From Arenicola marina (lineage: Eukaryota; Annelida; Polychaeta; Arenicolidae): 64,000 nt of DNA. Numbering within the stretch: the stretch's first letter is position 1; every line of letters begins with the position of its first letter. The notes under the pieces were generated by a model. It was not told where the DNA came from and made no database searches. It saw nothing but the letters and a program-made list of their open reading frames with translations. This document shows, piece after piece, positions 1-64,000 of this stretch. The stretch is from positions 18,793,574-18,857,573 of the forward strand of contig OZ025248.1 in NCBI GenBank assembly GCA_964019135.1, written 5' to 3'. Both the position numbers and the translations under genes were made by a program.

Positions 1-3000
1 TGTGACGGCGTCGTGTGTCTGTCTTAAGAATGTGACGGCGTCGTGTGTCTGTCTTAAGCCTGTGACGGCGTCGTGTAGCGGTCTTAAGAATGTGATGGCG
101 TCGTGTGTCCGTCTTAAGCCTGTTGCGGCTTCATGTGGCGGTCTTAAGAATGTGATGGCGTCGTGTAGCGGTCTTAAGAATGTGATGGCGTCGTGTGTCT
201 GTCTTAAGCCTGTGACGGCGTCGTGTGTCTGTCTTAAAAATGTGACAGCGTCGTGTGTCGGTCTTAAGCCTGTGGCGGCGTCGTGTAGCGGTCTTAAGAA
301 TGTGATGGCGTCGTGTGTCTGTCTTAAGCCTGTGACGGCGTCGTGTGTCGGTCTTAAGAATGTGATGGCGTCGTGTGTCGGTCTTAAGAACGTGATGGCG
401 TCGTGTGTCTGTCTTAAGCCTGTGACGGCGTCGTGTAGCGCTCTTAAGCTAGTGACGGCGTCGTGTGTCTGTCTTAAGAAAGTGGTGGCGTCATGTAGCG
501 GTCTTAGGAATGTCATGGCGTCGTGTGTCTGTCTTAAGCCTGTGACGGCGTCGTGTAGCGGTCTTAAGAATGTGATGGCGTCGTGTGTCTGTCTTAAGCC
601 TGTGACGGCGTCGTGTGTCGGTCTTAAGAATGTGATGGCGTCGTGTGTCGGTCTTAAGAATGTGGTGGCGTCGTGTGTCTGTCTTAAGCCTGTGACGGCG
701 TCGTGTAGCGGTGTTAAGCCTGTGACGGCGTCGTGTGTCTGTCTTAAGAATGTGATGGCGTCGTGTGTCTGCCTTAAGCCTGTGACGGCGTCGTGTGTCG
801 GTCTTAAGAATGTGATGGCGTCGTGTGTCGGCCTTAAGAATGTGACGGCGTCGTGTGTCGGTCTTTAGACTGTGACGGCGTCGTGTTTCGGTCTTTAGCC
901 TGTGACGGCGTCGTGTAGCGGTCTTAAGCCTGTGACGGCGTCGTGTGTCTGTCTTAAGAATGTGACGGCGTCGTGTGTCTGTCTTAAGCCTGTGACGGCG
1001 TCGTGTAGCGGTCTTAAGAATGTGATGGCGTCGTGTGTCCGTCTTAAGCCTGTTGCGGCTTCATGTGGCGGTCTTAAGAATGTGATGGCGTCGTGTAGCG
1101 GTCTTAAGAATGTGATGGCGTCGTGTGTCTGTCTTAAGCCTGTGACGGCGTCGTGTGTCTGTCTTAAAAATGTGACAGCGTCGTGTGTCGGTCTTAAGCC
1201 TGTGGCGGCGTCGTGTAGCGGTCTTAAGAATGTGATGGCGTCGTGTGTCTGTCTTAAGCCTGTGACGGCGTCGTGTGTCGGTCTTAAGAATGTGATGGCG
1301 TCGTGTGTCGGTCTTAAGAACGTGATGGCGTCGTGTGTCTGTCTTAAGCCTGTGACGGCGTCGTGTAGCGCTCTTAAGCTAGTGACGGCGTCGTGTGTCT
1401 GTCTTAAGAAAGTGGTGGCGTCATGTAGCGGTCTTAGGAATGTCATGGCGTCGTGTGTCTGTCTTAAGCCTGTGACGGCGTCGTGTAGCGGTCTTAAGAA
1501 TGTGATGGCGTCGTGTGTCTGTCTTAAGCCTGTGACGGCGTCGTGTGTCGGTCTTAAGAATGTGATGGCGTCGTGTGTCGGTCTTAAGAATGTGGTGGCG
1601 TCGTGTGTCTGTCTTAAGCCTGTGACGGCGTCGTGTAGCGGTGTTAAGCCTGTGACGGCGTCGTGTGTCTGTCTTAAGAATGTGATGGCGTCGTGTGTCT
1701 GCCTTAAGCCTGTGACGGCGTCGTGTGTCGGTCTTAAGAATGTGATGGCGTCGTGTGTCGGTCTTAAGAATGTGATGGCGTTGTGTGTCTGTCTTAAGCC
1801 TGTGACGGCGTCGTTTAGCGGTCTTAAGCCTGTGACGGCGTCGTGTGTCTGTCTTAAGAATGTGATGGCGTCGTGTGTCTGCCTTAAGCCTGTGACGGCG
1901 TCGTGTGTCGGTCTTAAGAATGTGATGGCGTCGTGTGTCGGTCTTAAGAATGTGATGGCGTTGTGTGTCTGTCTTAAGCCTGTGACGGCATCGTGTAGCG
2001 GTCTTAAGAATGTGATGGCGTCGTGTGTCTGCCTTAAGCCTGTGACGGCGTCGTGTGTCTGTCTTAAGCCTGTGACGGCGTCGTGTAGCGGTCTTGAGCC
2101 TGTGACGGCGTCGTGTGTCTGTCTTAAGAATGTGATGGCGTCGTGTAGCGGTCTTAAGAATGTGATGGCGTCGTGTGTCTGTCTTAATCCTGTTGCGGCT
2201 TCATGTGGCGGTCTTAAGAATGTGACGGCGTTGTGTGTCGGTCTTAAGAATGTGACGGCGTCGTGTGTCGGTCTTAACAATGTGATGGCGTCATGTGTCG
2301 GTCTTAAGAATGTGACGGCGTCGTGTGTCGGTCTTAAGCCTGTGACGGCGTCGTGTGTCTGTCTTAAGCCTGTGACGGCGTCGTGTGTCGGTCTTAAGCC
2401 TGTGACGGCGTCGTGTTACGCTCTTAAGCCTGTGACGGCGTCGTGTGTCTGTCTTAAGAATGTGGTGGCGTCATGTAGCGGTCTTAGGAATGTCATGGCG
2501 TCGTGTGTCTGTCTTAAGCCTGTGACGGCGTCGTGTGTCGGTCTTAAGCCTGTGACGGCGTCGTGTAGCGGTCTCAAGAATGTGACGGCGTGGTGTGTCG
2601 GTCTTAAGAATGTGATGGCGTCGTGTGTCGGTCTTAAGCCTGTGACGGCGTCGTGTAGCGGTGTTAAGAATGTGATGGCGTCGTGTGTCTGCCTTAAGTC
2701 TGTGACGGCGACGTGTAGCGGTCTTAAGAATGTGATGGCGTCTTGTGTCGGTCTTAAGAATGTGACGGCGTCGTGTAGCGGGCTTACGCCTGTGACGGCG
2801 TCGTGTGTCGGTCTTAAGAATGTGACGGCGTCGTGTGTCGGTCTTAAGCCTGTGACGGCGTCGTGTAGCGTTCTTAAGCCTGTGACGGCGTCGTGTGTCG
2901 GTCTTAAGAATGTGACGGCGTTGTGTGTCTGTCTTAAGCCTGTTGCGGCTTCATGTGGCAGTCTTAAGAATGTGATGGCGTCGTGTAGCGGTCTTAAGAA

Positions 3001-6000
3001 TGTGATGGCGTCGTGGGTCTGTCTTAAGCCTGTGACGGCGTCGTGTGTCGGTCTTAAAAATGTGACGGCGTCTTGTGTCTGTCTTAAAAAATGTGACGGC
3101 GTCGTGTGTCGGGCTTAAGCTTGTGACGGCGTCGTGTAGCGGTGTTAAGAATGTGATGGCGTCGTGTGTCGGTCTTAAGAATGTGACGGCGTCGTGTGTC
3201 GGTCTTAAGCCTGTGACGGCGTCGTGTAGCGGTCTTAAGCCTGTGACGGCGTCGTGTGTCGGTCTTAAGCCTGTGACGGCGTCGTGTGTTGGTCTTAAGC
3301 CTGTGACGGCGTCGTGTGTCTGTCTTAAGAATGTGGTGGCGTCATGTAGCGGTCTTAGGAATGTGATGGCGTCGTGTGTCTGTCTTAAGCTTGTGACGGC
3401 GTCGTGTGTCGGTCTTAAGCCTGTGACGGCGTCGTGTAGCGGTCTTAAGCCTGTGACGGCGTCGTGTGTCGGTCTTAAGAATGTGATGGCGTCGTGTGTC
3501 GGTCTTAAAAATGTGGTGGCGTCCTGTGCTGGTCTTAAATATGTGGTGGCGTCCTGTGCCGCCCTTAAATATGTGACGGCATCTTATGTCGGTCTTAAGA
3601 ATGTGGTGGCGTCCTGTGTCGGTCTTAAGAATGCGACGGCATCATGTTTCGGTCTTAAAAATGTGATAGCACCTTATGTCGGTCCTAAGAATGTGACGCC
3701 ATCATATATTGGTCTTAAGAATGTGACGGCGTTCTGTGTCGGTCTTAAGAATGCGACGGCATCATGTTTCGGTCCTAAAAATGTGATAGCATCTTATGTC
3801 GGTCCTAAGAATGTGACGCCATCATATGTTGGTCTTAAGAATGTGACGGCATCATGTTTCGGTCTTAAAAATGTGATAGCATCTTATGTCGGTCCTAAGA
3901 ATGTGACGCCATCATATGTTGGTCTTAAGAATGTGACGGCATATTATGTCGGTCTTAAGAATGTGGTGGCTTCCTGTGTCTGTCTTAAGCCTGTGACGGC
4001 GTCGTGTGTCGGTCTTAAGAATGTGATGGCGTCGTGTAGCGGTCTTAAGAATGTGATGGCGTTGTGTGTCTGTCTTAAGCCTGTGACGGCATCGTGTAGC
4101 GGTCTTAAGAATGTGATGGCGTCGTGTGTCGGTCTTAAGCCTGTGACGACGTCGTGTGTCTGTCTTAAGCCTGTGACGGAGTGGTGTGTCGGTCTTAAGA
4201 ATGTGATGGCGTCGTGTGTCGGTCTTAAGAATGTGATGGCGTCGTGTGTCTGTCTTAAGCCTGTGACGGCGTCGTGTAGCTGTCTTGAGCCTGTGACGGC
4301 GTCGTGTGTCTGTCTTAAAAATGTGAAGGCGTCGTGTAGCGGTCTTAAGAATGTGATGGCGTCGTGTGTCTGTCTTAATCCTGTTGCGGCTTCATGTGGC
4401 GGTCTTAAGAATGTGACGGCGTTGTGTGTCTGTCTTAAGCCTGTGACGGCGTCGTGTGTCGGTCTTAAGAATGTGATGGCGTCATGTGTCGGTCTTAAGA
4501 ATGTGACGGCGTCGTGTGTCGGTCTTAAGCCTGTGACGGCGTCGTGTGTCTGTCTTAAGCCTGTGACGGCGTCGTGTGTCGGTCTTAAGCCTGTGACGGC
4601 GTCGTGTTACGCTCTTAAGCCTGTGACGGCGTCGTGTGTCTGTCTTAAGAATGTGGTGGCGTCATGTAGCGGTCTTAGGAATGTCATGGCGTCGTGTGTC
4701 TGTCTTAAGCCTGTGACGGCGTCGTGTGTCGGTCTTAAGCCTGTGACGGCGTCGTGTAGCGGTCTCAAGAATGTGACGGCGTCGTGTGTCGGTGTTAAGA
4801 ATGTGATGGCGTCGTGTGTCGGTCTTAAGCCTGTGACGGCGTCGTGTAGCGGTGTTAAGAATGTGATGGCGTCGTGTGTCTGCCTTAAGTCTGTGACGGC
4901 GACGTGTAGCGGTCTTAAGAATGTGATGGCGTCTTGTGTCGGTCTTAAGAATGTGACGGCGTCGTGTAGCGGGCTTAAGCCTGTGACGGCGTCATGTGTC
5001 GGTCTTAAGAATGTGACGGCGTCGTGTGTCGGTCTTAAGTCTGTGACGGCGTCGTGTAGCGTTCTTAAGCCTGTGACGGCGTCGTGTGTCGGTCTTAAGA
5101 ATGTGACGGCGTTGTGTGTCTGTCTTAAGCCTGTTGCGGCTTCATGTGGCAGTCTTAAGAATGTGATGGCGTCGTGTAGCGGTCTTAAGAATGTGATGGC
5201 GTCGTGTGTCTGTCTTAAGCCTGTGACGGCGTCGTGTGTCGGTCTTAAGAATGTGACGGCGTCTTGTGTCTGTCTTAAAAAATGTGACGGCGTCGTGTGT
5301 CGGTCTTAAGCCTGTGACGGCGTCGTGTAGCGGTGTTAAGAATGTGATGGCGTCGTGTGTCGGTCTTAAGAATGTGACGGCGTCGTGTGTCTGTCTTAAG
5401 CCTGTGACGGCGTCGTGTAGCGGTCTTAAGCCTGTGACGGCGTCGTGTGTCGGTCTTAAGCCTGTGACGGCGTCGTGTGTTGGTCTTAAGCCTGTGACGG
5501 CGTCGTGTAGCGGTCTTAAGCCTGTGACGGCGTCGTGTGTCTGTCTTAAGAATGTGGTGGCGTCATGTAGCGGTCTTAGGAATGTGATGGCGTCGTGTGT
5601 CTGTCTTAAGCTTGTGACGGCGTCGTGTGTCGGTCTTAAGCCTGTGACGGCGTCGTGTAGCGGTCTTAAGCCTGTGACGGCGTCGTGTGTCGGTCTTAAG
5701 AATGTGATGGCGTCGTGTGTCGGTCTTAAAAATGTGGTGGCGTCCTGTGCTGGTCTTAAATATGTGGTGGCGTCCTGTGCTGGCCTTAAATATGTGACGG
5801 CATCTTATGTCGGTCTTAAGAATGTGGTGGCGTCCTGTGTCGGTCTTAAGAATGTGACGGCGTCCTGTGCCGGTCTTCAGAATGTGACGGCATCATGTTT
5901 TGGTCTTAAAAATGTGATAGCACCTTATGTCGGTCCTAAGAATGTGACGCCATCATATGTTGGTCTTAAGAATGTGACGGCGTTCTGTGTCGGTCTTAAG

Positions 6001-6690
6001 AATGCGACGGCATCATGTTTCGGTCCTAAAAATGTGATAGCATCTTATGTCGGTCCTAAGAATGTGACGCCATCATATGTTGGTCTTAGGAATGTGACGG
6101 CATCATGTTTCGGTCTTAAAAATGTGATAGCATCTTATGTCGGTCCTAAGAATGTGACGCCATCATATGTTGGTCTTAAGAATGTGACGGCATCTTATGT
6201 CGGTCTTAAGAATGTGGTGGCTTCCTGTGTCGGTCTTAAGAATGTGGCGGCATCATGTGTCGGGTCTAAAGAATGTGACGCCATCATGTTTCGGTCTTAA
6301 AAATGTGATGGCATCTTATGTCGGTCTTAAGAATGTGACCTCATCATATGTCGGTCTTAAAAATGTGACGTCATCATATGTCGGTCTTAAAAATGTGACG
6401 GCATCATGTGTCGGTCTTAAGAATGTGGTGGCGTCCTGTCCCGGTTTTAAGAATGTGACGGCAACATATGTCGTTCTTAAAAATGTGATTGTGTCGTGTG
6501 TCGGTCTTAAGAATGTGACGGCATCATGTGTCGTTCTTAAGAATGTGATCGTGTCGTGTGTCGGTCTTAAGAATGTGACGGCATCATGTGTCGTTCTTAA
6601 GAATGTGATCGTGTCGTGTGTCGGTCTTAAAAATGTGACGGCATCATGTGTCGTTCTTAAGAATGTGACGGCATCTTCTGTGGCACGTTG
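1..6690. repeat. 30-bp minisatellite, about 220 units, continuing past the left edge
   Basis: The sequence is a head-to-tail array of a 30-bp unit. Each unit starts tgtgacggcgtcgtg (or tgtgatggcgtcgtg) and ends gtcttaag followed by aa or cc, so an AflII-type cttaag recurs about every 30 bp. Because 30 is a multiple of 3 and the unit lacks stops in some frames, both strands carry long spurious ORFs with a 10-residue period. Units are near-identical over much of the array but become more divergent and AT-richer towards the right boundary (about 5750-6690), as expected at an array edge. The last units (6481-6660) form a 60-bp two-unit repeat. The left end is outside the window. Frame-breaking single-base insertions and internal TAG codons argue against coding. 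Confidence 0.97.
2090..6240. repeat. Higher-order repeat of about 2.19 kb within the 30-bp array
   Basis: Two copies of a block of about 2191 bp lie in tandem (about 2090-4000 and 4281-6240). Shared landmarks include the variant gtcttaatcc at 2181 and 4372, and the same single extra A (a run of six) near 3086 and 5277. The period is 73 x 30 + 1 bp, the extra base being that insertion. Each copy ends in a block of diverged, AT-richer units (about 3540-3960 and 5750-6240). A second, shorter higher-order repeat of 930 bp (31 units) links 31-840 to 961-1770. Confidence 0.85.
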
Positions 6691-7499
6691 GGCTCGTGGC
6701 GTGTGACTGACCGATACCGTTGGATGCCGTCTATTGGCTCAATGCCATAGTGTGCCAGCCTCAGGTGACTGAGACAAGGCAAGTGCACCTTGGAGTAATT
6801 GTGTTGTGCGCATCGGTTTCGGCAGTCTGTTTTCGGTGGATCTGTGTGTGCTAGCTAGCAAATATTTGTCAGAGAGAACGGTATAACACGATCGTGCTTA
6901 TTGCGATGGTTTTTGTCATGCTTGCAGAATGATGATCAGCGCGGCTACCTCCACTGAGGTAGGTTGGCCTCTTTATCGCCCACTGCCCCCTTTATCGCCC
7001 ACTGCCCACGCCCTGCCAGTCCTCGTGTCTTCCTCCGTAGGGCAGTAATTATATCACTGGGTATCGGCTGTACGGCTGGCATTAAGCACACACTGAGTCG
7101 GCACATATAGGATGGTGATCATGAAAGACGTTTAATCCACATTTTGCCGATATTTGCCTTATTAACATATTATTTACAAATATATACACGTGTAAATAGA
7201 AGAGAAAACAACAACAGACAGCTGTTCCAGAGAAGTACACACCTGTATTTATATGTTTACATGTTTGTTTACGGCCTTGGCAGCACTGTTAGTTATTGAT
7301 GGCGCTTAGCGGTGCGTTAGGAGTAGTGGAAACCCGAACCTACCAGCATCTGGCCATGCGGTGAGCCATGCAGCCGAATTCTTACGTGATTCCATAGTCA
7401 CGGATTTGTTATCACTGACCCATGGTATGTCTGGTAACTTTGGGTTTCCACTGTACATTTGTGCATTGGGAACCTTAGCATATAATTTTAGCAATATAT
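6691..7499. other. Unique sequence between the 30-bp array and the EFLGamide exon
   Basis: No coding exon is recognised. A short direct duplication of ctttatcgcccactgccc occurs near 6970-7006. The right part is AT-rich and would include sequence downstream of the EFLGamide transcript. ORFs here are short and without family features. Confidence 0.5.
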
Positions 7500-7505
7500 T
7501 TTATT
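7500..7505 (-). terminator. Candidate polyadenylation signal for the EFLGamide exon
   Basis: The minus strand reads AATAAA here (plus strand tttatt), about 380 nt downstream of the EFLGamide stop codon. It is the first canonical hexamer I noticed on that strand after the stop. Hexamers are common by chance in AT-rich DNA, so this is a position for transcript data to test. Confidence 0.35.
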
Positions 7506-7885
7506 GTATTCCTGGATTCTCTCAAGACGGAAATACCCTGGTAATATGTCTCATAATAAAACCCATAAGCTTCTGCAGAATCCTTGACAATCTTTACATT
7601 TACATTAGTAGAATGAAGTTGTAGAATGAACTCATCTGAACGTTAAGTGATATCCTTCATTGAGTCGACATGTCTAAATGTAGCCAATACACCCTTTGTT
7701 ATTATAAATTTTACTCCGATCTTTTTCGGTCGGAGAAAACAAGTGTTGCATAATGCGACAGACCGCTTCCCCGAGGGCTGAAGCCCGCGGTGCCGAACAT
7801 TGCCGAACATTGCCGAACCGGACCAGCATGCTGAGTGTCTTTACGGACATGGGATGGAGCAACACGAAGGGGTGTCCAGCAAGCT

Positions 7886-8364
7886 TCAGCGGCTGCTGTG
7901 ATAGTCTGCTTGTCTCAGCATGGGCAACACGTCTTGATCAGGATCAGCGGACATCGCATTTCGTTTGCCGCCGAGAAATTCAGAGAATCTCTTTTTGCCG
8001 CCAAGAAATTCAGAGAATCTCTTTTTGCCGCCAAGAAATTCTGAGAATCTCTTCTTGCCTCCGAGAAATTCTGAGAATCTCTTCTTGCCGCCCAGGAATT
8101 CCGAAAACCGCTTCTCATCCCGCTTCTTGCCGCCCAGGAATTCAGAGAATCTCTTCTTGCCTCCGAGAAATTCTGAGAACCTCTTCTTGCCTCCAAGAAA
8201 TTCGGAGAATCGTTTTGCGTCCCTCTTTCCGCCCAGGAATTCGGAGAATCGTTTTGCATCCCTCTTCCCACCCAGGAATTCGGAGAATCGTTTTCCGCCC
8301 AGGAATTCGGAGAATCGCTTTGTGATGTAGTTGGCGAAGTGTGTCTTTATATGATCTGGGGTTT
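7886..8364 (-). CDS. EFLGamide (TRH-type) neuropeptide precursor, 3' coding exon
   Basis: Read on the minus strand from a splice acceptor (ttgttttcccattttcag, AG at 8366-8365), the exon encodes a short leader ending ITKR, then 11 copies of FSEFLG, each followed by GKR or GKKR, then an acidic tail ending HSSR and a TGA stop at 7888-7886. Prohormone convertase cleavage at KR/KKR and conversion of Gly to a C-terminal amide would release 11 FSEFLGamide peptides. Two spacers are DAKR and one is DEKR. All 11 peptides are identical while Ser, Leu, Gly and Lys codons vary, the mark of selection on the peptide. EFLGamide peptides are lophotrochozoan relatives of thyrotropin-releasing hormone and act through TRH-receptor-type GPCRs. 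The exon opens in phase 1 (two bases complete a split codon), so start and signal peptide lie on an upstream exon. I found none between 8365 and 9926. The only Met is downstream of the repeats, so Met-to-stop scans miss this frame. Confidence 0.9.
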
Positions 8365-9445
8365 CTGAAAATGGGAAAACAATAGAAACAAATTAATTAA
8401 CATACATACGCATATCATGCAACACAATTAGCGTAAATAAAAATTCATCTAGGACAATTCATGTCAAATTTGATTGGATTTAAACCATTGGATAAGCAAT
8501 ACTAATGGTATCAGCCACAATTAAGGTTTCCATGACGGTGAGCTGAGATCTATTCCGCTTCCGGTGACCTAATTAGGTTAGCTGCTGACCTACGCTTTTA
8601 GTATGCGTTACTTGATACTGTTCCGTTCTATAGAGTTACATAGAGACCATCAGTTTCATCATCAGATAAACAAATAGTTAAACTCGTGAGTTAATCAATG
8701 AGGGCCTTGGTGGCGAAGAAAGACTTCACGTTGTGTTGTCGAGCTTTCGCCATTGCACCGTATTAGCGGTGCTACTAATCGGTGAGACACAAAGACATCG
8801 CCCACTACTTTCCCACATCGTTGACGTCTTGCCAAGGCGAACACAAAGCGGCTTTAATGTCCTATCGGTGCCAGAACTGATAAGTGTTAGACGTTTATTC
8901 CATATATATACTATACTTACTTGCCAGCTAAAAGAAAACACGCAGAACACATGTGTTTAATTAGTGCTAAAAGCTCAGCTGCAATATAAAAAGTTGTGGA
9001 AATGTGGAGGCAATCACGAAGATAGAAAAACAAGTAGGAAATAGGAAATAGAGATATGGAAACACTGAAATGGCTGAAAGGAAGAAGTGTTAGCGTCATT
9101 CATCGGCTGCCGTAAGGTAGAGGGTTCGTGCGACTGGTGTGCAGGATTTCCAAATGAAACCGTTTAGGCAGTCCATAATCATCCAAGTCATTTCTTTGTA
9201 ACGTATGTGATATACCTATAAGTTATATGTCAGTTCGAATTTGCTGCCACACACGAAGCAAGGATGTAAACTACCTTGCAGCTAATAACTCATCGGTTCT
9301 GCCTAAGGCGTTTACATTTGTGAAAACTCAGATACAAGGGATGCTCTATATCACGATGTCCAAGCAATCATTGATTACCATAGCTGTATACTTTCTATTC
9401 ACCGAAACTGGCCGTGAACGTAATATCAATGACAACAACTGAAAC
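8365..9445. other. AT-rich non-coding stretch between the EFLGamide exon and the CRE array
   Basis: This would be intron upstream of the EFLGamide exon, or intergenic. A strong donor-like GTAAGT is present on the minus strand near 8916-8921, preceded by a short Met-initiated stretch (MCSACFLLAG). That donor falls in phase 2, whereas the EFLGamide exon needs phase 1, so it is not accepted as its signal exon. Minus-strand AATAAA at 8899-8894 could serve the FVamide transcript, but it is about 1 kb past that stop. No other coding signal is seen. Confidence 0.45.
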
Positions 9446-9651
9446 AGCGATAGCGACGTCACCGTGACATCACCGCCACAAGATAGCGAAGTCACCGTGA
9501 CATCACCGCCACAAGATAGCGATGTCACCGTGACATCACCGCCACAAGATAGCGATGTCACCGTGACATCACCGCCACAAGATAGCGACATCACCGTGAC
9601 GTCACCGCCACAAGATAGGGACGTCACCGTGACGTCACCGCGATACCATGA
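9446..9651. repeat. 33-bp tandem repeat, about 6 copies, rich in CRE-like palindromes
   Basis: The unit contains gatagcga, then a near-palindrome gtcaccgtgac, then atcaccgccacaa. Units differ by one or two bases, mostly in the TGACRTCA-like part. The array sits between the EFLGamide exon and the 3' end of the FVamide gene. It is short and non-coding in either direction. The open frames through it follow from the 33-bp period. Confidence 0.9.
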
Positions 9652-9663
9652 CCAGTGACGTCA
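9597..9663. promoter_or_regulatory. Cluster of three perfect CRE palindromes (TGACGTCA)
   Basis: TGACGTCA occurs at 9597-9604, 9630-9637 and 9656-9663, at the right end of the 33-bp array. The earlier units carry TGACATCA or one-base variants. TGACGTCA is the consensus site of CREB/ATF bZIP factors, which commonly regulate neuropeptide genes. The sites are seen directly. Regulatory activity is inference. Confidence 0.4.
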
Positions 9664-9926
9664 TCGTTGAATATGTAATCTTGAAATGCCGATTGTTTTT
9701 AGCTGGTTATGTATGTATTGCCTTATAAGGGACTAGATAGAGCCTGACAGAAAGGGTACATCTAAAGCACATCTACAGGACAGAGCGGCAGTAACAGTGA
9801 GCGTGGATCGCCGTTAAAGCCTAGTGGAGAGCTATGCTCGCACTCGCCCACCACTTGCCTGCGTGTATTGGCCATATGTACACCATCTACAATTGCTTCA
9901 TGTACATAATTCGTTGTCGGTAGGAT
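9664..9926 (-). other. Probable 3' UTR of the FVamide transcript
   Basis: This sequence follows the FVamide stop codon on the minus strand. No AATAAA hexamer was found in it, so the 3' end is undefined and the transcript may run on towards 8.9 kb. No coding feature is seen. Confidence 0.35.
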
Positions 9927-11698
9927 CTAGTGTTGCGTTTGAGAGTTCGTTAGGCTCGATTGCCCTTTGGAACTGTCGGTTTCCTGGCCGCCTAAAGACA
10001 CTTCCTGTGGTGTATCCGGCAGCGGTGCTGGATGGCCGCCTTCCTTATCAAGCGCGTCGCCTTCTTTACCCGTGACGTCACGGGGCGCGTGGTCGCTGGA
10101 GCGCTTGCCCACAAACATCCGCGCTCGCTTTGCGATCTCTTCCGCGAGTTCTCGCGGGGAAAAACTCTCGTCCGAATCGGCGTTCAGGCGCGAGACTTCA
10201 CCGTCCATGGGTGTGCGCTTGCCAACAAACATACGGGCTCTCTGCACGATCTCCGGGTAGAGCCGTTTACCGACAAACATGCGCGCGCGTTTCTCTTCTT
10301 GTAGTTCGTCTTCGCGTTTTCCGACAAACATGCGAGCGCGTTTGTCTTCTGATAGTTCATCTTCGCGTTTTCCGACAAACATGCGCGCGCGTTTGTCTTC
10401 TGATAGTTCATCTTCGCGCTTTCCGACAAACATGCGCGCGCGTTTGTCTTCTGATAATTCATCTTCGCGCTTTCCGACAAACATGCGAGCGCGTTTGTCT
10501 TCTGATAGTTCATCTTCGCGCTTTCCGACAAACATGCGCGCGCGTTTGTCTTCTGCTAGATCGTAGTCGCGTTTTCCGACAAACATACGCGCGCGTTTGT
10601 CTTCTTCAAGTTCATCTTCGCGTTTTCCGACAAACATGCGTGCGCGTTTGTCCTCTGTTAGATCGTAGTTGCGTTTTCCGACAAACATACGCGCACGTTT
10701 CTCTTCTGATAGTTCATCTTCGCGCTTTCCGACAAACATGCGCGCGCGTTTGTCTTCTGCTAGATCATCTCCTCGTTTTCCGACAAACATGCGCGCGCGT
10801 TTGTCCTCTGTTAGATCGTAGTCGCGTTTTCCGACAAACATACGCGCACGTTTGTCTTCCTCTAGTTCATCTTCACGTTTTCCGACAAACATGCGCGCGC
10901 GTTTGTCCTCTGATAGTTCATCTTCGCGCTTTCCGACAAACATGCGCGCGCGTTTGTCTTCTGATAGTTCATCTTCGCGCTTTCCGACAAACATGCGCGC
11001 GCGTTTGTCTTCTGATAGTTCATCTTCGCGCTTTCCGACAAACATGCGCGCGCGTTTGTCTTCTGATAGTTCATCTTCTCGTTTTCCAACAAACATACGT
11101 GCTCGCTTCTCGGCAAAACCGAAGGCGTCAAGGTCAGTCGACCTCTTGCCCACGAACATCCGGGACCTCTTGCTCTGATCCCTAACAGCCGCAGCAGCGT
11201 CCACTGATCGCTTCCCGACGAAATGCGGCGAAAACCGGCGTCCCACAAACATCCGTGCTCGCTTCAGCATGTCCTCGTAGTCATCCGGGAAATCTGATCG
11301 CCTGCCAACAAACATACGGGCCCTCTTGAACTGCTCGAAGTCATCGGCGAGCTCGCTTGGGTCTTCGTAGTCCCGCTTTCCGACGAAGTAGTGGAAGGGT
11401 CGCTTCATGCCGTCTCTGGCGCTTGGGTAGATCCTCGCCTCTCCGCGCCGCCCCACGAACATACGGGCTCTCTTCCCGACAAACATGTGACGTCGTTTCT
11501 CGTCCTCGTCGCTCCTCTTGCCTACAAACATCCGGGCTCTTTTGTCCTCCAGCCCCACGTCATCGTTCAAGTCACTCATATATAAATCTGACATGTCACC
11601 GTCAAACTCGGCACGCTTGCCAACAAACATACGGGCTCTTTTGGCATTTGCATCTTCAATGTCTTTCTTGCCAACGAAATAACGTGTCCTTTTATCAC
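9927..11698 (-). CDS. FVamide neuropeptide precursor, main peptide exon (exon C)
   Basis: This exon encodes about 590 residues with 29 amidated peptides ending in FV-NH2: 24 copies of ARMFVamide and one each of SRMFVamide, (R)HMFVamide, TRYFVamide, PFHYFVamide and FSPHFVamide. Nearly all are bounded by KR, with GKR or GRR after the peptide. The spacers are acidic, mostly EDELSED or variants such as DYDLTED and EDELEED. The middle (about 10280-11090) is a 51-bp/17-residue tandem repeat of 16 units. A hydrophilic C-terminal tail of about 60 residues ends in NSQTQH and a stop at 9927. The -MFVamide ending matches the Mytilus inhibitory peptide/PXFVamide family of lophotrochozoans, although Arg replaces Pro. 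The acceptor is at 11700-11699 (AG before GTGATAAAAGG). The first two bases complete a Gly codon with the last G of exon A, or an Arg codon with the last C of exon B. The ORF's apparent Met upstream of the acceptor is intronic. A weak phase-1 donor-like GGTAAAG lies inside the tail near 10070. Confidence 0.95.
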
Positions 11699-12639
11699 CT
11701 ATAAATATGTACACCATAATGTCAAACAAAACTAAAAAGGAAGCAAAGATCGTAATATCTCAGTACATCAGTATCTACGAAACATATAATAATATCGCTA
11801 ATAGGAGTCAGTAATTCGTATCTTCCACGCTGCAAGAAGAACCTAGTTGGTACCATTTATCCAATGACTTCAGTATGCCTTAAAAACGTATCATCAATTA
11901 TTCTCCGATGAGAAAACACGTGACATGCAAACAACAACCACTGTTTAGGAGTCTTGCAAAACAACCAATGTTTGTGGTTGTTGTAAGTACGTTTTAATTA
12001 AGGTTGAAGGTCGGTTCAAACATTTAATTACCAGGTTCGTTAGTTTTTATGACCGACCAAAATGAAGAGTCCGGAATAACTAATGAGTGCATACAACAGC
12101 ATACAACAATCATTGGCTTCATGTGAAAATAACGTATTATTACGTATTGGGAAATGACGGTCTGTGTGAGACCTAACTACATGACAAATGACTTTTATAT
12201 ACGCCGCTCTCTAATGACAGAACGCTACGGTGCATGCCAAGGCTTTGTAATATTTACTAGATATTATCTGGAGTGAGGGTTAAGAGCTAGCGTCTGATCA
12301 CTTGCCAGTAAACAGCAAATCCGGTGCCCTCGGCGCACTCCCGTCTAACTGCCGAAAACAGTTCCCACTTAACTACCGCAACCAGTGGGCGTGTGGACCG
12401 CTGACATATGGGAGCACGGCAAAGTTGGCGGTGGAGACGGCTGGGAGGCGACAGGAGCCGTAAACCTGCTCGAGCAATGGTGCGCTTTATGGAAGGCAAT
12501 GTTTGACACGCCCAGCTAGCGGGGAGATCCATTCAGCACGTGACATATTGAATAGCTGATCGACGATGACGTGTGAGGTGGTGTGGGGGAGGGCCAACTG
12601 ATACCAGTACCAACGGTGACAAGGGTAACGGCAGAGGCG

Positions 12640-12795
12640 GGGGGAGTCGTGGTAGCGAGGGGCAGGGGGGGGGCGTGGTAGAGAGGGGCGGGGAGGGGGG
12701 GTCGTGGTAGAGAGGGGCAGGGGTGGAGGGGTTGTGGTAGTTAGGGACAGGGGGGGGGGGGTCGTGGTAGCGAGGGGCAGGGGGGGGGGGTCGTT
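12640..12795. repeat. G-rich tandem repeat, about 32-35 bp unit, 4-5 copies
   Basis: Units alternate gtcgtggtag, a short gaggggcag-type stretch and runs of 5-10 G. Four or more runs of at least 4 G per 40 bp make it a candidate G-quadruplex former on the plus strand. That is the template-opposite strand for the FVamide gene, so its nascent RNA would be C-rich here. Confidence 0.8.
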
Positions 12796-13550
12796 CCAAG
12801 TGTTGATTTTGATTAGGTCATTAATGTCGGAGGTGTTCTGTGTGAGAGGCCAGCCAGGTGTTAGGCCACGCCACCGCTGGCCCTGCCTGCCACAGACCCC
12901 TTGCCCTGCTATTAGGGAAGGGGCTGACTCGGCGGGAGAGAGGGAAGAGGGGGTAATAAAGTCGCTATCCCACTGTGAGTAAGTGGATTATTGATTCAGT
13001 GATGAGCAACACAGGAGGCGGAGAGATGTCGGAGTCGAAACTCCGTGTAGCGACCAGAGCGGGACATGAAAGTCTAGCATTACGGCCCGCGGTCACAAAG
13101 GGGCCGGTGTCTTTTTGTTTATCTCGTCAGACCGCGGGAACCACGTGGGACGCCACACTCCGAATCACACTCATTTAGCCTTTGTGCAGACAGTATGCCA
13201 AGGCTAAAACCAAAACAGAGAGAAACTATTCTCTCTCGAGGTAATAATTGATCACTTTTCTTCTGCGCGTATGGGAATAGCACAGGATTCAAATGGAGGG
13301 AAAGTTTGACATTTAGTGTTTTATCATCCATGATCGCAAGAACGCGATGGCAGAGTTCAGGATATAAATTATGTGTTTACTGGATGTATTCCTACTCACG
13401 GGCTACATAATACTTCCCTTTTGACAACGGTTAGCTTTTTCGCGCTAAAGGGAGGGCGAGGTGGGGGGGGGGGGGTTCTCTCGCGGTATTGACATAACCT
13501 TTGCTCAGCATCTCATGTCCTTTTGAGCATTAATAGCTTTATGAAACAAT

Positions 13551-13646
13551 CTGGCCGGGGCGGTCACAATGCGCACAGTGGTCTGGCCGGGGCGGTCACA
13601 ATGCGCTCAGTGGTCTGGCCGGGGCGGTCGCAATGCGCTCAGTGGT
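13551..13646. repeat. 32-bp tandem repeat, 3 copies
   Basis: The unit begins ctggccggggcggtc and recurs at 13551, 13583 and 13615 with one or two substitutions. It lies in the FVamide intron. Confidence 0.9.
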
Positions 13647-14579
13647 CGGCTCGAGTGAGCGGCAATTGAACAAGAATGGACCGGAGCGATATATGGCCAC
13701 GTTTGGCGTAAGTGCAGCGACAATAGTGGGCATTAGTAGAGCCTAAATGTAGCCCCGTTGATGGGAACTGTTTCCGGTCGGGGAGGGGGAAGTGCAGCAG
13801 GCGACCACTATGGTTCCTTCTGTGGGGCACGGCGCTGATCATGACGTCATTTCCGGACCGCTGGTCCAATGTGTTATTCGAATTGTTGGTTCTCAACACA
13901 TGGAGGTGTTTGGGTTCCCTAAGTACACCAATCGGGGGTGGGGGGGGCGTAAAGAGCTAATGGATCCATTGACTGTGGTACTGACCGCTTTCACAAATTT
14001 CAGCAAAATGTTCCTTTGCCTCCAATTGTAAATAAATGAAAATCACAAGTCTTTACGTCCATGTTTGGACGGTGGGGATGGGGGGGGGGGGGAGGGGGGA
14101 AGAGTAGGGCGCATTGGCCCACAGCGCATAATTTCAAGGGCACAATTCGGGACAGATATGATATATCGGGGACGTGCTTTGACGATAGTCGAGACGCTAA
14201 CAATAGAACCTCATCATTCTCCAGTCGCTAGAATGGGAGTCGCCAGTAGGAGGCCACGTGCCACGATTTGGGCGATAATAGGAGGGAAGGGCACCACGAA
14301 GACCGGAAATGCGAGTAAGTCATCGTGAGCTCTAAGCCCTCGTCCTGTCTCTCTAAAAGATATTGCGCACGATGATTGTATCGGTAAGGGTATGTGTCTT
14401 GTTAGATGGATAGGAAGACCAATCGATATACAAGTTGGCTGAGCACGGGCCACGCTGGGTATCAACTATCCTAGATCTCATCTTTGCTGATGCATCTGTT
14501 CCGCAAAACTGTTTCCATTTCCTGTGTATCGCCATGTAGGTTATCTACATATAATATGGACATATTGTAAATTGATACT

Positions 14580-14716
14580 AAAGTTTCACCACAAGATAGC
14601 TATGGATATGTAACTTTCACCATAAGATAACTATGGACGCGTTATAACTTTCACCGCAAGATAACTTGAAACACGTAACGTTCACCAGGAGATAACTATG
14701 GATGCTTTGTATCTTT
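14580..14716. repeat. Diverged tandem repeat, about 32-34 bp, 4 copies
   Basis: Copies share tttcacc, then aagataactatgga, then a variable part. They lie just downstream (in transcript sense) of candidate exon B. Divergence between copies is high, so the array is old. Confidence 0.75.
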
Positions 14717-14743
14717 CCCCATCAGGATATTATGGGCCCTCAC

Positions 14744-14896
14744 GTCGCTGCTTTCGCCATACAGATGATATCTCTGCAGCCGTCCCGATAAGTGTGGCAA
14801 AGGCCGATCGCTCTCCTTCTGTTAATGGATTGAATTCACTGTTCATCAGAAGGTCAAGGTCGTGAGAGAAAGTACGTGGGTCTGAATAAACCCGTT
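14744..14896 (-). CDS. Candidate internal propeptide exon (exon B) of the FVamide gene
   Basis: On the minus strand an acceptor (cattgcttcattcag, AG at 14898-14897) is followed by 153 bp open in one frame and by a donor GTGAGG (GT at 14743-14742). Both borders are phase 1 and 153 is a multiple of 3, so the exon can be included or skipped without changing frame. It encodes a hydrophilic segment starting RVYSDPRTFSHDLDLL and ending ISSVWRKQR. Joined to exon C, the split codon becomes Arg, giving WRKQRR-DKR immediately before TRYFVG, which is a natural propeptide-to-peptide junction. Joined to exon A, the first codon becomes Glu. I do not recognise a conserved domain. The case rests on splice sites, phase and composition. 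The frame continues upstream only as intron, and the Met at 14966 belongs to that intron. Confidence 0.55.
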
Positions 14897-15356
14897 CTGA
14901 ATGAAGCAATGGACAGAGGGCGGGAGACACGCCACTGAGAAATGGATGACGAATAATGAGTGGCACAATTCGCTAAGGTGCAGGAGGTGAGGGAGCATCA
15001 TAAGGCCATGGTCAGCGCCGTCTACCCTCGTAGAATGAGACTTACAACGAGATTCACTTGTTAGAAACGCGCCACGCCACTGAGAGTGACGGGTCTAACA
15101 TATTGTCCATATATTTAGGCTTTTCAGAAGGAGTTTGGACAGTCCATGACGTCACACGTACAGTCACGTAATGATGGGGTCAGGTGACATATTGTGCTGT
15201 CGGGGGCTCCGCGGTAGGATGACCTTCAGGCCCGGTGCTAACAAGAGTTGACGTATACCGGGTATTTGGCACCGCTAACAGTTTACATACTCTGATTATG
15301 CTCTCATTGCTACGGTTTGTTCTCTAAGTATGCTAATAAGAAGAAGGAACAGCGCT

Positions 15357-15437
15357 GCCATGACAACAGCGTCAGAACAATGGCGCCATGACAACGGCGC
15401 CATGACAACGGAGCCATGACAACGCCACGGCAACGGC
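15357..15437. repeat. Short tandem repeat, 17-18 bp, 4-5 imperfect copies
   Basis: The copies are built on gccatgacaacgg(c). Units at the edges are degenerate. No function is apparent. Confidence 0.75.
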
Positions 15438-16618
15438 GCATGGGAAAGTAACGTATACCGTCAAGAAAACGATCATGGGAATTAGACTTTACCTAGATAT
15501 TAGAAACCTATTCATAATGTACAGTGTGTCATAGTTAGAGGTCTGCAGAGATTAGCGGCAGGTGATGAGGGTCATGGGCCTGCCCCATCACTCATTGTTC
15601 GACCCTATTTCAGTGGAGATTATGGTCGGATTATGCTGGAGGTCGGCCATTATTTATAGATCAGAGGGTCGCCTATCTGAATGTGACAAACGCGACGGCC
15701 GTGTGAGGAACTTACACAAGTTAGCGCTGACATATTTCTCGTTATGTTATGCTAAAAAAAGACCAGGATAAAAATGGGGCATGCTGGGTGGGAAGGAGGG
15801 GGTGCGGCCGAAGTGATTGGTGAGGGGTGGGCAGAAGACACGTGCTGCAGAGAACAAAGGGAAGACTCCCCCAACTGTCTTCCCGCCTAACATTTAACAA
15901 GCCGCCTTTGTTGACTTGAGGCTGTGAGCGTCTCGAGAGGCGCAGAGGACGCTGGGATTCCACATCCGGGTTCAGAGAGACGTGGGAACAGTGCTGCCAC
16001 CTGATGCCCCCTTTATATGGCTCACCGCGGCCAATAATTGACTGACATGATGAGAGGATGAGAGTGCTTGTCATTAGAGATACAGACACATATAATGGGT
16101 GAGTAGGGGTTAATTATTGGGCAGTAGGCGAGGAAACGGAAGACGCTGCACAAGATAGAGAGTGAGGGGAGGGGACGAAGCGGGGGAGGAGGGGGGGGGG
16201 GGTGTACCCCAGGGTGACTGTGATTAGACTTTCATCCCGTGGCGAAATAATTTACCCAGGGAAACGATACTTTTGAATTGCCCCCACCCCTACCCCTCAC
16301 TTCGTGACCACTTGCGAAATCCCTCTCGAAGCCGTCCCCAACTACATGACCCCCCACCCACCCCTCCAACACCCCCTTAATGACCTGATGGCATTCTTCC
16401 GAAGCCCCCCCCCCCCCCCGCCCAAGGACCGTCACTCCAGTAAAGCGCTAGGTGCGTGTCCAAACGCAGAACCTCAGCATAAAACAGGTAGAAAGGATAT
16501 TTCCTGTCTGGTCGTTATGAGGAAAACCCCTTTAGAACCAACAATGGACAACCTATGCGAGTGGCATAATACCATATTATTCTGTCCAGGATATTTATTT
16601 ATAGATGCAGATTTATTA

Positions 16619-16687
16619 ATAATAAAAAATGTAATGGCTTTTTTCAAGGCCTCTAATAAAAAATGTAATGGCTTTTTTCAAGGCCTC
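16619..16687. repeat. Perfect tandem duplication of a 34-bp unit
   Basis: A unit starting taataaaaaatgtaatgg and ending caaggcctc is present twice head to tail without mismatch, which implies a recent duplication inside the FVamide intron. Confidence 0.85.
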
Positions 16688-17087
16688 AAGTATTATGACA
16701 AACACCTATAAGTAATGCCATCAAGGTCACTTAGCAAGGTCAGTTATCAAATTATTATCAGAGTATTTGTTGAGTTTTCTGGAAGTAACTTGGTCAAATA
16801 AAATATCTTAAAATAACAGCGGAAATAAGCCAATGCGTAGTGAACAGCTCTGCTTCTGTATTTGGAGTTGCGTTGTAGATGGGTATCTGAAGACGTGGTA
16901 CAAAGAGGTTCGATAAATACATAATGCATTGGACGACATAAAAGCAACTCACATTGTGTGAAATTGTATAACCATAACCCGTAATGTATCGCTGGGTGAA
17001 GTGAATGAATATTTTAGGGCTATAAATCACAATATAATATCACAGAGCTGCAAGGGGCAGGTTTTCCATGCGTTCATACACGGTATA

Positions 17088-17120
17088 ATAGACGCACATT
17101 TCTATGACATGTGCGTCTAT
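17088..17120. other. Perfect 12-bp inverted repeat with 9-nt loop
   Basis: atagacgcacat at 17088-17099 is exactly complementary to atgtgcgtctat at 17109-17120. It lies in the FVamide intron. It has no T-tract or gene context that would make it a terminator, and it could be a trace of a small palindromic element. Confidence 0.6.
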
Positions 17121-17980
17121 TTTTGTTTGTTCTGCGGATAGGTATAAAGCAGATACGTGCCCATGGAGCCTGTCCATGCCCCTTATGTAAGGGAAAGCCA
17201 CAATCATTCAGTTACATATTTGCGTTGGGTTCCCTTTAGCCTATAATGGCCTCGCCCCACTCCACGAAGTAAGGGCACAGCGCGATGAGCTTATGAAAGG
17301 CGGATCGATGGTGACTTAGAGCTAGCGTCGAGTCACTTCTCGCATTGAGTGCCTGGTGGGAATAATTAATTTTGTCACGCACACTAATGCAATTTGCCAC
17401 GCACCCAATCTCACCTGAAAGGACGTGAAAAATTGGTCAGGAAAACTGAACAATAGAGGCAAAGACTCAAGGAAAAATGTCGCCTGACTAACATGAAATA
17501 TTCAAGGCCGTTGCCATTTCTGTAATTTCTGTGGACCTCGCTTAGCAACAGCGCTATGGTAAGCGGGGTGGAGCCGGGTGAGGAGGGGGTGGCATATAGT
17601 CATATGTTTTCCAAGTGGTTCAGTGTAAACAAACATGACCTGTTGAGAGATGAATATACAAGTACAAATGGCATCCTGCTGTTTCCTGAAGTCTAGGGAT
17701 TGGGCTAGACAATGTCATTCAAATACAAAATATGTATGTAGCGTTATCTGCACACAACAAAAGTTGGCAGCGATTGCAATGACGCAGTGCGATTGCAATG
17801 AAGTATGCATAGCTCTATTCTGCAACCAACAGGTCCAATGATTACTTAGCTTGGCACCAAATCAAGTCAGACGTTACCACTGAGCGAGTAAGACGACACA
17901 GATAAAATACAAGACAAAAATGATATGTTATATTAAGGTCATAGTTTTTATCTTCTTGCAAAATATAAGAAAATTCTTAC

Positions 17981-18182
17981 CGTAAGATTCCAAATTTTGG
18001 TTAGCCATAATATCTTTGGCGACCATTTCGGCGAGCATGTTTTCCATGTTTTCATGCTGTGCCGCTTTGTCGGGAGCAGTCTCGTACTGCTCCGCGAGGC
18101 TCTCGTCAGATTCACACGTGACCAACGAGATTTTAATTAGGGCTAACATTACCATAACTACCACTGCCTTGTGCGACCCCAT
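17981..18182 (-). CDS. FVamide neuropeptide precursor, first coding exon (exon A)
   Basis: The ATG at 18182-18180 starts MGSHKAVVVMVMLALIKISL, a typical secretory signal peptide (basic residues, hydrophobic core to about residue 21, likely cleavage near Cys23). It is followed by an acidic Met/Glu-rich propeptide ending ANQNLESY. The exon ends with G (17981) before a strong donor GTAAGA (GT at 17980-17979). That leaves phase 1, exactly what exon C at 11698 requires, and the joined sequence reads ESY-G-DKR-TRYFVG. On the 5' side an acceptor (ttttctttcag, AG at 18199-18198) precedes 15 nt of 5' UTR, so at least one non-coding exon lies further upstream and was not found. Exons A and C together give 657 residues. 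With exon B the product would have 708. Reading past the donor gives an unspliced tail that is not coding. Confidence 0.85.
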
Positions 18183-18197
18183 GGCTGTCGTCCAGTC

Positions 18198-18529
18198 CTG
18201 AAAGAAAAGAAATACAGACATAAATATTTCAGTTATATATATTAACGTGACCAATTAATCAATTAAATTAATAATTTTATTTAATGCATGCATAAAATGT
18301 GCCAATGTTAGAGTAACGGGAATAAATACATAATGCAATTATTTGCGGACCGATGGTGAAGAAATATTTCCTGTTATAGTTCCTATATTATAAGTAACAA
18401 TTGATATACATGTACATATTAGGGGTATGAATTCATTAGGGGTATGAGTTCATACCCTAAATATATCGATGTACGTATTTAAGAAGAAATCAGAGCTGCC
18501 CATGCAAGCAGCGTTTACGGTCTGTCATC
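18198..18529. other. AT-rich stretch upstream of exon A
   Basis: This is intron or promoter-proximal sequence 5' of exon A. It contains an imperfect palindromic region with repeated aggggtatga near 18420-18462. No TATA-type promoter could be assigned, because the exon starts at an acceptor rather than a cap site. Confidence 0.4.
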
Positions 18530-19856
18530 TTGGTAAACATGTCTAACTCCCTTTAACCTTTTCTTTTGTAGACACGTTTAACTCCCTTTAACTGGTCATT
18601 GGTAGACATGACTAACGCCCCTTAACGTGTCATTGGTAGACATTTCTAACGCCCCTTAACGTGTCATTGGTAGACATGTCTAACGCCCCTTAACGTGTCA
18701 TTGGTAGACATGACTAACGCCCCTTAACGTGTCATTGGTAGACATGTCTAACGCCCCTTAACGTGTCATTGGTAGACATGTCTAACGCCCCTTAACGTGT
18801 CATTGGTAGACATGTCTAACGCCCCTCAACGTGTCATTGGTAGACATGTCTAACGCCCCTTAACGTGTCATTGGTAGACATGTCTAACGCCCCTTAACGT
18901 GTCATTGGTAGACATGTCTAACGCCCCTCAACGTATCATTGGTAGACATGTCTAACGCCCCTTAACGTGTCATTGGTAGACATGTCTAACGCCCCTTAAC
19001 GTGTCATTGGTAGACATGTCTAACGCCCCTTAACGTGTCATTGGTAGACATGTCTAACGCCCCTTAACGTGTCATTGGTAGACATGACTAACGCCCCTTA
19101 ACGTGTCATTGGTAGACATGTCTAACGCCCCTTAACGTGTCATTGGTAGACATGTCTAACGCCCCTTAACGTGTCATTGGTAGACATGTCTAACACCCCT
19201 CAACGTGTCATTGGTAGACATGTCTAACGCCCCTTAACGTGTCATTGGTAGACATGTCTAACGCCCCTTAACGTGTCATTGGTAGACATGTCTAACACCC
19301 CTCAACGTGTCATTGGTAGACATGTCTAACGCCCCTTAACGTGTCATTGGTAGACATGTCTAACGCCCCTCAACGTGTCATTGGTAGACATGTCTAACGC
19401 TTCTTAACGTGTCATTGGTAGACATGTCTAACGCCCCTTAACGTGTCATTGGTAGACTTGTCTAACGCCCTCTAACGTGTCATTGGTAGAAATGACTAAC
19501 GCCCCTTAACGTGTCATTGGTAGACATATCTAACGCCCCTTAACGTGTCATTGGTAGACATAGTTAACGCCCCTTAACGTGTCATCGGTTGTATGTGTTG
19601 AGGGTGCGTTGCGGGTGGACATGTCTAACCGGTCATTGGTAGAGATGTCAAACGCCCCTTAACGGGTCATTCGTAGACATGTCTAATCCCCTTAACGTGT
19701 CATTGGTAGACATGTCTAACGCCCCTTAACGTGTCATTGGTAGACATGTCTAACGCCCCTTAGCGTGTCATTGGTAGACATGTCTAACTCCTGTTCAACT
19801 TTCATTGTTTGTATGTGTTGAGGGTACGTTGCGGTGTCTAACGCCCCTTAACCGTT
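18530..19856. repeat. 34-bp minisatellite, about 38 copies
   Basis: The unit starts taacgccccttaacgtgtca and continues ttggtagacatgtc. Central units are nearly identical, and edge units (18530-18610 and after about 19580) are diverged. Two interruptions (about 19586-19617 and 19804-19834) carry the same non-unit stretch containing tatgtgttgagggt, so they were copied with the array. Most units contain agacatgtct. The array lies 0.33 kb upstream of the FVamide exon A acceptor in transcript sense. Confidence 0.95.
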
Positions 19857-21930
19857 CACTGGGGCCATATGCTGAGTACCACATCACTCAGAATGTCAGG
19901 TGTACATTGGTCATATTGAAAGGATGAAGGCTTTGTAAGCCACAGTAAGGCTAAAATGGCAATAGCAAGGAACTCGCTGCACAATGAGTTAAAAGCATGA
20001 CACGGCCCAGAGACAATTAAGGGTGGAGTCGCCAACCAGTGGAGTACGTTACCTCTTTGTCGGATAGCCCCCCCCCCCTCCCCCCCACCCATAGTCAAAC
20101 TTAATATTGCCCACGATAAATGAAACATAAGCGAGCAATTGCCAATTATTGATTGTAACCCGGAAAAAAGTGACAGGGAACGAGCATCTATATTTTAGCT
20201 TTATCGAGTACCTGTCGCCGAAGTGACTTCGCCCACTCCGTCCCATTCTCCCAATCGGCGCCGACTCTCGAGGATGAGAGCGCGAGCGGGAGCGGGAGCG
20301 ACAAGTAATATCGGTTTTCTTTTATGTTCATCTTTAGCAGCAAAAAAGCGCCACGTAAAAACCTTATCATCGGGGAACAGATACGTTTGGTCGCTATGTC
20401 GGACAGGTCCGCGGGGAAGCCAATGCGACCACCCAAAAAGACGTGGCAAGAGAGAAAATGTCCCATTCTGGGACGCTCAATTGCCTGCCTGAGCGCCCAT
20501 TGCATGTGGAGGGTGGGAGGGTGGTGGAGTGGAGGGGGGGGGGGGGAGGTCGAGGGCTGAGCTGGGCTGAAGTCATCCGGATTTTTATGAAAGGCATCCG
20601 TGTATGCGTCCGATAAGTGGTTTGCACACTCTGCGGTCAACACAAAATCAATTCATTGCCAATTTAGTCTCGTGTTGCACACTGCAAATCAAAGTAGTGA
20701 CATTATGAAGAAGCTTTAGTTTCGCACCGCATCGAGGTCGTGGCGCCATGGAGATGGAACCACTTTAGTTTCGCATAACATGAGCCGTGTTGTCCCCTGA
20801 AGGAGGCCATGGTGGCAGTAGGCCTAGGGTCGGCGTACATCTACAGAGTCCACAGTGGGTGTCCCGGATAAAAACAATCTCAGGACATACGAGTTGTTGT
20901 TATTTTATTGTCTTCTTTATTTGAAAAATAACTGATTATTACGGATAAGTCCTTATACGCCTAATATACGATGTAAGTTATGTAGGGCTGACCTTGCTAA
21001 TACATGTACCTTCCCTGACACTTAAAGAGCGCTGACGGGCTAACATGTTCCGCGATTTCCTGGGTCATACACGGGTCCAACTGGTCCTGTGAATACCCCC
21101 ACGACCATCAGTCAGGCCATACCACAATGTTGGCTGAATGTTTGTCGCATCGTGAAAATAGTACCTGAGAAACAAGTTGACAATTCAACTGATTGAACCC
21201 CCCCCCCCGCCCCGGGCAATGATAAACGTGTCACACCGCCCATTATAATTCTAGGGCATGCAATTGCGGCGTGGTTTGCAATGGGACCGTCCTACTCACT
21301 TTGAACATTCAGACATGACCAGATTTGACGACCACAGTTAAGTTGGTCCCAGAGCCGATTACAGGGAGAGCAGGGGTCTGGGCCCGAGGTGTCCGAAAGG
21401 ATATCAATGGCGAGTCATCAATTATGGATGTGGAGCTACCTCTGGTAGTCTGGGAGCAGTAGGTTACCTTGCCCCGTGTCGCGGACCCTAACGAGGCGTA
21501 TATGAATGGATGCATTTGGTACCGCGGACCTCGCCATACATCCCTCAGCGACGTCACAGAATGCCATCAACGGGCGCTCTTCCTTGAGGGCCTGCCGTCG
21601 CGGCACCAGTGCGCCGTAGTGGTATCACTTTGAGACCGTGGTGGTGATAAGGCGATAACAATTCACTGCTTTAGTACCAACCACGATAGTTGGACTATCA
21701 ACGCTAATCGCCATGAAAGGCCCACCCCAGTAGCTTAGCTTTTAGGCCGCCATTTACCCAGTTATAACCCCATAAAGATAGGTTCAGAATCTTGCGCATG
21801 TAAATACCATATTTTGTCTTTTTGGCGAAGAGTTTTGAGTATTATTAACATCATTTGTATAGGGCGTAACGTCGAAAGCGCTTTTATCAACGATCCAACG
21901 TGTTCCAGTGCTGTCAAGATTTTGTTTGAG
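19857..21930. other. Unrecognised non-coding stretch
   Basis: No gene is recognised. Poly-C/poly-G tracts occur at about 20069-20089, 20537-20548 and 21199-21207. Short ORFs on both strands lack family features. It may contain the unlocated 5' exon or promoter of the FVamide gene. Confidence 0.4.
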
Positions 21931-21934
21931 TGAG

Positions 21935-22012
21935 ACGTACACGAGGTGTGACGTGTGACGTACGACGTTTGACGTGCGGCGTGTGACGTGTGACGTGCGA
22001 CGTTTTTAAGGA
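21935..22012. repeat. Heptamer repeat array (7-bp unit, gtgacgt-type)
   Basis: About 10 units of gtgacgt, gtacgac, gtgcgac and similar follow a 7-bp period. The unit resembles that of the larger array at 42613-43157. Confidence 0.75.
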
Positions 22013-22019
22013 GACACAA

Positions 22020-23280
22020 GAGGCACGCGGACGGTTTGTTTCTCGCCAGTCTGCTGGGGAATGTCCAATTTAGACCCGTTAATCACTGAGCTCACGACGT
22101 GGTAGTAAAAAACGACCGGCAGCCGCACGCCCAGAAACCGGAAGCGAGGCGCCCTATTGGATGGATCCACACGGAATCAATTGCCATGACGAGTACAATG
22201 CCCAGGATGAGGTCCCAGTTACTGCCTGGTGATTAATGTCAGATGACATGCTGAAGACCGGGGCCAGACCCCCAGCAGGTGCCCCCCACCTCCCCCTCCC
22301 CCCACCATACTTCCCATACGTAACCGTCCTTCCACCCACGCCCTCGCGCATGTCTTGCCCACCGACGCCATCACTGACCTGAAGGATGTGGGGGGGTGGG
22401 GAGTGGCAGGATGGGGGAGGGGGTGAAGGAACTCGCAGGGGGCTGGGGGAGGGAGGCGGGTGACAAATGCGGCAGGGGGGATGATGTAAGTGGAACGTAA
22501 AGAAGGTGGGGTGGAGGTATTGGCAAGTGCGGTTGGGATGCAGGGTGGGGGGGGGGGGTTCCCTGGCCCATCCGGTAGCTGATCCACCGCAAGCCAAGCG
22601 CTACAGCCAGGCACGAAGAAAACATCCACCCTAACTACCCTAGACTCCACACGATATGGGAGGCAACCGGAGCCCCGCAAAGGTAAAGGGTACACTTTAC
22701 CACGTATCCAGGTCCCAAAATACCATTATACCCTTTAGCCATGGCGCATTCACGCTGAGACAGAGGAAGGAAAAACAACTGACCGCTGCCCGGCAATCCA
22801 CGGCCACAAGACTGTGTCTGTGGCAGAAGCCACGAGCAGGGAGCCATGAGCAGGGAGCGTCTGCCGCTCTGCTTGTCGGTTTGTCATTTCTGGCACTACT
22901 CCAATGGCCTGGTATAGCTCAACTGTGCACAATAGTGGCATAAGAGAACACTATGGCAAGACAACCTGTCACTGTGGTGGTTATTAATCAGTTCTATTGG
23001 ATGCATTTCCGTGTTTATTCGGCGGTAAATCAATTCTTCTGTAATGTTCGGTGCTTCATGATGGCTACAAATGCTGCGTATAAAAAACAATGGTTGGTAT
23101 GAACCAAGCAAAACGCGTACCAGTGGATGCCAGTATAGCAAACCAGTAAACTAGACAGCCTAGGCTGAGGTACTGACAGAAGTGACTTCATCTTCATTTC
23201 ACCATTTATGCGCCGAAACTATGGTACAGGCGATGACATGCAGAAACACATATACTATAAGCTGATTTTGCCTCATGCTG
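22020..23280. other. Unrecognised stretch with strong G/C strand asymmetry
   Basis: A C-rich run (22270-22380) is followed by G-rich sequence (22380-22560) on the same strand. The proline-rich ORFs here come from this composition. No gene is recognised. Confidence 0.4.
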
Positions 23281-23282
23281 GC

Positions 23283-23520
23283 TACATGATGCCTTCAGTG
23301 GGCATATTGGGTTAAACAGCTCCTTGAACGAACAACGTGGGCTAAATAGCGCTATAAACGGGCAAATTGGAATAATTACGGCCTTCAGCGGCCAATTTGG
23401 GCTAAACATGGCCTTCAATGGCCAATTTGGGCTCAATAATGCCGATATCTGAAGGCGTTCTAGCCCACACTGCCCACTGAAAGCCGTATTGTGCTCGCTG
23501 AAAGCGCAATTTGGCCCAAA
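23283..23520. repeat. Diverged tandem repeat, about 30-36 bp
   Basis: Copies are built on gggctaaa, then ggccttcaa or similar, then ggccaattt. Six to seven imperfect units follow, with the best-conserved pair at 23380-23430. This is an old, decaying minisatellite. Confidence 0.65.
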
Positions 23521-24849
23521 TTGGACCTCTACGATGCGGATGCTGGAATAGCACAATCTAACGGCTGCTGTTCAACGCTGGCTGTTTTCCCAGCTAGAGG
23601 CGCCATTTTGAGTGAATTCGGCCAAATCCCGACTTTCTACGTGTGCTTGGTCCCGCTCTAATGCCTGTTCTCGGACTCATCATTGCTAAATTACGGAGCC
23701 CTCCAGCGTCAAAACTAAGCGTGCTAGGCTAGAAGCGAATGCGGATTCCTCACCAAAGTCGACGTTTGCCCGTCCTTTGAAACCAGTCCCGACTCTTTAG
23801 CGTCGCTATTAAGCAAACGGCGGCCATCGCAAAGCAGAGGCATTGCCGGTCGATATCGCCGTTGACTCATAATGGCAGCCTCGGCAAGGGGGGTTGCACC
23901 TCTCGCTTCATGCCAAATCTGGGCTCCCTAGCTCAAATATTAACCGAGTTATGGCCCTTTCAAGTTCAATACGCCGTTTAACGCGAGGTGGACGTCAGTT
24001 TTGACGCACACGTTTTAGTACAGCAAAAAAAGTTACGCAACGCAGCAGTTGTCTCTTGATATAAGGTACAGCGTCAAATCCACCGGAAGTCGCTATGGTG
24101 GATAATAGTTGAGTAATAGAGGTTATAAAATTATGACGTCATCACGTCATGGTGACGTCATGGCGTGAAGCACGGAAATGTCCAAATATCTAAACACAAG
24201 CGCCCTCAATCCAAAACGTTGATTAGAACGGCGGTAGGTCTGTTAGTCTTTCAGATATAGCTTCACCTAATTACCGAAAATTGCCATTCTTCATCATTAC
24301 GGATAAATGGAAAACGAGCAGATGAAGAAAGACCTCTGCAGATAAGATGTAAAGGATAATAATGCTTTACTGCCAATAGTAATCTGGAGATATATCTTTC
24401 CTACCATTATACCCAGAGATCGAAGGTCTAGTTAGTTTTTCCGATTTTTGACGAATTTTCTAAATTAGAGGGAATTTGTATACTTTATCATTGGGCAATT
24501 CTTCGGTTGCCATGGAAACGAAACTGAGACACGCGTTTGCGGTCAGCCTACTCTGAGTCTCTTGTACTCGTCCACATCTCGCACTGTGGCACTCGCAAAG
24601 TGATATCGCTCAACCGGAAGTACGTCATATTGAAGGAAGTTTGATTATCTCCATAGGGTTCTATGTTAAACGCGCCCGACTATATACCGAAAAGTTACGG
24701 GGCTATGTCGGGGTGTTCATAGTTAATGGCTCATCCTACTAGTATCCATCTACAACTGAAAGCATAGAGCGATGGCTTCAATAGGACGCCCGTGGGAGCC
24801 CCTGCAAGCACCAAAAATCCCTATCTTTCACAATGGGGGAACATTTTAT
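23521..24849. other. Unrecognised stretch
   Basis: No coding exon is recognised. It holds the CRE pair listed separately. The remainder is of mixed composition without repeats that I could identify. Confidence 0.4.
24134..24160. promoter_or_regulatory. Pair of perfect CRE palindromes (TGACGTCA)
   Basis: TGACGTCA lies at 24134-24141 and 24153-24160, 19 bp apart, with cacgtcat between them. A tataaaa stretch lies just to the left (24124-24130). No adjacent gene was recognised, so any promoter role is unassigned. Confidence 0.3.
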
Positions 24850-25060
24850 TTTTTCAAAAAATCGCTGTGACCTTGACCTTTGACCTACATACACCGGTAA
24901 CGAACTTAGCCGAGATTTTTAATGTATCTATCACTAGGTTAAGTCTGACAGCCATATCTAGTGCCGTTCGCCCTAGAGCCTGCTGACAAACATACATACA
25001 AATAAATTTACAAACCGAACATAGCAGTATATTGACAGAAGTTTTCAACTTCTGTCAGTA
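24850..25060. other. Probable dispersed repeat ending in a perfect 11-bp hairpin
   Basis: The stretch opens with gaccttgacctttgaccta (nuclear-receptor-like half-sites, also a common start of anonymous invertebrate dispersed repeats). It passes through a run of acatacatacaaataaat and ends in a perfect hairpin: tgacagaagtt at 25033-25043, loop ttc, aacttctgtca at 25047-25057. The assignment as a dispersed element is inference from this organisation. No second copy was found in this window. Confidence 0.35.
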
Positions 25061-26129
25061 ATAACGCACTTGTGTTGAACGTGAGCGGACAAAAAGGGCT
25101 CAGTAACAATCCCAAACCTTAACTTTCCACGAAACAAACCATTGCAACGTTGAATTACGTAGACTAGCTAAACCATTGTCTCCGGCAATTTGCCAGTTTG
25201 GTGATAAATGTCAGAACTGAGGGTCCATCGCGTCACTAATCCTGGTGGAGCTGGCCGAGTTAAGTAAAGAAGAGAGTCCTGTTTGATGAGAGAAATGCCC
25301 ACTTTAAAAGCCAATGGCCTGCAGGGCTTTAACCCCATGGGGCCCCCACCGATCGCTTCGTGTGCGGGAGCCAACACACTTTTGTGACGCGTTAGTTTCG
25401 CAATTTCCGGTAAGACGGGTATCCGCAGTTCATATATTCTCCGCGAGATGGCGCTCGGAATCCACGACAGATCGGCCATCGGGCTGGCGACGCTGCGGTT
25501 GAAACGTATAAGCAAATTGAGCCATCTCATGCAGTACCATGCGAGACTACAATCCGTGTGCCCCTTTAATACCAGGACCCAGGTTTAAACGACGACTTTC
25601 TGGGGTGAGAGAACACAATTTGCCGTCGACCAGCGTTAGCGACGTTAGCGTTGTGGGGTTAAACGCCACGTTTGTGGACGTGACTCGTCACGTATGGAGG
25701 AGATTTACCCGAGTAAAGGATGGCACTTCTCGGCCGGGCTTCTCGGCCAGTCCGGGGACACAGGGACGGCGGTCTATGGATCCCGAGGACACCAGAGCGT
25801 TCGCTTAACATGCTTGTTGGTTTCTTGGCATAACCTTTAACCATTATTATGGGGGCGGTCACCTCTCGCTTATCTCAGAGTCACAAGGGACCGGTTCGCA
25901 GGGTCCGAGGGTGGCGGATGGCGGGGTGGGGTGGGGTATTGAGGGAGCGGGCGGGGTGGGGCGGTGATGGCTTTTGTAATTATTTCCTTTTCATGCCCTT
26001 GGGGGGCTAGTGTTATCTTCCGAAGTTACTATAGCATGTAGCTGAGGGATGATATCTAAACACGGACAGATCGTTTTTATAGTCTAAAACCGGCAGTCTG
26101 CCAAATTATAGCAGGAGAAGGTATAACTG
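25061..26129. other. Unrecognised stretch
   Basis: Open frames of 90-120 codons exist on both strands (for example minus 25168-25530) but show no recognisable domain, signal peptide or splice-phase support. A G-rich patch lies at 25918-25970. Confidence 0.4.
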
Positions 26130-26475
26130 ATTGTTTCACCCAGCTGCAAGCTGATAGCTGGACAGGGCTTGCTGGACTCATATAGCTGATTGCTCCACAC
26201 AGCTGGCAGCTGGTAGCAGGACAGGGATGGCTGGACCACCATATAGGCAACTATAGCAGGAGAGTAGTCTAGTTCTAAGCTGACACATGAGCCGGCTGTA
26301 ACCTGACAGCGGAGACCTGGTAGGTGAAACCTGACAGTGGAAAACTGATAGCTGTAACCTGACAGCTGAAACCTGGTAGCTGTAACCTGACAGCTGAAAC
26401 CTGACAGCTGAAACCTGGTAGCTGTAACCTGACAGCGGAAACCTGACAGCTGAAACCTGGTAGCTGTAACCTGTA
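26130..26475. repeat. 14-bp tandem repeat (28-bp dimers) with a flanking 65-bp duplication
   Basis: From about 26290 the units ctgacagctgaaac and ctggtagctgtaac alternate, each 14 bp. To the left, two imperfect copies of about 65 bp (agctggacagggcttgctgg-type) with related agctg motifs suggest the same family in an older state. Confidence 0.85.
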
Positions 26476-26489
26476 ACTGTCTGTCACCT

Positions 26490-29240
26490 AAGGACGCAGT
26501 TTAGTTTGGCTGCTATCTGGCCTGACAGTATCGACCTGTAAACAACCTGTCTCTGTTCGTCTTTCATCATCCTACGTTCCGTCTCCACCCACCCTCATTG
26601 TTCCGCAGAAGGTGTTCCCCGGGCAAGGTGCGACCCACTAATCATAAAAATAAACCACATCCAACTGCAGCGAAACTGTGTTTGACATTTGCAGCCGTGA
26701 CAATTCATTTCCGAGAGATCCAGCGACAGGGGAGCATACACACACATAAGACACGGACGCCGTATAAAGAAACATTGCCCGCCTGGCGTTTGATCGCATA
26801 CGTCATCGTGAAGATTTGGCGAACCTGATACATTCCTTCATCACAAGCTTTTTTAAAGATCTTAAAGAAGCGCGTCTGATCCAAAATCCTAAGTTTTTAT
26901 ATCAGATACAAAATATATGCCACATATATATATATATAGCCTACTGTTATTGCTCATGTAGGGCAGGGAATTCCCGGCATCGAACAATAAATAGTGCTTG
27001 AAGACAGAGACAGCTGCGATATATTTATGTATGTACGTCTATATATTCATGATATGAAAGACGCAGAATGCATCATATGGATTAATCTAAAGTTTTACTA
27101 GGTATGTTGACACGCAGAGTAAGCCATGCCACGCAGGTTACATATGGCGGAAGGTGTGTCACGTGCACGGGCGTCACGATCACGTGTGGATCAACTTCGA
27201 GTCATCTTGAGGTCAAACAAAGGTCAAGTGTGGTCAATGGGGTTATACGTGGCAATATATAATAAATAAATGCATTAACAGGACCAATACATAAATACAC
27301 ATGCTACTTTTTCTGTAATATCAAGTTTTAAGTATTTTTTAGCAATTGACTTCATATTCTTGAACTTGTTAGTGTTCTTAAACCGTTCCACCTAGTCTTA
27401 TCTGGATATACATTCATACGACACAGCCAAGTAAGAAGAAACGTCTTGACATTTTTCCAGATATTGTTGTAAGTAACCACAGGGCTTACAAGGTAGTTAA
27501 CGCCGCACGTAATTTATATAACAATGCTAGTCATGCCCCCCCCCCCACCCACTCCCTCCCTCCCTAGGGAGTCCTTCCCTTGGTTCGAAAAATCGAGACA
27601 CACAACGACGCCAAACGTCGCGGACAAACATAAACAAAACCAGATCCCTGACGGCCGCTCCAACAACAGACACCGTGCAAGACTCATCCATTGTTAAACG
27701 CTATTTTGCGCAATGGATTCTGTGCAATTGTAAGCACCAATTATTCAGTCAATAAAACGAACGCGCCCCGGCGGTGAAATGGAGTACCGTGCCGCACGGG
27801 GTAAAAGAGCAACAACTGCGGCGAACGCGGTGAAAATCACGTCATTTATCTAACTCATAGCGAGGCACCATTTACAATGGAGACACGCGACATCTGAATG
27901 CGGTTTACGTGTATCCCGGCTGCTAGCTTTAATGGGTCTACGATTGTATGTTTCCCCGTGTGTCAAAGAGACATGTTAGAGTGCTCCTTTTGGGCGGCCC
28001 GTGTGGGTGGAGGGGATGGGGGGGGGGGGGGCGGTGGAGGAGGAACTTAGTTTTTGTAAACTCGTCCCGCCGCTACAGCCATGTTGTCCATCACTAACCC
28101 TGACGGGGACTCCTTCTCCCTCCATCCATCCCTCCCCCTCGCCCACCCTCTTCCTCCACGCCAACCACGCCCCCAAACACCACAAATGCTGCACCAATAA
28201 TTTCATCTCCGTTATAGCGTACATGATTGCGGCAAAGTGCCGCGTAAAATATTTATCAGGTAGAGAGGTTCGCTCCATTGCCAATTAATGTTGGCCGGTG
28301 TTACATTCTGTGAAGACGGCATCGGGCGGTCTCCCTGGCCACAATACCACCCCTGCCACCACCCCCACTCACCCCCTCCCAACAGCCTCACATGGTGGTG
28401 TTTGCACAATGGCCAACCCCACGGCTTGCCAACAACCGCAGCCACTTCCCAACACTGATCATGACCAATGGCTCCTGCGCGGTGCGGGACACCCCCACTC
28501 CACCCCCCCCCCTCTTCACCCACACACCGTGCTCCCTCCCCGTTCTACCCCCACTCCCACCCCAACCCCGCCTGCCGCCCGTTTCTAGCCCAGCAACCCC
28601 GCTCCGCTTACCCTTCCCTCGTAGCACAACCCAGTCCACCCCCACTCCCACTCCACTACACCCGCACCCCACCCCGACTACCCCTCCCTCCTGGCCCAAC
28701 ACCCACACCCTCATAAACCAACCACCACTCACGGACGGCGACAGATTTGTGGGACCAGATTCATCCTGCGTCAGCGCTTGTTCTCTTCGACCTTGACTTC
28801 TGCGCAAACATGGCAAAATATGTGTCCAAATAATTCGTAGTAGACCGATCCCATATGGCTCAGCCCATAGACACTTATATAGAGGAGGTTCTAAAGAGCA
28901 TTTTACGCATTCCTATTCAATTTAAGCCTGCTTTCAAGTCACTTATCTGCGGGACTCGTCTTTGAGGCACAATGCATCTGGCCATGGATTTGTCCTTACA
29001 ATAATGTAGTGAGAGGGTCATAATATCTATTCCACAATATCTTAGAAAAGCACCTTATTGCGCATTAAATATGCAACACGTATATTTGTATACACTGTAG
29101 AAGGGAACCAGTCACTGCGTAGTCGTTGCCAAGGTTACCGGTTTAATTAGAAGTCTTGGGGAACACAAGTCGCGAGAGTCAAGCATGACAGATTATCATA
29201 TTATACATATTATGATTTCTACAATTCTGAGAGCTTTTTC
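26490..29240. other. Unrecognised stretch with C-rich blocks
   Basis: No gene is recognised. There are poly-C/G tracts at about 27537-27546, 28018-28031 and 28503-28513, and a block of about 400 bp (28300-28720) that is C-rich on the plus strand and generates proline-rich plus-strand and glycine-rich minus-strand open frames. A (TA)n run lies near 26922-26937. Confidence 0.4.
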
Positions 29241-29250
29241 GTCTTTTTAA

Positions 29251-29332
29251 AGAAATGTCTATTTGTATAAGGAAATGTCTATTTGTATAAGGAAATGTCT
29301 ATTTGTATAAAGAAATGTCTATTTGTTCAAGG
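29251..29332. repeat. 20-bp tandem repeat, 4 copies
   Basis: The unit ggaaatgtctatttgtataa starts at 29251, 29271, 29291 and 29311 with one to three changes. Confidence 0.9.
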
Positions 29333-29339
29333 ATTCGTT

Positions 29340-30300
29340 CAGATGTCTGTAAGACATGTGCTATATGGTAAATACCCTAAAATCTAAGGTTTAAATGGGA
29401 GTAGAATGCAATACCGTACTACGTGCAACGCATGGTCATCGAGTAAATTCTAAGCCATTTATTTCTTCAGTGACCCATGATGGGTGGCGAAACAGTGTTG
29501 TATGAGCCGCGCATTCCGCACCGTTTATCAATTAACGTTCATCCCCCAACGACCGCGAATCTCCCCGACCCTCTTCCATCTAAGTCGCCCACTAAAGCCT
29601 GTATTTATATCCGCCGGTGACTGACTGGCCCGCTACTGTGTCCACCCGGTCATACCCGACACAGGCACCCACCATGCCCCATCACTAACCCCAACGATAT
29701 AGCAAAACACAGCTTTATGGGCTTTCTTCATGGATGGCTTTCAGGTTGCGATCATAAGTTAGTCACGTGACCCGGTCGGTGGCCGGGAAGCCTATGGCTC
29801 CGACTACGGGACACGCCGCCTAAAACACCTTCCTCATCCCACGACACAATGCTCTAACTCCAAACCACGTGACATGAACCAGTGATTCGGGCATGACGTG
29901 ATTCTTTACGCCATAGCTAAAGAATGGATCAAACCCGAAGATCAAAGCCTGTTATCTGCGAGCACCGATAGGGATTCTCAACCTACCCGCCCACGATAGA
30001 GGGCGCCACACCAAAAAAAAGTGACCACGTGCCGTATATATGTTGACCCATTTGTGGCGGATATCTCACGAGAGCTGACCGCGTTTTTGACTAGGGCGAT
30101 ACCTTTTTTATCCGTGGGTTCATGATACATGTAATAATAAAATTAATAATAATAATAATATGTACATGTATATGCCATAAAAAGGTATGCACGTAATATG
30201 GGACTTCCAGTGTTCCTATGATGCGGATCAAAGTTAGAGGAGTATTTAACACATTGCTGGGCTTAGGGGGGTTCCGCGGTAAAGCCCCCCTGCCCTTTTT
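29340..30300. other. Unrecognised stretch
   Basis: No coding or RNA gene is recognised. A short run of aataat triplets lies near 30132-30160. Confidence 0.4.
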
Positions 30301-30302
30301 TC

Positions 30303-30391
30303 CCCGACAAAATCCGCTCGGTCGGGGCGTTACACCGCCAAATTCCGCTCGCAAGGGGCGTTATACCGCAAAATTCCGCTTGCAAGGGGTG
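30303..30391. repeat. 30-31-bp tandem repeat, 3 copies
   Basis: Copies contain aaattccgctcgcaaggggcg or close variants, at about 30311, 30341 and 30371. Confidence 0.8.
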
Positions 30392-30399
30392 TTTTTTTG

Positions 30400-31600
30400 C
30401 GGCAACCCGCTATATGAACGCCCATTTTCAGACCCCAATCGGGCTGCCAATTAACTAACACACCTCTTAGGCAGCTGGGTGTAAGTTAAGTGGCACAGAT
30501 GTGCTGAGATTGACCCATTGTCTCGTGGAAGTGGTTCATGTTGACGTTATCTGTCGTTGTCTGGGTCAATATAAATGTACAATGGTGAGTAGCTCAGTGC
30601 ACAAGCGACGCCCCCCAAATTACAGGCAATTAAAGTGTCCATTATTGGATATAAGTAGGCGCATATGAGAAGTAAGCACATGGGTTTAGCGCCCCTGTCA
30701 TAACTAATGCTTTTTTCAAGACATTTTGCAAAACAAATCTTCCAGGGAAGAAACAGCGATTAAGCCACCACCCTGTTCTCCCTGGCGTTCCCCAGCTCCT
30801 CCTAAACCTTTCTCCTCCACATCTCGCTTACCGCTCCGCCCCGCCCCTGGCCCGCCCCCCCCCCCTACCCCGCCCCTACCCCGCCTCTGTCCTCTCCCGA
30901 TTGAAGGATGGCTGAACTGTCCTTCGTCTTAAGCCGTTTGCGGAGCTGATGCTCCGGTCGGGGCTCAGCTAATGACGAGAGAAAGGAGAAACACTGTCTT
31001 TGAGGCTCACAACTCGGTAATTGAAGGCGACATCGGCCCCCGCGCGATTACATCAGGTGGCTCCCCCAAGCGGCCATTACAGTGAGCCATCAACAGGTAT
31101 AGGGCAGCGCGGAGGGCGTGCCGTGGGCAGGCGCAGCGCTAATGCACCTCGCCGTGATTAAACCACCCAAGATAAATGTCCACCGCATCGACGCGACTGA
31201 CGCCAGAACGTGCAAAACCGTTCCAACGGTGACACAAACGAGTTTAACGGGCGGTGTGTTTTGCTCCATAATCGCGATGCATGTCAATAAACACGTGGTT
31301 TACGGTTTATGAGCATGGCCCCCCTGCCGGTCAGTAAAGCTCGCCCCCTGGCGCTTTGAAGTGACGAGAAAGTGCCCCAAGTGCCCGGATTGAAAGCGAT
31401 AAAGACAAATGGGTGCGGACTTTAAAGACAGAAGCCCGGGAGTCATTACCAATGGTGGTAATTGTGTGGCGAAGTTAAGTGAAACTATTTGATTGATAGC
31501 CGGTTATTCTTTAGTAGCCGCAAATCGAAAAAAACCCTCCTTACTTGCCATGACGATTCACTTAGAGTCGAGAGTCACATACTAATGAGCATATCGGAGC
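30400..31600. other. Unrecognised stretch
   Basis: Mixed sequence with a C-rich patch at 30820-30890. No gene is recognised on either strand. Confidence 0.4.
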
Positions 31601-31610
31601 TAAACCAGGA

Positions 31611-31786
31611 TGCCTTGATTGGCCTGCTTGGCTATAGGGCTCTAGAATGATGGTGCCTTGATTGGCCTGCTTGGCTATGTGACTCTAGAATCAGGATGCC
31701 TTGATTGGCCTGCTTGGCTATATGACTCTAGAATGAGGCCGTGAGGGTGCCTTGATTGGCCTGCTTCGCTATATGACTGTATGATG
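31611..31786. repeat. Tandem repeat of about 43 bp, 4 copies
   Basis: Each unit starts tgccttgattggcctgctt, followed by ggctatatgactctagaatga and variants. Starts are near 31611, 31654, 31697 and 31748. The last interval is longer. Confidence 0.85.
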
Positions 31787-31915
31787 GCACCCAGCGGTGT
31801 ACCGCGACAGGACTTAACACACCCCTCAGACCGCTACACGTGACCAAGAGAAGACAATCAATGGCATCTTAACCCACTCAGTCAGTTTGGTAGCCAACGC
31901 GTTAATTATAATATG

Positions 31916-32145
31916 AACATTAATATGAAGGATGACATGAGTGGTGAGAAATGAAATATGAGGGGGGTAATATGAGGGATGACATGAGGGGGGGGAGAGA
32001 TGAGATATGAGGGGTAATATTAGGGATGACATGAGGGGGGAGAGATGAGATATGAGGGGTAATATGAGGGTGAGAGATGAGATATGAGGGGGGTAATATG
32101 AGGGATGATATGAGGCGGTAATATGAGGGATGACATGTGAGGATC
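31916..32145. repeat. Diverged G/A-rich repeat flanking the 33/35-bp array
   Basis: Interspersed copies of taatatgagggatgacatga and gagagatgagatatgagggg follow an irregular period. The motif gatgagaga links this region to the next array, so it may be an older edge of the same expansion. Confidence 0.7.
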
Positions 32146-32159
32146 AGGATCCAAGACAA

Positions 32160-35100
32160 CAGGGATGAGAAACCAGGGATGAGAAACCAAGGGGTACAGG
32201 CGAACAGGGATGAGAGATAGGACAGCGGGTACAGGCGATCAGGGATGAGAGATGGGACAGAGGGTACAGGCGACCAGGGATGAGAGATAGGACAGAGGGT
32301 ACAGGCGATCAGGGATGAGATGGGACAGAGGATACAGGCGACAAGGGATGAGATGGGACAGAGGGTACAGGCGACCAGGGATGAGATGGGACAGAGGGTA
32401 CAGGCGACCAGGGATGAGAGATGGGACAGAGGGTACAGGCGACCAGGGATGAGATGGGACAGAGGATACAGGCGATCAGGGATGAGAGATGGGACAGAGG
32501 GTACAGGCGACCAGGGATGTGATGGGACAGAGGGTACAGGCGACCAGGGATGTGATGGGACAGAGGGTACAGGCGACCAGGGATGAGAGATAGGACAGAG
32601 GGTACAGGCGACCAGGGATGAGATGGGACAGAGGGTACAGGCGACCAGGGATGAGATGGGACAGAGGGTACAGGCGACCAGGGATGTGAGATAGGACAGA
32701 GGGTACAGGCGATCAGGGATGAGAGATGGGACAGATGGTACAGGCCACCAGGGATGAGATGGGACAGAGGGTACAGGCGACCAGGGATGAGATGGGACAG
32801 AGGGTACAGGCGACCAGGGATGAGAGATGGGACAGAGGGTACAGGCGACCAGGGATGAGAGATGGGACAGAGGGTACAGGCGACCAGGGATGAGATGGGA
32901 CAGAGGGTACAGGCGACCAGGGATGAGAGATGGGACAGAGGGTACAGGCGACCAGGGATGAGAGATGGGACAGATGGTACAGGCGACCAGGGATGAGATG
33001 GGATAGAGGGTACAGGCGACCAGGGATGAGAGATGGGACAGAGGGTACAGGCGACCAGGGATGAGAGATGGGACAGAGGGTACAGGCGACCAGGGATGAG
33101 AGATGGGACAGAAGGTACAGGCGACCAGGGATGAGAGATGGGACAGAGGGTACAGGCGACCAGGGATGAGATGGGACAGAGGGTACAGGCGATCAGGGAT
33201 GAGATGGGACAGAGGGTACAGGCGACCAGGGATGAGAGATGGGACAGAAGGTACAGGCGACCAGGGATGAGAGATGGGACAGAGGGTACAGGCGACCAGG
33301 GATGAGAGATAGGACAGAGGGTACAGGCGATCAGGGATGAGATGGGACAGAGGGTACAGGCGACCAGGGATGAGAGATGGGACAGAGGGTACAGGCGACC
33401 AGGGATGAGAGATAGGACAGAGGGTACAGGCGACCGGGGATGAGATGGGACAGAGGGTACAGGCGACCAGGGATGAGAGATAGGACAGAGGGTACAGGCG
33501 ACCAGGGATGAGATGGGACAGAGGATACAGGCGACCAGGGATGAGATGGGACAGAGGGTACAGGCGACCAGGGATGAGATGGGACAGAGGGTACAGGCGA
33601 CCAGGGATGAGAGATGGGACAGAGGGTACAGGCGACCAGGGATGAGAGATGGGACAGAGGGTACAGGCGACCAGGGATGAGAGATGGGACAGAGGGTACA
33701 GGCGACCATGGATGAGATGGGACAGAGGGTACAGGCGACCAGGGATGAGATGGGACAGAGGGTACAGGCGACCAGGGATGAGAGATAGGACAGAGGGTAC
33801 AGGCGATCAGGGATGAGATGGGACAGAGGGTACAGGCGACCAGGGATGAGATGGGACAGAGGGTACAGGCGACCAGGGATGAGAGATAGGACAGAGGGTA
33901 CAGGCGATCAGGGATGAGATGGGACAGAGGGTACAGGCGACCAGGGAGGACAGAGGGTACAGGCGACCAGGGATGAGATGGCACAGAGGGTGCAGGCGAC
34001 CAGGGATGAGATGGGACAGAGGGTACAGGCGACCAGGGATGAGAGATAGGACAGAGGGTACAGGCGATCAGGGATGAGATGGGACAGAGGGTACAGGCGA
34101 TCAGGGATGAGATGGGACAGAGGGTACAGGCGACCAGGGATGAGAGATGGGACAGAGGGTACAGGCGACCAGGGAGGACAGAGGGTAAAGGCGACCAGGG
34201 ATGAGATGGGACAGAGGGTACAGGCGACCAGGGATGAGATGGGACAGAGGGTACAGGCGACCAGGGATGAGAGATGGGACAGAGGGTACAGGCGACCAGG
34301 GATGAGAGATGGGACAGAGGGTACAGGCGACCAGGGATGAGAGATGGGACAGAGGGTACAGGCGACCAGGGATGAGAGATGGGACAGAGGGTACAGGCGA
34401 CCAGGGATGAGATGGGACAGAGGGTACAGGCGACCAGGGATGAGAGATGGGACAGATGGTACAGGCGACCAGGGATGAGATGGGACAGAGGGTACAGGCG
34501 ACCAGGGATGAGATGGGACAGAGGGTACAGGCGACCAGGGATGAGAGATGGGACAGATGGTACAGGCGACCAGGGATGAGATGGGACAGAGGGTACAGGC
34601 GACCAGGGAGGACAGAGGGTACAGGCGACCAGGGATGAGATGGGACAGAGGGTACAGGCGACCAGGGAGGACAGAGGGTACAGGCGACCAGGGATGAGAT
34701 GGGACAGAGGGTACAGGCGACCAGGGATGAGATGGGACAGAGGGTACAGGCGACCAGGGATGAGAGATAGGACAGAGGGTACAGGCGATCAGGGATGAGA
34801 TAGGACAGAGGGTACAGGCGATCAGGGATGAGATGGGACAGAGGGTACAGGCGACCAGGGATGAGAGATGGGACAGAAGGTACAGGCGACCAGGGATGAG
34901 AGATGGGACAGAGGGTACAGGCGACCAGGGATGAGATGGGACAGAGGGTACAGGCGACCAGGGATGAGATGGGACAGAGGGTACAGGCGACCAGGGATGA
35001 GAGATAGGACAGAGGGTACAGGTGACCAGGGATGAGATGGGACAGAGGGTACAGGCGACCAGGGATGAGAGATGGGACAGATGGTACAGGCGACCAGGGA

Positions 35101-36836
35101 TGAGAGATGGGACAAAGGGTACAGGCGACCAGGGATGAGATGGGACAGAGGGTACAGGCGACCAAGGATGAGATGGGACAGAGGGTACAGGCGACCAGGG
35201 ATGAGATGGGACAGAGGGTACAGGCGACCAGGGATGAGATGGGACAGAGGGTGCAGGCGACCAGGGATGAGAGATGGGACAGATGGTACAGGCGACCAGG
35301 GATGAGAGATGGGACAGAGGGTACAGGCGACCAGGGATGAGATGGGACAGAGGGTACAGGCGACCAGGGATGAGATGGGACAGAGGGTACTGGCGACCAG
35401 GGATGAGAGATGGGACAGAGGGTACAGGCGACCAGGGATGAGATGGGACAGAGGGTACAGGCGATCAGGGATGAGAGATATGACAGAGGGTACAGGCGAC
35501 CAGGGATGAGAGATATGACAAAGGGTACAGGCGACCAGGGATGAGAGATGGGACAGAGGGTACAGGCGACCAGGGATGAGATATGGGACAGAGGGTACAG
35601 GCGACCAGGGATGAGATGGGACAGAGGGTACAGGCGACCAGGGATGAGAGATGGGACAGAGGATACAGGCGACCAGGGATGAGATGGGACAGAGGGTACA
35701 GGCGACCAGGGATGAGAGATGGGACAGAGGGTACAGGCGACCAGGGATGAGAGATGGGACAGAGGGTACAGGCGACCAGGGGTATTATGGGACAGAGGGT
35801 ACAGGCGACCAGGGATGAGAGATGGGACAGAAGGTACAGGCGACCAGGGATGAGAGATGGGACAGAGGGTACAGGCGACCAGGGATGAGATGGGACAGAG
35901 GGTACAGGCGACCAGGGATGAGATGGGACAGAGGGTACAGGCGACCAGGGATGAGAGATGGGACAGATGGTACAGGCGACCAGGGATGAGATGGGACAGA
36001 GGGTACAGGCGACCAGGGATGAGATGGGACAGAGGGTACAGGCGACCAGGGATGAGATGGGACAGAGGGTACAGGCGACCAGGGATGAGATGGGACATAG
36101 GGTACAGGCGACCAGGGATGAGATGGGACAGAGGGTACAGGCGACCAGGGATGAGATGGGACAGAGGGTACAGGCGACCAGGGATGAGATATGGGACAGA
36201 GGGTACAGGCGACCAGGGATGAGATGGGACAGAGGGTAAGGCGACCAGGGATGAGAGATGGGACAGATGGTACAGGCGACCAGGGATGAGAGATGGGACA
36301 GAGGGTACAGGCGACCAGGGATGAGATGGGACAGAGGGTACAGGCGACCAGGGATGTGATGGGACAGAGGGTACAGGCGACCAGGGATGAGATGGGACAG
36401 AAGGTACAGGCGACCAGGGATGAGATGGGACAGAGGGTACAGGCGACCAGGGATGAGATGGGACAGAGGGTACAGGCGACCAGGGATGAGAGATAGGACA
36501 GAGGGTACAGGCGACCAGGGATGAGAGATGGGACAGAGGGTACAGGCGACCAGGGATGAGAGATGGGACAGATGGTACAGCGACCAGGGATGAGAGATAG
36601 GACAGAGGGTACAGGCGACCAGGGATGAGAGATGGGACAGAAGGTACAGGCGACCAGGGATGAGATGGGACAGAGGGTACAGGCGACCAGGGATGAGATG
36701 GGACAGAGGGTACAGGCGACCAGGGATGGGAGATAGGACAGAGGGTACAGGCGACCAGGGATGAGAGATATGACAATAGGGTATGGGCGACCAGGGATGA
36801 GATGGGACAGAATGTACACGCGACAAGGGATGAGAG
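32160..36836. repeat. Mixed 33/35-bp minisatellite, about 137 copies
   Basis: Two unit lengths alternate irregularly. The 33-bp unit contains gatgagatgggacagagg, then gtacaggcgaccagg. The 35-bp unit has an extra 2 bp (gatgagagatggg). A few units are deleted (ggaggacagagg) or reduced by one base. The unit has no stop in the minus-strand frames, so all three minus frames stay open over kilobases and the +2 units shift between them. This yields Ser/Pro/Leu-rich pseudo-proteins that I do not treat as genes. Confidence 0.97.
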
Positions 36837-36844
36837 CCACTGAC

Positions 36845-38785
36845 GTAGCTTCGAGTACGTCCGACGTTGCGTGTGCCGTCTGTCTTTCCTCGGCAAATGT
36901 CCCTTTGGTAGCATCGCCTATTATCGCCTATCGTCAACGTTGTTTACTGAGACCATTGAGTCTCAACTCACTCTGCTCATCTGTAGCCACGCAACCAGCC
37001 CACCAATCGGCATCACGGCATGTCAACGCGCCCCACCCCCCCATAATCCAGCCACCCACCCCCTCACACAGATACAACCCCACCCCTCCCTCGCCACCCC
37101 GCCTAACGACCACCCCCCGCCCCCTCCCGCGCCACCCCGCCCAACGACCCCCCACCCCCCCCCCCCATCCCCACTTCAGGTTATACTATAGGACGTTCAC
37201 CAGAGTGCGCTGCCTGTGGACAAGGTCACCCCTAAACACGCGGGAGTTACCGGGGACAGCGCGCGCGAGATCCCTTGGACGGCGAGGGATTGCGCTCGGT
37301 GAGGTGGTCTCATTAATAACAAAGACTACTTGCGCAAAAAAACCGCCGGATATTCCAACCAACACCAAATTGGTATGTACGCCGTAACGGAAGGTAATCA
37401 CGTAACAAAGAGTTGTGACGACAATTCCCCAGTGGAATGCGGGGAAGACGCATCAAGAATAACTGGAAGGGGAAATTAGGTGAAGTTTGTCCTAATAAAA
37501 AGATTCGGGAGATGACGCAACTCACAAGTAATCAATCTCCTGAGGGAGGCGTAAGAGACGCAAGCGCCACCTACCGGCATCTGGTGGATACATGCCGATG
37601 GTTTTGTTCTTCGTGACAACCACGGCAGAGTTGGGGAGAGGAAGTTGCATGTAATGCGGCCCTCAGCGGCTAATACCGCAGCCACTGTTACCATGGCACC
37701 CACTAGATACCGCGGCTCTTGGCTACAGAGCACACCACCCTACGCATAGCTTCCCCGCTCGGTAACGCTATGTTTGTAATTCGCCTTGATCCCACTGAAG
37801 CAAGTAACTTTCAATTAGTCGTGGTTTTAATGAGGAAGATATATTTGCCGGGGTGTTTAGAGAAGCTACTCGGGGCGGTTACCGGGCACCGGGAAGGCGC
37901 AACAAAGCCGGCATCCATAGTACATAGCGCAGAGTTTATATAACGTAACACCAAGCAACAGTTGGGACATTAGATGTAACGCCCCCTGGTGAGAATCTGT
38001 CACAACGGCAGAAAATAGAGACCAAAAGAGTGTCAAACTGAATTAAAATGGCTGCCGCCAATAGCCCCCGTGCCACGTGCGCTCTATAGTTGTTTTCCCA
38101 GCTACTTTCCTGAACTACAATAGAATTAATACCTGGAAGTCGTAGGTGTGAGGTATATAGCCAGGATTCACTGATAAATGTATAGATATATATGCGTTCA
38201 TCTTCCATTGGCAGGCGATACAGAACGATCAATGTTTCTGTGCCATCGCAGAAGTTACATATTTCCTGTCCACTTTAAAGCTGCACCAAGGAAGGAGGGG
38301 GCGGGGCAAGGGGTGGGGGGGTGTGTATAAATAGGCAAAAGTCATTCTCGATAGAAATAATTCCCCCTGGAGAAAATAAAAGTTAGGTGCGGTTTGACCT
38401 TATTATTATCGTACGCATGTTTCACCGCAGGACGATCAACTAGACACTATTTTCATAATGGTTTCATCAAACATAACTAGGATCTTCAATACTTTTCAAA
38501 CGTCAATCGTACACAAATTCTGCAGAGTAGTAGATCCCTCTCCCAGTAGCACACAATATGGAGCGTGTTCGCGAGACAGATGGGTCACGTGTGAACCAAA
38601 GGACGGTATCACGTACCGTGTATGAGTCACGGGGAGCGAGACGATACGAGACTTAGAATGAGACTTGAAGTGAGCTTCCTGATATTTCTACCCAATGTTC
38701 AGAAATCAGTCGGACCCACTATTCACAAACATACAGTTGTATAGGCTCCGGCTACCATCACATGTAACCCTCACATACAGTGGGG
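36845..38785. other. Unrecognised stretch, C-rich at left
   Basis: A C-rich block at 37030-37170 includes an imperfect duplication of ccaccccgcc(t/c)aacgacc. Poly-G at 38781-38796 adjoins the next repeat. ORFs show no family features. Confidence 0.4.
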
Positions 38786-38799
38786 GGGGGGGGGGGTCA

Positions 38800-39065
38800 T
38801 GTTCCCAGATCACGAAGAATAAATGCCTTTATTCCCAAGTCACGATGAATTAAAAGCATAACCTTCCTCATGCAATGGAAGGGCGGATACACGATACTAA
38901 ATGGACGATTTCCCGATTCACGGTTATTTAATATTAAAATTCCCAGTTCACGATTAATGAAAATCCTTGATCACGGCGGTCAGCTAATACCCCATTGCCA
39001 GTTCACGAAGAATTATTTTCCTCATTACCAGTTCACGGTGAAACGAAGAGCCCAATCACGCGGAA
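38800..39065. repeat. Diverged tandem repeat, about 33-35 bp
   Basis: About seven imperfect units are built on cc(c/a)agttcacgatgaat followed by an AT-rich part. Core matches are at 38853, 38942, 38998 and 39029. It is an old minisatellite. Confidence 0.65.
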
Positions 39066-39069
39066 CGCA

Positions 39070-39620
39070 AATACCCCTTGCCCCCCCCCCCCTCTACAGT
39101 GGGTAACATTACCAACAAGTATCGTATCGTGCAGATCAAACGGCGGCAGAAAATCGATCGGGTCACGATTAGTGAAATGATTTACGCACACATATAATGT
39201 TGTGAATCACCGAGCAGTTCGAGCGGATGGTACGAAACAATACGATTAGCTTGACAATATAAAGTAAAACTGCAACCACTTTTGTTACGTGAATGACACG
39301 CAAATATTAGGCATTTACTACGAATTATTACTACATACTTTTGATTAAATTAAGTAAGTTTTGAGGTTGAGAAACTCATCTTTATGGACAACGCTTGTAC
39401 AGAACGTCAAGTGTTTACACGTTTGGCAGACAGCGACGCGTTAACAGTAATTCACCTGCGATCCACCTGTGAAGGGCGTTCCTAGCGTCGTTTCCGGTTC
39501 ACCTGTCCCTGTGATGTCGCTCTGTCTGGATCTGCAGCTTCCGGGCTCCGGGTCGTGACGTCACTCCTGTTTCCTGTTCCGCTTTCGGTTGGTTCAATGT
39601 CTTCCTCCTCCGCAATCCTT
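39070..39620. other. Unrecognised stretch
   Basis: AT-rich at left, then T/C-rich. No gene or RNA is recognised. Confidence 0.4.
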
Positions 39621-39624
39621 ATAG

Positions 39625-39700
39625 TTGACCTTCAATACTTGACCTCCAATGCTTGACCTTCAAAACTTGACCTTCCAAGCTTGATCTTCAATGATTGGAT
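39625..39700. repeat. 14-bp tandem repeat of ttgacctt-type half-sites, 5 copies
   Basis: The units ttgaccttcaatac, ttgacctccaatgc, ttgaccttcaaaac, ttgaccttccaagc and ttgatcttcaatga follow a 14-bp period. The complement contains AGGTCA, the nuclear-receptor half-site core, in four of the five. Confidence 0.8.
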
Positions 39701-41400
39701 TCCAATCAGTTGGGGTTGCGGCTCTTTCTGCTTCCTGGATGTTACCGCGTCCTCTCTGGATCTTTGTCTCAGTCGTCGGGATATGTTACTTAGATTAAAA
39801 TATATATGTTTGACTCGCTCTTGCGGGCTCGTGTGTTCAACTCTTTTGTCAACACCTTAGCTTTGATCGTGTTGATTTCTTCACTAAGTAGTCAGCAAAT
39901 AGTCGGTTAAGCTCCACTTTGTGCCCGATCAGAAGATTCAGTTATGTATTGTTTTCAGTATTTCGTTGTGATTTAACACCTTCCGCGTTGTTTGTTGTTG
40001 TAGTCGGATGGCGAGTCCTCTTGGCGTTCCCTGTTGGCGTGTAACCGCTCCGGCTGGCTACGTTTGGCACTGTCCCTGACGTCCTTCTGTGGGCTGCTTC
40101 AATCCCCAGCTCTGTCGCTCAGAACGCAGGATTAATCCCGATCCGAAAGAACGAGGACGGCCATGTTGTAACCGGAACCTCCTTTCCTGGCTGTAGCAGA
40201 GGTGTTTGTGACTAACTGACAGGGAGAGGAAAGTGAGTATGAGCAGTCAGGGTGAGGCGGCTTTTATTAGCTGATCCGGTCCTGTGACGGGAATAAATGT
40301 GTGCCCCTGGCAGAGCCGGTCTCGTGAGATCTCGCTCACCCCCGCAGTCGAGCCCGGCACGCGAGAACACTCGCCGAGCACCGCTCACCGTTGTCACTGA
40401 ATGTTTGGGTGGGGGGACGGAGGGAAGTAGGGGGGGGGGTGGGTGGTCAGAAGTAATATCGCAGACCTAAGTTGGGAAACACGTTGGTTGACAACGAGTT
40501 GGTCGCTGGCACTACGCAGGCGTTCACAATGTAAGTTTTGTCTGCCTGCCTCAGGTTGCCTGGGGTTGCCCGGGCTGGCCGGCCTTCCCCATGCCTCCAT
40601 TGGCCTGGCTTAACGTGGCCTGGTACTGCCGTAGGTAATGGCTTAGCGAGCTTATTGGTTGGCTGTCGCCATCGGGCCGAGGCAATGTGTGATTGGCTGA
40701 ACGCCGACAAGGTAATGTAAGGCAGGGCCAGCAACTGCTGGAGGGAGGGACTAGCGGCGGGTGACGGCGGCCTTACGTCTCCCCGTTCTATCCCCGCACT
40801 CTTGTCTCTCGGTCTGTCTGTCTGTCTGTCCTTTTACGCCCCCCCCCCCCCCCGCCACCCTAACTGCCTCCTCTGAGTGACAAAGCCGGTTGATCCGATG
40901 GTCCAAGCTTGAGATATGTGTGACGTCGGGTTTTTACGTTATGTTCGACAGCAGTTTACAAAGAGACAATCTATATGAGAGGGTCGCCGGGGTGGGATCG
41001 GGGATGTGGAGGGGGGGGGGGTGGGGGCGGGGAGTAATTGTCGCCAGCACTGAGGTAAGCCATCCCGGCATTGTGACTACCACAAAACACCCACCCACGG
41101 TGTTGTGTAGCGCAAGATAAGCCAGACAAGAGGGACACGGGAGGGGGGGGGGCGGGGCAGGGGGCAGGGGCCAGGCAATAGAGTGGTACTGTCACGGTAC
41201 TAAGGTGCCATAGCCTCAAGGCTGCCGATGATGTTTTGTGGCTTGCCGTGGCGAGTCCATCGCCCTCTTACCCACCCACTTCACATCCCGCTGGCCCAAT
41301 GTAACCGACTCACCCATCTCCATGACGGTATTCCTCTGATTCATGGGTGGCTGGATTACTTCCCCAGGCCACACGTTGGGGACCCACGAAGGTGACTATA
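39701..41400. other. Unrecognised stretch with poly-G/C tracts
   Basis: No gene is recognised. Contents include poly-G at 40430-40439, a (tctg)n run at about 40810-40830, poly-C at 40841-40853 and poly-G at 41011-41021 and 41144-41151. Small imperfect repeats of ggcctgg/ctggcc lie at 40560-40640. Confidence 0.4.
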
Positions 41401-41414
41401 GCCCCCCCCCCCTT

Positions 41415-41660
41415 CTGTGTCTCTGCGGCCAACTCCATCCACCCCCATCGACACCCCCCCCCCACCCCAACCCACCTTGCTGTGGCTTGACAGCCAACTC
41501 CATCACCCCCCATCCACCCCCCATCCCAACCCACCGCTACCCACTACGCTGTGGCTTGATGGCCAACTCCACCCCTCTCACTCCCTATCCCAACCCACCC
41601 CTCTGTAACTTGGCGGCCAACTCCACCCCCACCCCACCCCACCCCACCCCCACCCCAGCG
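41415..41660. repeat. C-rich repeat of about 53-72 bp, 4 imperfect copies
   Basis: Each copy has a (c/t)ttg(a/g)(c/t)ggccaactcca-type core (near 41428, 41489, 41561 and 41614) followed by a variable run of cacccc and acccacc. Length variation is in the C-rich part. Confidence 0.7.
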
Positions 41661-41689
41661 CCCACATATAAAACTCCCACGGTTGAAAA

Positions 41690-42610
41690 ATAGCTATAAA
41701 ACACTGGGCTCTCCCATTCTGCCTTAAATCAAAGGCTCAGCATTGTGTCGATTATTCCTTTAAACTAACTAGATGGAAGGAAAAAAAGACACCAGGAAGA
41801 AAAGAACCTGACTCGATTAGGAATCGTCTTTCACTAAAATTGTTTTCTCTGTCGCCATCCGAGCTCAAATTCCCTGACTTCCGTTACTTCCCGTGACTTC
41901 GTGTCTCGCGGCGGTGCGTGGTTCTCGCGGCGGTGCGTGGTTCTCGCATTCCTAGTCCCTCATATATATAGGCACACCTAATTAACTCCTCACTACCTGT
42001 AGCCCAAGTTCCGCTGGGTATCGCTGTTATCAAGAAATGGACGAAAAAGGCACAAAAATGCCGAATTTACCAGAGATGACAGTTAACAGCTGCTGCCATC
42101 CTAATTACACATTGTTTCATCTTCGTTTCGAGCCGAACATTCTTCTTGGTCAAGCTAAAGTGTACACACAAGTCTCTAAGCCTTCCTTGTTTGGCGGTGA
42201 GCTTCTCCAGCCCTAGCCACAGAGAAGTGAGGTGCCGATATTCCAAGGCGGCTCATCCTCTGTCTCTGGCTGTTGGCAGGTCCACACGGCCACAAAACAC
42301 CCCAAAGCTGTCCTCTCATGCCGCTGTTTGTCCAATCAATCAAACACTTATTGAGTTAATCTGGGTAACTGTGTGTCAACGTGCAATCGCTTTACAAAAA
42401 CATGAGCAGTGAAGACATTGGACTCGTTGCTCGTAAATCGACTTCTCTAAAGCTTGTCTATGGGGTATTAAACATGATAATCATGATTTAAAGAGGCTTT
42501 TAGATTGTTTTAATTCATACCGACGGTGGCACGTTCTTTATGCGCTAATTATTTGGTGTCACACTAGTTTATTCCTCAACCCATGAGGCCGGTGTGAATA
42601 TGGGAACGAC
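41690..42610. other. Unrecognised stretch
   Basis: No gene is recognised. A short tandem duplication tctcgcggcggtgcgtggt lies near 41904-41943. Confidence 0.4.
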
Positions 42611-42612
42611 GC

Positions 42613-43157
42613 TAAGGCTAGCGTGAGGCGTGAGTCGTTAGGCGTGAGTCGTGAGGCGTGAATCGTAAGGCGTGAGGCGTGAGACGTAAGGTGTGAGACG
42701 TGGTGTGAGTTGTGAGACTTGAGGCATGAGGCGTGACACGTGAGATATAAGGCGTGGGGCGTAAGGCGTGAGGCGTGAGATATAAGGCGTGGGGTGTGAG
42801 GAGTGAGACTTGAGGCATGAGGCGTGACACGTGAGATGTAAGGCGTGGGGCGTGAGGCGTAAGGCGTGAGTCGTGAGATGTAAGGCGTGGGGTGTGAGGA
42901 GTGAGGCGTGAGGCGTGAGAGATGAGTCGTGAGGAGTGAGGCGTGACATGTGACGCGTGAGACGTGATATGTGAGACGTAAGGCGTAAAGCATAAGGCAT
43001 GAGGCGTGACACGTGAGATGTAAGGCGTGAGGCGTGAAGCATGAGACGTCACATGTGAGGCATGGGGTGTGAGGCGTGAGTCGTGAGATGTAAGGCGTGG
43101 GGCGTGAGGCGTGAGGCATGAGACGTGACATGTGAGGCGTGAGGCGTGAGGCGTGAA
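42613..43157. repeat. Heptamer array (gcgtgag-type), about 78 units
   Basis: Strict 7-bp periodicity with units such as gcgtgag, acgtgag, atgtaag, gcgtggg and gagtgag. A higher-order period of 91 bp (13 units) links acttgaggcatgagg at 42717 and 42808. Minus-strand open frames with a 7-residue period arise from 3 x 7 bp. Confidence 0.93.
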
Positions 43158-43569
43158 GTGACCTCAGAGCGCCCAGGAAACAGACAATGTTCCCATAACC
43201 CCCAGTGCAGCAGCCAGACTACGACCATCCCGCAATAAACTAGCACTCGTTTTCCCCTAAAAGACGTAAGCCAACCGGTCCAATGGCATTTGTCATTGTC
43301 AATACATATATGGCTCATGATATATTTGATGACTTACTTCAAGATATGGTTCAAGTTTAGTTCATGATATATTTCATGATTTAGCTCATGACATCTTTGA
43401 TGAGTCATTTCAGGACACTGTTCATGAAATATTTCTTGCCATTCTTCATATTTCGCCATCGTATAATTTTATGTCAACATGGCAGGAGTTCCATCAGGCA
43501 TCGTGGACGAAATTTCACGGTGCACTTATCCGCTATAAAGCGCAGTATGGTAACGTTGCTCAGTAATGA
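43158..43569. other. Unrecognised stretch left of the SINE
   Basis: It contains repeated tcatgatatatttgatga-like motifs at 43314-43420. No gene is recognised. Confidence 0.4.
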
Positions 43570-43784
43570 CGTAACAGCGACGGGGGGCCTCCCTGGTGTA
43601 GTGGTTAGCGCACTAGACCGCAGATCAATAGGTCCTGGGTTCGAATCCGGGCTCGGGCACCTAATCTGGGGCATGTTTCATTCCTTCATCCTTCATCGTC
43701 TCGGGAGGTTCCTTGGCCCAATTTAGCCTGTATGTGCACAAAAGTGGCCTAAAACATCCACATTCCATTCCCGTAACAGCGACG
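43570..43784 (+). mobile_element. tRNA-derived SINE with 13-bp target-site duplication
   Basis: A perfect direct repeat cgtaacagcgacg at 43570-43582 and 43772-43784 flanks a 189-bp body. The 5' part is tRNA-like, with an A-box-like tggtgtagtgg at 43594-43604 and a canonical B box GGTTCGAATCC at 43638-43648, which together form an internal RNA polymerase III promoter. The 3' part is tRNA-unrelated and ends in cattccattcc, likely a short tandem tail. Such elements are mobilised in trans by LINE reverse transcriptase. The perfect duplication suggests a fairly recent insertion. I do not assign a named SINE family. Confidence 0.88.
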
Positions 43785-46160
43785 TCAGTCACGAGCGGAT
43801 GCGCGCATAGGTCATTCGGTAACCAACATTATGAAGTAAATTAATGTAATATATATTCAAATAGAATACACTCTGGTGCACACCTTTGAGCAGTATAGTT
43901 ACAAGTTATAACGTTACTGACCGAGTGGAGACCCTTCAAAACCACGCGGGATAGTGTGAAGCGGAGGTGGGGGGGTCCGGGTGTGTCCGGGAGGGGGGGG
44001 GGGTTCGGGGTGTGCCCAGGCGGGGGGTGACCGTGGGTAGGCTGGACAGGACGGGTGGGGTGGATGAGGATGAGGGTCAGGCTGCGCATGGTGGTGGCCG
44101 CTGAACACCCGAGCTCCCCACCCCCCCCGCCGCCGCGGAGGTTTTGATGGCGGTTCCATGCTCGGCGCGGTGACCCGGGAGCGGGGTGCGGGGTGGTGGG
44201 GGGGGGGGGGTGGTGGGGGGGGGGGTGGTGGGTGGGAGCTGAGAGTCAACACCGCGGCCTTCTGGGAAATGCCGCGTGGAGCGCTGCGAGCGGCGGGGAA
44301 GGATATGTTTGAATAAGTTTGGTCATCGCGGAAGTCGAGGAAGGAGCTACGCGCAGGATGACGTGGGGGTGTGGGGGGGGGGGGGGTAGGGAGGTTACGC
44401 GGGGGCGGTGTGGGCGGGGGTACATCCCTTGATCGGGGCGGAGGAAGATAAATAGACATAAATCTGGAGAAATAATGGAGGTTGTGGGAAGCGCAGCTGA
44501 GGTAGCAATCAATGGCGGGGCAGGGCGGGTGCTCCAGTAGGCAGTGGCGCCCCCTCGTCAGGCTAGTTGGCACCTGGAGGCTGCGGCGTGTCGCCGTTCC
44601 CAAGGAAGAAAGCAGAATTACAAAGCGACCATCAAAGTTGGTCGCAAGCTCACGGGTCCCTTGTCTCGGCAATAAAAGTCCAGGCAATAAGGTGTTGTAT
44701 TGCGCGAATTGACAGTCGGACCCCGCCATAAACCAGACCCCGTGTGTGCCTGTTTCACTTCGCGGCTCCCGTACATGTAGGGCGCCAGGCAAACTGTGTT
44801 AGTGTTATAGGCATCTCTAAAAATGGCAACGGCAATGTCCGTGGCGGCAGATACCTTTCAGCTCCCCATTTCCATTGGTTTATATTTATTACCGCGTTAT
44901 TGTTATTGATAATTATTTCCACTGGCAGGCGCAACCAGTGCGCGGGGATGTCTATTTCAGCTGTCCCTAGATGACGTATAAATAATTCATACTTCCAGCC
45001 GGATTGGCAGGACGTTCAGGCCTCTCTATTTGTATCTGGGGTAGCGATGTGGAAAAACCACGGCTTCCAATAGCGCTGAGTAACACCCTGTAACAGACCT
45101 CGAAGAGGACCCGCAAGCTAGCCATCCCAGTCCTTAACTGTTATTTAATATACTTTTTTCCCTCATATTGCGACTGATGTGACAAGAAAATAGGGAATTA
45201 ATTAACCAAGAAGTATTTTTGCAAAGATTATAAATATTAGATTGCCCAGTGATGGGAGACTATTAAACTTTCCTTCGGGGAGCGCTATCTTCGCGGGAAC
45301 TTCCCCATCACAGTGCTCATCAGTAGTAATGAGTACTTTACGGTCGCTTTTAAAGCGAGTCTTATTCAATAGCGGTGGGATGGCGAGAAAATGACGGATT
45401 GAGAGTGACGTAGCTAACGCGTTGGTCCATTCACTACAGGCGTCGTTGGCGGAGCGTAAAATGACCCGAGGAGCCCCAGGAAAAATCACGTGGATGGGTG
45501 TGGAGGAGGGTGGATAGGGGGCGGGGTGGGGGTGTGGGTGGGGATGCGGGGAGAATATTAAGTAATGAGGGAGTTGGGGGGAGGGGGGGGGTGGGAGGGG
45601 GCGGGGGGGTAGGCGGCATTTCGTGGTATATATAGGTCATTGGTATAAGGTGGCGATATCGGCGACTGTGCGACACACAACGACGACTTCATCTCTCAAT
45701 TAAGCGACGGATGGGAGTGGGGTGGAGTCCGAGAAGGGGGGGGGGGGTGGCTGTCTCAGGGGGCGGTCCCGGACTCCCTGGGGGCGGCCAGTGTCCCCGA
45801 TCTCGGCACGTTGGTGGGACGCCTCCAGAGCCGGTTTCCGTCACGACCGACCCACAAGACAGAGGGACGGACGTCACCCCTGTTTGCCCCCCGTCTGCCT
45901 ATCCACGGCGCCCTATCCTCACCCGTATCACCATTAACCTCTCGCTCCCACACCCCCTCCCCTCACACAGCCCCCACCAAGCCCCCCACCCCCAGCCTCA
46001 GAGCCCAGCTCCGTGGGTGCTTGGGTGAGTGGGTCACCCTACAATACCAGATATATGTGTGGTCCGCAAGTATGCGCCTCGCATGTCCATACATTGAGAT
46101 ATGTTTAAGAGGGTCACTATAATTACCAACGCTCGCTCCCGTCTCTTGCTTGTCGCCATC
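43785..46160. other. GC-rich stretch with long poly-G tracts
   Basis: No gene is recognised. Dense poly-G and ggggtgg runs occur at 43985-44010, 44185-44235, 44370-44390, 45500-45610 and 45735-45750, giving G-quadruplex potential on the plus strand and proline-rich open frames on the minus strand. A long minus-strand frame (43914-44792) is explained by this composition. Confidence 0.45.
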
Positions 46161-46167
46161 CTCTGCA

Positions 46168-46795
46168 GCCTACCACCAGCCACCAACCACCAACCACCAA
46201 CCATCAGCCACCAGCCATCAGCCACCAACCACCAACCACCATCCACCAACCACCAGCCACCAACCACCAGCCACCAACCATCAGCCACCAGCCACCAACC
46301 ACCAGCCACCAGCCATGAGCCACCAACCCCCAGCCACCAACCACCATCCACCAACCACCAGCCATCAACCACCAGCCCCCAACCACCAGCCATCAACCAC
46401 CAGCCACCAGCCACCAGCCATGAGCCACCAACCACCAGCCACCAACCACCATCCACCAACCATCAGCCACCAGCCATCAGCCACCAACCACCAACCACCA
46501 TCCACCAACCACCAGCCACCAACCACCAGCCACCAACCATCAGCCACCAGCCACCAACCACCATCCACCAACCACCAGCCCTCAACCACCAGCCATCAAC
46601 CACCAGCCCCCAACCACCAGCCATCAACCACCAGCCACCAGCCACCAGCCATGAGCCACCAACCACCAGCCACCAACCACCATCCACCAACCACCAACCA
46701 CCATCCACCAGCCACCAGTCAAGAGCCACCAACCATCAGCCACCAACCATCAGCCACCAGACATCAGCCACCAACCATTAGCCATCAACAGCCAC
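46168..46795. repeat. Heptamer array (ccaccaa/ccaccag-type), about 90 units
   Basis: The 7-bp units ccaccaa, ccaccag, ccatcag, ccatcaa and ccatgag alternate in patterns that recur at larger scale. Combinations such as ccatgag-ccaccaa appear three times. All frames stay open on both strands because the heptamer carries no stop. Confidence 0.93.
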
Positions 46796-46799
46796 CACC

Positions 46800-49700
46800 C
46801 ACCGACCTCCACACACCACCTATCATCCACCACCCACCAAACCTCGCCACCCCCCCCCCCCACCCCCCCCCGCGTCAGTAACACCCTGCTCTTACCGTAA
46901 TTGAGGCTACGGCACCTGACACGGAACATGGCGACACGTAATGTCGGCACTTTTTCTTTAATCGAACGAAGAAGAGCGACTGACATCTAAAAACCTGATC
47001 GTTAATGGTAACTGTTTGTCGAGATATCAACCCGATCCCCTGTCGAGAGAGCTATTCCCAGACCACTCCGACTGTGCTTTTCGACCAATGCACTTCGGTA
47101 GCACTTCGCGTTAATTATAATGTTAACGATAATAATAGCACTGATCACTGATAATATGTACCATTGTTTTATAACCGCGGAGACTAGCGTAAATGATTTG
47201 TCGTTAATTCTCGTCTCTATTGGTGTGTTATGCGCTTGTGTTAACATTTCTGGGCGCGAATAGATTTTCCACCAGATGTTTATGTTTGCTGTAAGTAACA
47301 TTTGTTCGTGATAAACCCGCACCAAAAACTGTGATATATTCATGTATTCACATTATGTTAACATGGCCACCGCTTTCGTCAAGTCGCTCTCAGACTCCAC
47401 CAGTAATTGATGGGGAAAATGTGACTAAGAATATCTTACATAACACAGCTACATAAGTTTACAATCATATGGAATGCAGAATTACGTCTGTGTGTTAGAG
47501 GCATGGTCCACCGTGTTGACGGTGACTACTGCCTAATCAACCCTATGACTCCTGTTTGGATAAGATCCCCTTGCATAGAACTTGGCATATCATTTCACGT
47601 GATTTACACTGCACTCATTTTTGGATACATTTTTCGGTCTTTAGTCGTGGGCCGGTTGACCACTCCCCAGGGGGCGTTCGTGTGGACAAAGGTCTTCCGG
47701 GTGCGAGAGGCGAGACGGATAGAGGGGTGGCGGTGCCAGGTTGCCAGGGCGCCAGGGTCCGACACAGGGGCCATGAGCATAATAGAGGCCGGATATGCGC
47801 CAGCGTTGGGCGTCTGATTGGAAGGACCAGTTACCTGGACGTGGCGCATTAGCCAAGATTCCATAGGGTTCTCCAATCATTAGCGCACCAGGGACACGCA
47901 AAAGGCGTTGAACCTACACGGGGCAACCGGCCTTAATTGGCGGTCTCTCGGCCTACGCTTTTACCCAGCTACTCCGGTTTTTCTGCCGTGAGAAGGATCA
48001 GCTTTAAAGGGAAGGACATGGCTATTGTCAGCCAAGCGACTGAACCCCAGAAATAGAGGAAAAGACAAGGCTAAACGCGATATTCTTGCTTGGGGGGTTC
48101 ATTGGCCCTCCAAAGCCTTTGCTGACAAATTCTTGGCCGCGGACGCACGGGAAATTGAAAAGTCACGGTTTTCTTGTAAGGGTCCAGAGAAGGTTCCCCG
48201 AGGACAGGGCTCGGGTTTCACAGACCGTGCCCCCGTGTCTGTCCTGACCGCCATAGATAGACAACAATCACCCAGAAACTATCTCCGCCATCGACCATCG
48301 TGGCCACGCTACACCTTAGGTTGCCTTTCACCATAGCCCCGAGGACTCCGGGCCTTTAATTTCCATCGTCCCCCTGCGTCACTCGCGTCAGATCAACATA
48401 ATGATATGTGTGAGAGGCTTGATGAGAAGTGATGTGAATAATGCCGAGTGTGTGATATAAAGGCCTTCTGCCTGACGTGGAGCGTGTTCACAGGCCTCAC
48501 GCTCCGGCCGGTCTCCAGTTACAGTAGGAGCGTGACCAAGGTCATCACAGGAGGCCCTGCTGATAACTGTATGGAGCAATGAACGATTTATCCCGTCTTC
48601 ACCAAAAACCTTCATTTCTATGAACCGGGTAAACAACTGGACGACATATGCCTAGGTACAACATGAAAGCGCACACGTCAATCTGGTGACGCCATAGAGT
48701 AATTTCCAAATAACGCTCATATGCAATGCTCCCAGAACAAACAAATAGACCGGACCTCAGTTTGGCTAATTTGATTAACGCGCTTTAGTGCGTCATCGCT
48801 TATTTAAAGACATTCTTTTCTATCTGCTTTATCTTTAATAAACAAAATTAACTTCGATCTAGAATAACCATAATGATTAGATAACAGTGAAAGCAAACAA
48901 GTCGGCGACAATGGGGAGAAGAACAGAGGGCACAAAGTGTGAAACGATAAAGAAGCTGGAAGGAGATGCAAAGAAAAAAGGAGAGCAAGAAAAAGGGAGA
49001 GTGCTAATAGTAGAAAAATGAAGCAAAATGGCAGGAAAGATCAAAAGATAGGCGGAGGAAAAAAATATTGGATAGCAAGTGATAGATATAAACAATTGAT
49101 TCCATGATGATAGTTTTTTCTTGCTCAGCTCTGTGCATTTGTTTGCGTAATAGTGTCTGCTATGATGACTGATTACATACTAAGCGCATAGCCAATGCGG
49201 CAGGTATATAGGCCAGTATACTGGCGGCTATACAGATACAACAATAGCATCCTGATCATTATATTCTATACGTATCTAAATACCGTGGCCACTGAATGCC
49301 AGTATATTAATTGCCTCATCAACCCGCGGCCACGTGGTTCTCTATATGGCCGAGCGGTTTGACCTTAAGCCCTCTCGTTTTTGTCCCGGGCGTGTATGAT
49401 TTTCCAAAGAGCAGCATCATGATATATCGTTCTACCGCTAACCAAGAATGGCGCAGTGACACAAGGCCAGACATTGCACCGTCACTGATGCCCTAGTAGG
49501 GATTACATTTGTCCATCGTTCCCATCATAGACTGTAACAGCCTAAAATAGACACGGATCACTCAATACTAAAAGACAGGTAAGTCAGGAATATAATCGCA
49601 AGTCACAAGTACATCCCCCCGGGAGATCATAGCGTGATTTAAGTTGACTAATGAGGCTCTCTCCTATTGTCATCAAATGTTAAATTGGTCCGTTTAACAG

Positions 49701-50352
49701 CCGGTCTAATAGTCTCAAGAATACATACCAGCGGGAAAGGCCTTGGCGGGTGAACGGTCGTGGTTGGCTTCGAGGGCGACACAGCATATGGAACATTATT
49801 TGTAATAATTCTATTTGTTGAAGAGTAACGGCAACTTAGCTGGTGATAATTACCAATCCCGGACAAGCGCACTCCGATAACAACAGTCTCCCTGGCTCCT
49901 GATTGGCTAGGACTGGACGCACTCGCGCGACGCCATTTTCCGAGCAAGACCGTTCGGAAGCTGGCTAACTTACGAACATGTTTCACCCGCTAAGTCTGTG
50001 TCTGGACAGGTCAGATATATTAATCCTCTCAATCACCGAAACAGAAATCTGCACTTTCTCTCGATGTGCCCACCTGAGACTGACTTTTTTTAGCAAAATT
50101 GCGGTTCTCGACTATATATTCCAGTTGATATCGCAAGTGTTCAAATAATTAAACTCCAGACACTTTGTCATCAATATCGGTGTCTAATTTAGATGCCTTT
50201 TTAAAGCACAATTGTTTCTCTTAATGACCACAGAAACGCGCACTTTTCTTTCGCTCTTTAAATCCCCTCTATGGTATGGGCGGCACCCCCCACCACTTTA
50301 GTAATATAGACCCCCCACCCCCCCCCACCCCCCCCCGGATATTAAATTAATG
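46800..50352. other. Unrecognised stretch
   Basis: No gene is recognised. It holds a poly-C block at 46850-46871 and AT-rich sequence at 47100-47160, 48760-49100 and 50080-50220. Open frames near 47503-47900 and 48025-48336 are short, overlap on both strands and show no domain. Confidence 0.4.
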
Positions 50353-50802
50353 ATTCTACATATATTTATACGGATGATTTTACAAGTGCTTCTTTTTCCT
50401 TTAGTTATAGTTATAGGATACGATGCGTCATTGGCCTTATGCAGTTACCATATGGCCGCACAGTCGAACTTTTCATTCAGTTCATAGGAAAGAAAGAAAG
50501 AGAGACCATGTTGAGTAATTTCTCACATTACATAGCTGCAAAATTAATTTAGTATCCATGTTGTATGGTATTGTTTTTGGTCCGTGTTATGTCTGCGCTA
50601 AAGTCTGGTGTAAATGCTACCCGATAGTCCAGAGTTCCGAGCAAACCACACGACACTGTATGGAGCGGTCGTCTGCTGATGACGCGCGGTCGCCCTCTCA
50701 AAATAGAAACGCGTTTACAGAAACTAAGATATACCTCTGGATAACGTGTTTCCCTTAATGCACTGCTAGTGCCAATGTTGCTTGAAGGTGAATGCAAATT
50801 GT
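50353..50802. repeat. Duplicated block, copy 1
   Basis: This matches 51751-52229 in direct orientation over nearly its whole length at high identity. It begins in 23-bp-type repeat units (attctacatatatttatacg) and runs to aaggtgaatgcaaattg. Compared with copy 2 it lacks one repeat unit of about 25 bp at the left and has a small difference in an a/g-rich tract near 50491-50508. An open frame (50558-50758) is shared by both copies, but I recognise no protein. Confidence 0.85.
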
Positions 50803-51465
50803 TATTACCCACGTCCCTGGCAAGAGGCTCGCTATGACGCCAGTCAGCGACCGCCCCATAGGGCTGTAGGTATCTCTATCTACACATCTACCTATCGATC
50901 AATGGGTAAACATGCCCCTGATAAACTTACCTAATGTATGTTGCACGAGGCTTCCAGTGGGAACCCCATTGATGGAGTCAGCGAGACGACGCCAGCGGCC
51001 CGGCCCGGCGCTGTATTGCTTTGGAGACAAACTTTTTACCAACTACCTTGGTTGGGTGACGGCACTATGCTGGCGGGGGGAGGGGAGTGGAGGTCTGTCT
51101 GGTGGTTTATATTTTAGTACCAAGACATGTACAGCCACCGAGTGGAGACAATAGTCACCGCTTCAACTCATCGACACAAAGGTTCCGTTCTACGAGAGGC
51201 ATTGTTGCGCTCACACTTGCGAGCTCTACCATAGCCTACCATGGCAGCTCTACTATAGCCTACCCTGGCCAATCGGCCAGAGCCGGCGCGACAGGCATTT
51301 TTTCGCCCATTACCCTGTTGTGTCTTTGTCTTATTTTTATAAGTCAGCAGCACTTAGTGAGTAGAGTTTTATTGCCAGGCTACGCTGATCAGTTATCAGC
51401 CATGATGAATTGTTTATTATTTCAGGTGGACGAGTGTTGTACGGGATTAAACGGATGCCTTTAGC
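50803..51465. other. Unrecognised spacer between duplicated blocks
   Basis: Mixed sequence with no gene recognised. A small duplication of agctctac(c/t)atagcctacc lies at 51221-51262. Confidence 0.4.
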
Positions 51466-51830
51466 ACTGATTCTATGACGCTTCTACCAATGATTCTATG
51501 ACGCTTCTACCAATGATTCTATGATGCTTCTACCAATGATTTTACGCCGCCACAACCAATGATTCTATTATGCTTCTACCAATGGTATATATATATTTCT
51601 ACGGGTGACTCCATAAGTGCTTCTTCCAATAATTCCATAAATGTGTTTACTAATGAATGCATAACTGCATTACCAATGACTCTACATATATTTCTACGGA
51701 TGATTCTATACGTGCTTTTATCAGTGATTATATAAATGGTTCTACTAATAATTCTACATATATTTATACGGATGATTTTACAAGTGCTTCTACCGATGAT
51801 TTCACAAATGCTTCTTTTTCGTTTAGTTAT
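51466..51830. repeat. 23-bp tandem repeat, diverging rightwards into duplicated block 2
   Basis: Units of tgattctatgacgcttctac followed by caa are clean at 51467-51540 and progressively diverge to forms such as attctacatatatttatacg by 51750-51830. The array therefore merges into the left end of copy 2 of the duplicated block. Confidence 0.8.
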
Positions 51831-52229
51831 AGTTATAGGATACGATGCGTCATTGGCCTTATGCAGTTACCATATGGCCGCACAGTCGACCTTTTCATTC
51901 AGTTCATAGGAAAGAAAGAGTTTGAGGAGAGACCATGTTGAGTGATGTCTCACATTACATAGCTGCAAAATTAATTTAGTATCCATGTTGTCTGGGATTG
52001 TTTTTGGTCCGTGTTATGTCTGCGCTAAAGTCTGGTGTAAATTCTACCCGATAGTCCAGAGTTCCGAGCAAACCACACGACACTGTATGGAGCGGTCGTC
52101 TGCTGATGACGCGCGGTCGCCCTCTCAAAATAGAAACGCGGTTACAGAATCTAAAATATACCTCTGGATGACGTGTTTCCCTTAATGCACTGCTAGCTAA
52201 TGTTGTTTGAAGGTGACCTGCAAATTGTA
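51751..52229. repeat. Duplicated block, copy 2
   Basis: Direct-orientation partner of 50353-50802, about 1.4 kb away. It keeps an extra repeat unit at its left end (ctaccgatgatttcacaaatg) and a gtttgagga insertion near 51920. A common origin as a mobile element with internal minisatellite is possible, but I found no terminal inverted repeats or transposase. Confidence 0.85.
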
Positions 52230-52374
52230 TCCCCACCTCCACCCGCCTCCCTCCGGGGGCTCTGTGTGCCGCGTCCTCGCGTGTCATGGTAACCTGAGCT
52301 GGTTACCCTGGCGACCAGTGGCGGTCACGGAGAACCTCAGGCGCCGGTCTGGCGAGGCTGGTGATAGGACGTCC

Positions 52375-52455
52375 GCCCTAGGTCGCCACTGGTCACCATT
52401 GGTCGCCACTGGTCACCATTGGTCGCCATTGGTCACCATTGGTCGCCATTGGTCA
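52375..52455. repeat. 10-bp tandem repeat (ggtcgccatt/ggtcaccatt)
   Basis: About eight decamers alternate ggtcgcca(c/t)t and ggtcaccatt and abut the 23-bp array directly at the right. Confidence 0.9.
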
Positions 52456-55400
52456 CTAGGAATGGTAAGACAGCGGTAGCGGGAATGATAAGTGGGGGGT
52501 AGCGGGAATGGTAAGGCAGGGGTAGCGGGAATGGTAAGGCAGGGGTAGCGGGAATGGTAAGGCAGGGGTAGCGGGAATGGTAAGGCAGGGGTAGCGGGAA
52601 TGGTAAGGCAGGGGTAGCGGGAATGGTAAGGCAGGGGTAGCGGGAATGGTAAGGCAGGGGTAGCGGGAATGGTAAGGCAGGGGTAGCGGGAATGGTAAGG
52701 CAGGGGTAGCGGGAATGGCAAGGCAGGGGTAGCGGGAATGGTAAGGCAGGGGTAGCGGGAATGGTAAGGCAGGGGTAGCGGGAATGGTAAGGCAGGGGTA
52801 GCGGGAATGGTAAGGCAGGGGTAGCGGGAATGGTAAGGCAGGGGTAGCGGGAATGGTAAGGCAGGGGTAGCGGGAATGGTAAGGCAGGGGTAGCGGGAAT
52901 GGTAAGGCAGGGGTAGCGGGAATGGTAAGGCAGGGGTAGCGGGAATGGTAAGGCAGGGGTAGCGGGAATGGCAAGGCAGGGGTAGCGGGAATGGTAAGGC
53001 AGGGGTAGCGGGAATGGTAAGGCAGGGGTAGCGGGAATGGTAAGGTAGGGGTAGCGGGAATGGTAAGGCAGGGGTAGCGGGAATGGTAAGGCAGGGGTAG
53101 CGGGAATGGTAAGGCTGTGGTAGCGGGAATGATAAGTGGGGGGTAGCGGGAATGGTAAGGCAGGGGTAGCGGGAATGGTAAGGCAGGGGTAGCGGGAATG
53201 GTAAGGCAGGGGTAGCGGGAATGGTAAGGCAGGGGTAGCGGGAATGGTAAGGCAGGGGTAGCGGGAATGGTAAGGCAGGGGTAGCGGGAATGGTAAGGCA
53301 GGGGTAGCGGGAATGGTAAGGTAGGGGTAGCGGGAATGGTAAGGCAGGGGTAGCGGGAATGGTAAGGCAGGGGTAGCGGGAATGGTAAGGCAGGGGTAGC
53401 GGGAATGGTAAGGCAGGGGTAGCGGGAATGGTAAGGCAGGGGTAGCGGGAATGGTAAGGCAGGGGTAGCGGGAATGGTAAGGCTGTGGTAGCGGGAATGG
53501 TAAGGCAGGGGTAGCGGGAATGGTAAGGCAGGGGTAGCGGGAATGATAAGTGGGGGGTAGCGGGAATGGTAAGGCAGGGATAGCGGGAATGGTAAGGCAG
53601 GGGTAGCGGGAATGATAAGGCAGGGGTAGCGGGAATGGTAAGGCAGGGGTAGCGGGAATGGTAAGGCAGGGGTAGCGGGAATGGTAAGGCAGGGGTAGCG
53701 GGAATGGTAAGGCAGGGGTAGCGGGAATGGTAAGGCAGGGGTAGCGGGAATGGTAAGGCAGGGGTAGCGGGAATGATAAGTGGCGGGTAGCGGGAATGGT
53801 AAGGCAGGGGTAGCGGGAATGGTAAGGCAGGGGTAGCGGGAATGATAAGGCAGGGGTAGCGGGAATGGTAAGGCAGGGGTAGCGGGAATGATAAGTGGGG
53901 GGTAGCGGGAATGGTAAGGCAGGGGTAGCGGGAATGGTAAGGTAGGGGTAGCGGGAATGGTAAGGCAGGGGTAGCGGGAATCGTAAGGCAGGGGTAGCGG
54001 GAATGGTAAGGCAGGGGTAGCGGGAATCGTAGGGCAGGGGTAGCGGGAATGGTAAGGCAGGGGTAGCGGGAATGGTAAGGCAGGGGTAGCGGGAATGGTA
54101 AGGCAGGGGTAGCGGGAATGATAAGTGGGGGGTAGCGGGAATGGTAAGGCAGGGGTAGCGGGAATGGTAAGGCTGTGGTAGCGGGAATGATAAGGCAGGG
54201 GTAGCGGGAATGGTAAGGCTGTGGTAGCGGGAATGATAAGTGGGGGGTAGCGGGAATGGTAAGGCAGGGGTAGCGGGAATGGTAAGGCAGGGGTAGCGGG
54301 AATGGTAAGGCAGGGGTAGCGGGAATGGTAAGGCAGGGGTAGCGGGAATGGTAAGGCAGGGGTAGCGGGAATGGTAAGGCAGGGGTAGCGGGAATGGTAA
54401 GGCAGGGGTAGCGGGAATGGTAAGGCAGGGGTAGCGGGAATGGTAAGGCAGGGGTAGCGGGAATGGTAAGGCAGGGGTAGCGGGAATGGTAAGGCAGGGG
54501 TAGCGGGAATGGTAAGGCAGGGGTAGCGGGAATGGTAAGGCAGGGGTAGCGGGAATGGTAAGGCAGGGGTAGCGGGAATGATAAGTGGCGGGTAGCGGGA
54601 ATGGTAAGGCAGGGGTAGCGGGAATGATAAGTGGCGGGTAGCGGGAATGGTAAGGCAGGGGTAGCGGGAATGGTAAGGCAGGGGTAGCGGGAATGATAAG
54701 GCAGGGGTAGCGGGAATGGTAAGGCAGGGGTAGCGGGAATGATAAGTGGGGGGTAGCGGGAATGGTAAGGCAGGGGTAGCGGGAATGGTAAGGTAGGGGT
54801 AGCGGGAATGGTAAGGCAGGGGTAGCGGGAATCGTAAGGCAGGGGTAGCGGGAATGGTAAGGCAGGGGTAGCGGGAATCGTAGGGCAGGGGTAGCGGGAA
54901 TGGTAAGGCAGGGGTAGCGGGAATGGTAAGGCAGGGGTAGCGGGAATGGTAAGGCAGGGGTAGCGGGAATGATAAGTGGGGGGTAGCGGGAATGGTAAGG
55001 CAGGGGTAGCGGGAATGGTAAGGCTGTGGTAGCGGGAATGATAAGGCAGGGGTAGCGGGAATGGTAAGGCTGTGGTAGCGGGAATGATAAGTGGGGGGTA
55101 GCGGGAATGGTAAGGCAGGGGTAGCGGGAATGGTAAGGCAGGGGTAGCGGGAATGGTAAGGCAGGGGTAGCGGGAATGGTAAGGCAGGGGTAGCGGGAAT
55201 GGTAAGGCAGGGGTAGCGGGAATGGTAAGGCAGGGGTAGCGGGAATGGTAAGGCAGGGGTAGCGGGAATGGTAAGGCAGGGGTAGCGGGAATGGTAAGGC
55301 AGGGGTAGCGGGAATGGTAAGGCAGGGGTAGCGGGAATGGTAAGGCAGGGGTAGCGGGAATGGTAAGGCAGGGGTAGCGGGAATGGTAAGGCAGGGGTAG

Positions 55401-58400
55401 CGGGAATGGTAAGGTAGGGGTAGCGGGAATGGTAAGGCAGGGGTAGCGGGAATGGTAAGGCAGGGGTAGCGGGAATGGTAAGGCAGGGGTAGCGGGAATG
55501 GTAAGGCAGGGGTAGCGGGAATGGTAAGGCAGGGGTAGCGGGAATGGTAAGGCAGGGGTAGCGGGAATGGTAAGGCAGGGATAGCGGGAATGGTAAGGCA
55601 GGGGTAGCGGGAATGGTAAGGCAGGGGTAGCGGGAATGGTAAGGTAGGGGTAGCGGGAATGGTAAGGTAGGGGTAGCGGGAATGGTAAGGCAGGGGTAGC
55701 AGGAATGGTAAGGCAGGGGTAGCGGGAATGGTAAGGCAGGGGTAGCGGGAATGGTAAGGCTGTGGTAGCGGGAATGATAAGTGGGGGGTAGCGGGAATGG
55801 TAAGGCAGGGGTAGCGGGAATGGTAAGGCAGGGGTAGCGGGAATGGTAAGGCAGGGGTAGCGGGAATGGTAAGGTAGGGGTAGCGGGAATGGTAAGGCAG
55901 GGGTAGCGGGAATGGTAAGGCAGGGGTAGCGGGAATGGTAAGGCAGGGGTAGCGGGAATGGCAAGGCAGGGGTAGCGGGAATGGTAAGACAGGGGTAGCG
56001 GGAATGGTAAGGCAGGGGTAGCGGGAATGGTAAGGCAGGGGTAGCGGGAATGGTAAGGCTGTGGTAGCGGGAATGGTAAGGCAGGGGTAGCGGAAATGGT
56101 AAGGCAGGGGTGGCGGGAATGGTAAGGCAGGGGTAGCGGGAATGGTAAGGCAGGGGTAGCGGAAATGGTAAGGCAGGGGTAGCCAGAATGGTAAGGCAGG
56201 GGTAGCGGGAATGGTAAGGCAGGGGTAGCGGAAATGGTAAGGCAGGGGTGGCGGGAATGGTAAGGCAGGGGTAGCGGGAATGATAAGGCAGGGGTAGCGG
56301 GAATGGTAAGGCAGGGGTAGCGGGAATGATAAGTGGCGGGTAGCGGGAATGGTAAGGCAGGGGTAGCGGGAATGGTAAGGCAGGGGTAGCGGGAATGGTA
56401 AGGCAGCGGTAGCGGGAATGATAAGGCAGGGGTAGCGGGAATGGTAAGGCAGGGGTAGCGGGAATGATAAGTGGCGGGTAGCGGGAATGGTAAGGCAGGG
56501 GTAGCGGGAATGGTAAGGCAGGGGTAGCGGGAACGGTAAGGCAGGGGTAGCGGGAATGGTAAGGCAGGGGTAGGGGGAATGGTAAGGCAGGGGTAGCGGG
56601 AACGGTAAGGCAGGGGTAGCGGGAATAGTAAGGCAGGGGTAGCGGGAATGGTAAGGCAGGGGTAGCGGGAATGGTAAGGCAGGGGTAGCGGGAATGGTAA
56701 GGCAGGGGTAGCGGGAATGGTAAGGCAGGGGTAGCGGGAATGGTAAGGCAGGGGTAGCGGGAATGGTAAGGTAGGGGTAGCGGGAATGGTAAGGCTGTGG
56801 TAGCGGGAATGATAAGTGGGGGGTAGCGGGAATGGTAAGGTAGGGGTAGCGGGAATGGTAAGGCAGGGGTAGCGGGAATGGTAAGGCAGGGGTAGCGGGA
56901 ATGGTAAGGCAGGGGTAGCGGGAATGGTAAGGCAGGGGTAGCGGGAATGGTAAGGCTGGGGTAGCGGGAATGATAAGGTAGGGGTAGCGGGAATGGTAAG
57001 GCAGGGGTAGCGGGAATGGTAAGGCAGGGGTAGCGGGAATGGTAAGGCAGGGGTAGCGGGAATGGTAAGGCAGGGGTAGCGGGAATGATAAGTGGCGGGT
57101 AGCGGGAATGGTAAGGCAGGGGTAGCGGGAATGGTAAGGCAGGGGTAGCGGGAATGGTAAGGCAGGGGTAGCGGGAATGGTAAGGCAGGGGTAGCGGGAA
57201 TGGTAAGGCAGGGGTAGCGGGAATGGTAAGGCTGTGGTAGCGGGAATGATAAGTGGGGGGTAGCGGGAATGGTAAGGCTGTGGTAGCGGGAATGATAAGT
57301 GGGGGGTAGCGGGAATGGTAAGGCAGGGGTAGCGGGAATGGTAAGGCAGGGGTAGCGGGAATGGTAAGGCAGGGGTAGCGGGAATGGTAAGGCAGGGGTA
57401 GCGGGAATGGTAAGGCAGGGGTAGCGGGAATGGTAAGGCAGGGGTAGCGGGAATGGTAAGGCAGGGGTAGCGGGAATGGTAAGGCAGGGGTAGCGGGAAT
57501 GGTAAGGCAGGGGTAGCGGGAATGGTAAGGTAGGGGTAGCGGGAATGGTAAGGTAGGGGTAGCGGGAATGGTAAGGCAGGGGTAGCGGACATGGTAAGGC
57601 AGGGGTGGCGGGAATGATAAGGCAGGGGTAGCGGTAATGGTAAGGCAGGGGCAGCGGGAATAGTAAGGCAGGGGTAGCGGGAATGGTAAGGCAGGGGTAG
57701 CGGAAATGGTAAGGCAGGGGTAGCGGGAATGGTAAGGCAGGGGTAGCGGGAATGGTAAGGCAGGGGTAGCGGGAATGGTAAGGCAGGGGTAGCGGGAATG
57801 GTAAGGCAGGGGTAGCGGGAATGGTAAGGTAGGGGTAGCGGGAATGGTAAGGCAGGGGTAGCGGGAATGGTAAGGCAGGGGTAGCGGGAATGGTAAGGCA
57901 GGGGTAGCGGGAATGGTAAGGCAGGGGTAGCGGGAATGGTAAGGCAGGGGTAGCGGGAATGGTAAGGCAGGGGTAGCGGGAATGGTAAGGCAGGGGTAGC
58001 GGGAACGGTAAGGCAGGGGTAGCGGGAATGGTAAGGCAGGGGTAGCGGGAATGGTAAGGCTGTGGTAGCGGGAATGGCAAGGCAGGGGTAGCCAGAATTG
58101 TAAGGTAGGGGTAGCGGGAATGGTAAGTGGGGGGTAGCGGGAATGGTAAGGCAGGGGTAGCGGGAATGGTAAGGCAGGGGTAGCGGGAATGGTAAGGCAG
58201 GGGTAGCGGGAATGGTAAGGCAGGGGTAGCGGGAATGGTAAGGCAGGGGTAGCGGGAAGGGTAAGGCAGGGGTAGCGGGAACGGTAAGGTAGGGGTAGCG
58301 GGAATGGTAAGGCAGGGGTAGCGGGAACGGTAAGGTAGGGGTAGCGGGAATGGTAAGGCAGGGGTAGCGGGAATGGTAAGGCAGGGGTAGCGGGAACGGT

Positions 58401-61400
58401 AAGGTAGGGGTAGCGGGAATGGTAAGGCAGGGGTAGCCAGAATTGTAAGGTAGGGGTAGCGGGAATGGTAAGGCAGGGGTAGCGGGAATGGTAAGGCAGG
58501 GGTAGCGGGAGTGGTAAGGCTGTGGTAGCGGGAATGGCAAAGCAGGGTTTGCGGGAATGGTAAGGCAGGGTTAGCGGGAATGGTAAGGCAGGGATAGCGG
58601 GAATGGTAAGGCAGGGGTAGCGGGAATGGTAAGGCAGGGGTAGCGGGAATCGTAAGGCAGGGGTAGCGGGAATGGTAAGGCAGTGGTAGCGGGAATGACA
58701 AAGCAGGGTTTGCGAGAATGGCAAGGCAGGGGTAGCGGGAATGGTAAGGCAGGGGTAGCGGGAATGGTAAGGCAGGGGTAGCGGGAATGGTAAGGCAGGG
58801 GTAGCGGGAATGGTAAGGCAGGGGTAGCGGGAATGGTAAGGCAGGGGTAGCGGAAATGGTAAGGCAGGGGTAGCCAGAATGGTAAGGTGGGGGTAGCGGG
58901 AATGGTAAGGCAGGGGTAGCGGGAATGGTAAGGTAGGGGTAGCGGGAATGGTAAGGCTGTGGTAGCGGGAATGGTAAGGCAGGGGTAGCGGGAATGGTAA
59001 GGTAGGGGTAGCGGGAATGGTAAGGCAGGGGTAGCCAGAATTGTAAGGTAGGGGTAGCGGGAATGGTAAGGCAGGGGTAGCCGGAATGGTAAGGCAGGGG
59101 TAGCGGGAGTGGTAAGGCTGTGGTAGCGGGAATGGCAAAGCATGGTTAACGGGAATGGTAAGGCAGGGGTAGCGGGAATGGTAAGGCAGGGGTAGCGGAC
59201 ATGGTAAGGCGGGGTTAGCGGGAATGGTAAGGCAGGGGTAGTGGAAATGGTAAGGCAGGGGTGGCGGGAATGGTAAGGCAGGGGTAGCGGGAATGGTAAG
59301 GCAGGGGTAGCGGAAATGGTAAGGCAGGGGTAGCCAGAATGGTAAGGCTGTGGTAGCGGGAATGGCAAAGCAGGGTTAACGGGAATGGTAAGGCAGGGGT
59401 AGCGGGAGTGGTAAGGCTGTGGTAGCGGGAATGGCAAAGCAGGGTTTGCAGGAATGGTAAGGCAGGGGTAGCGGGAATGGTAAGTCAGGGGTAGCGGGAA
59501 TGGTAAGGCAGGGGTAGCGGGAATGGTAAGTCAGGGGTAGCGGGAATGGTAAGGCAGGGGTAGCGGGAATGGTAAGGCAGGGGTAGCGGAAATGGTAAGG
59601 CAGGGGTAGCCAGAATGGTAAGGCAGGGGTAGCGGGAATGGTAAGTCCGGGGTAGCGGGAATGGTAAGGCAGGGGTAGCGGGAATGGTAAGTCAGGGGTA
59701 GCGGGAATGGTAAGGCAGGGGTAGCGGGAATGGTAAGGCAGCGGTAGCGGGAATGGTAAGGCAGGGGTAGCGGGAATGGTAAGGCAGGGGTAGCGGGAAC
59801 GGTAAGGTAGGGGTAGCGGGAATGGTAAGGCAGGGGTAGCGGGAATGGTAAGGCAGGGGTAGCGGGAGTGGTAAGGCTGTGGTAGCGGGAATGGCAAAGC
59901 AGGGTTTGCGGGAATGGTAAGGCAGGGTTAGCGGGAATGGTAAGGCAGGGGTAGCGGGAATGGTAAGGCAGGGGTAGCGGGAATGGTAAGGCAGGGGTAG
60001 CGGGAATCGTAAGGCAGGGGTAGCGTTAATGGTAAGGCAGTGGTAGCGGGAATGACAAAGCAGGGTGTGCGAGAATGGCAAGGCAGGGGTAGCGGGAATG
60101 GTAAGGCAGGGGTAGCGGGAATGGTAAGGCAGGGGCAGCGCGAATGGTAAGGCAGGGGTAGCGGGAATGGTAAGGCAGGGGTAGCGGGAATGGTAAGGCA
60201 GGGGTAGCGGAAATGGTAAGGCAGGGGTAGCCAGAATGGTAAGGTAGGGGTAGCGGGAATGGTAAGGCAGGGGTAGCCAGAATGGTAAGGTAGGGGTAGC
60301 GGGAATGGTAAGGTAGGGGTAGCGAAAATGGTAGGGCTGTGGTAGCGGGAATGGTAAGGCAGGGGTAGCGGGAATGGTAAGGTAGGGGTAGCGGGAATGG
60401 TAAGGCAGGGGTAGCCAGAATTGTAAGGTAGGGGTAGCGGGAATGGTAAGGCAGGGGTAGCCGGAATGGTAATGCAGGGGTAGCGGGAGTGGTAAGGCTG
60501 CGGTAGCGGGAATGGCAAAGCAGGGTTAACGGGAATGGTAAGGCAGGGGTAGCGGGAATGGTAAGGCAGGGGTAGCGGACATGGTAAGGCGGGGTTAGCG
60601 GGAATGGTAAGGCAGGGGTAGCGGAAATGGTAAGGCAGGGGTGGCGGGAATGGTAAGGCAGGGGTAGCGGGAATGGTAAGGCAGGGGTAGCGGAAATGGT
60701 AAGGCAGGGGTAGCCAGAATGGTAAGGTAGGGGTAGCGGGAATGGTAAGGCAGGGGTAGCGGGAATGGTAAGGCAGGGGTAGCGGGAGTGGTAAGGCTGC
60801 GGTAGCGGGAATGGCAAAGCAGGGTTTGCAGGAATGGTAAGGCAGGGGTAGCGGGAATGGTAAGTCAGGGGTAGCGGGAATGGTAAGGCAGGGGTAGCGG
60901 GAATGGTAAGTCAGGGGTAGCGGGAATGGTAAGGCAGGGGTAGCGGGAATGGTAAGGCAGGGGTAGCGGAAATGGTAAGGCAGGGGTAGCCAGAATGGTA
61001 AGGTAGGGGTAGCGGGAATGGTAAGGCAGGGGTAGCGGGAATGGTAAGGTAGGGGTAGCGGGAATGGTAAGGCAGTGGTAGCGGGAATGGTAAGGCAGGG
61101 GTAGCGGGAATGGTAAGGCAGGGGTAGCGGGAATGGTAAGGCAGGGGTAGCGGGAATGGTAAGGCAGGGGTAGCGGGAATGGTAAGGCAGGGGTAGCGGG
61201 AATGGTAAGGCAGGGGTAGCCATAATTGTAAGGTAGGGGTAGCGGGAATGGTAAGGCAGGGGTAGCGGGAATGGTAAGGCAGGGGTAGCGGGAATGGTAA
61301 GGCTGTGGTAGCGGGAATGGTAAGGCAGGGGTAGCCAGAATGGTAAGGCAGGGGTAGCGGGAATGGTAAGGCAGGGGTAGCCAGAATGGTAAGGCAGGGG

Positions 61401-64000
61401 TAGCGGGAATGGTAAGGCAGGGGTAGCCATAATTGTAAGGTAGGGGTAGCGGGAATGGTAAGGCAGGGGTAGCCGGAATGGTAAGGCAGGGGTAGCCGGA
61501 ATGGTAAGGCAGGGGTAGCGGGAGTGGTAAGGCTGTGGTAGCGGGAATGGCAAAGCAGGGTTAGCTGGAATGGTAAGGCAGGGGTAGCGGGAATGGTAAG
61601 GCAGGGGTAGTGGACATGGTAAGGCAGGGGTAGCGGGAATGGTAAGGCAGGGGTAGCGGAAATGGTAAGGCAGGGGCAGCGGGAATGGTAAGGTAGGGGT
61701 AGCGGGAATAGTAAGGCAGGGGCAGCGGGAATGGTAAGGTAGGGGTAGCGGGAATGGTAAGGCAGGGGTAGCGGGAATGGTAAGGCAGGGGTAGCGGGAA
61801 TGGTAAGGCAGGGGTAGCGGAAATGGTAAGGCAGGGGTAGCGGGAATGGTAAGGCAGCGGTAGCGGGAATGGTAAGGCTGTGGTAGCGGGAATGATAAGG
61901 CAGGGGTAGCGGGAATGGTAAGGCAGGGGTAGCGGGAATGGTAAGGTAGGGGTAGCGGGAATGGTAAGGCAGGGGTAGCGGGAATGGTAAGGTAGGGGTA
62001 GCGGGAATGGTAAGGCAGGGGTAGCGGACATGGTAAGGCAGGGGTGGCGGGAATGGTAAGGCAGGGGTAGCGGGAATGGTAAGGCAGCGGTAGCGGGAAT
62101 GGTAAGGCTGTGGTAGCGGGAATGATAAGGCAGGGGTAGCGGGAATGGTAAGGCAGGGGTAGCGGGAATGGTAAGGTAGGGGTAGCGGGAATGGTAAGGC
62201 AGGGGTAGCGGGAATGGTAAGGTAGGGGTAGCGGGAATGGTAAGGTAGGGGTAGCGGGAATGGTAAGGCAGGGGTAGCGGACATGGTAAGGCAGGGGTGG
62301 CGGGAATGGTAAGGCAGGGGTAGCGGGAATGGTAAGGCAGGGGTAGCGGGAATGGTAAGGTAGGGGTAGCGGGAATGGTAAGGCAGGGGTAGCGGACATG
62401 GTAAGGCAGGGGTGGCGGGAATGGTAAGGCAGGGGTAGCGGTAATGGTAAGGCAGGGGCAGCGGGAATGGTAAGGCAGGGGCAGCGGGAATGGTAAGGTA
62501 GGGGTAGCGAGAATGGTAAGGTAGGGGTAGCGGACATGGTAAGGCAGGGGTAGCGGTAATGGTAAGGCAGGGGCAGCGGGAATAGTAAGGCAGGGGCAGC
62601 GGGAATGGTAAGGCAGGGGCAGCGGGAATGGTAAGGCAGGGGCAGCGGGAATGGTAAGGTAGGGGTAGCGGGAATGGTAAGGTAGGGGTAGCGGACATGG
62701 TAAGGCAGGGGTGGCGGGAATGGTAAGGCAGGGGTAGCGGAAATGGTAAGGCAGGGGTGGCCGGAATGGTAAGGCAGGGGTAGCGGGAATGGTAAAGCAG
62801 GGGTGGCCGGAATGGTAAGGCAGGGGTAGCGGGAATGGTAAGGCAGGGGTAGCGGGAATGGTAAGGCAGGGGTAGCGGACATGGTAAGGCAGGGGTGGCG
62901 GGAATGGTAAGGCAGGGGTAGCGGAAATGGTAAGGCAGGGGTGGCCGGAATGGTAAGGCAGGGGTAGCGGGAATGGTAAAGCAGGGGTGGCCGGAATGGT
63001 AAGGCAGGGGTAGCGGGAATGGTAAGGCAGGGGTAGCGGGAATGGTAAGGCAGGGGTAGCGGGAATGGTAATGCAGGGGTAGCGGGAATGGTAAGGCAGT
63101 GGTAGCGGGAGTGGTAAGGCTGTGGTAGCGGGAATGGCAAAGCAGGGTTAGCTGGAATGGTAAGGCAGGGGTAGCGGGAATGGTAAGGCAGGGGTAGTGG
63201 ACATGGTAAGGCAGGGGTAGCGGGAATGGTAAGGCAGGGGTAGCGGAAATGGTAAGGCAGGGGCAGCGGGAATGGTAAGGTAGGGGTAGCGGGAATAGTA
63301 AGGCAGGGGCAGCGGGAATGGTAAGGTAGGGGTAGCGGGAATGGTAAGGCAGGGGTAGCGGGAATGGTAAGGCAGGGGTAGCGGGAATGGTAAGGCAGGG
63401 GTAGCGGGAATGGTAAGGCAGGGGTAGCGGGAATGGTAAGGCAGGGGTAGCGGGAATGGTAAGGCTGTGGTAGCGGGAATGATAAGGCAGGGGTAGCGGG
63501 AATGGTAAGGCAGGGGTAGCGGGAATGGTAAGGTAGGGGTAGCGGGAATGGTAAGGCAGGGGTAGCGGGAATGGTAAGGTAGGGGTAGCGGGAATGGTAA
63601 GGCAGGGGTAGCGGACATGGTAAGGCAGGGGTGGCGGGAATGGTAAGGCAGGGGTAGCGGGACTGGTAAGGCAGCGGTAGCGGGAATGGTAAGGCTGTGG
63701 TAGCGGGAATGATAAGGCAGGGGTAGCGGGAATGGTAAGGCAGGGGTAGCGGGAATGGTAAGGTAGGGGTAGCGGGAATGGTAAGGCAGGGGTAGCGGGA
63801 ATGGTAAGGTAGGGGTAGCGGGAATGGTAAGGTAGGGGTAGCGGGAATGGTAAGGCAGGGGTAGCGGACATGGTAAGGCAGGGGTGGCGGGAATGGTAAG
63901 GCAGGGGTAGCGGGAATGGTAAGGCAGGGGTAGCGGGAATGGTAAGGCAGGGGTAGCGGACATGGTAAGGCAGGGGTGGCGGGAATGGTAAGGCAGGGGT
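52456..64000. repeat. 23-bp minisatellite, about 500 copies, continuing past the right edge
   Basis: The unit is ggggtagcgggaatggtaag plus gca. Common variants change the end to gta or gctgt, use gataagtgg, or replace gcggg with gcgga or gccag. Left-hand units (52456 to about 58000) are more uniform, and right-hand units (about 58000-64000) carry more variants in longer patterns. Because 23 is not a multiple of 3 and the minus strand has no stop in any phase of the unit, all three minus frames stay open for up to 2241 codons as a 23-residue repeat. The plus strand is full of TAG/TAA. The ORFs are therefore not evidence of genes. Confidence 0.98.

Follow-up and report, generated by a model that had tools for sequence, protein, structure and literature searches.

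FVamide and EFLGamide peptide families reside on one mRNA in the annelid Platynereis dumerilii. According to the account of the FVa/EFLGa gene in PMC3890597, the EFLG repeats of this mRNA lack both a Met and a signal peptide of their own, the missing Met being a known oddity there. In Platynereis, failure to observe any alternative transcript led to the proposal of stop-codon read-through (PMC3890597), and the proposal was repeated as an animal example in 2016 (PMC5100048). The Capitella teleta EFLGamide gene (Veenstra 2011) is cited as an annelid case of the same arrangement (PMC8398477, PMC3890597). In the oyster Crassostrea gigas, exon skipping or the use of an alternative acceptor leads to long or short MIP, or to fulicin, precursors of the gene LOC105328755, and most fulicin peptides are supported by mass spectrometry, as reported in the oyster account (PMC8398477). 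In the annelid Pomatoceros lamarckii, the FVamide precursor features the motifs RRMFV, RPRFV and RPKFV, which resemble RARMFV in the gene described here; the caption devoted to that precursor makes no mention of an EFLG part (PMC2762978).

The locus analyzed in Arenicola marina probably corresponds to the FVa/EFLGa gene described in Platynereis and Capitella, and to MIP/fulicin in the oyster. None of the publications consulted deals with the gene of this species. As in Platynereis, FVamide and EFLGamide repeats are predicted to be encoded by one gene, and the EFLG part has neither Met nor signal peptide of its own. The two cases differ in that read-through was proposed from the mRNA in Platynereis (PMC3890597, account of this gene), whereas in Arenicola the EFLG repeats have a strong acceptor of their own, in phase with a signal-peptide exon. 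The value of the locus lies in a genomic model of a dual FVamide/EFLGamide gene, both repeat exons being in frame with the signal-peptide exon.

The EFLGamide repeat exon

Three features of the window (the whole stretch of 64,000 nucleotides that was analyzed) mark the EFLG repeats and their flanks:

7886..8364, minus strand: EFLGamide exon, made up by a ETPDHIKTHFANYITKR spacer, 11 FSEFLGGK(K)R units and a tail; TGA stop at 7886, phase 1 acceptor
8365..8392, minus strand: EFLGamide exon acceptor, rich in pyrimidines (TTTTCCCATTTTCAG)
7500..7505, minus strand: AATAAA, possible polyadenylation signal 3' of the EFLGamide stop (motif match only)

The stop-to-stop frame 7886..8392 holds 11 FSEFLGGK units, each followed by R or KR. 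Variant units are missing (11 of 11 read FSEFLGGK(K)R, with a G before the dibasic site), and the short spacers DA, DA and DE separate some of them. No Met is found upstream of the repeats within this frame, and the case shows the reason why Met-to-stop scans overlook such exons. The acceptor at 8365/8364 ranks third among the 2597 AG sites of the minus strand, and is the sole AG scoring that high between 17980 and 8000; this and all other splice scores were computed with generic, not annelid-trained, matrices. The preliminary description, which had reported 11 identical copies behind a good acceptor, no Met ahead of them and selection acting on the peptide, is borne out on all three points.

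Ten distinct DNA sequences are found among the 11 units, the peptide being identical throughout. Variable columns in the unit alignment (7 of 24) all correspond to codon position 3, and the minimal changes between units (12 of 12, at position 3) are all synonymous. Given that about 23% of random changes are synonymous, the chance of this outcome is roughly 2e-8, changes being treated as independent. Peptide constancy is unique to the EFLG frame. In all five other frames the peptide varies, the nearest to constancy being one antisense frame, in which PPRNSE is preceded by L (8 of 11) or F (3 of 11). The uniformity of the array sets it apart from the oyster fulicin form, for which (F/Y)S(E/D)FL(M/-)amide types and one QGEWVamide are described in the oyster account (PMC8398477).

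Another view takes the array for a 30-base minisatellite without coding function, or for a defunct relic, reading as a peptide repeat by chance. Large tandem arrays do occur elsewhere in the window, and the best non-self protein match among those listed for the genome is a repeat on C8 open in several frames. The synonymous changes described above, and the failure of any other frame to keep its peptide, speak against this reading, as do spacers that hold the frame, KR/KKR sites that are intact and a splice phase that agrees with that of the signal-peptide exon. The chance that the array is non-coding is accordingly rated as close to negligible.

A degenerate-codon pattern matched the 867-Mb genome at 10 places, all inside the EFLG exon, the 11th unit falling outside the pattern as it begins TTTTCG. 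No second copy of the exon was found in the 867-Mb genome with this search, which skips very common words and is no proof of single copy.

The putative signal-peptide exon and the FVamide exon

Further features were located upstream on the same strand:

17981..18197, minus strand: exon A, putative shared coding exon, with an ATG at 18182 in GCCATGG, the predicted signal peptide MGSHKAVVVMVMLALIKISLVTC, an acidic spacer and a phase 1 donor
9927..11698, minus strand: coding part of the FVamide exon, with 29 FVG(K/R) units; TAG stop at 9927, phase 1 acceptor at 11698
12032..12122, minus strand: rival start exon, with an ATG at 12122 (MKPMIVVCCCMHSLVIP...) and a phase-1 donor at 12031; TATATAAAAG at 12201..12192

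The 5' part of exon A is a short leader, and its 3' end, TACG/GTAAGA, lies one base into a codon. As exon A has an acceptor of its own, it would be preceded by a non-coding first exon. This acceptor ranks first among the 2597 AG sites, and the donor 17th among 3127 GT sites. The signal peptide was judged by hydropathy, not by SignalP, the best 11-residue mean of its hydrophobic core being 3.3. A scan for a Met followed by a hydrophobic run singled out 16 minus-strand ORFs between 12 and 38 kb. The phase-1 donor of exon A (9.7) is the top one in this set, the next scoring 9.0, 7.5 and 7.5. Windows with 10 hydrophobic residues out of 10 are found in two of the 16 ORFs, 17931..18254, which includes exon A, and 15299..15460; a phase-1 donor is absent from the latter in the donor scan of the 16 ORFs. 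A genome search with exon A retrieved one match, itself.

The FVamide exon sits between exon A and the EFLG exon, on the same strand and in the same phase, within an open frame (9927..11759, minus strand) rich in RARMFVGKR. ARMFVG accounts for 24 of the 29 FVamide units; the other 5 of 29 FVG units differ ahead of FV. The 11 EFLG copies had been described earlier as a striking amplification, and are indeed invariant, but look less striking beside the 24 ARMFVG copies of the sister exon. Selection on the FVamide units was also considered. Among 21 ARMFVGKR units, 15 of 15 minimal changes are synonymous, an argument discarded as circular, the units having been chosen for their identical peptide. 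Two in-frame acceptors, at 11698 and 11731, lie 33 bases apart on the minus strand, the earlier one adding an 11-aa hydrophobic stretch. Both are moderate, ranking 19 and 68 of 2597. The pair of candidate FVamide acceptors, together with an exon that could be skipped, parallels the alternative 3' splice site or exon skipping described for the MIP/fulicin gene in the oyster account, whose products are MIP (FVamide-type) or fulicin precursors (PMC8398477).

The exon A donor and the acceptors of both repeat exons are all phase 1. Joining exon A to 11698 leaves an open FVamide precursor of 657 aa, or of 668 aa via 11731, and joining it to 8364 leaves an EFLGamide form open over 226 aa. A signal peptide can be spliced in frame with the EFLG repeats in this computed join, and from the rival start exon as well. 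The link between exon A and the repeat exons is built on phase, strand, position and signal peptide, not on comparison with published precursors. An independent hidden gene with its own start was also considered and is unneeded, as exon A reaches the EFLG exon in frame. The EFLG exon is probably an alternative last exon of the FVamide/EFLGamide gene, not a precursor standing alone. The earlier reading of a hidden EFLGamide (TRH-type) precursor exon, probably spliced, was right in kind, though not complete: the likely signal-peptide exon and the FVamide exon are found in the same window, at 17981..18197 and 9927..11698.

Judging from frames and splice motifs, the locus is probably one minus-strand neuropeptide gene, in which exon A and alternative splicing would give rise to either an FVamide or an EFLGamide (FSEFLGamide) precursor. 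Exon A would provide the start codon and the signal peptide, stopping after the first base of a codon. Its junction to the exon at 11698 would yield the 657-aa FVamide precursor; if the FVamide exon is skipped, junction to 8364 would yield the 226-aa EFLGamide precursor. Cleavage of the latter at KR/KKR sites, trimming of basic residues and amidation at the second Gly would release 11 FSEFLGamide peptides. We infer splicing, secretion, processing and amidation to proceed along these lines.

Candidate peptides of the locus: FSEFLGamide, ARMFVamide and the spacer NAMSADPDQDVLPMLRQADYHSSR

Confidence in the exon A model, still good, is lowered by the candidate start exon at 12032..12122. This exon might, with a promoter of its own, replace exon A as the source of the signal peptide, in either of the two forms or in both. 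It features a Met followed by a hydrophobic run, a phase-1 donor scoring 7.5 and open joins to 8364, 11698 and 11731, and matches the genome once. A TATA-like TATATAAAAG lies about 70 bases 5' of the ATG; overlapping hits to TATAWAAR on the minus strand of the window are eight. Its donor is however weaker than that of exon A (7.5 vs 9.7), its core is less hydrophobic (best 11-residue mean 2.39 vs 3.3), and chance is a real option for a candidate that came out of a scan of 16 ORFs. It is very unlikely that 12032..12122 takes the place of exon A; the element may be due to chance, or mark an internal promoter for one form.

A search for further exons in the interval from exon A to the FVamide exon covered pieces of 30-400 bases whose splice scores exceeded set thresholds. 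Apart from the 33 bases that separate the two FVamide acceptors, a single piece stays in phase and open, 14744..14896 (minus strand). Its 153 bases are phase 1, have fair splice sites and keep the frame of the gene open for 51 aa; it might be an extra exon. No support for the use of 14744..14896 as an exon was found. With Pfam, the first 308 aa of the FVamide form and the entire EFLGamide form gave matches that all fell short of the cut-offs (best E 0.0034).

Exon skipping and stop-codon read-through as possible mechanisms

Two features in the interval from the FVamide stop to the EFLG exon may bear on the structure of the FVamide mRNA:

8915..8923, minus strand: strong donor CAA/GTAAGT, first intron base 8920, rank 8 of 3127; candidate splice site
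8894..8899, minus strand: AATAAA, possible early polyadenylation signal of the FVamide form (motif match); ATTAAA also at 8961 and 8858

The donor at 8920 possibly corresponds to the 3' end of the FVamide exon, in which case the EFLG exon would become part of the 3' untranslated region of the FVamide mRNA. Such a molecule would resemble the mRNAs reported for Platynereis and the oyster. A 33-base tandem array occupies 9449..9641, in the interval that separates the FVamide stop from the EFLG exon.

EFLG peptides could in principle be made by read-through of the FVamide stop codon, as proposed for Platynereis, where an antibody labels a subset of FVa neurons and an alternative transcript is absent from Illumina reads, as stated in the account of that gene (PMC3890597). 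A strong donor able to bring the EFLG exon into the 3' untranslated region would fit this proposal. Past a single stop, however, the FVamide frame does not run on into the EFLG frame. In unspliced RNA it is off by one, and a second stop is met in the FVamide frame at the 55th codon past the first, with further stops beyond. Only two of the 11 GT sites of the open stretch have the needed phase (scores 3.15 and -7.54), and the donor at 8920 sits past those stops. Read-through is moreover unneeded, as exon A joins the EFLG exon in frame without it. It fits this locus poorly, and we consider it very improbable that EFLG peptides are made in this way.

A fused precursor would result if an internal donor close to the 3' end of the FVamide exon, at 10069 or 10201, were joined to 8364. 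Each donor is phase 1 and each join stays open; the product would measure 769 aa (29 FVamide units) or 725 aa (28 FVamide units), and would include the 11 EFLG units as well. The two donors rank 115 and 142 of 3127, vs 17 for exon A, and no fused form is included in the oyster account (PMC8398477). Production of a fused precursor has therefore a very low likelihood.

Skipping of the FVamide exon would be the best mechanism at this locus, and is the same published for the oyster. As a broader view, which we favor by a narrow margin over its negation, annelid EFLGamide peptides would arise through skipping of the FVamide exon and not by read-through, the switch would be ancestral to annelids and molluscs, and a rare isoform would have been missed in Platynereis. 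If this is true, the FVamide/TRH-type splice switch was already present in the last ancestor shared by annelids and molluscs. The locus makes splicing versus read-through directly testable in an annelid.

Candidate TRH-type receptor and other matches in the genome

FSEFLGamide shares almost nothing with pGlu-His-Pro-amide. A relation to vertebrate TRH is drawn because of the published receptor pairing, FSEFLGamide being described as the ligand of the Platynereis TRH-type receptor (PMC5818035; PMC4772807). Human TRHR, used as a query against the genome, gave at least 131 matches, 130 of the 735 candidates being scored. The best among those listed consists of two pieces on C10 (C10:889805-890530 and 987207-987431). 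The first piece shows 46% identity to human TRHR over query residues 1-245 (E 1.1e-55, vs 2.8e-24 for the next gene) and terminates at a GTGAGT donor. The second, about 97 kb further along, shows 62% identity; a TGA found in it is located ahead of a TGCAG acceptor, in the would-be intron. When the first piece was compared with solved receptors, TRHR was the best match by a wide margin (9.4e-57; next receptor 3.2e-27). The gene that ranks second among the matches listed most resembles neuromedin-U receptors. A TRH-type receptor candidate thus resides in the same genome as the EFLG exon, as in the vertebrate TRH system; its activation by FSEFLGamide would be predicted from the Platynereis pairing.

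A protein search with the EFLG exon yielded at least 96 non-self matches (97 listed; best 150 of 1743 candidates scored), the best non-self match among those listed having an E value of 1.3e-12 and 34% identity. Eight match places were opened (L010 and L031-L037), and none of the eight is a copy of the EFLG exon. L031 (G000:C10:9027400-9030000) is a separate fulicin-like precursor on a contig other than that of the window, 475 aa being open within the fetched stretch, with 27 YxDFLMG or YxDFLLG units ahead of basic residues. It is perhaps the annelid FLa precursor termed fulicin-related in the Platynereis account (PMC3890597). As a copy of the EFLG exon it was rejected, its FLLG/FLMG-type units making it a relative in kind only. 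L010, L033 and L037 were dismissed as relatives since they look like simple repeats, L032 because only an unrelated frame is present, and no frame with at least 6 dibasic sites over 70 aa was found in L034-L036. L010 (G000:C8:37982862-37986464) is a very long array of the 10-aa unit YAHIAGDSKR, with several frames open on both strands. It is probably a minisatellite, though the dibasic spacing recalls a peptide precursor.

Eight other ORFs of the window gave no Pfam matches, and nothing was found within the window with ARAGORN and Rfam. Elsewhere in the genome, C14 carries four matches to the erythrocruorin-linker domain (Eryth_link_C), a domain of annelid haemoglobin linkers that is absent from 14 control genomes, in keeping with an annelid. 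Large tandem arrays, with periods of 30, 33 and 23 bases, extend over 1..6672, 32192..36835 and 52459..64000, and make up about one third of the window.
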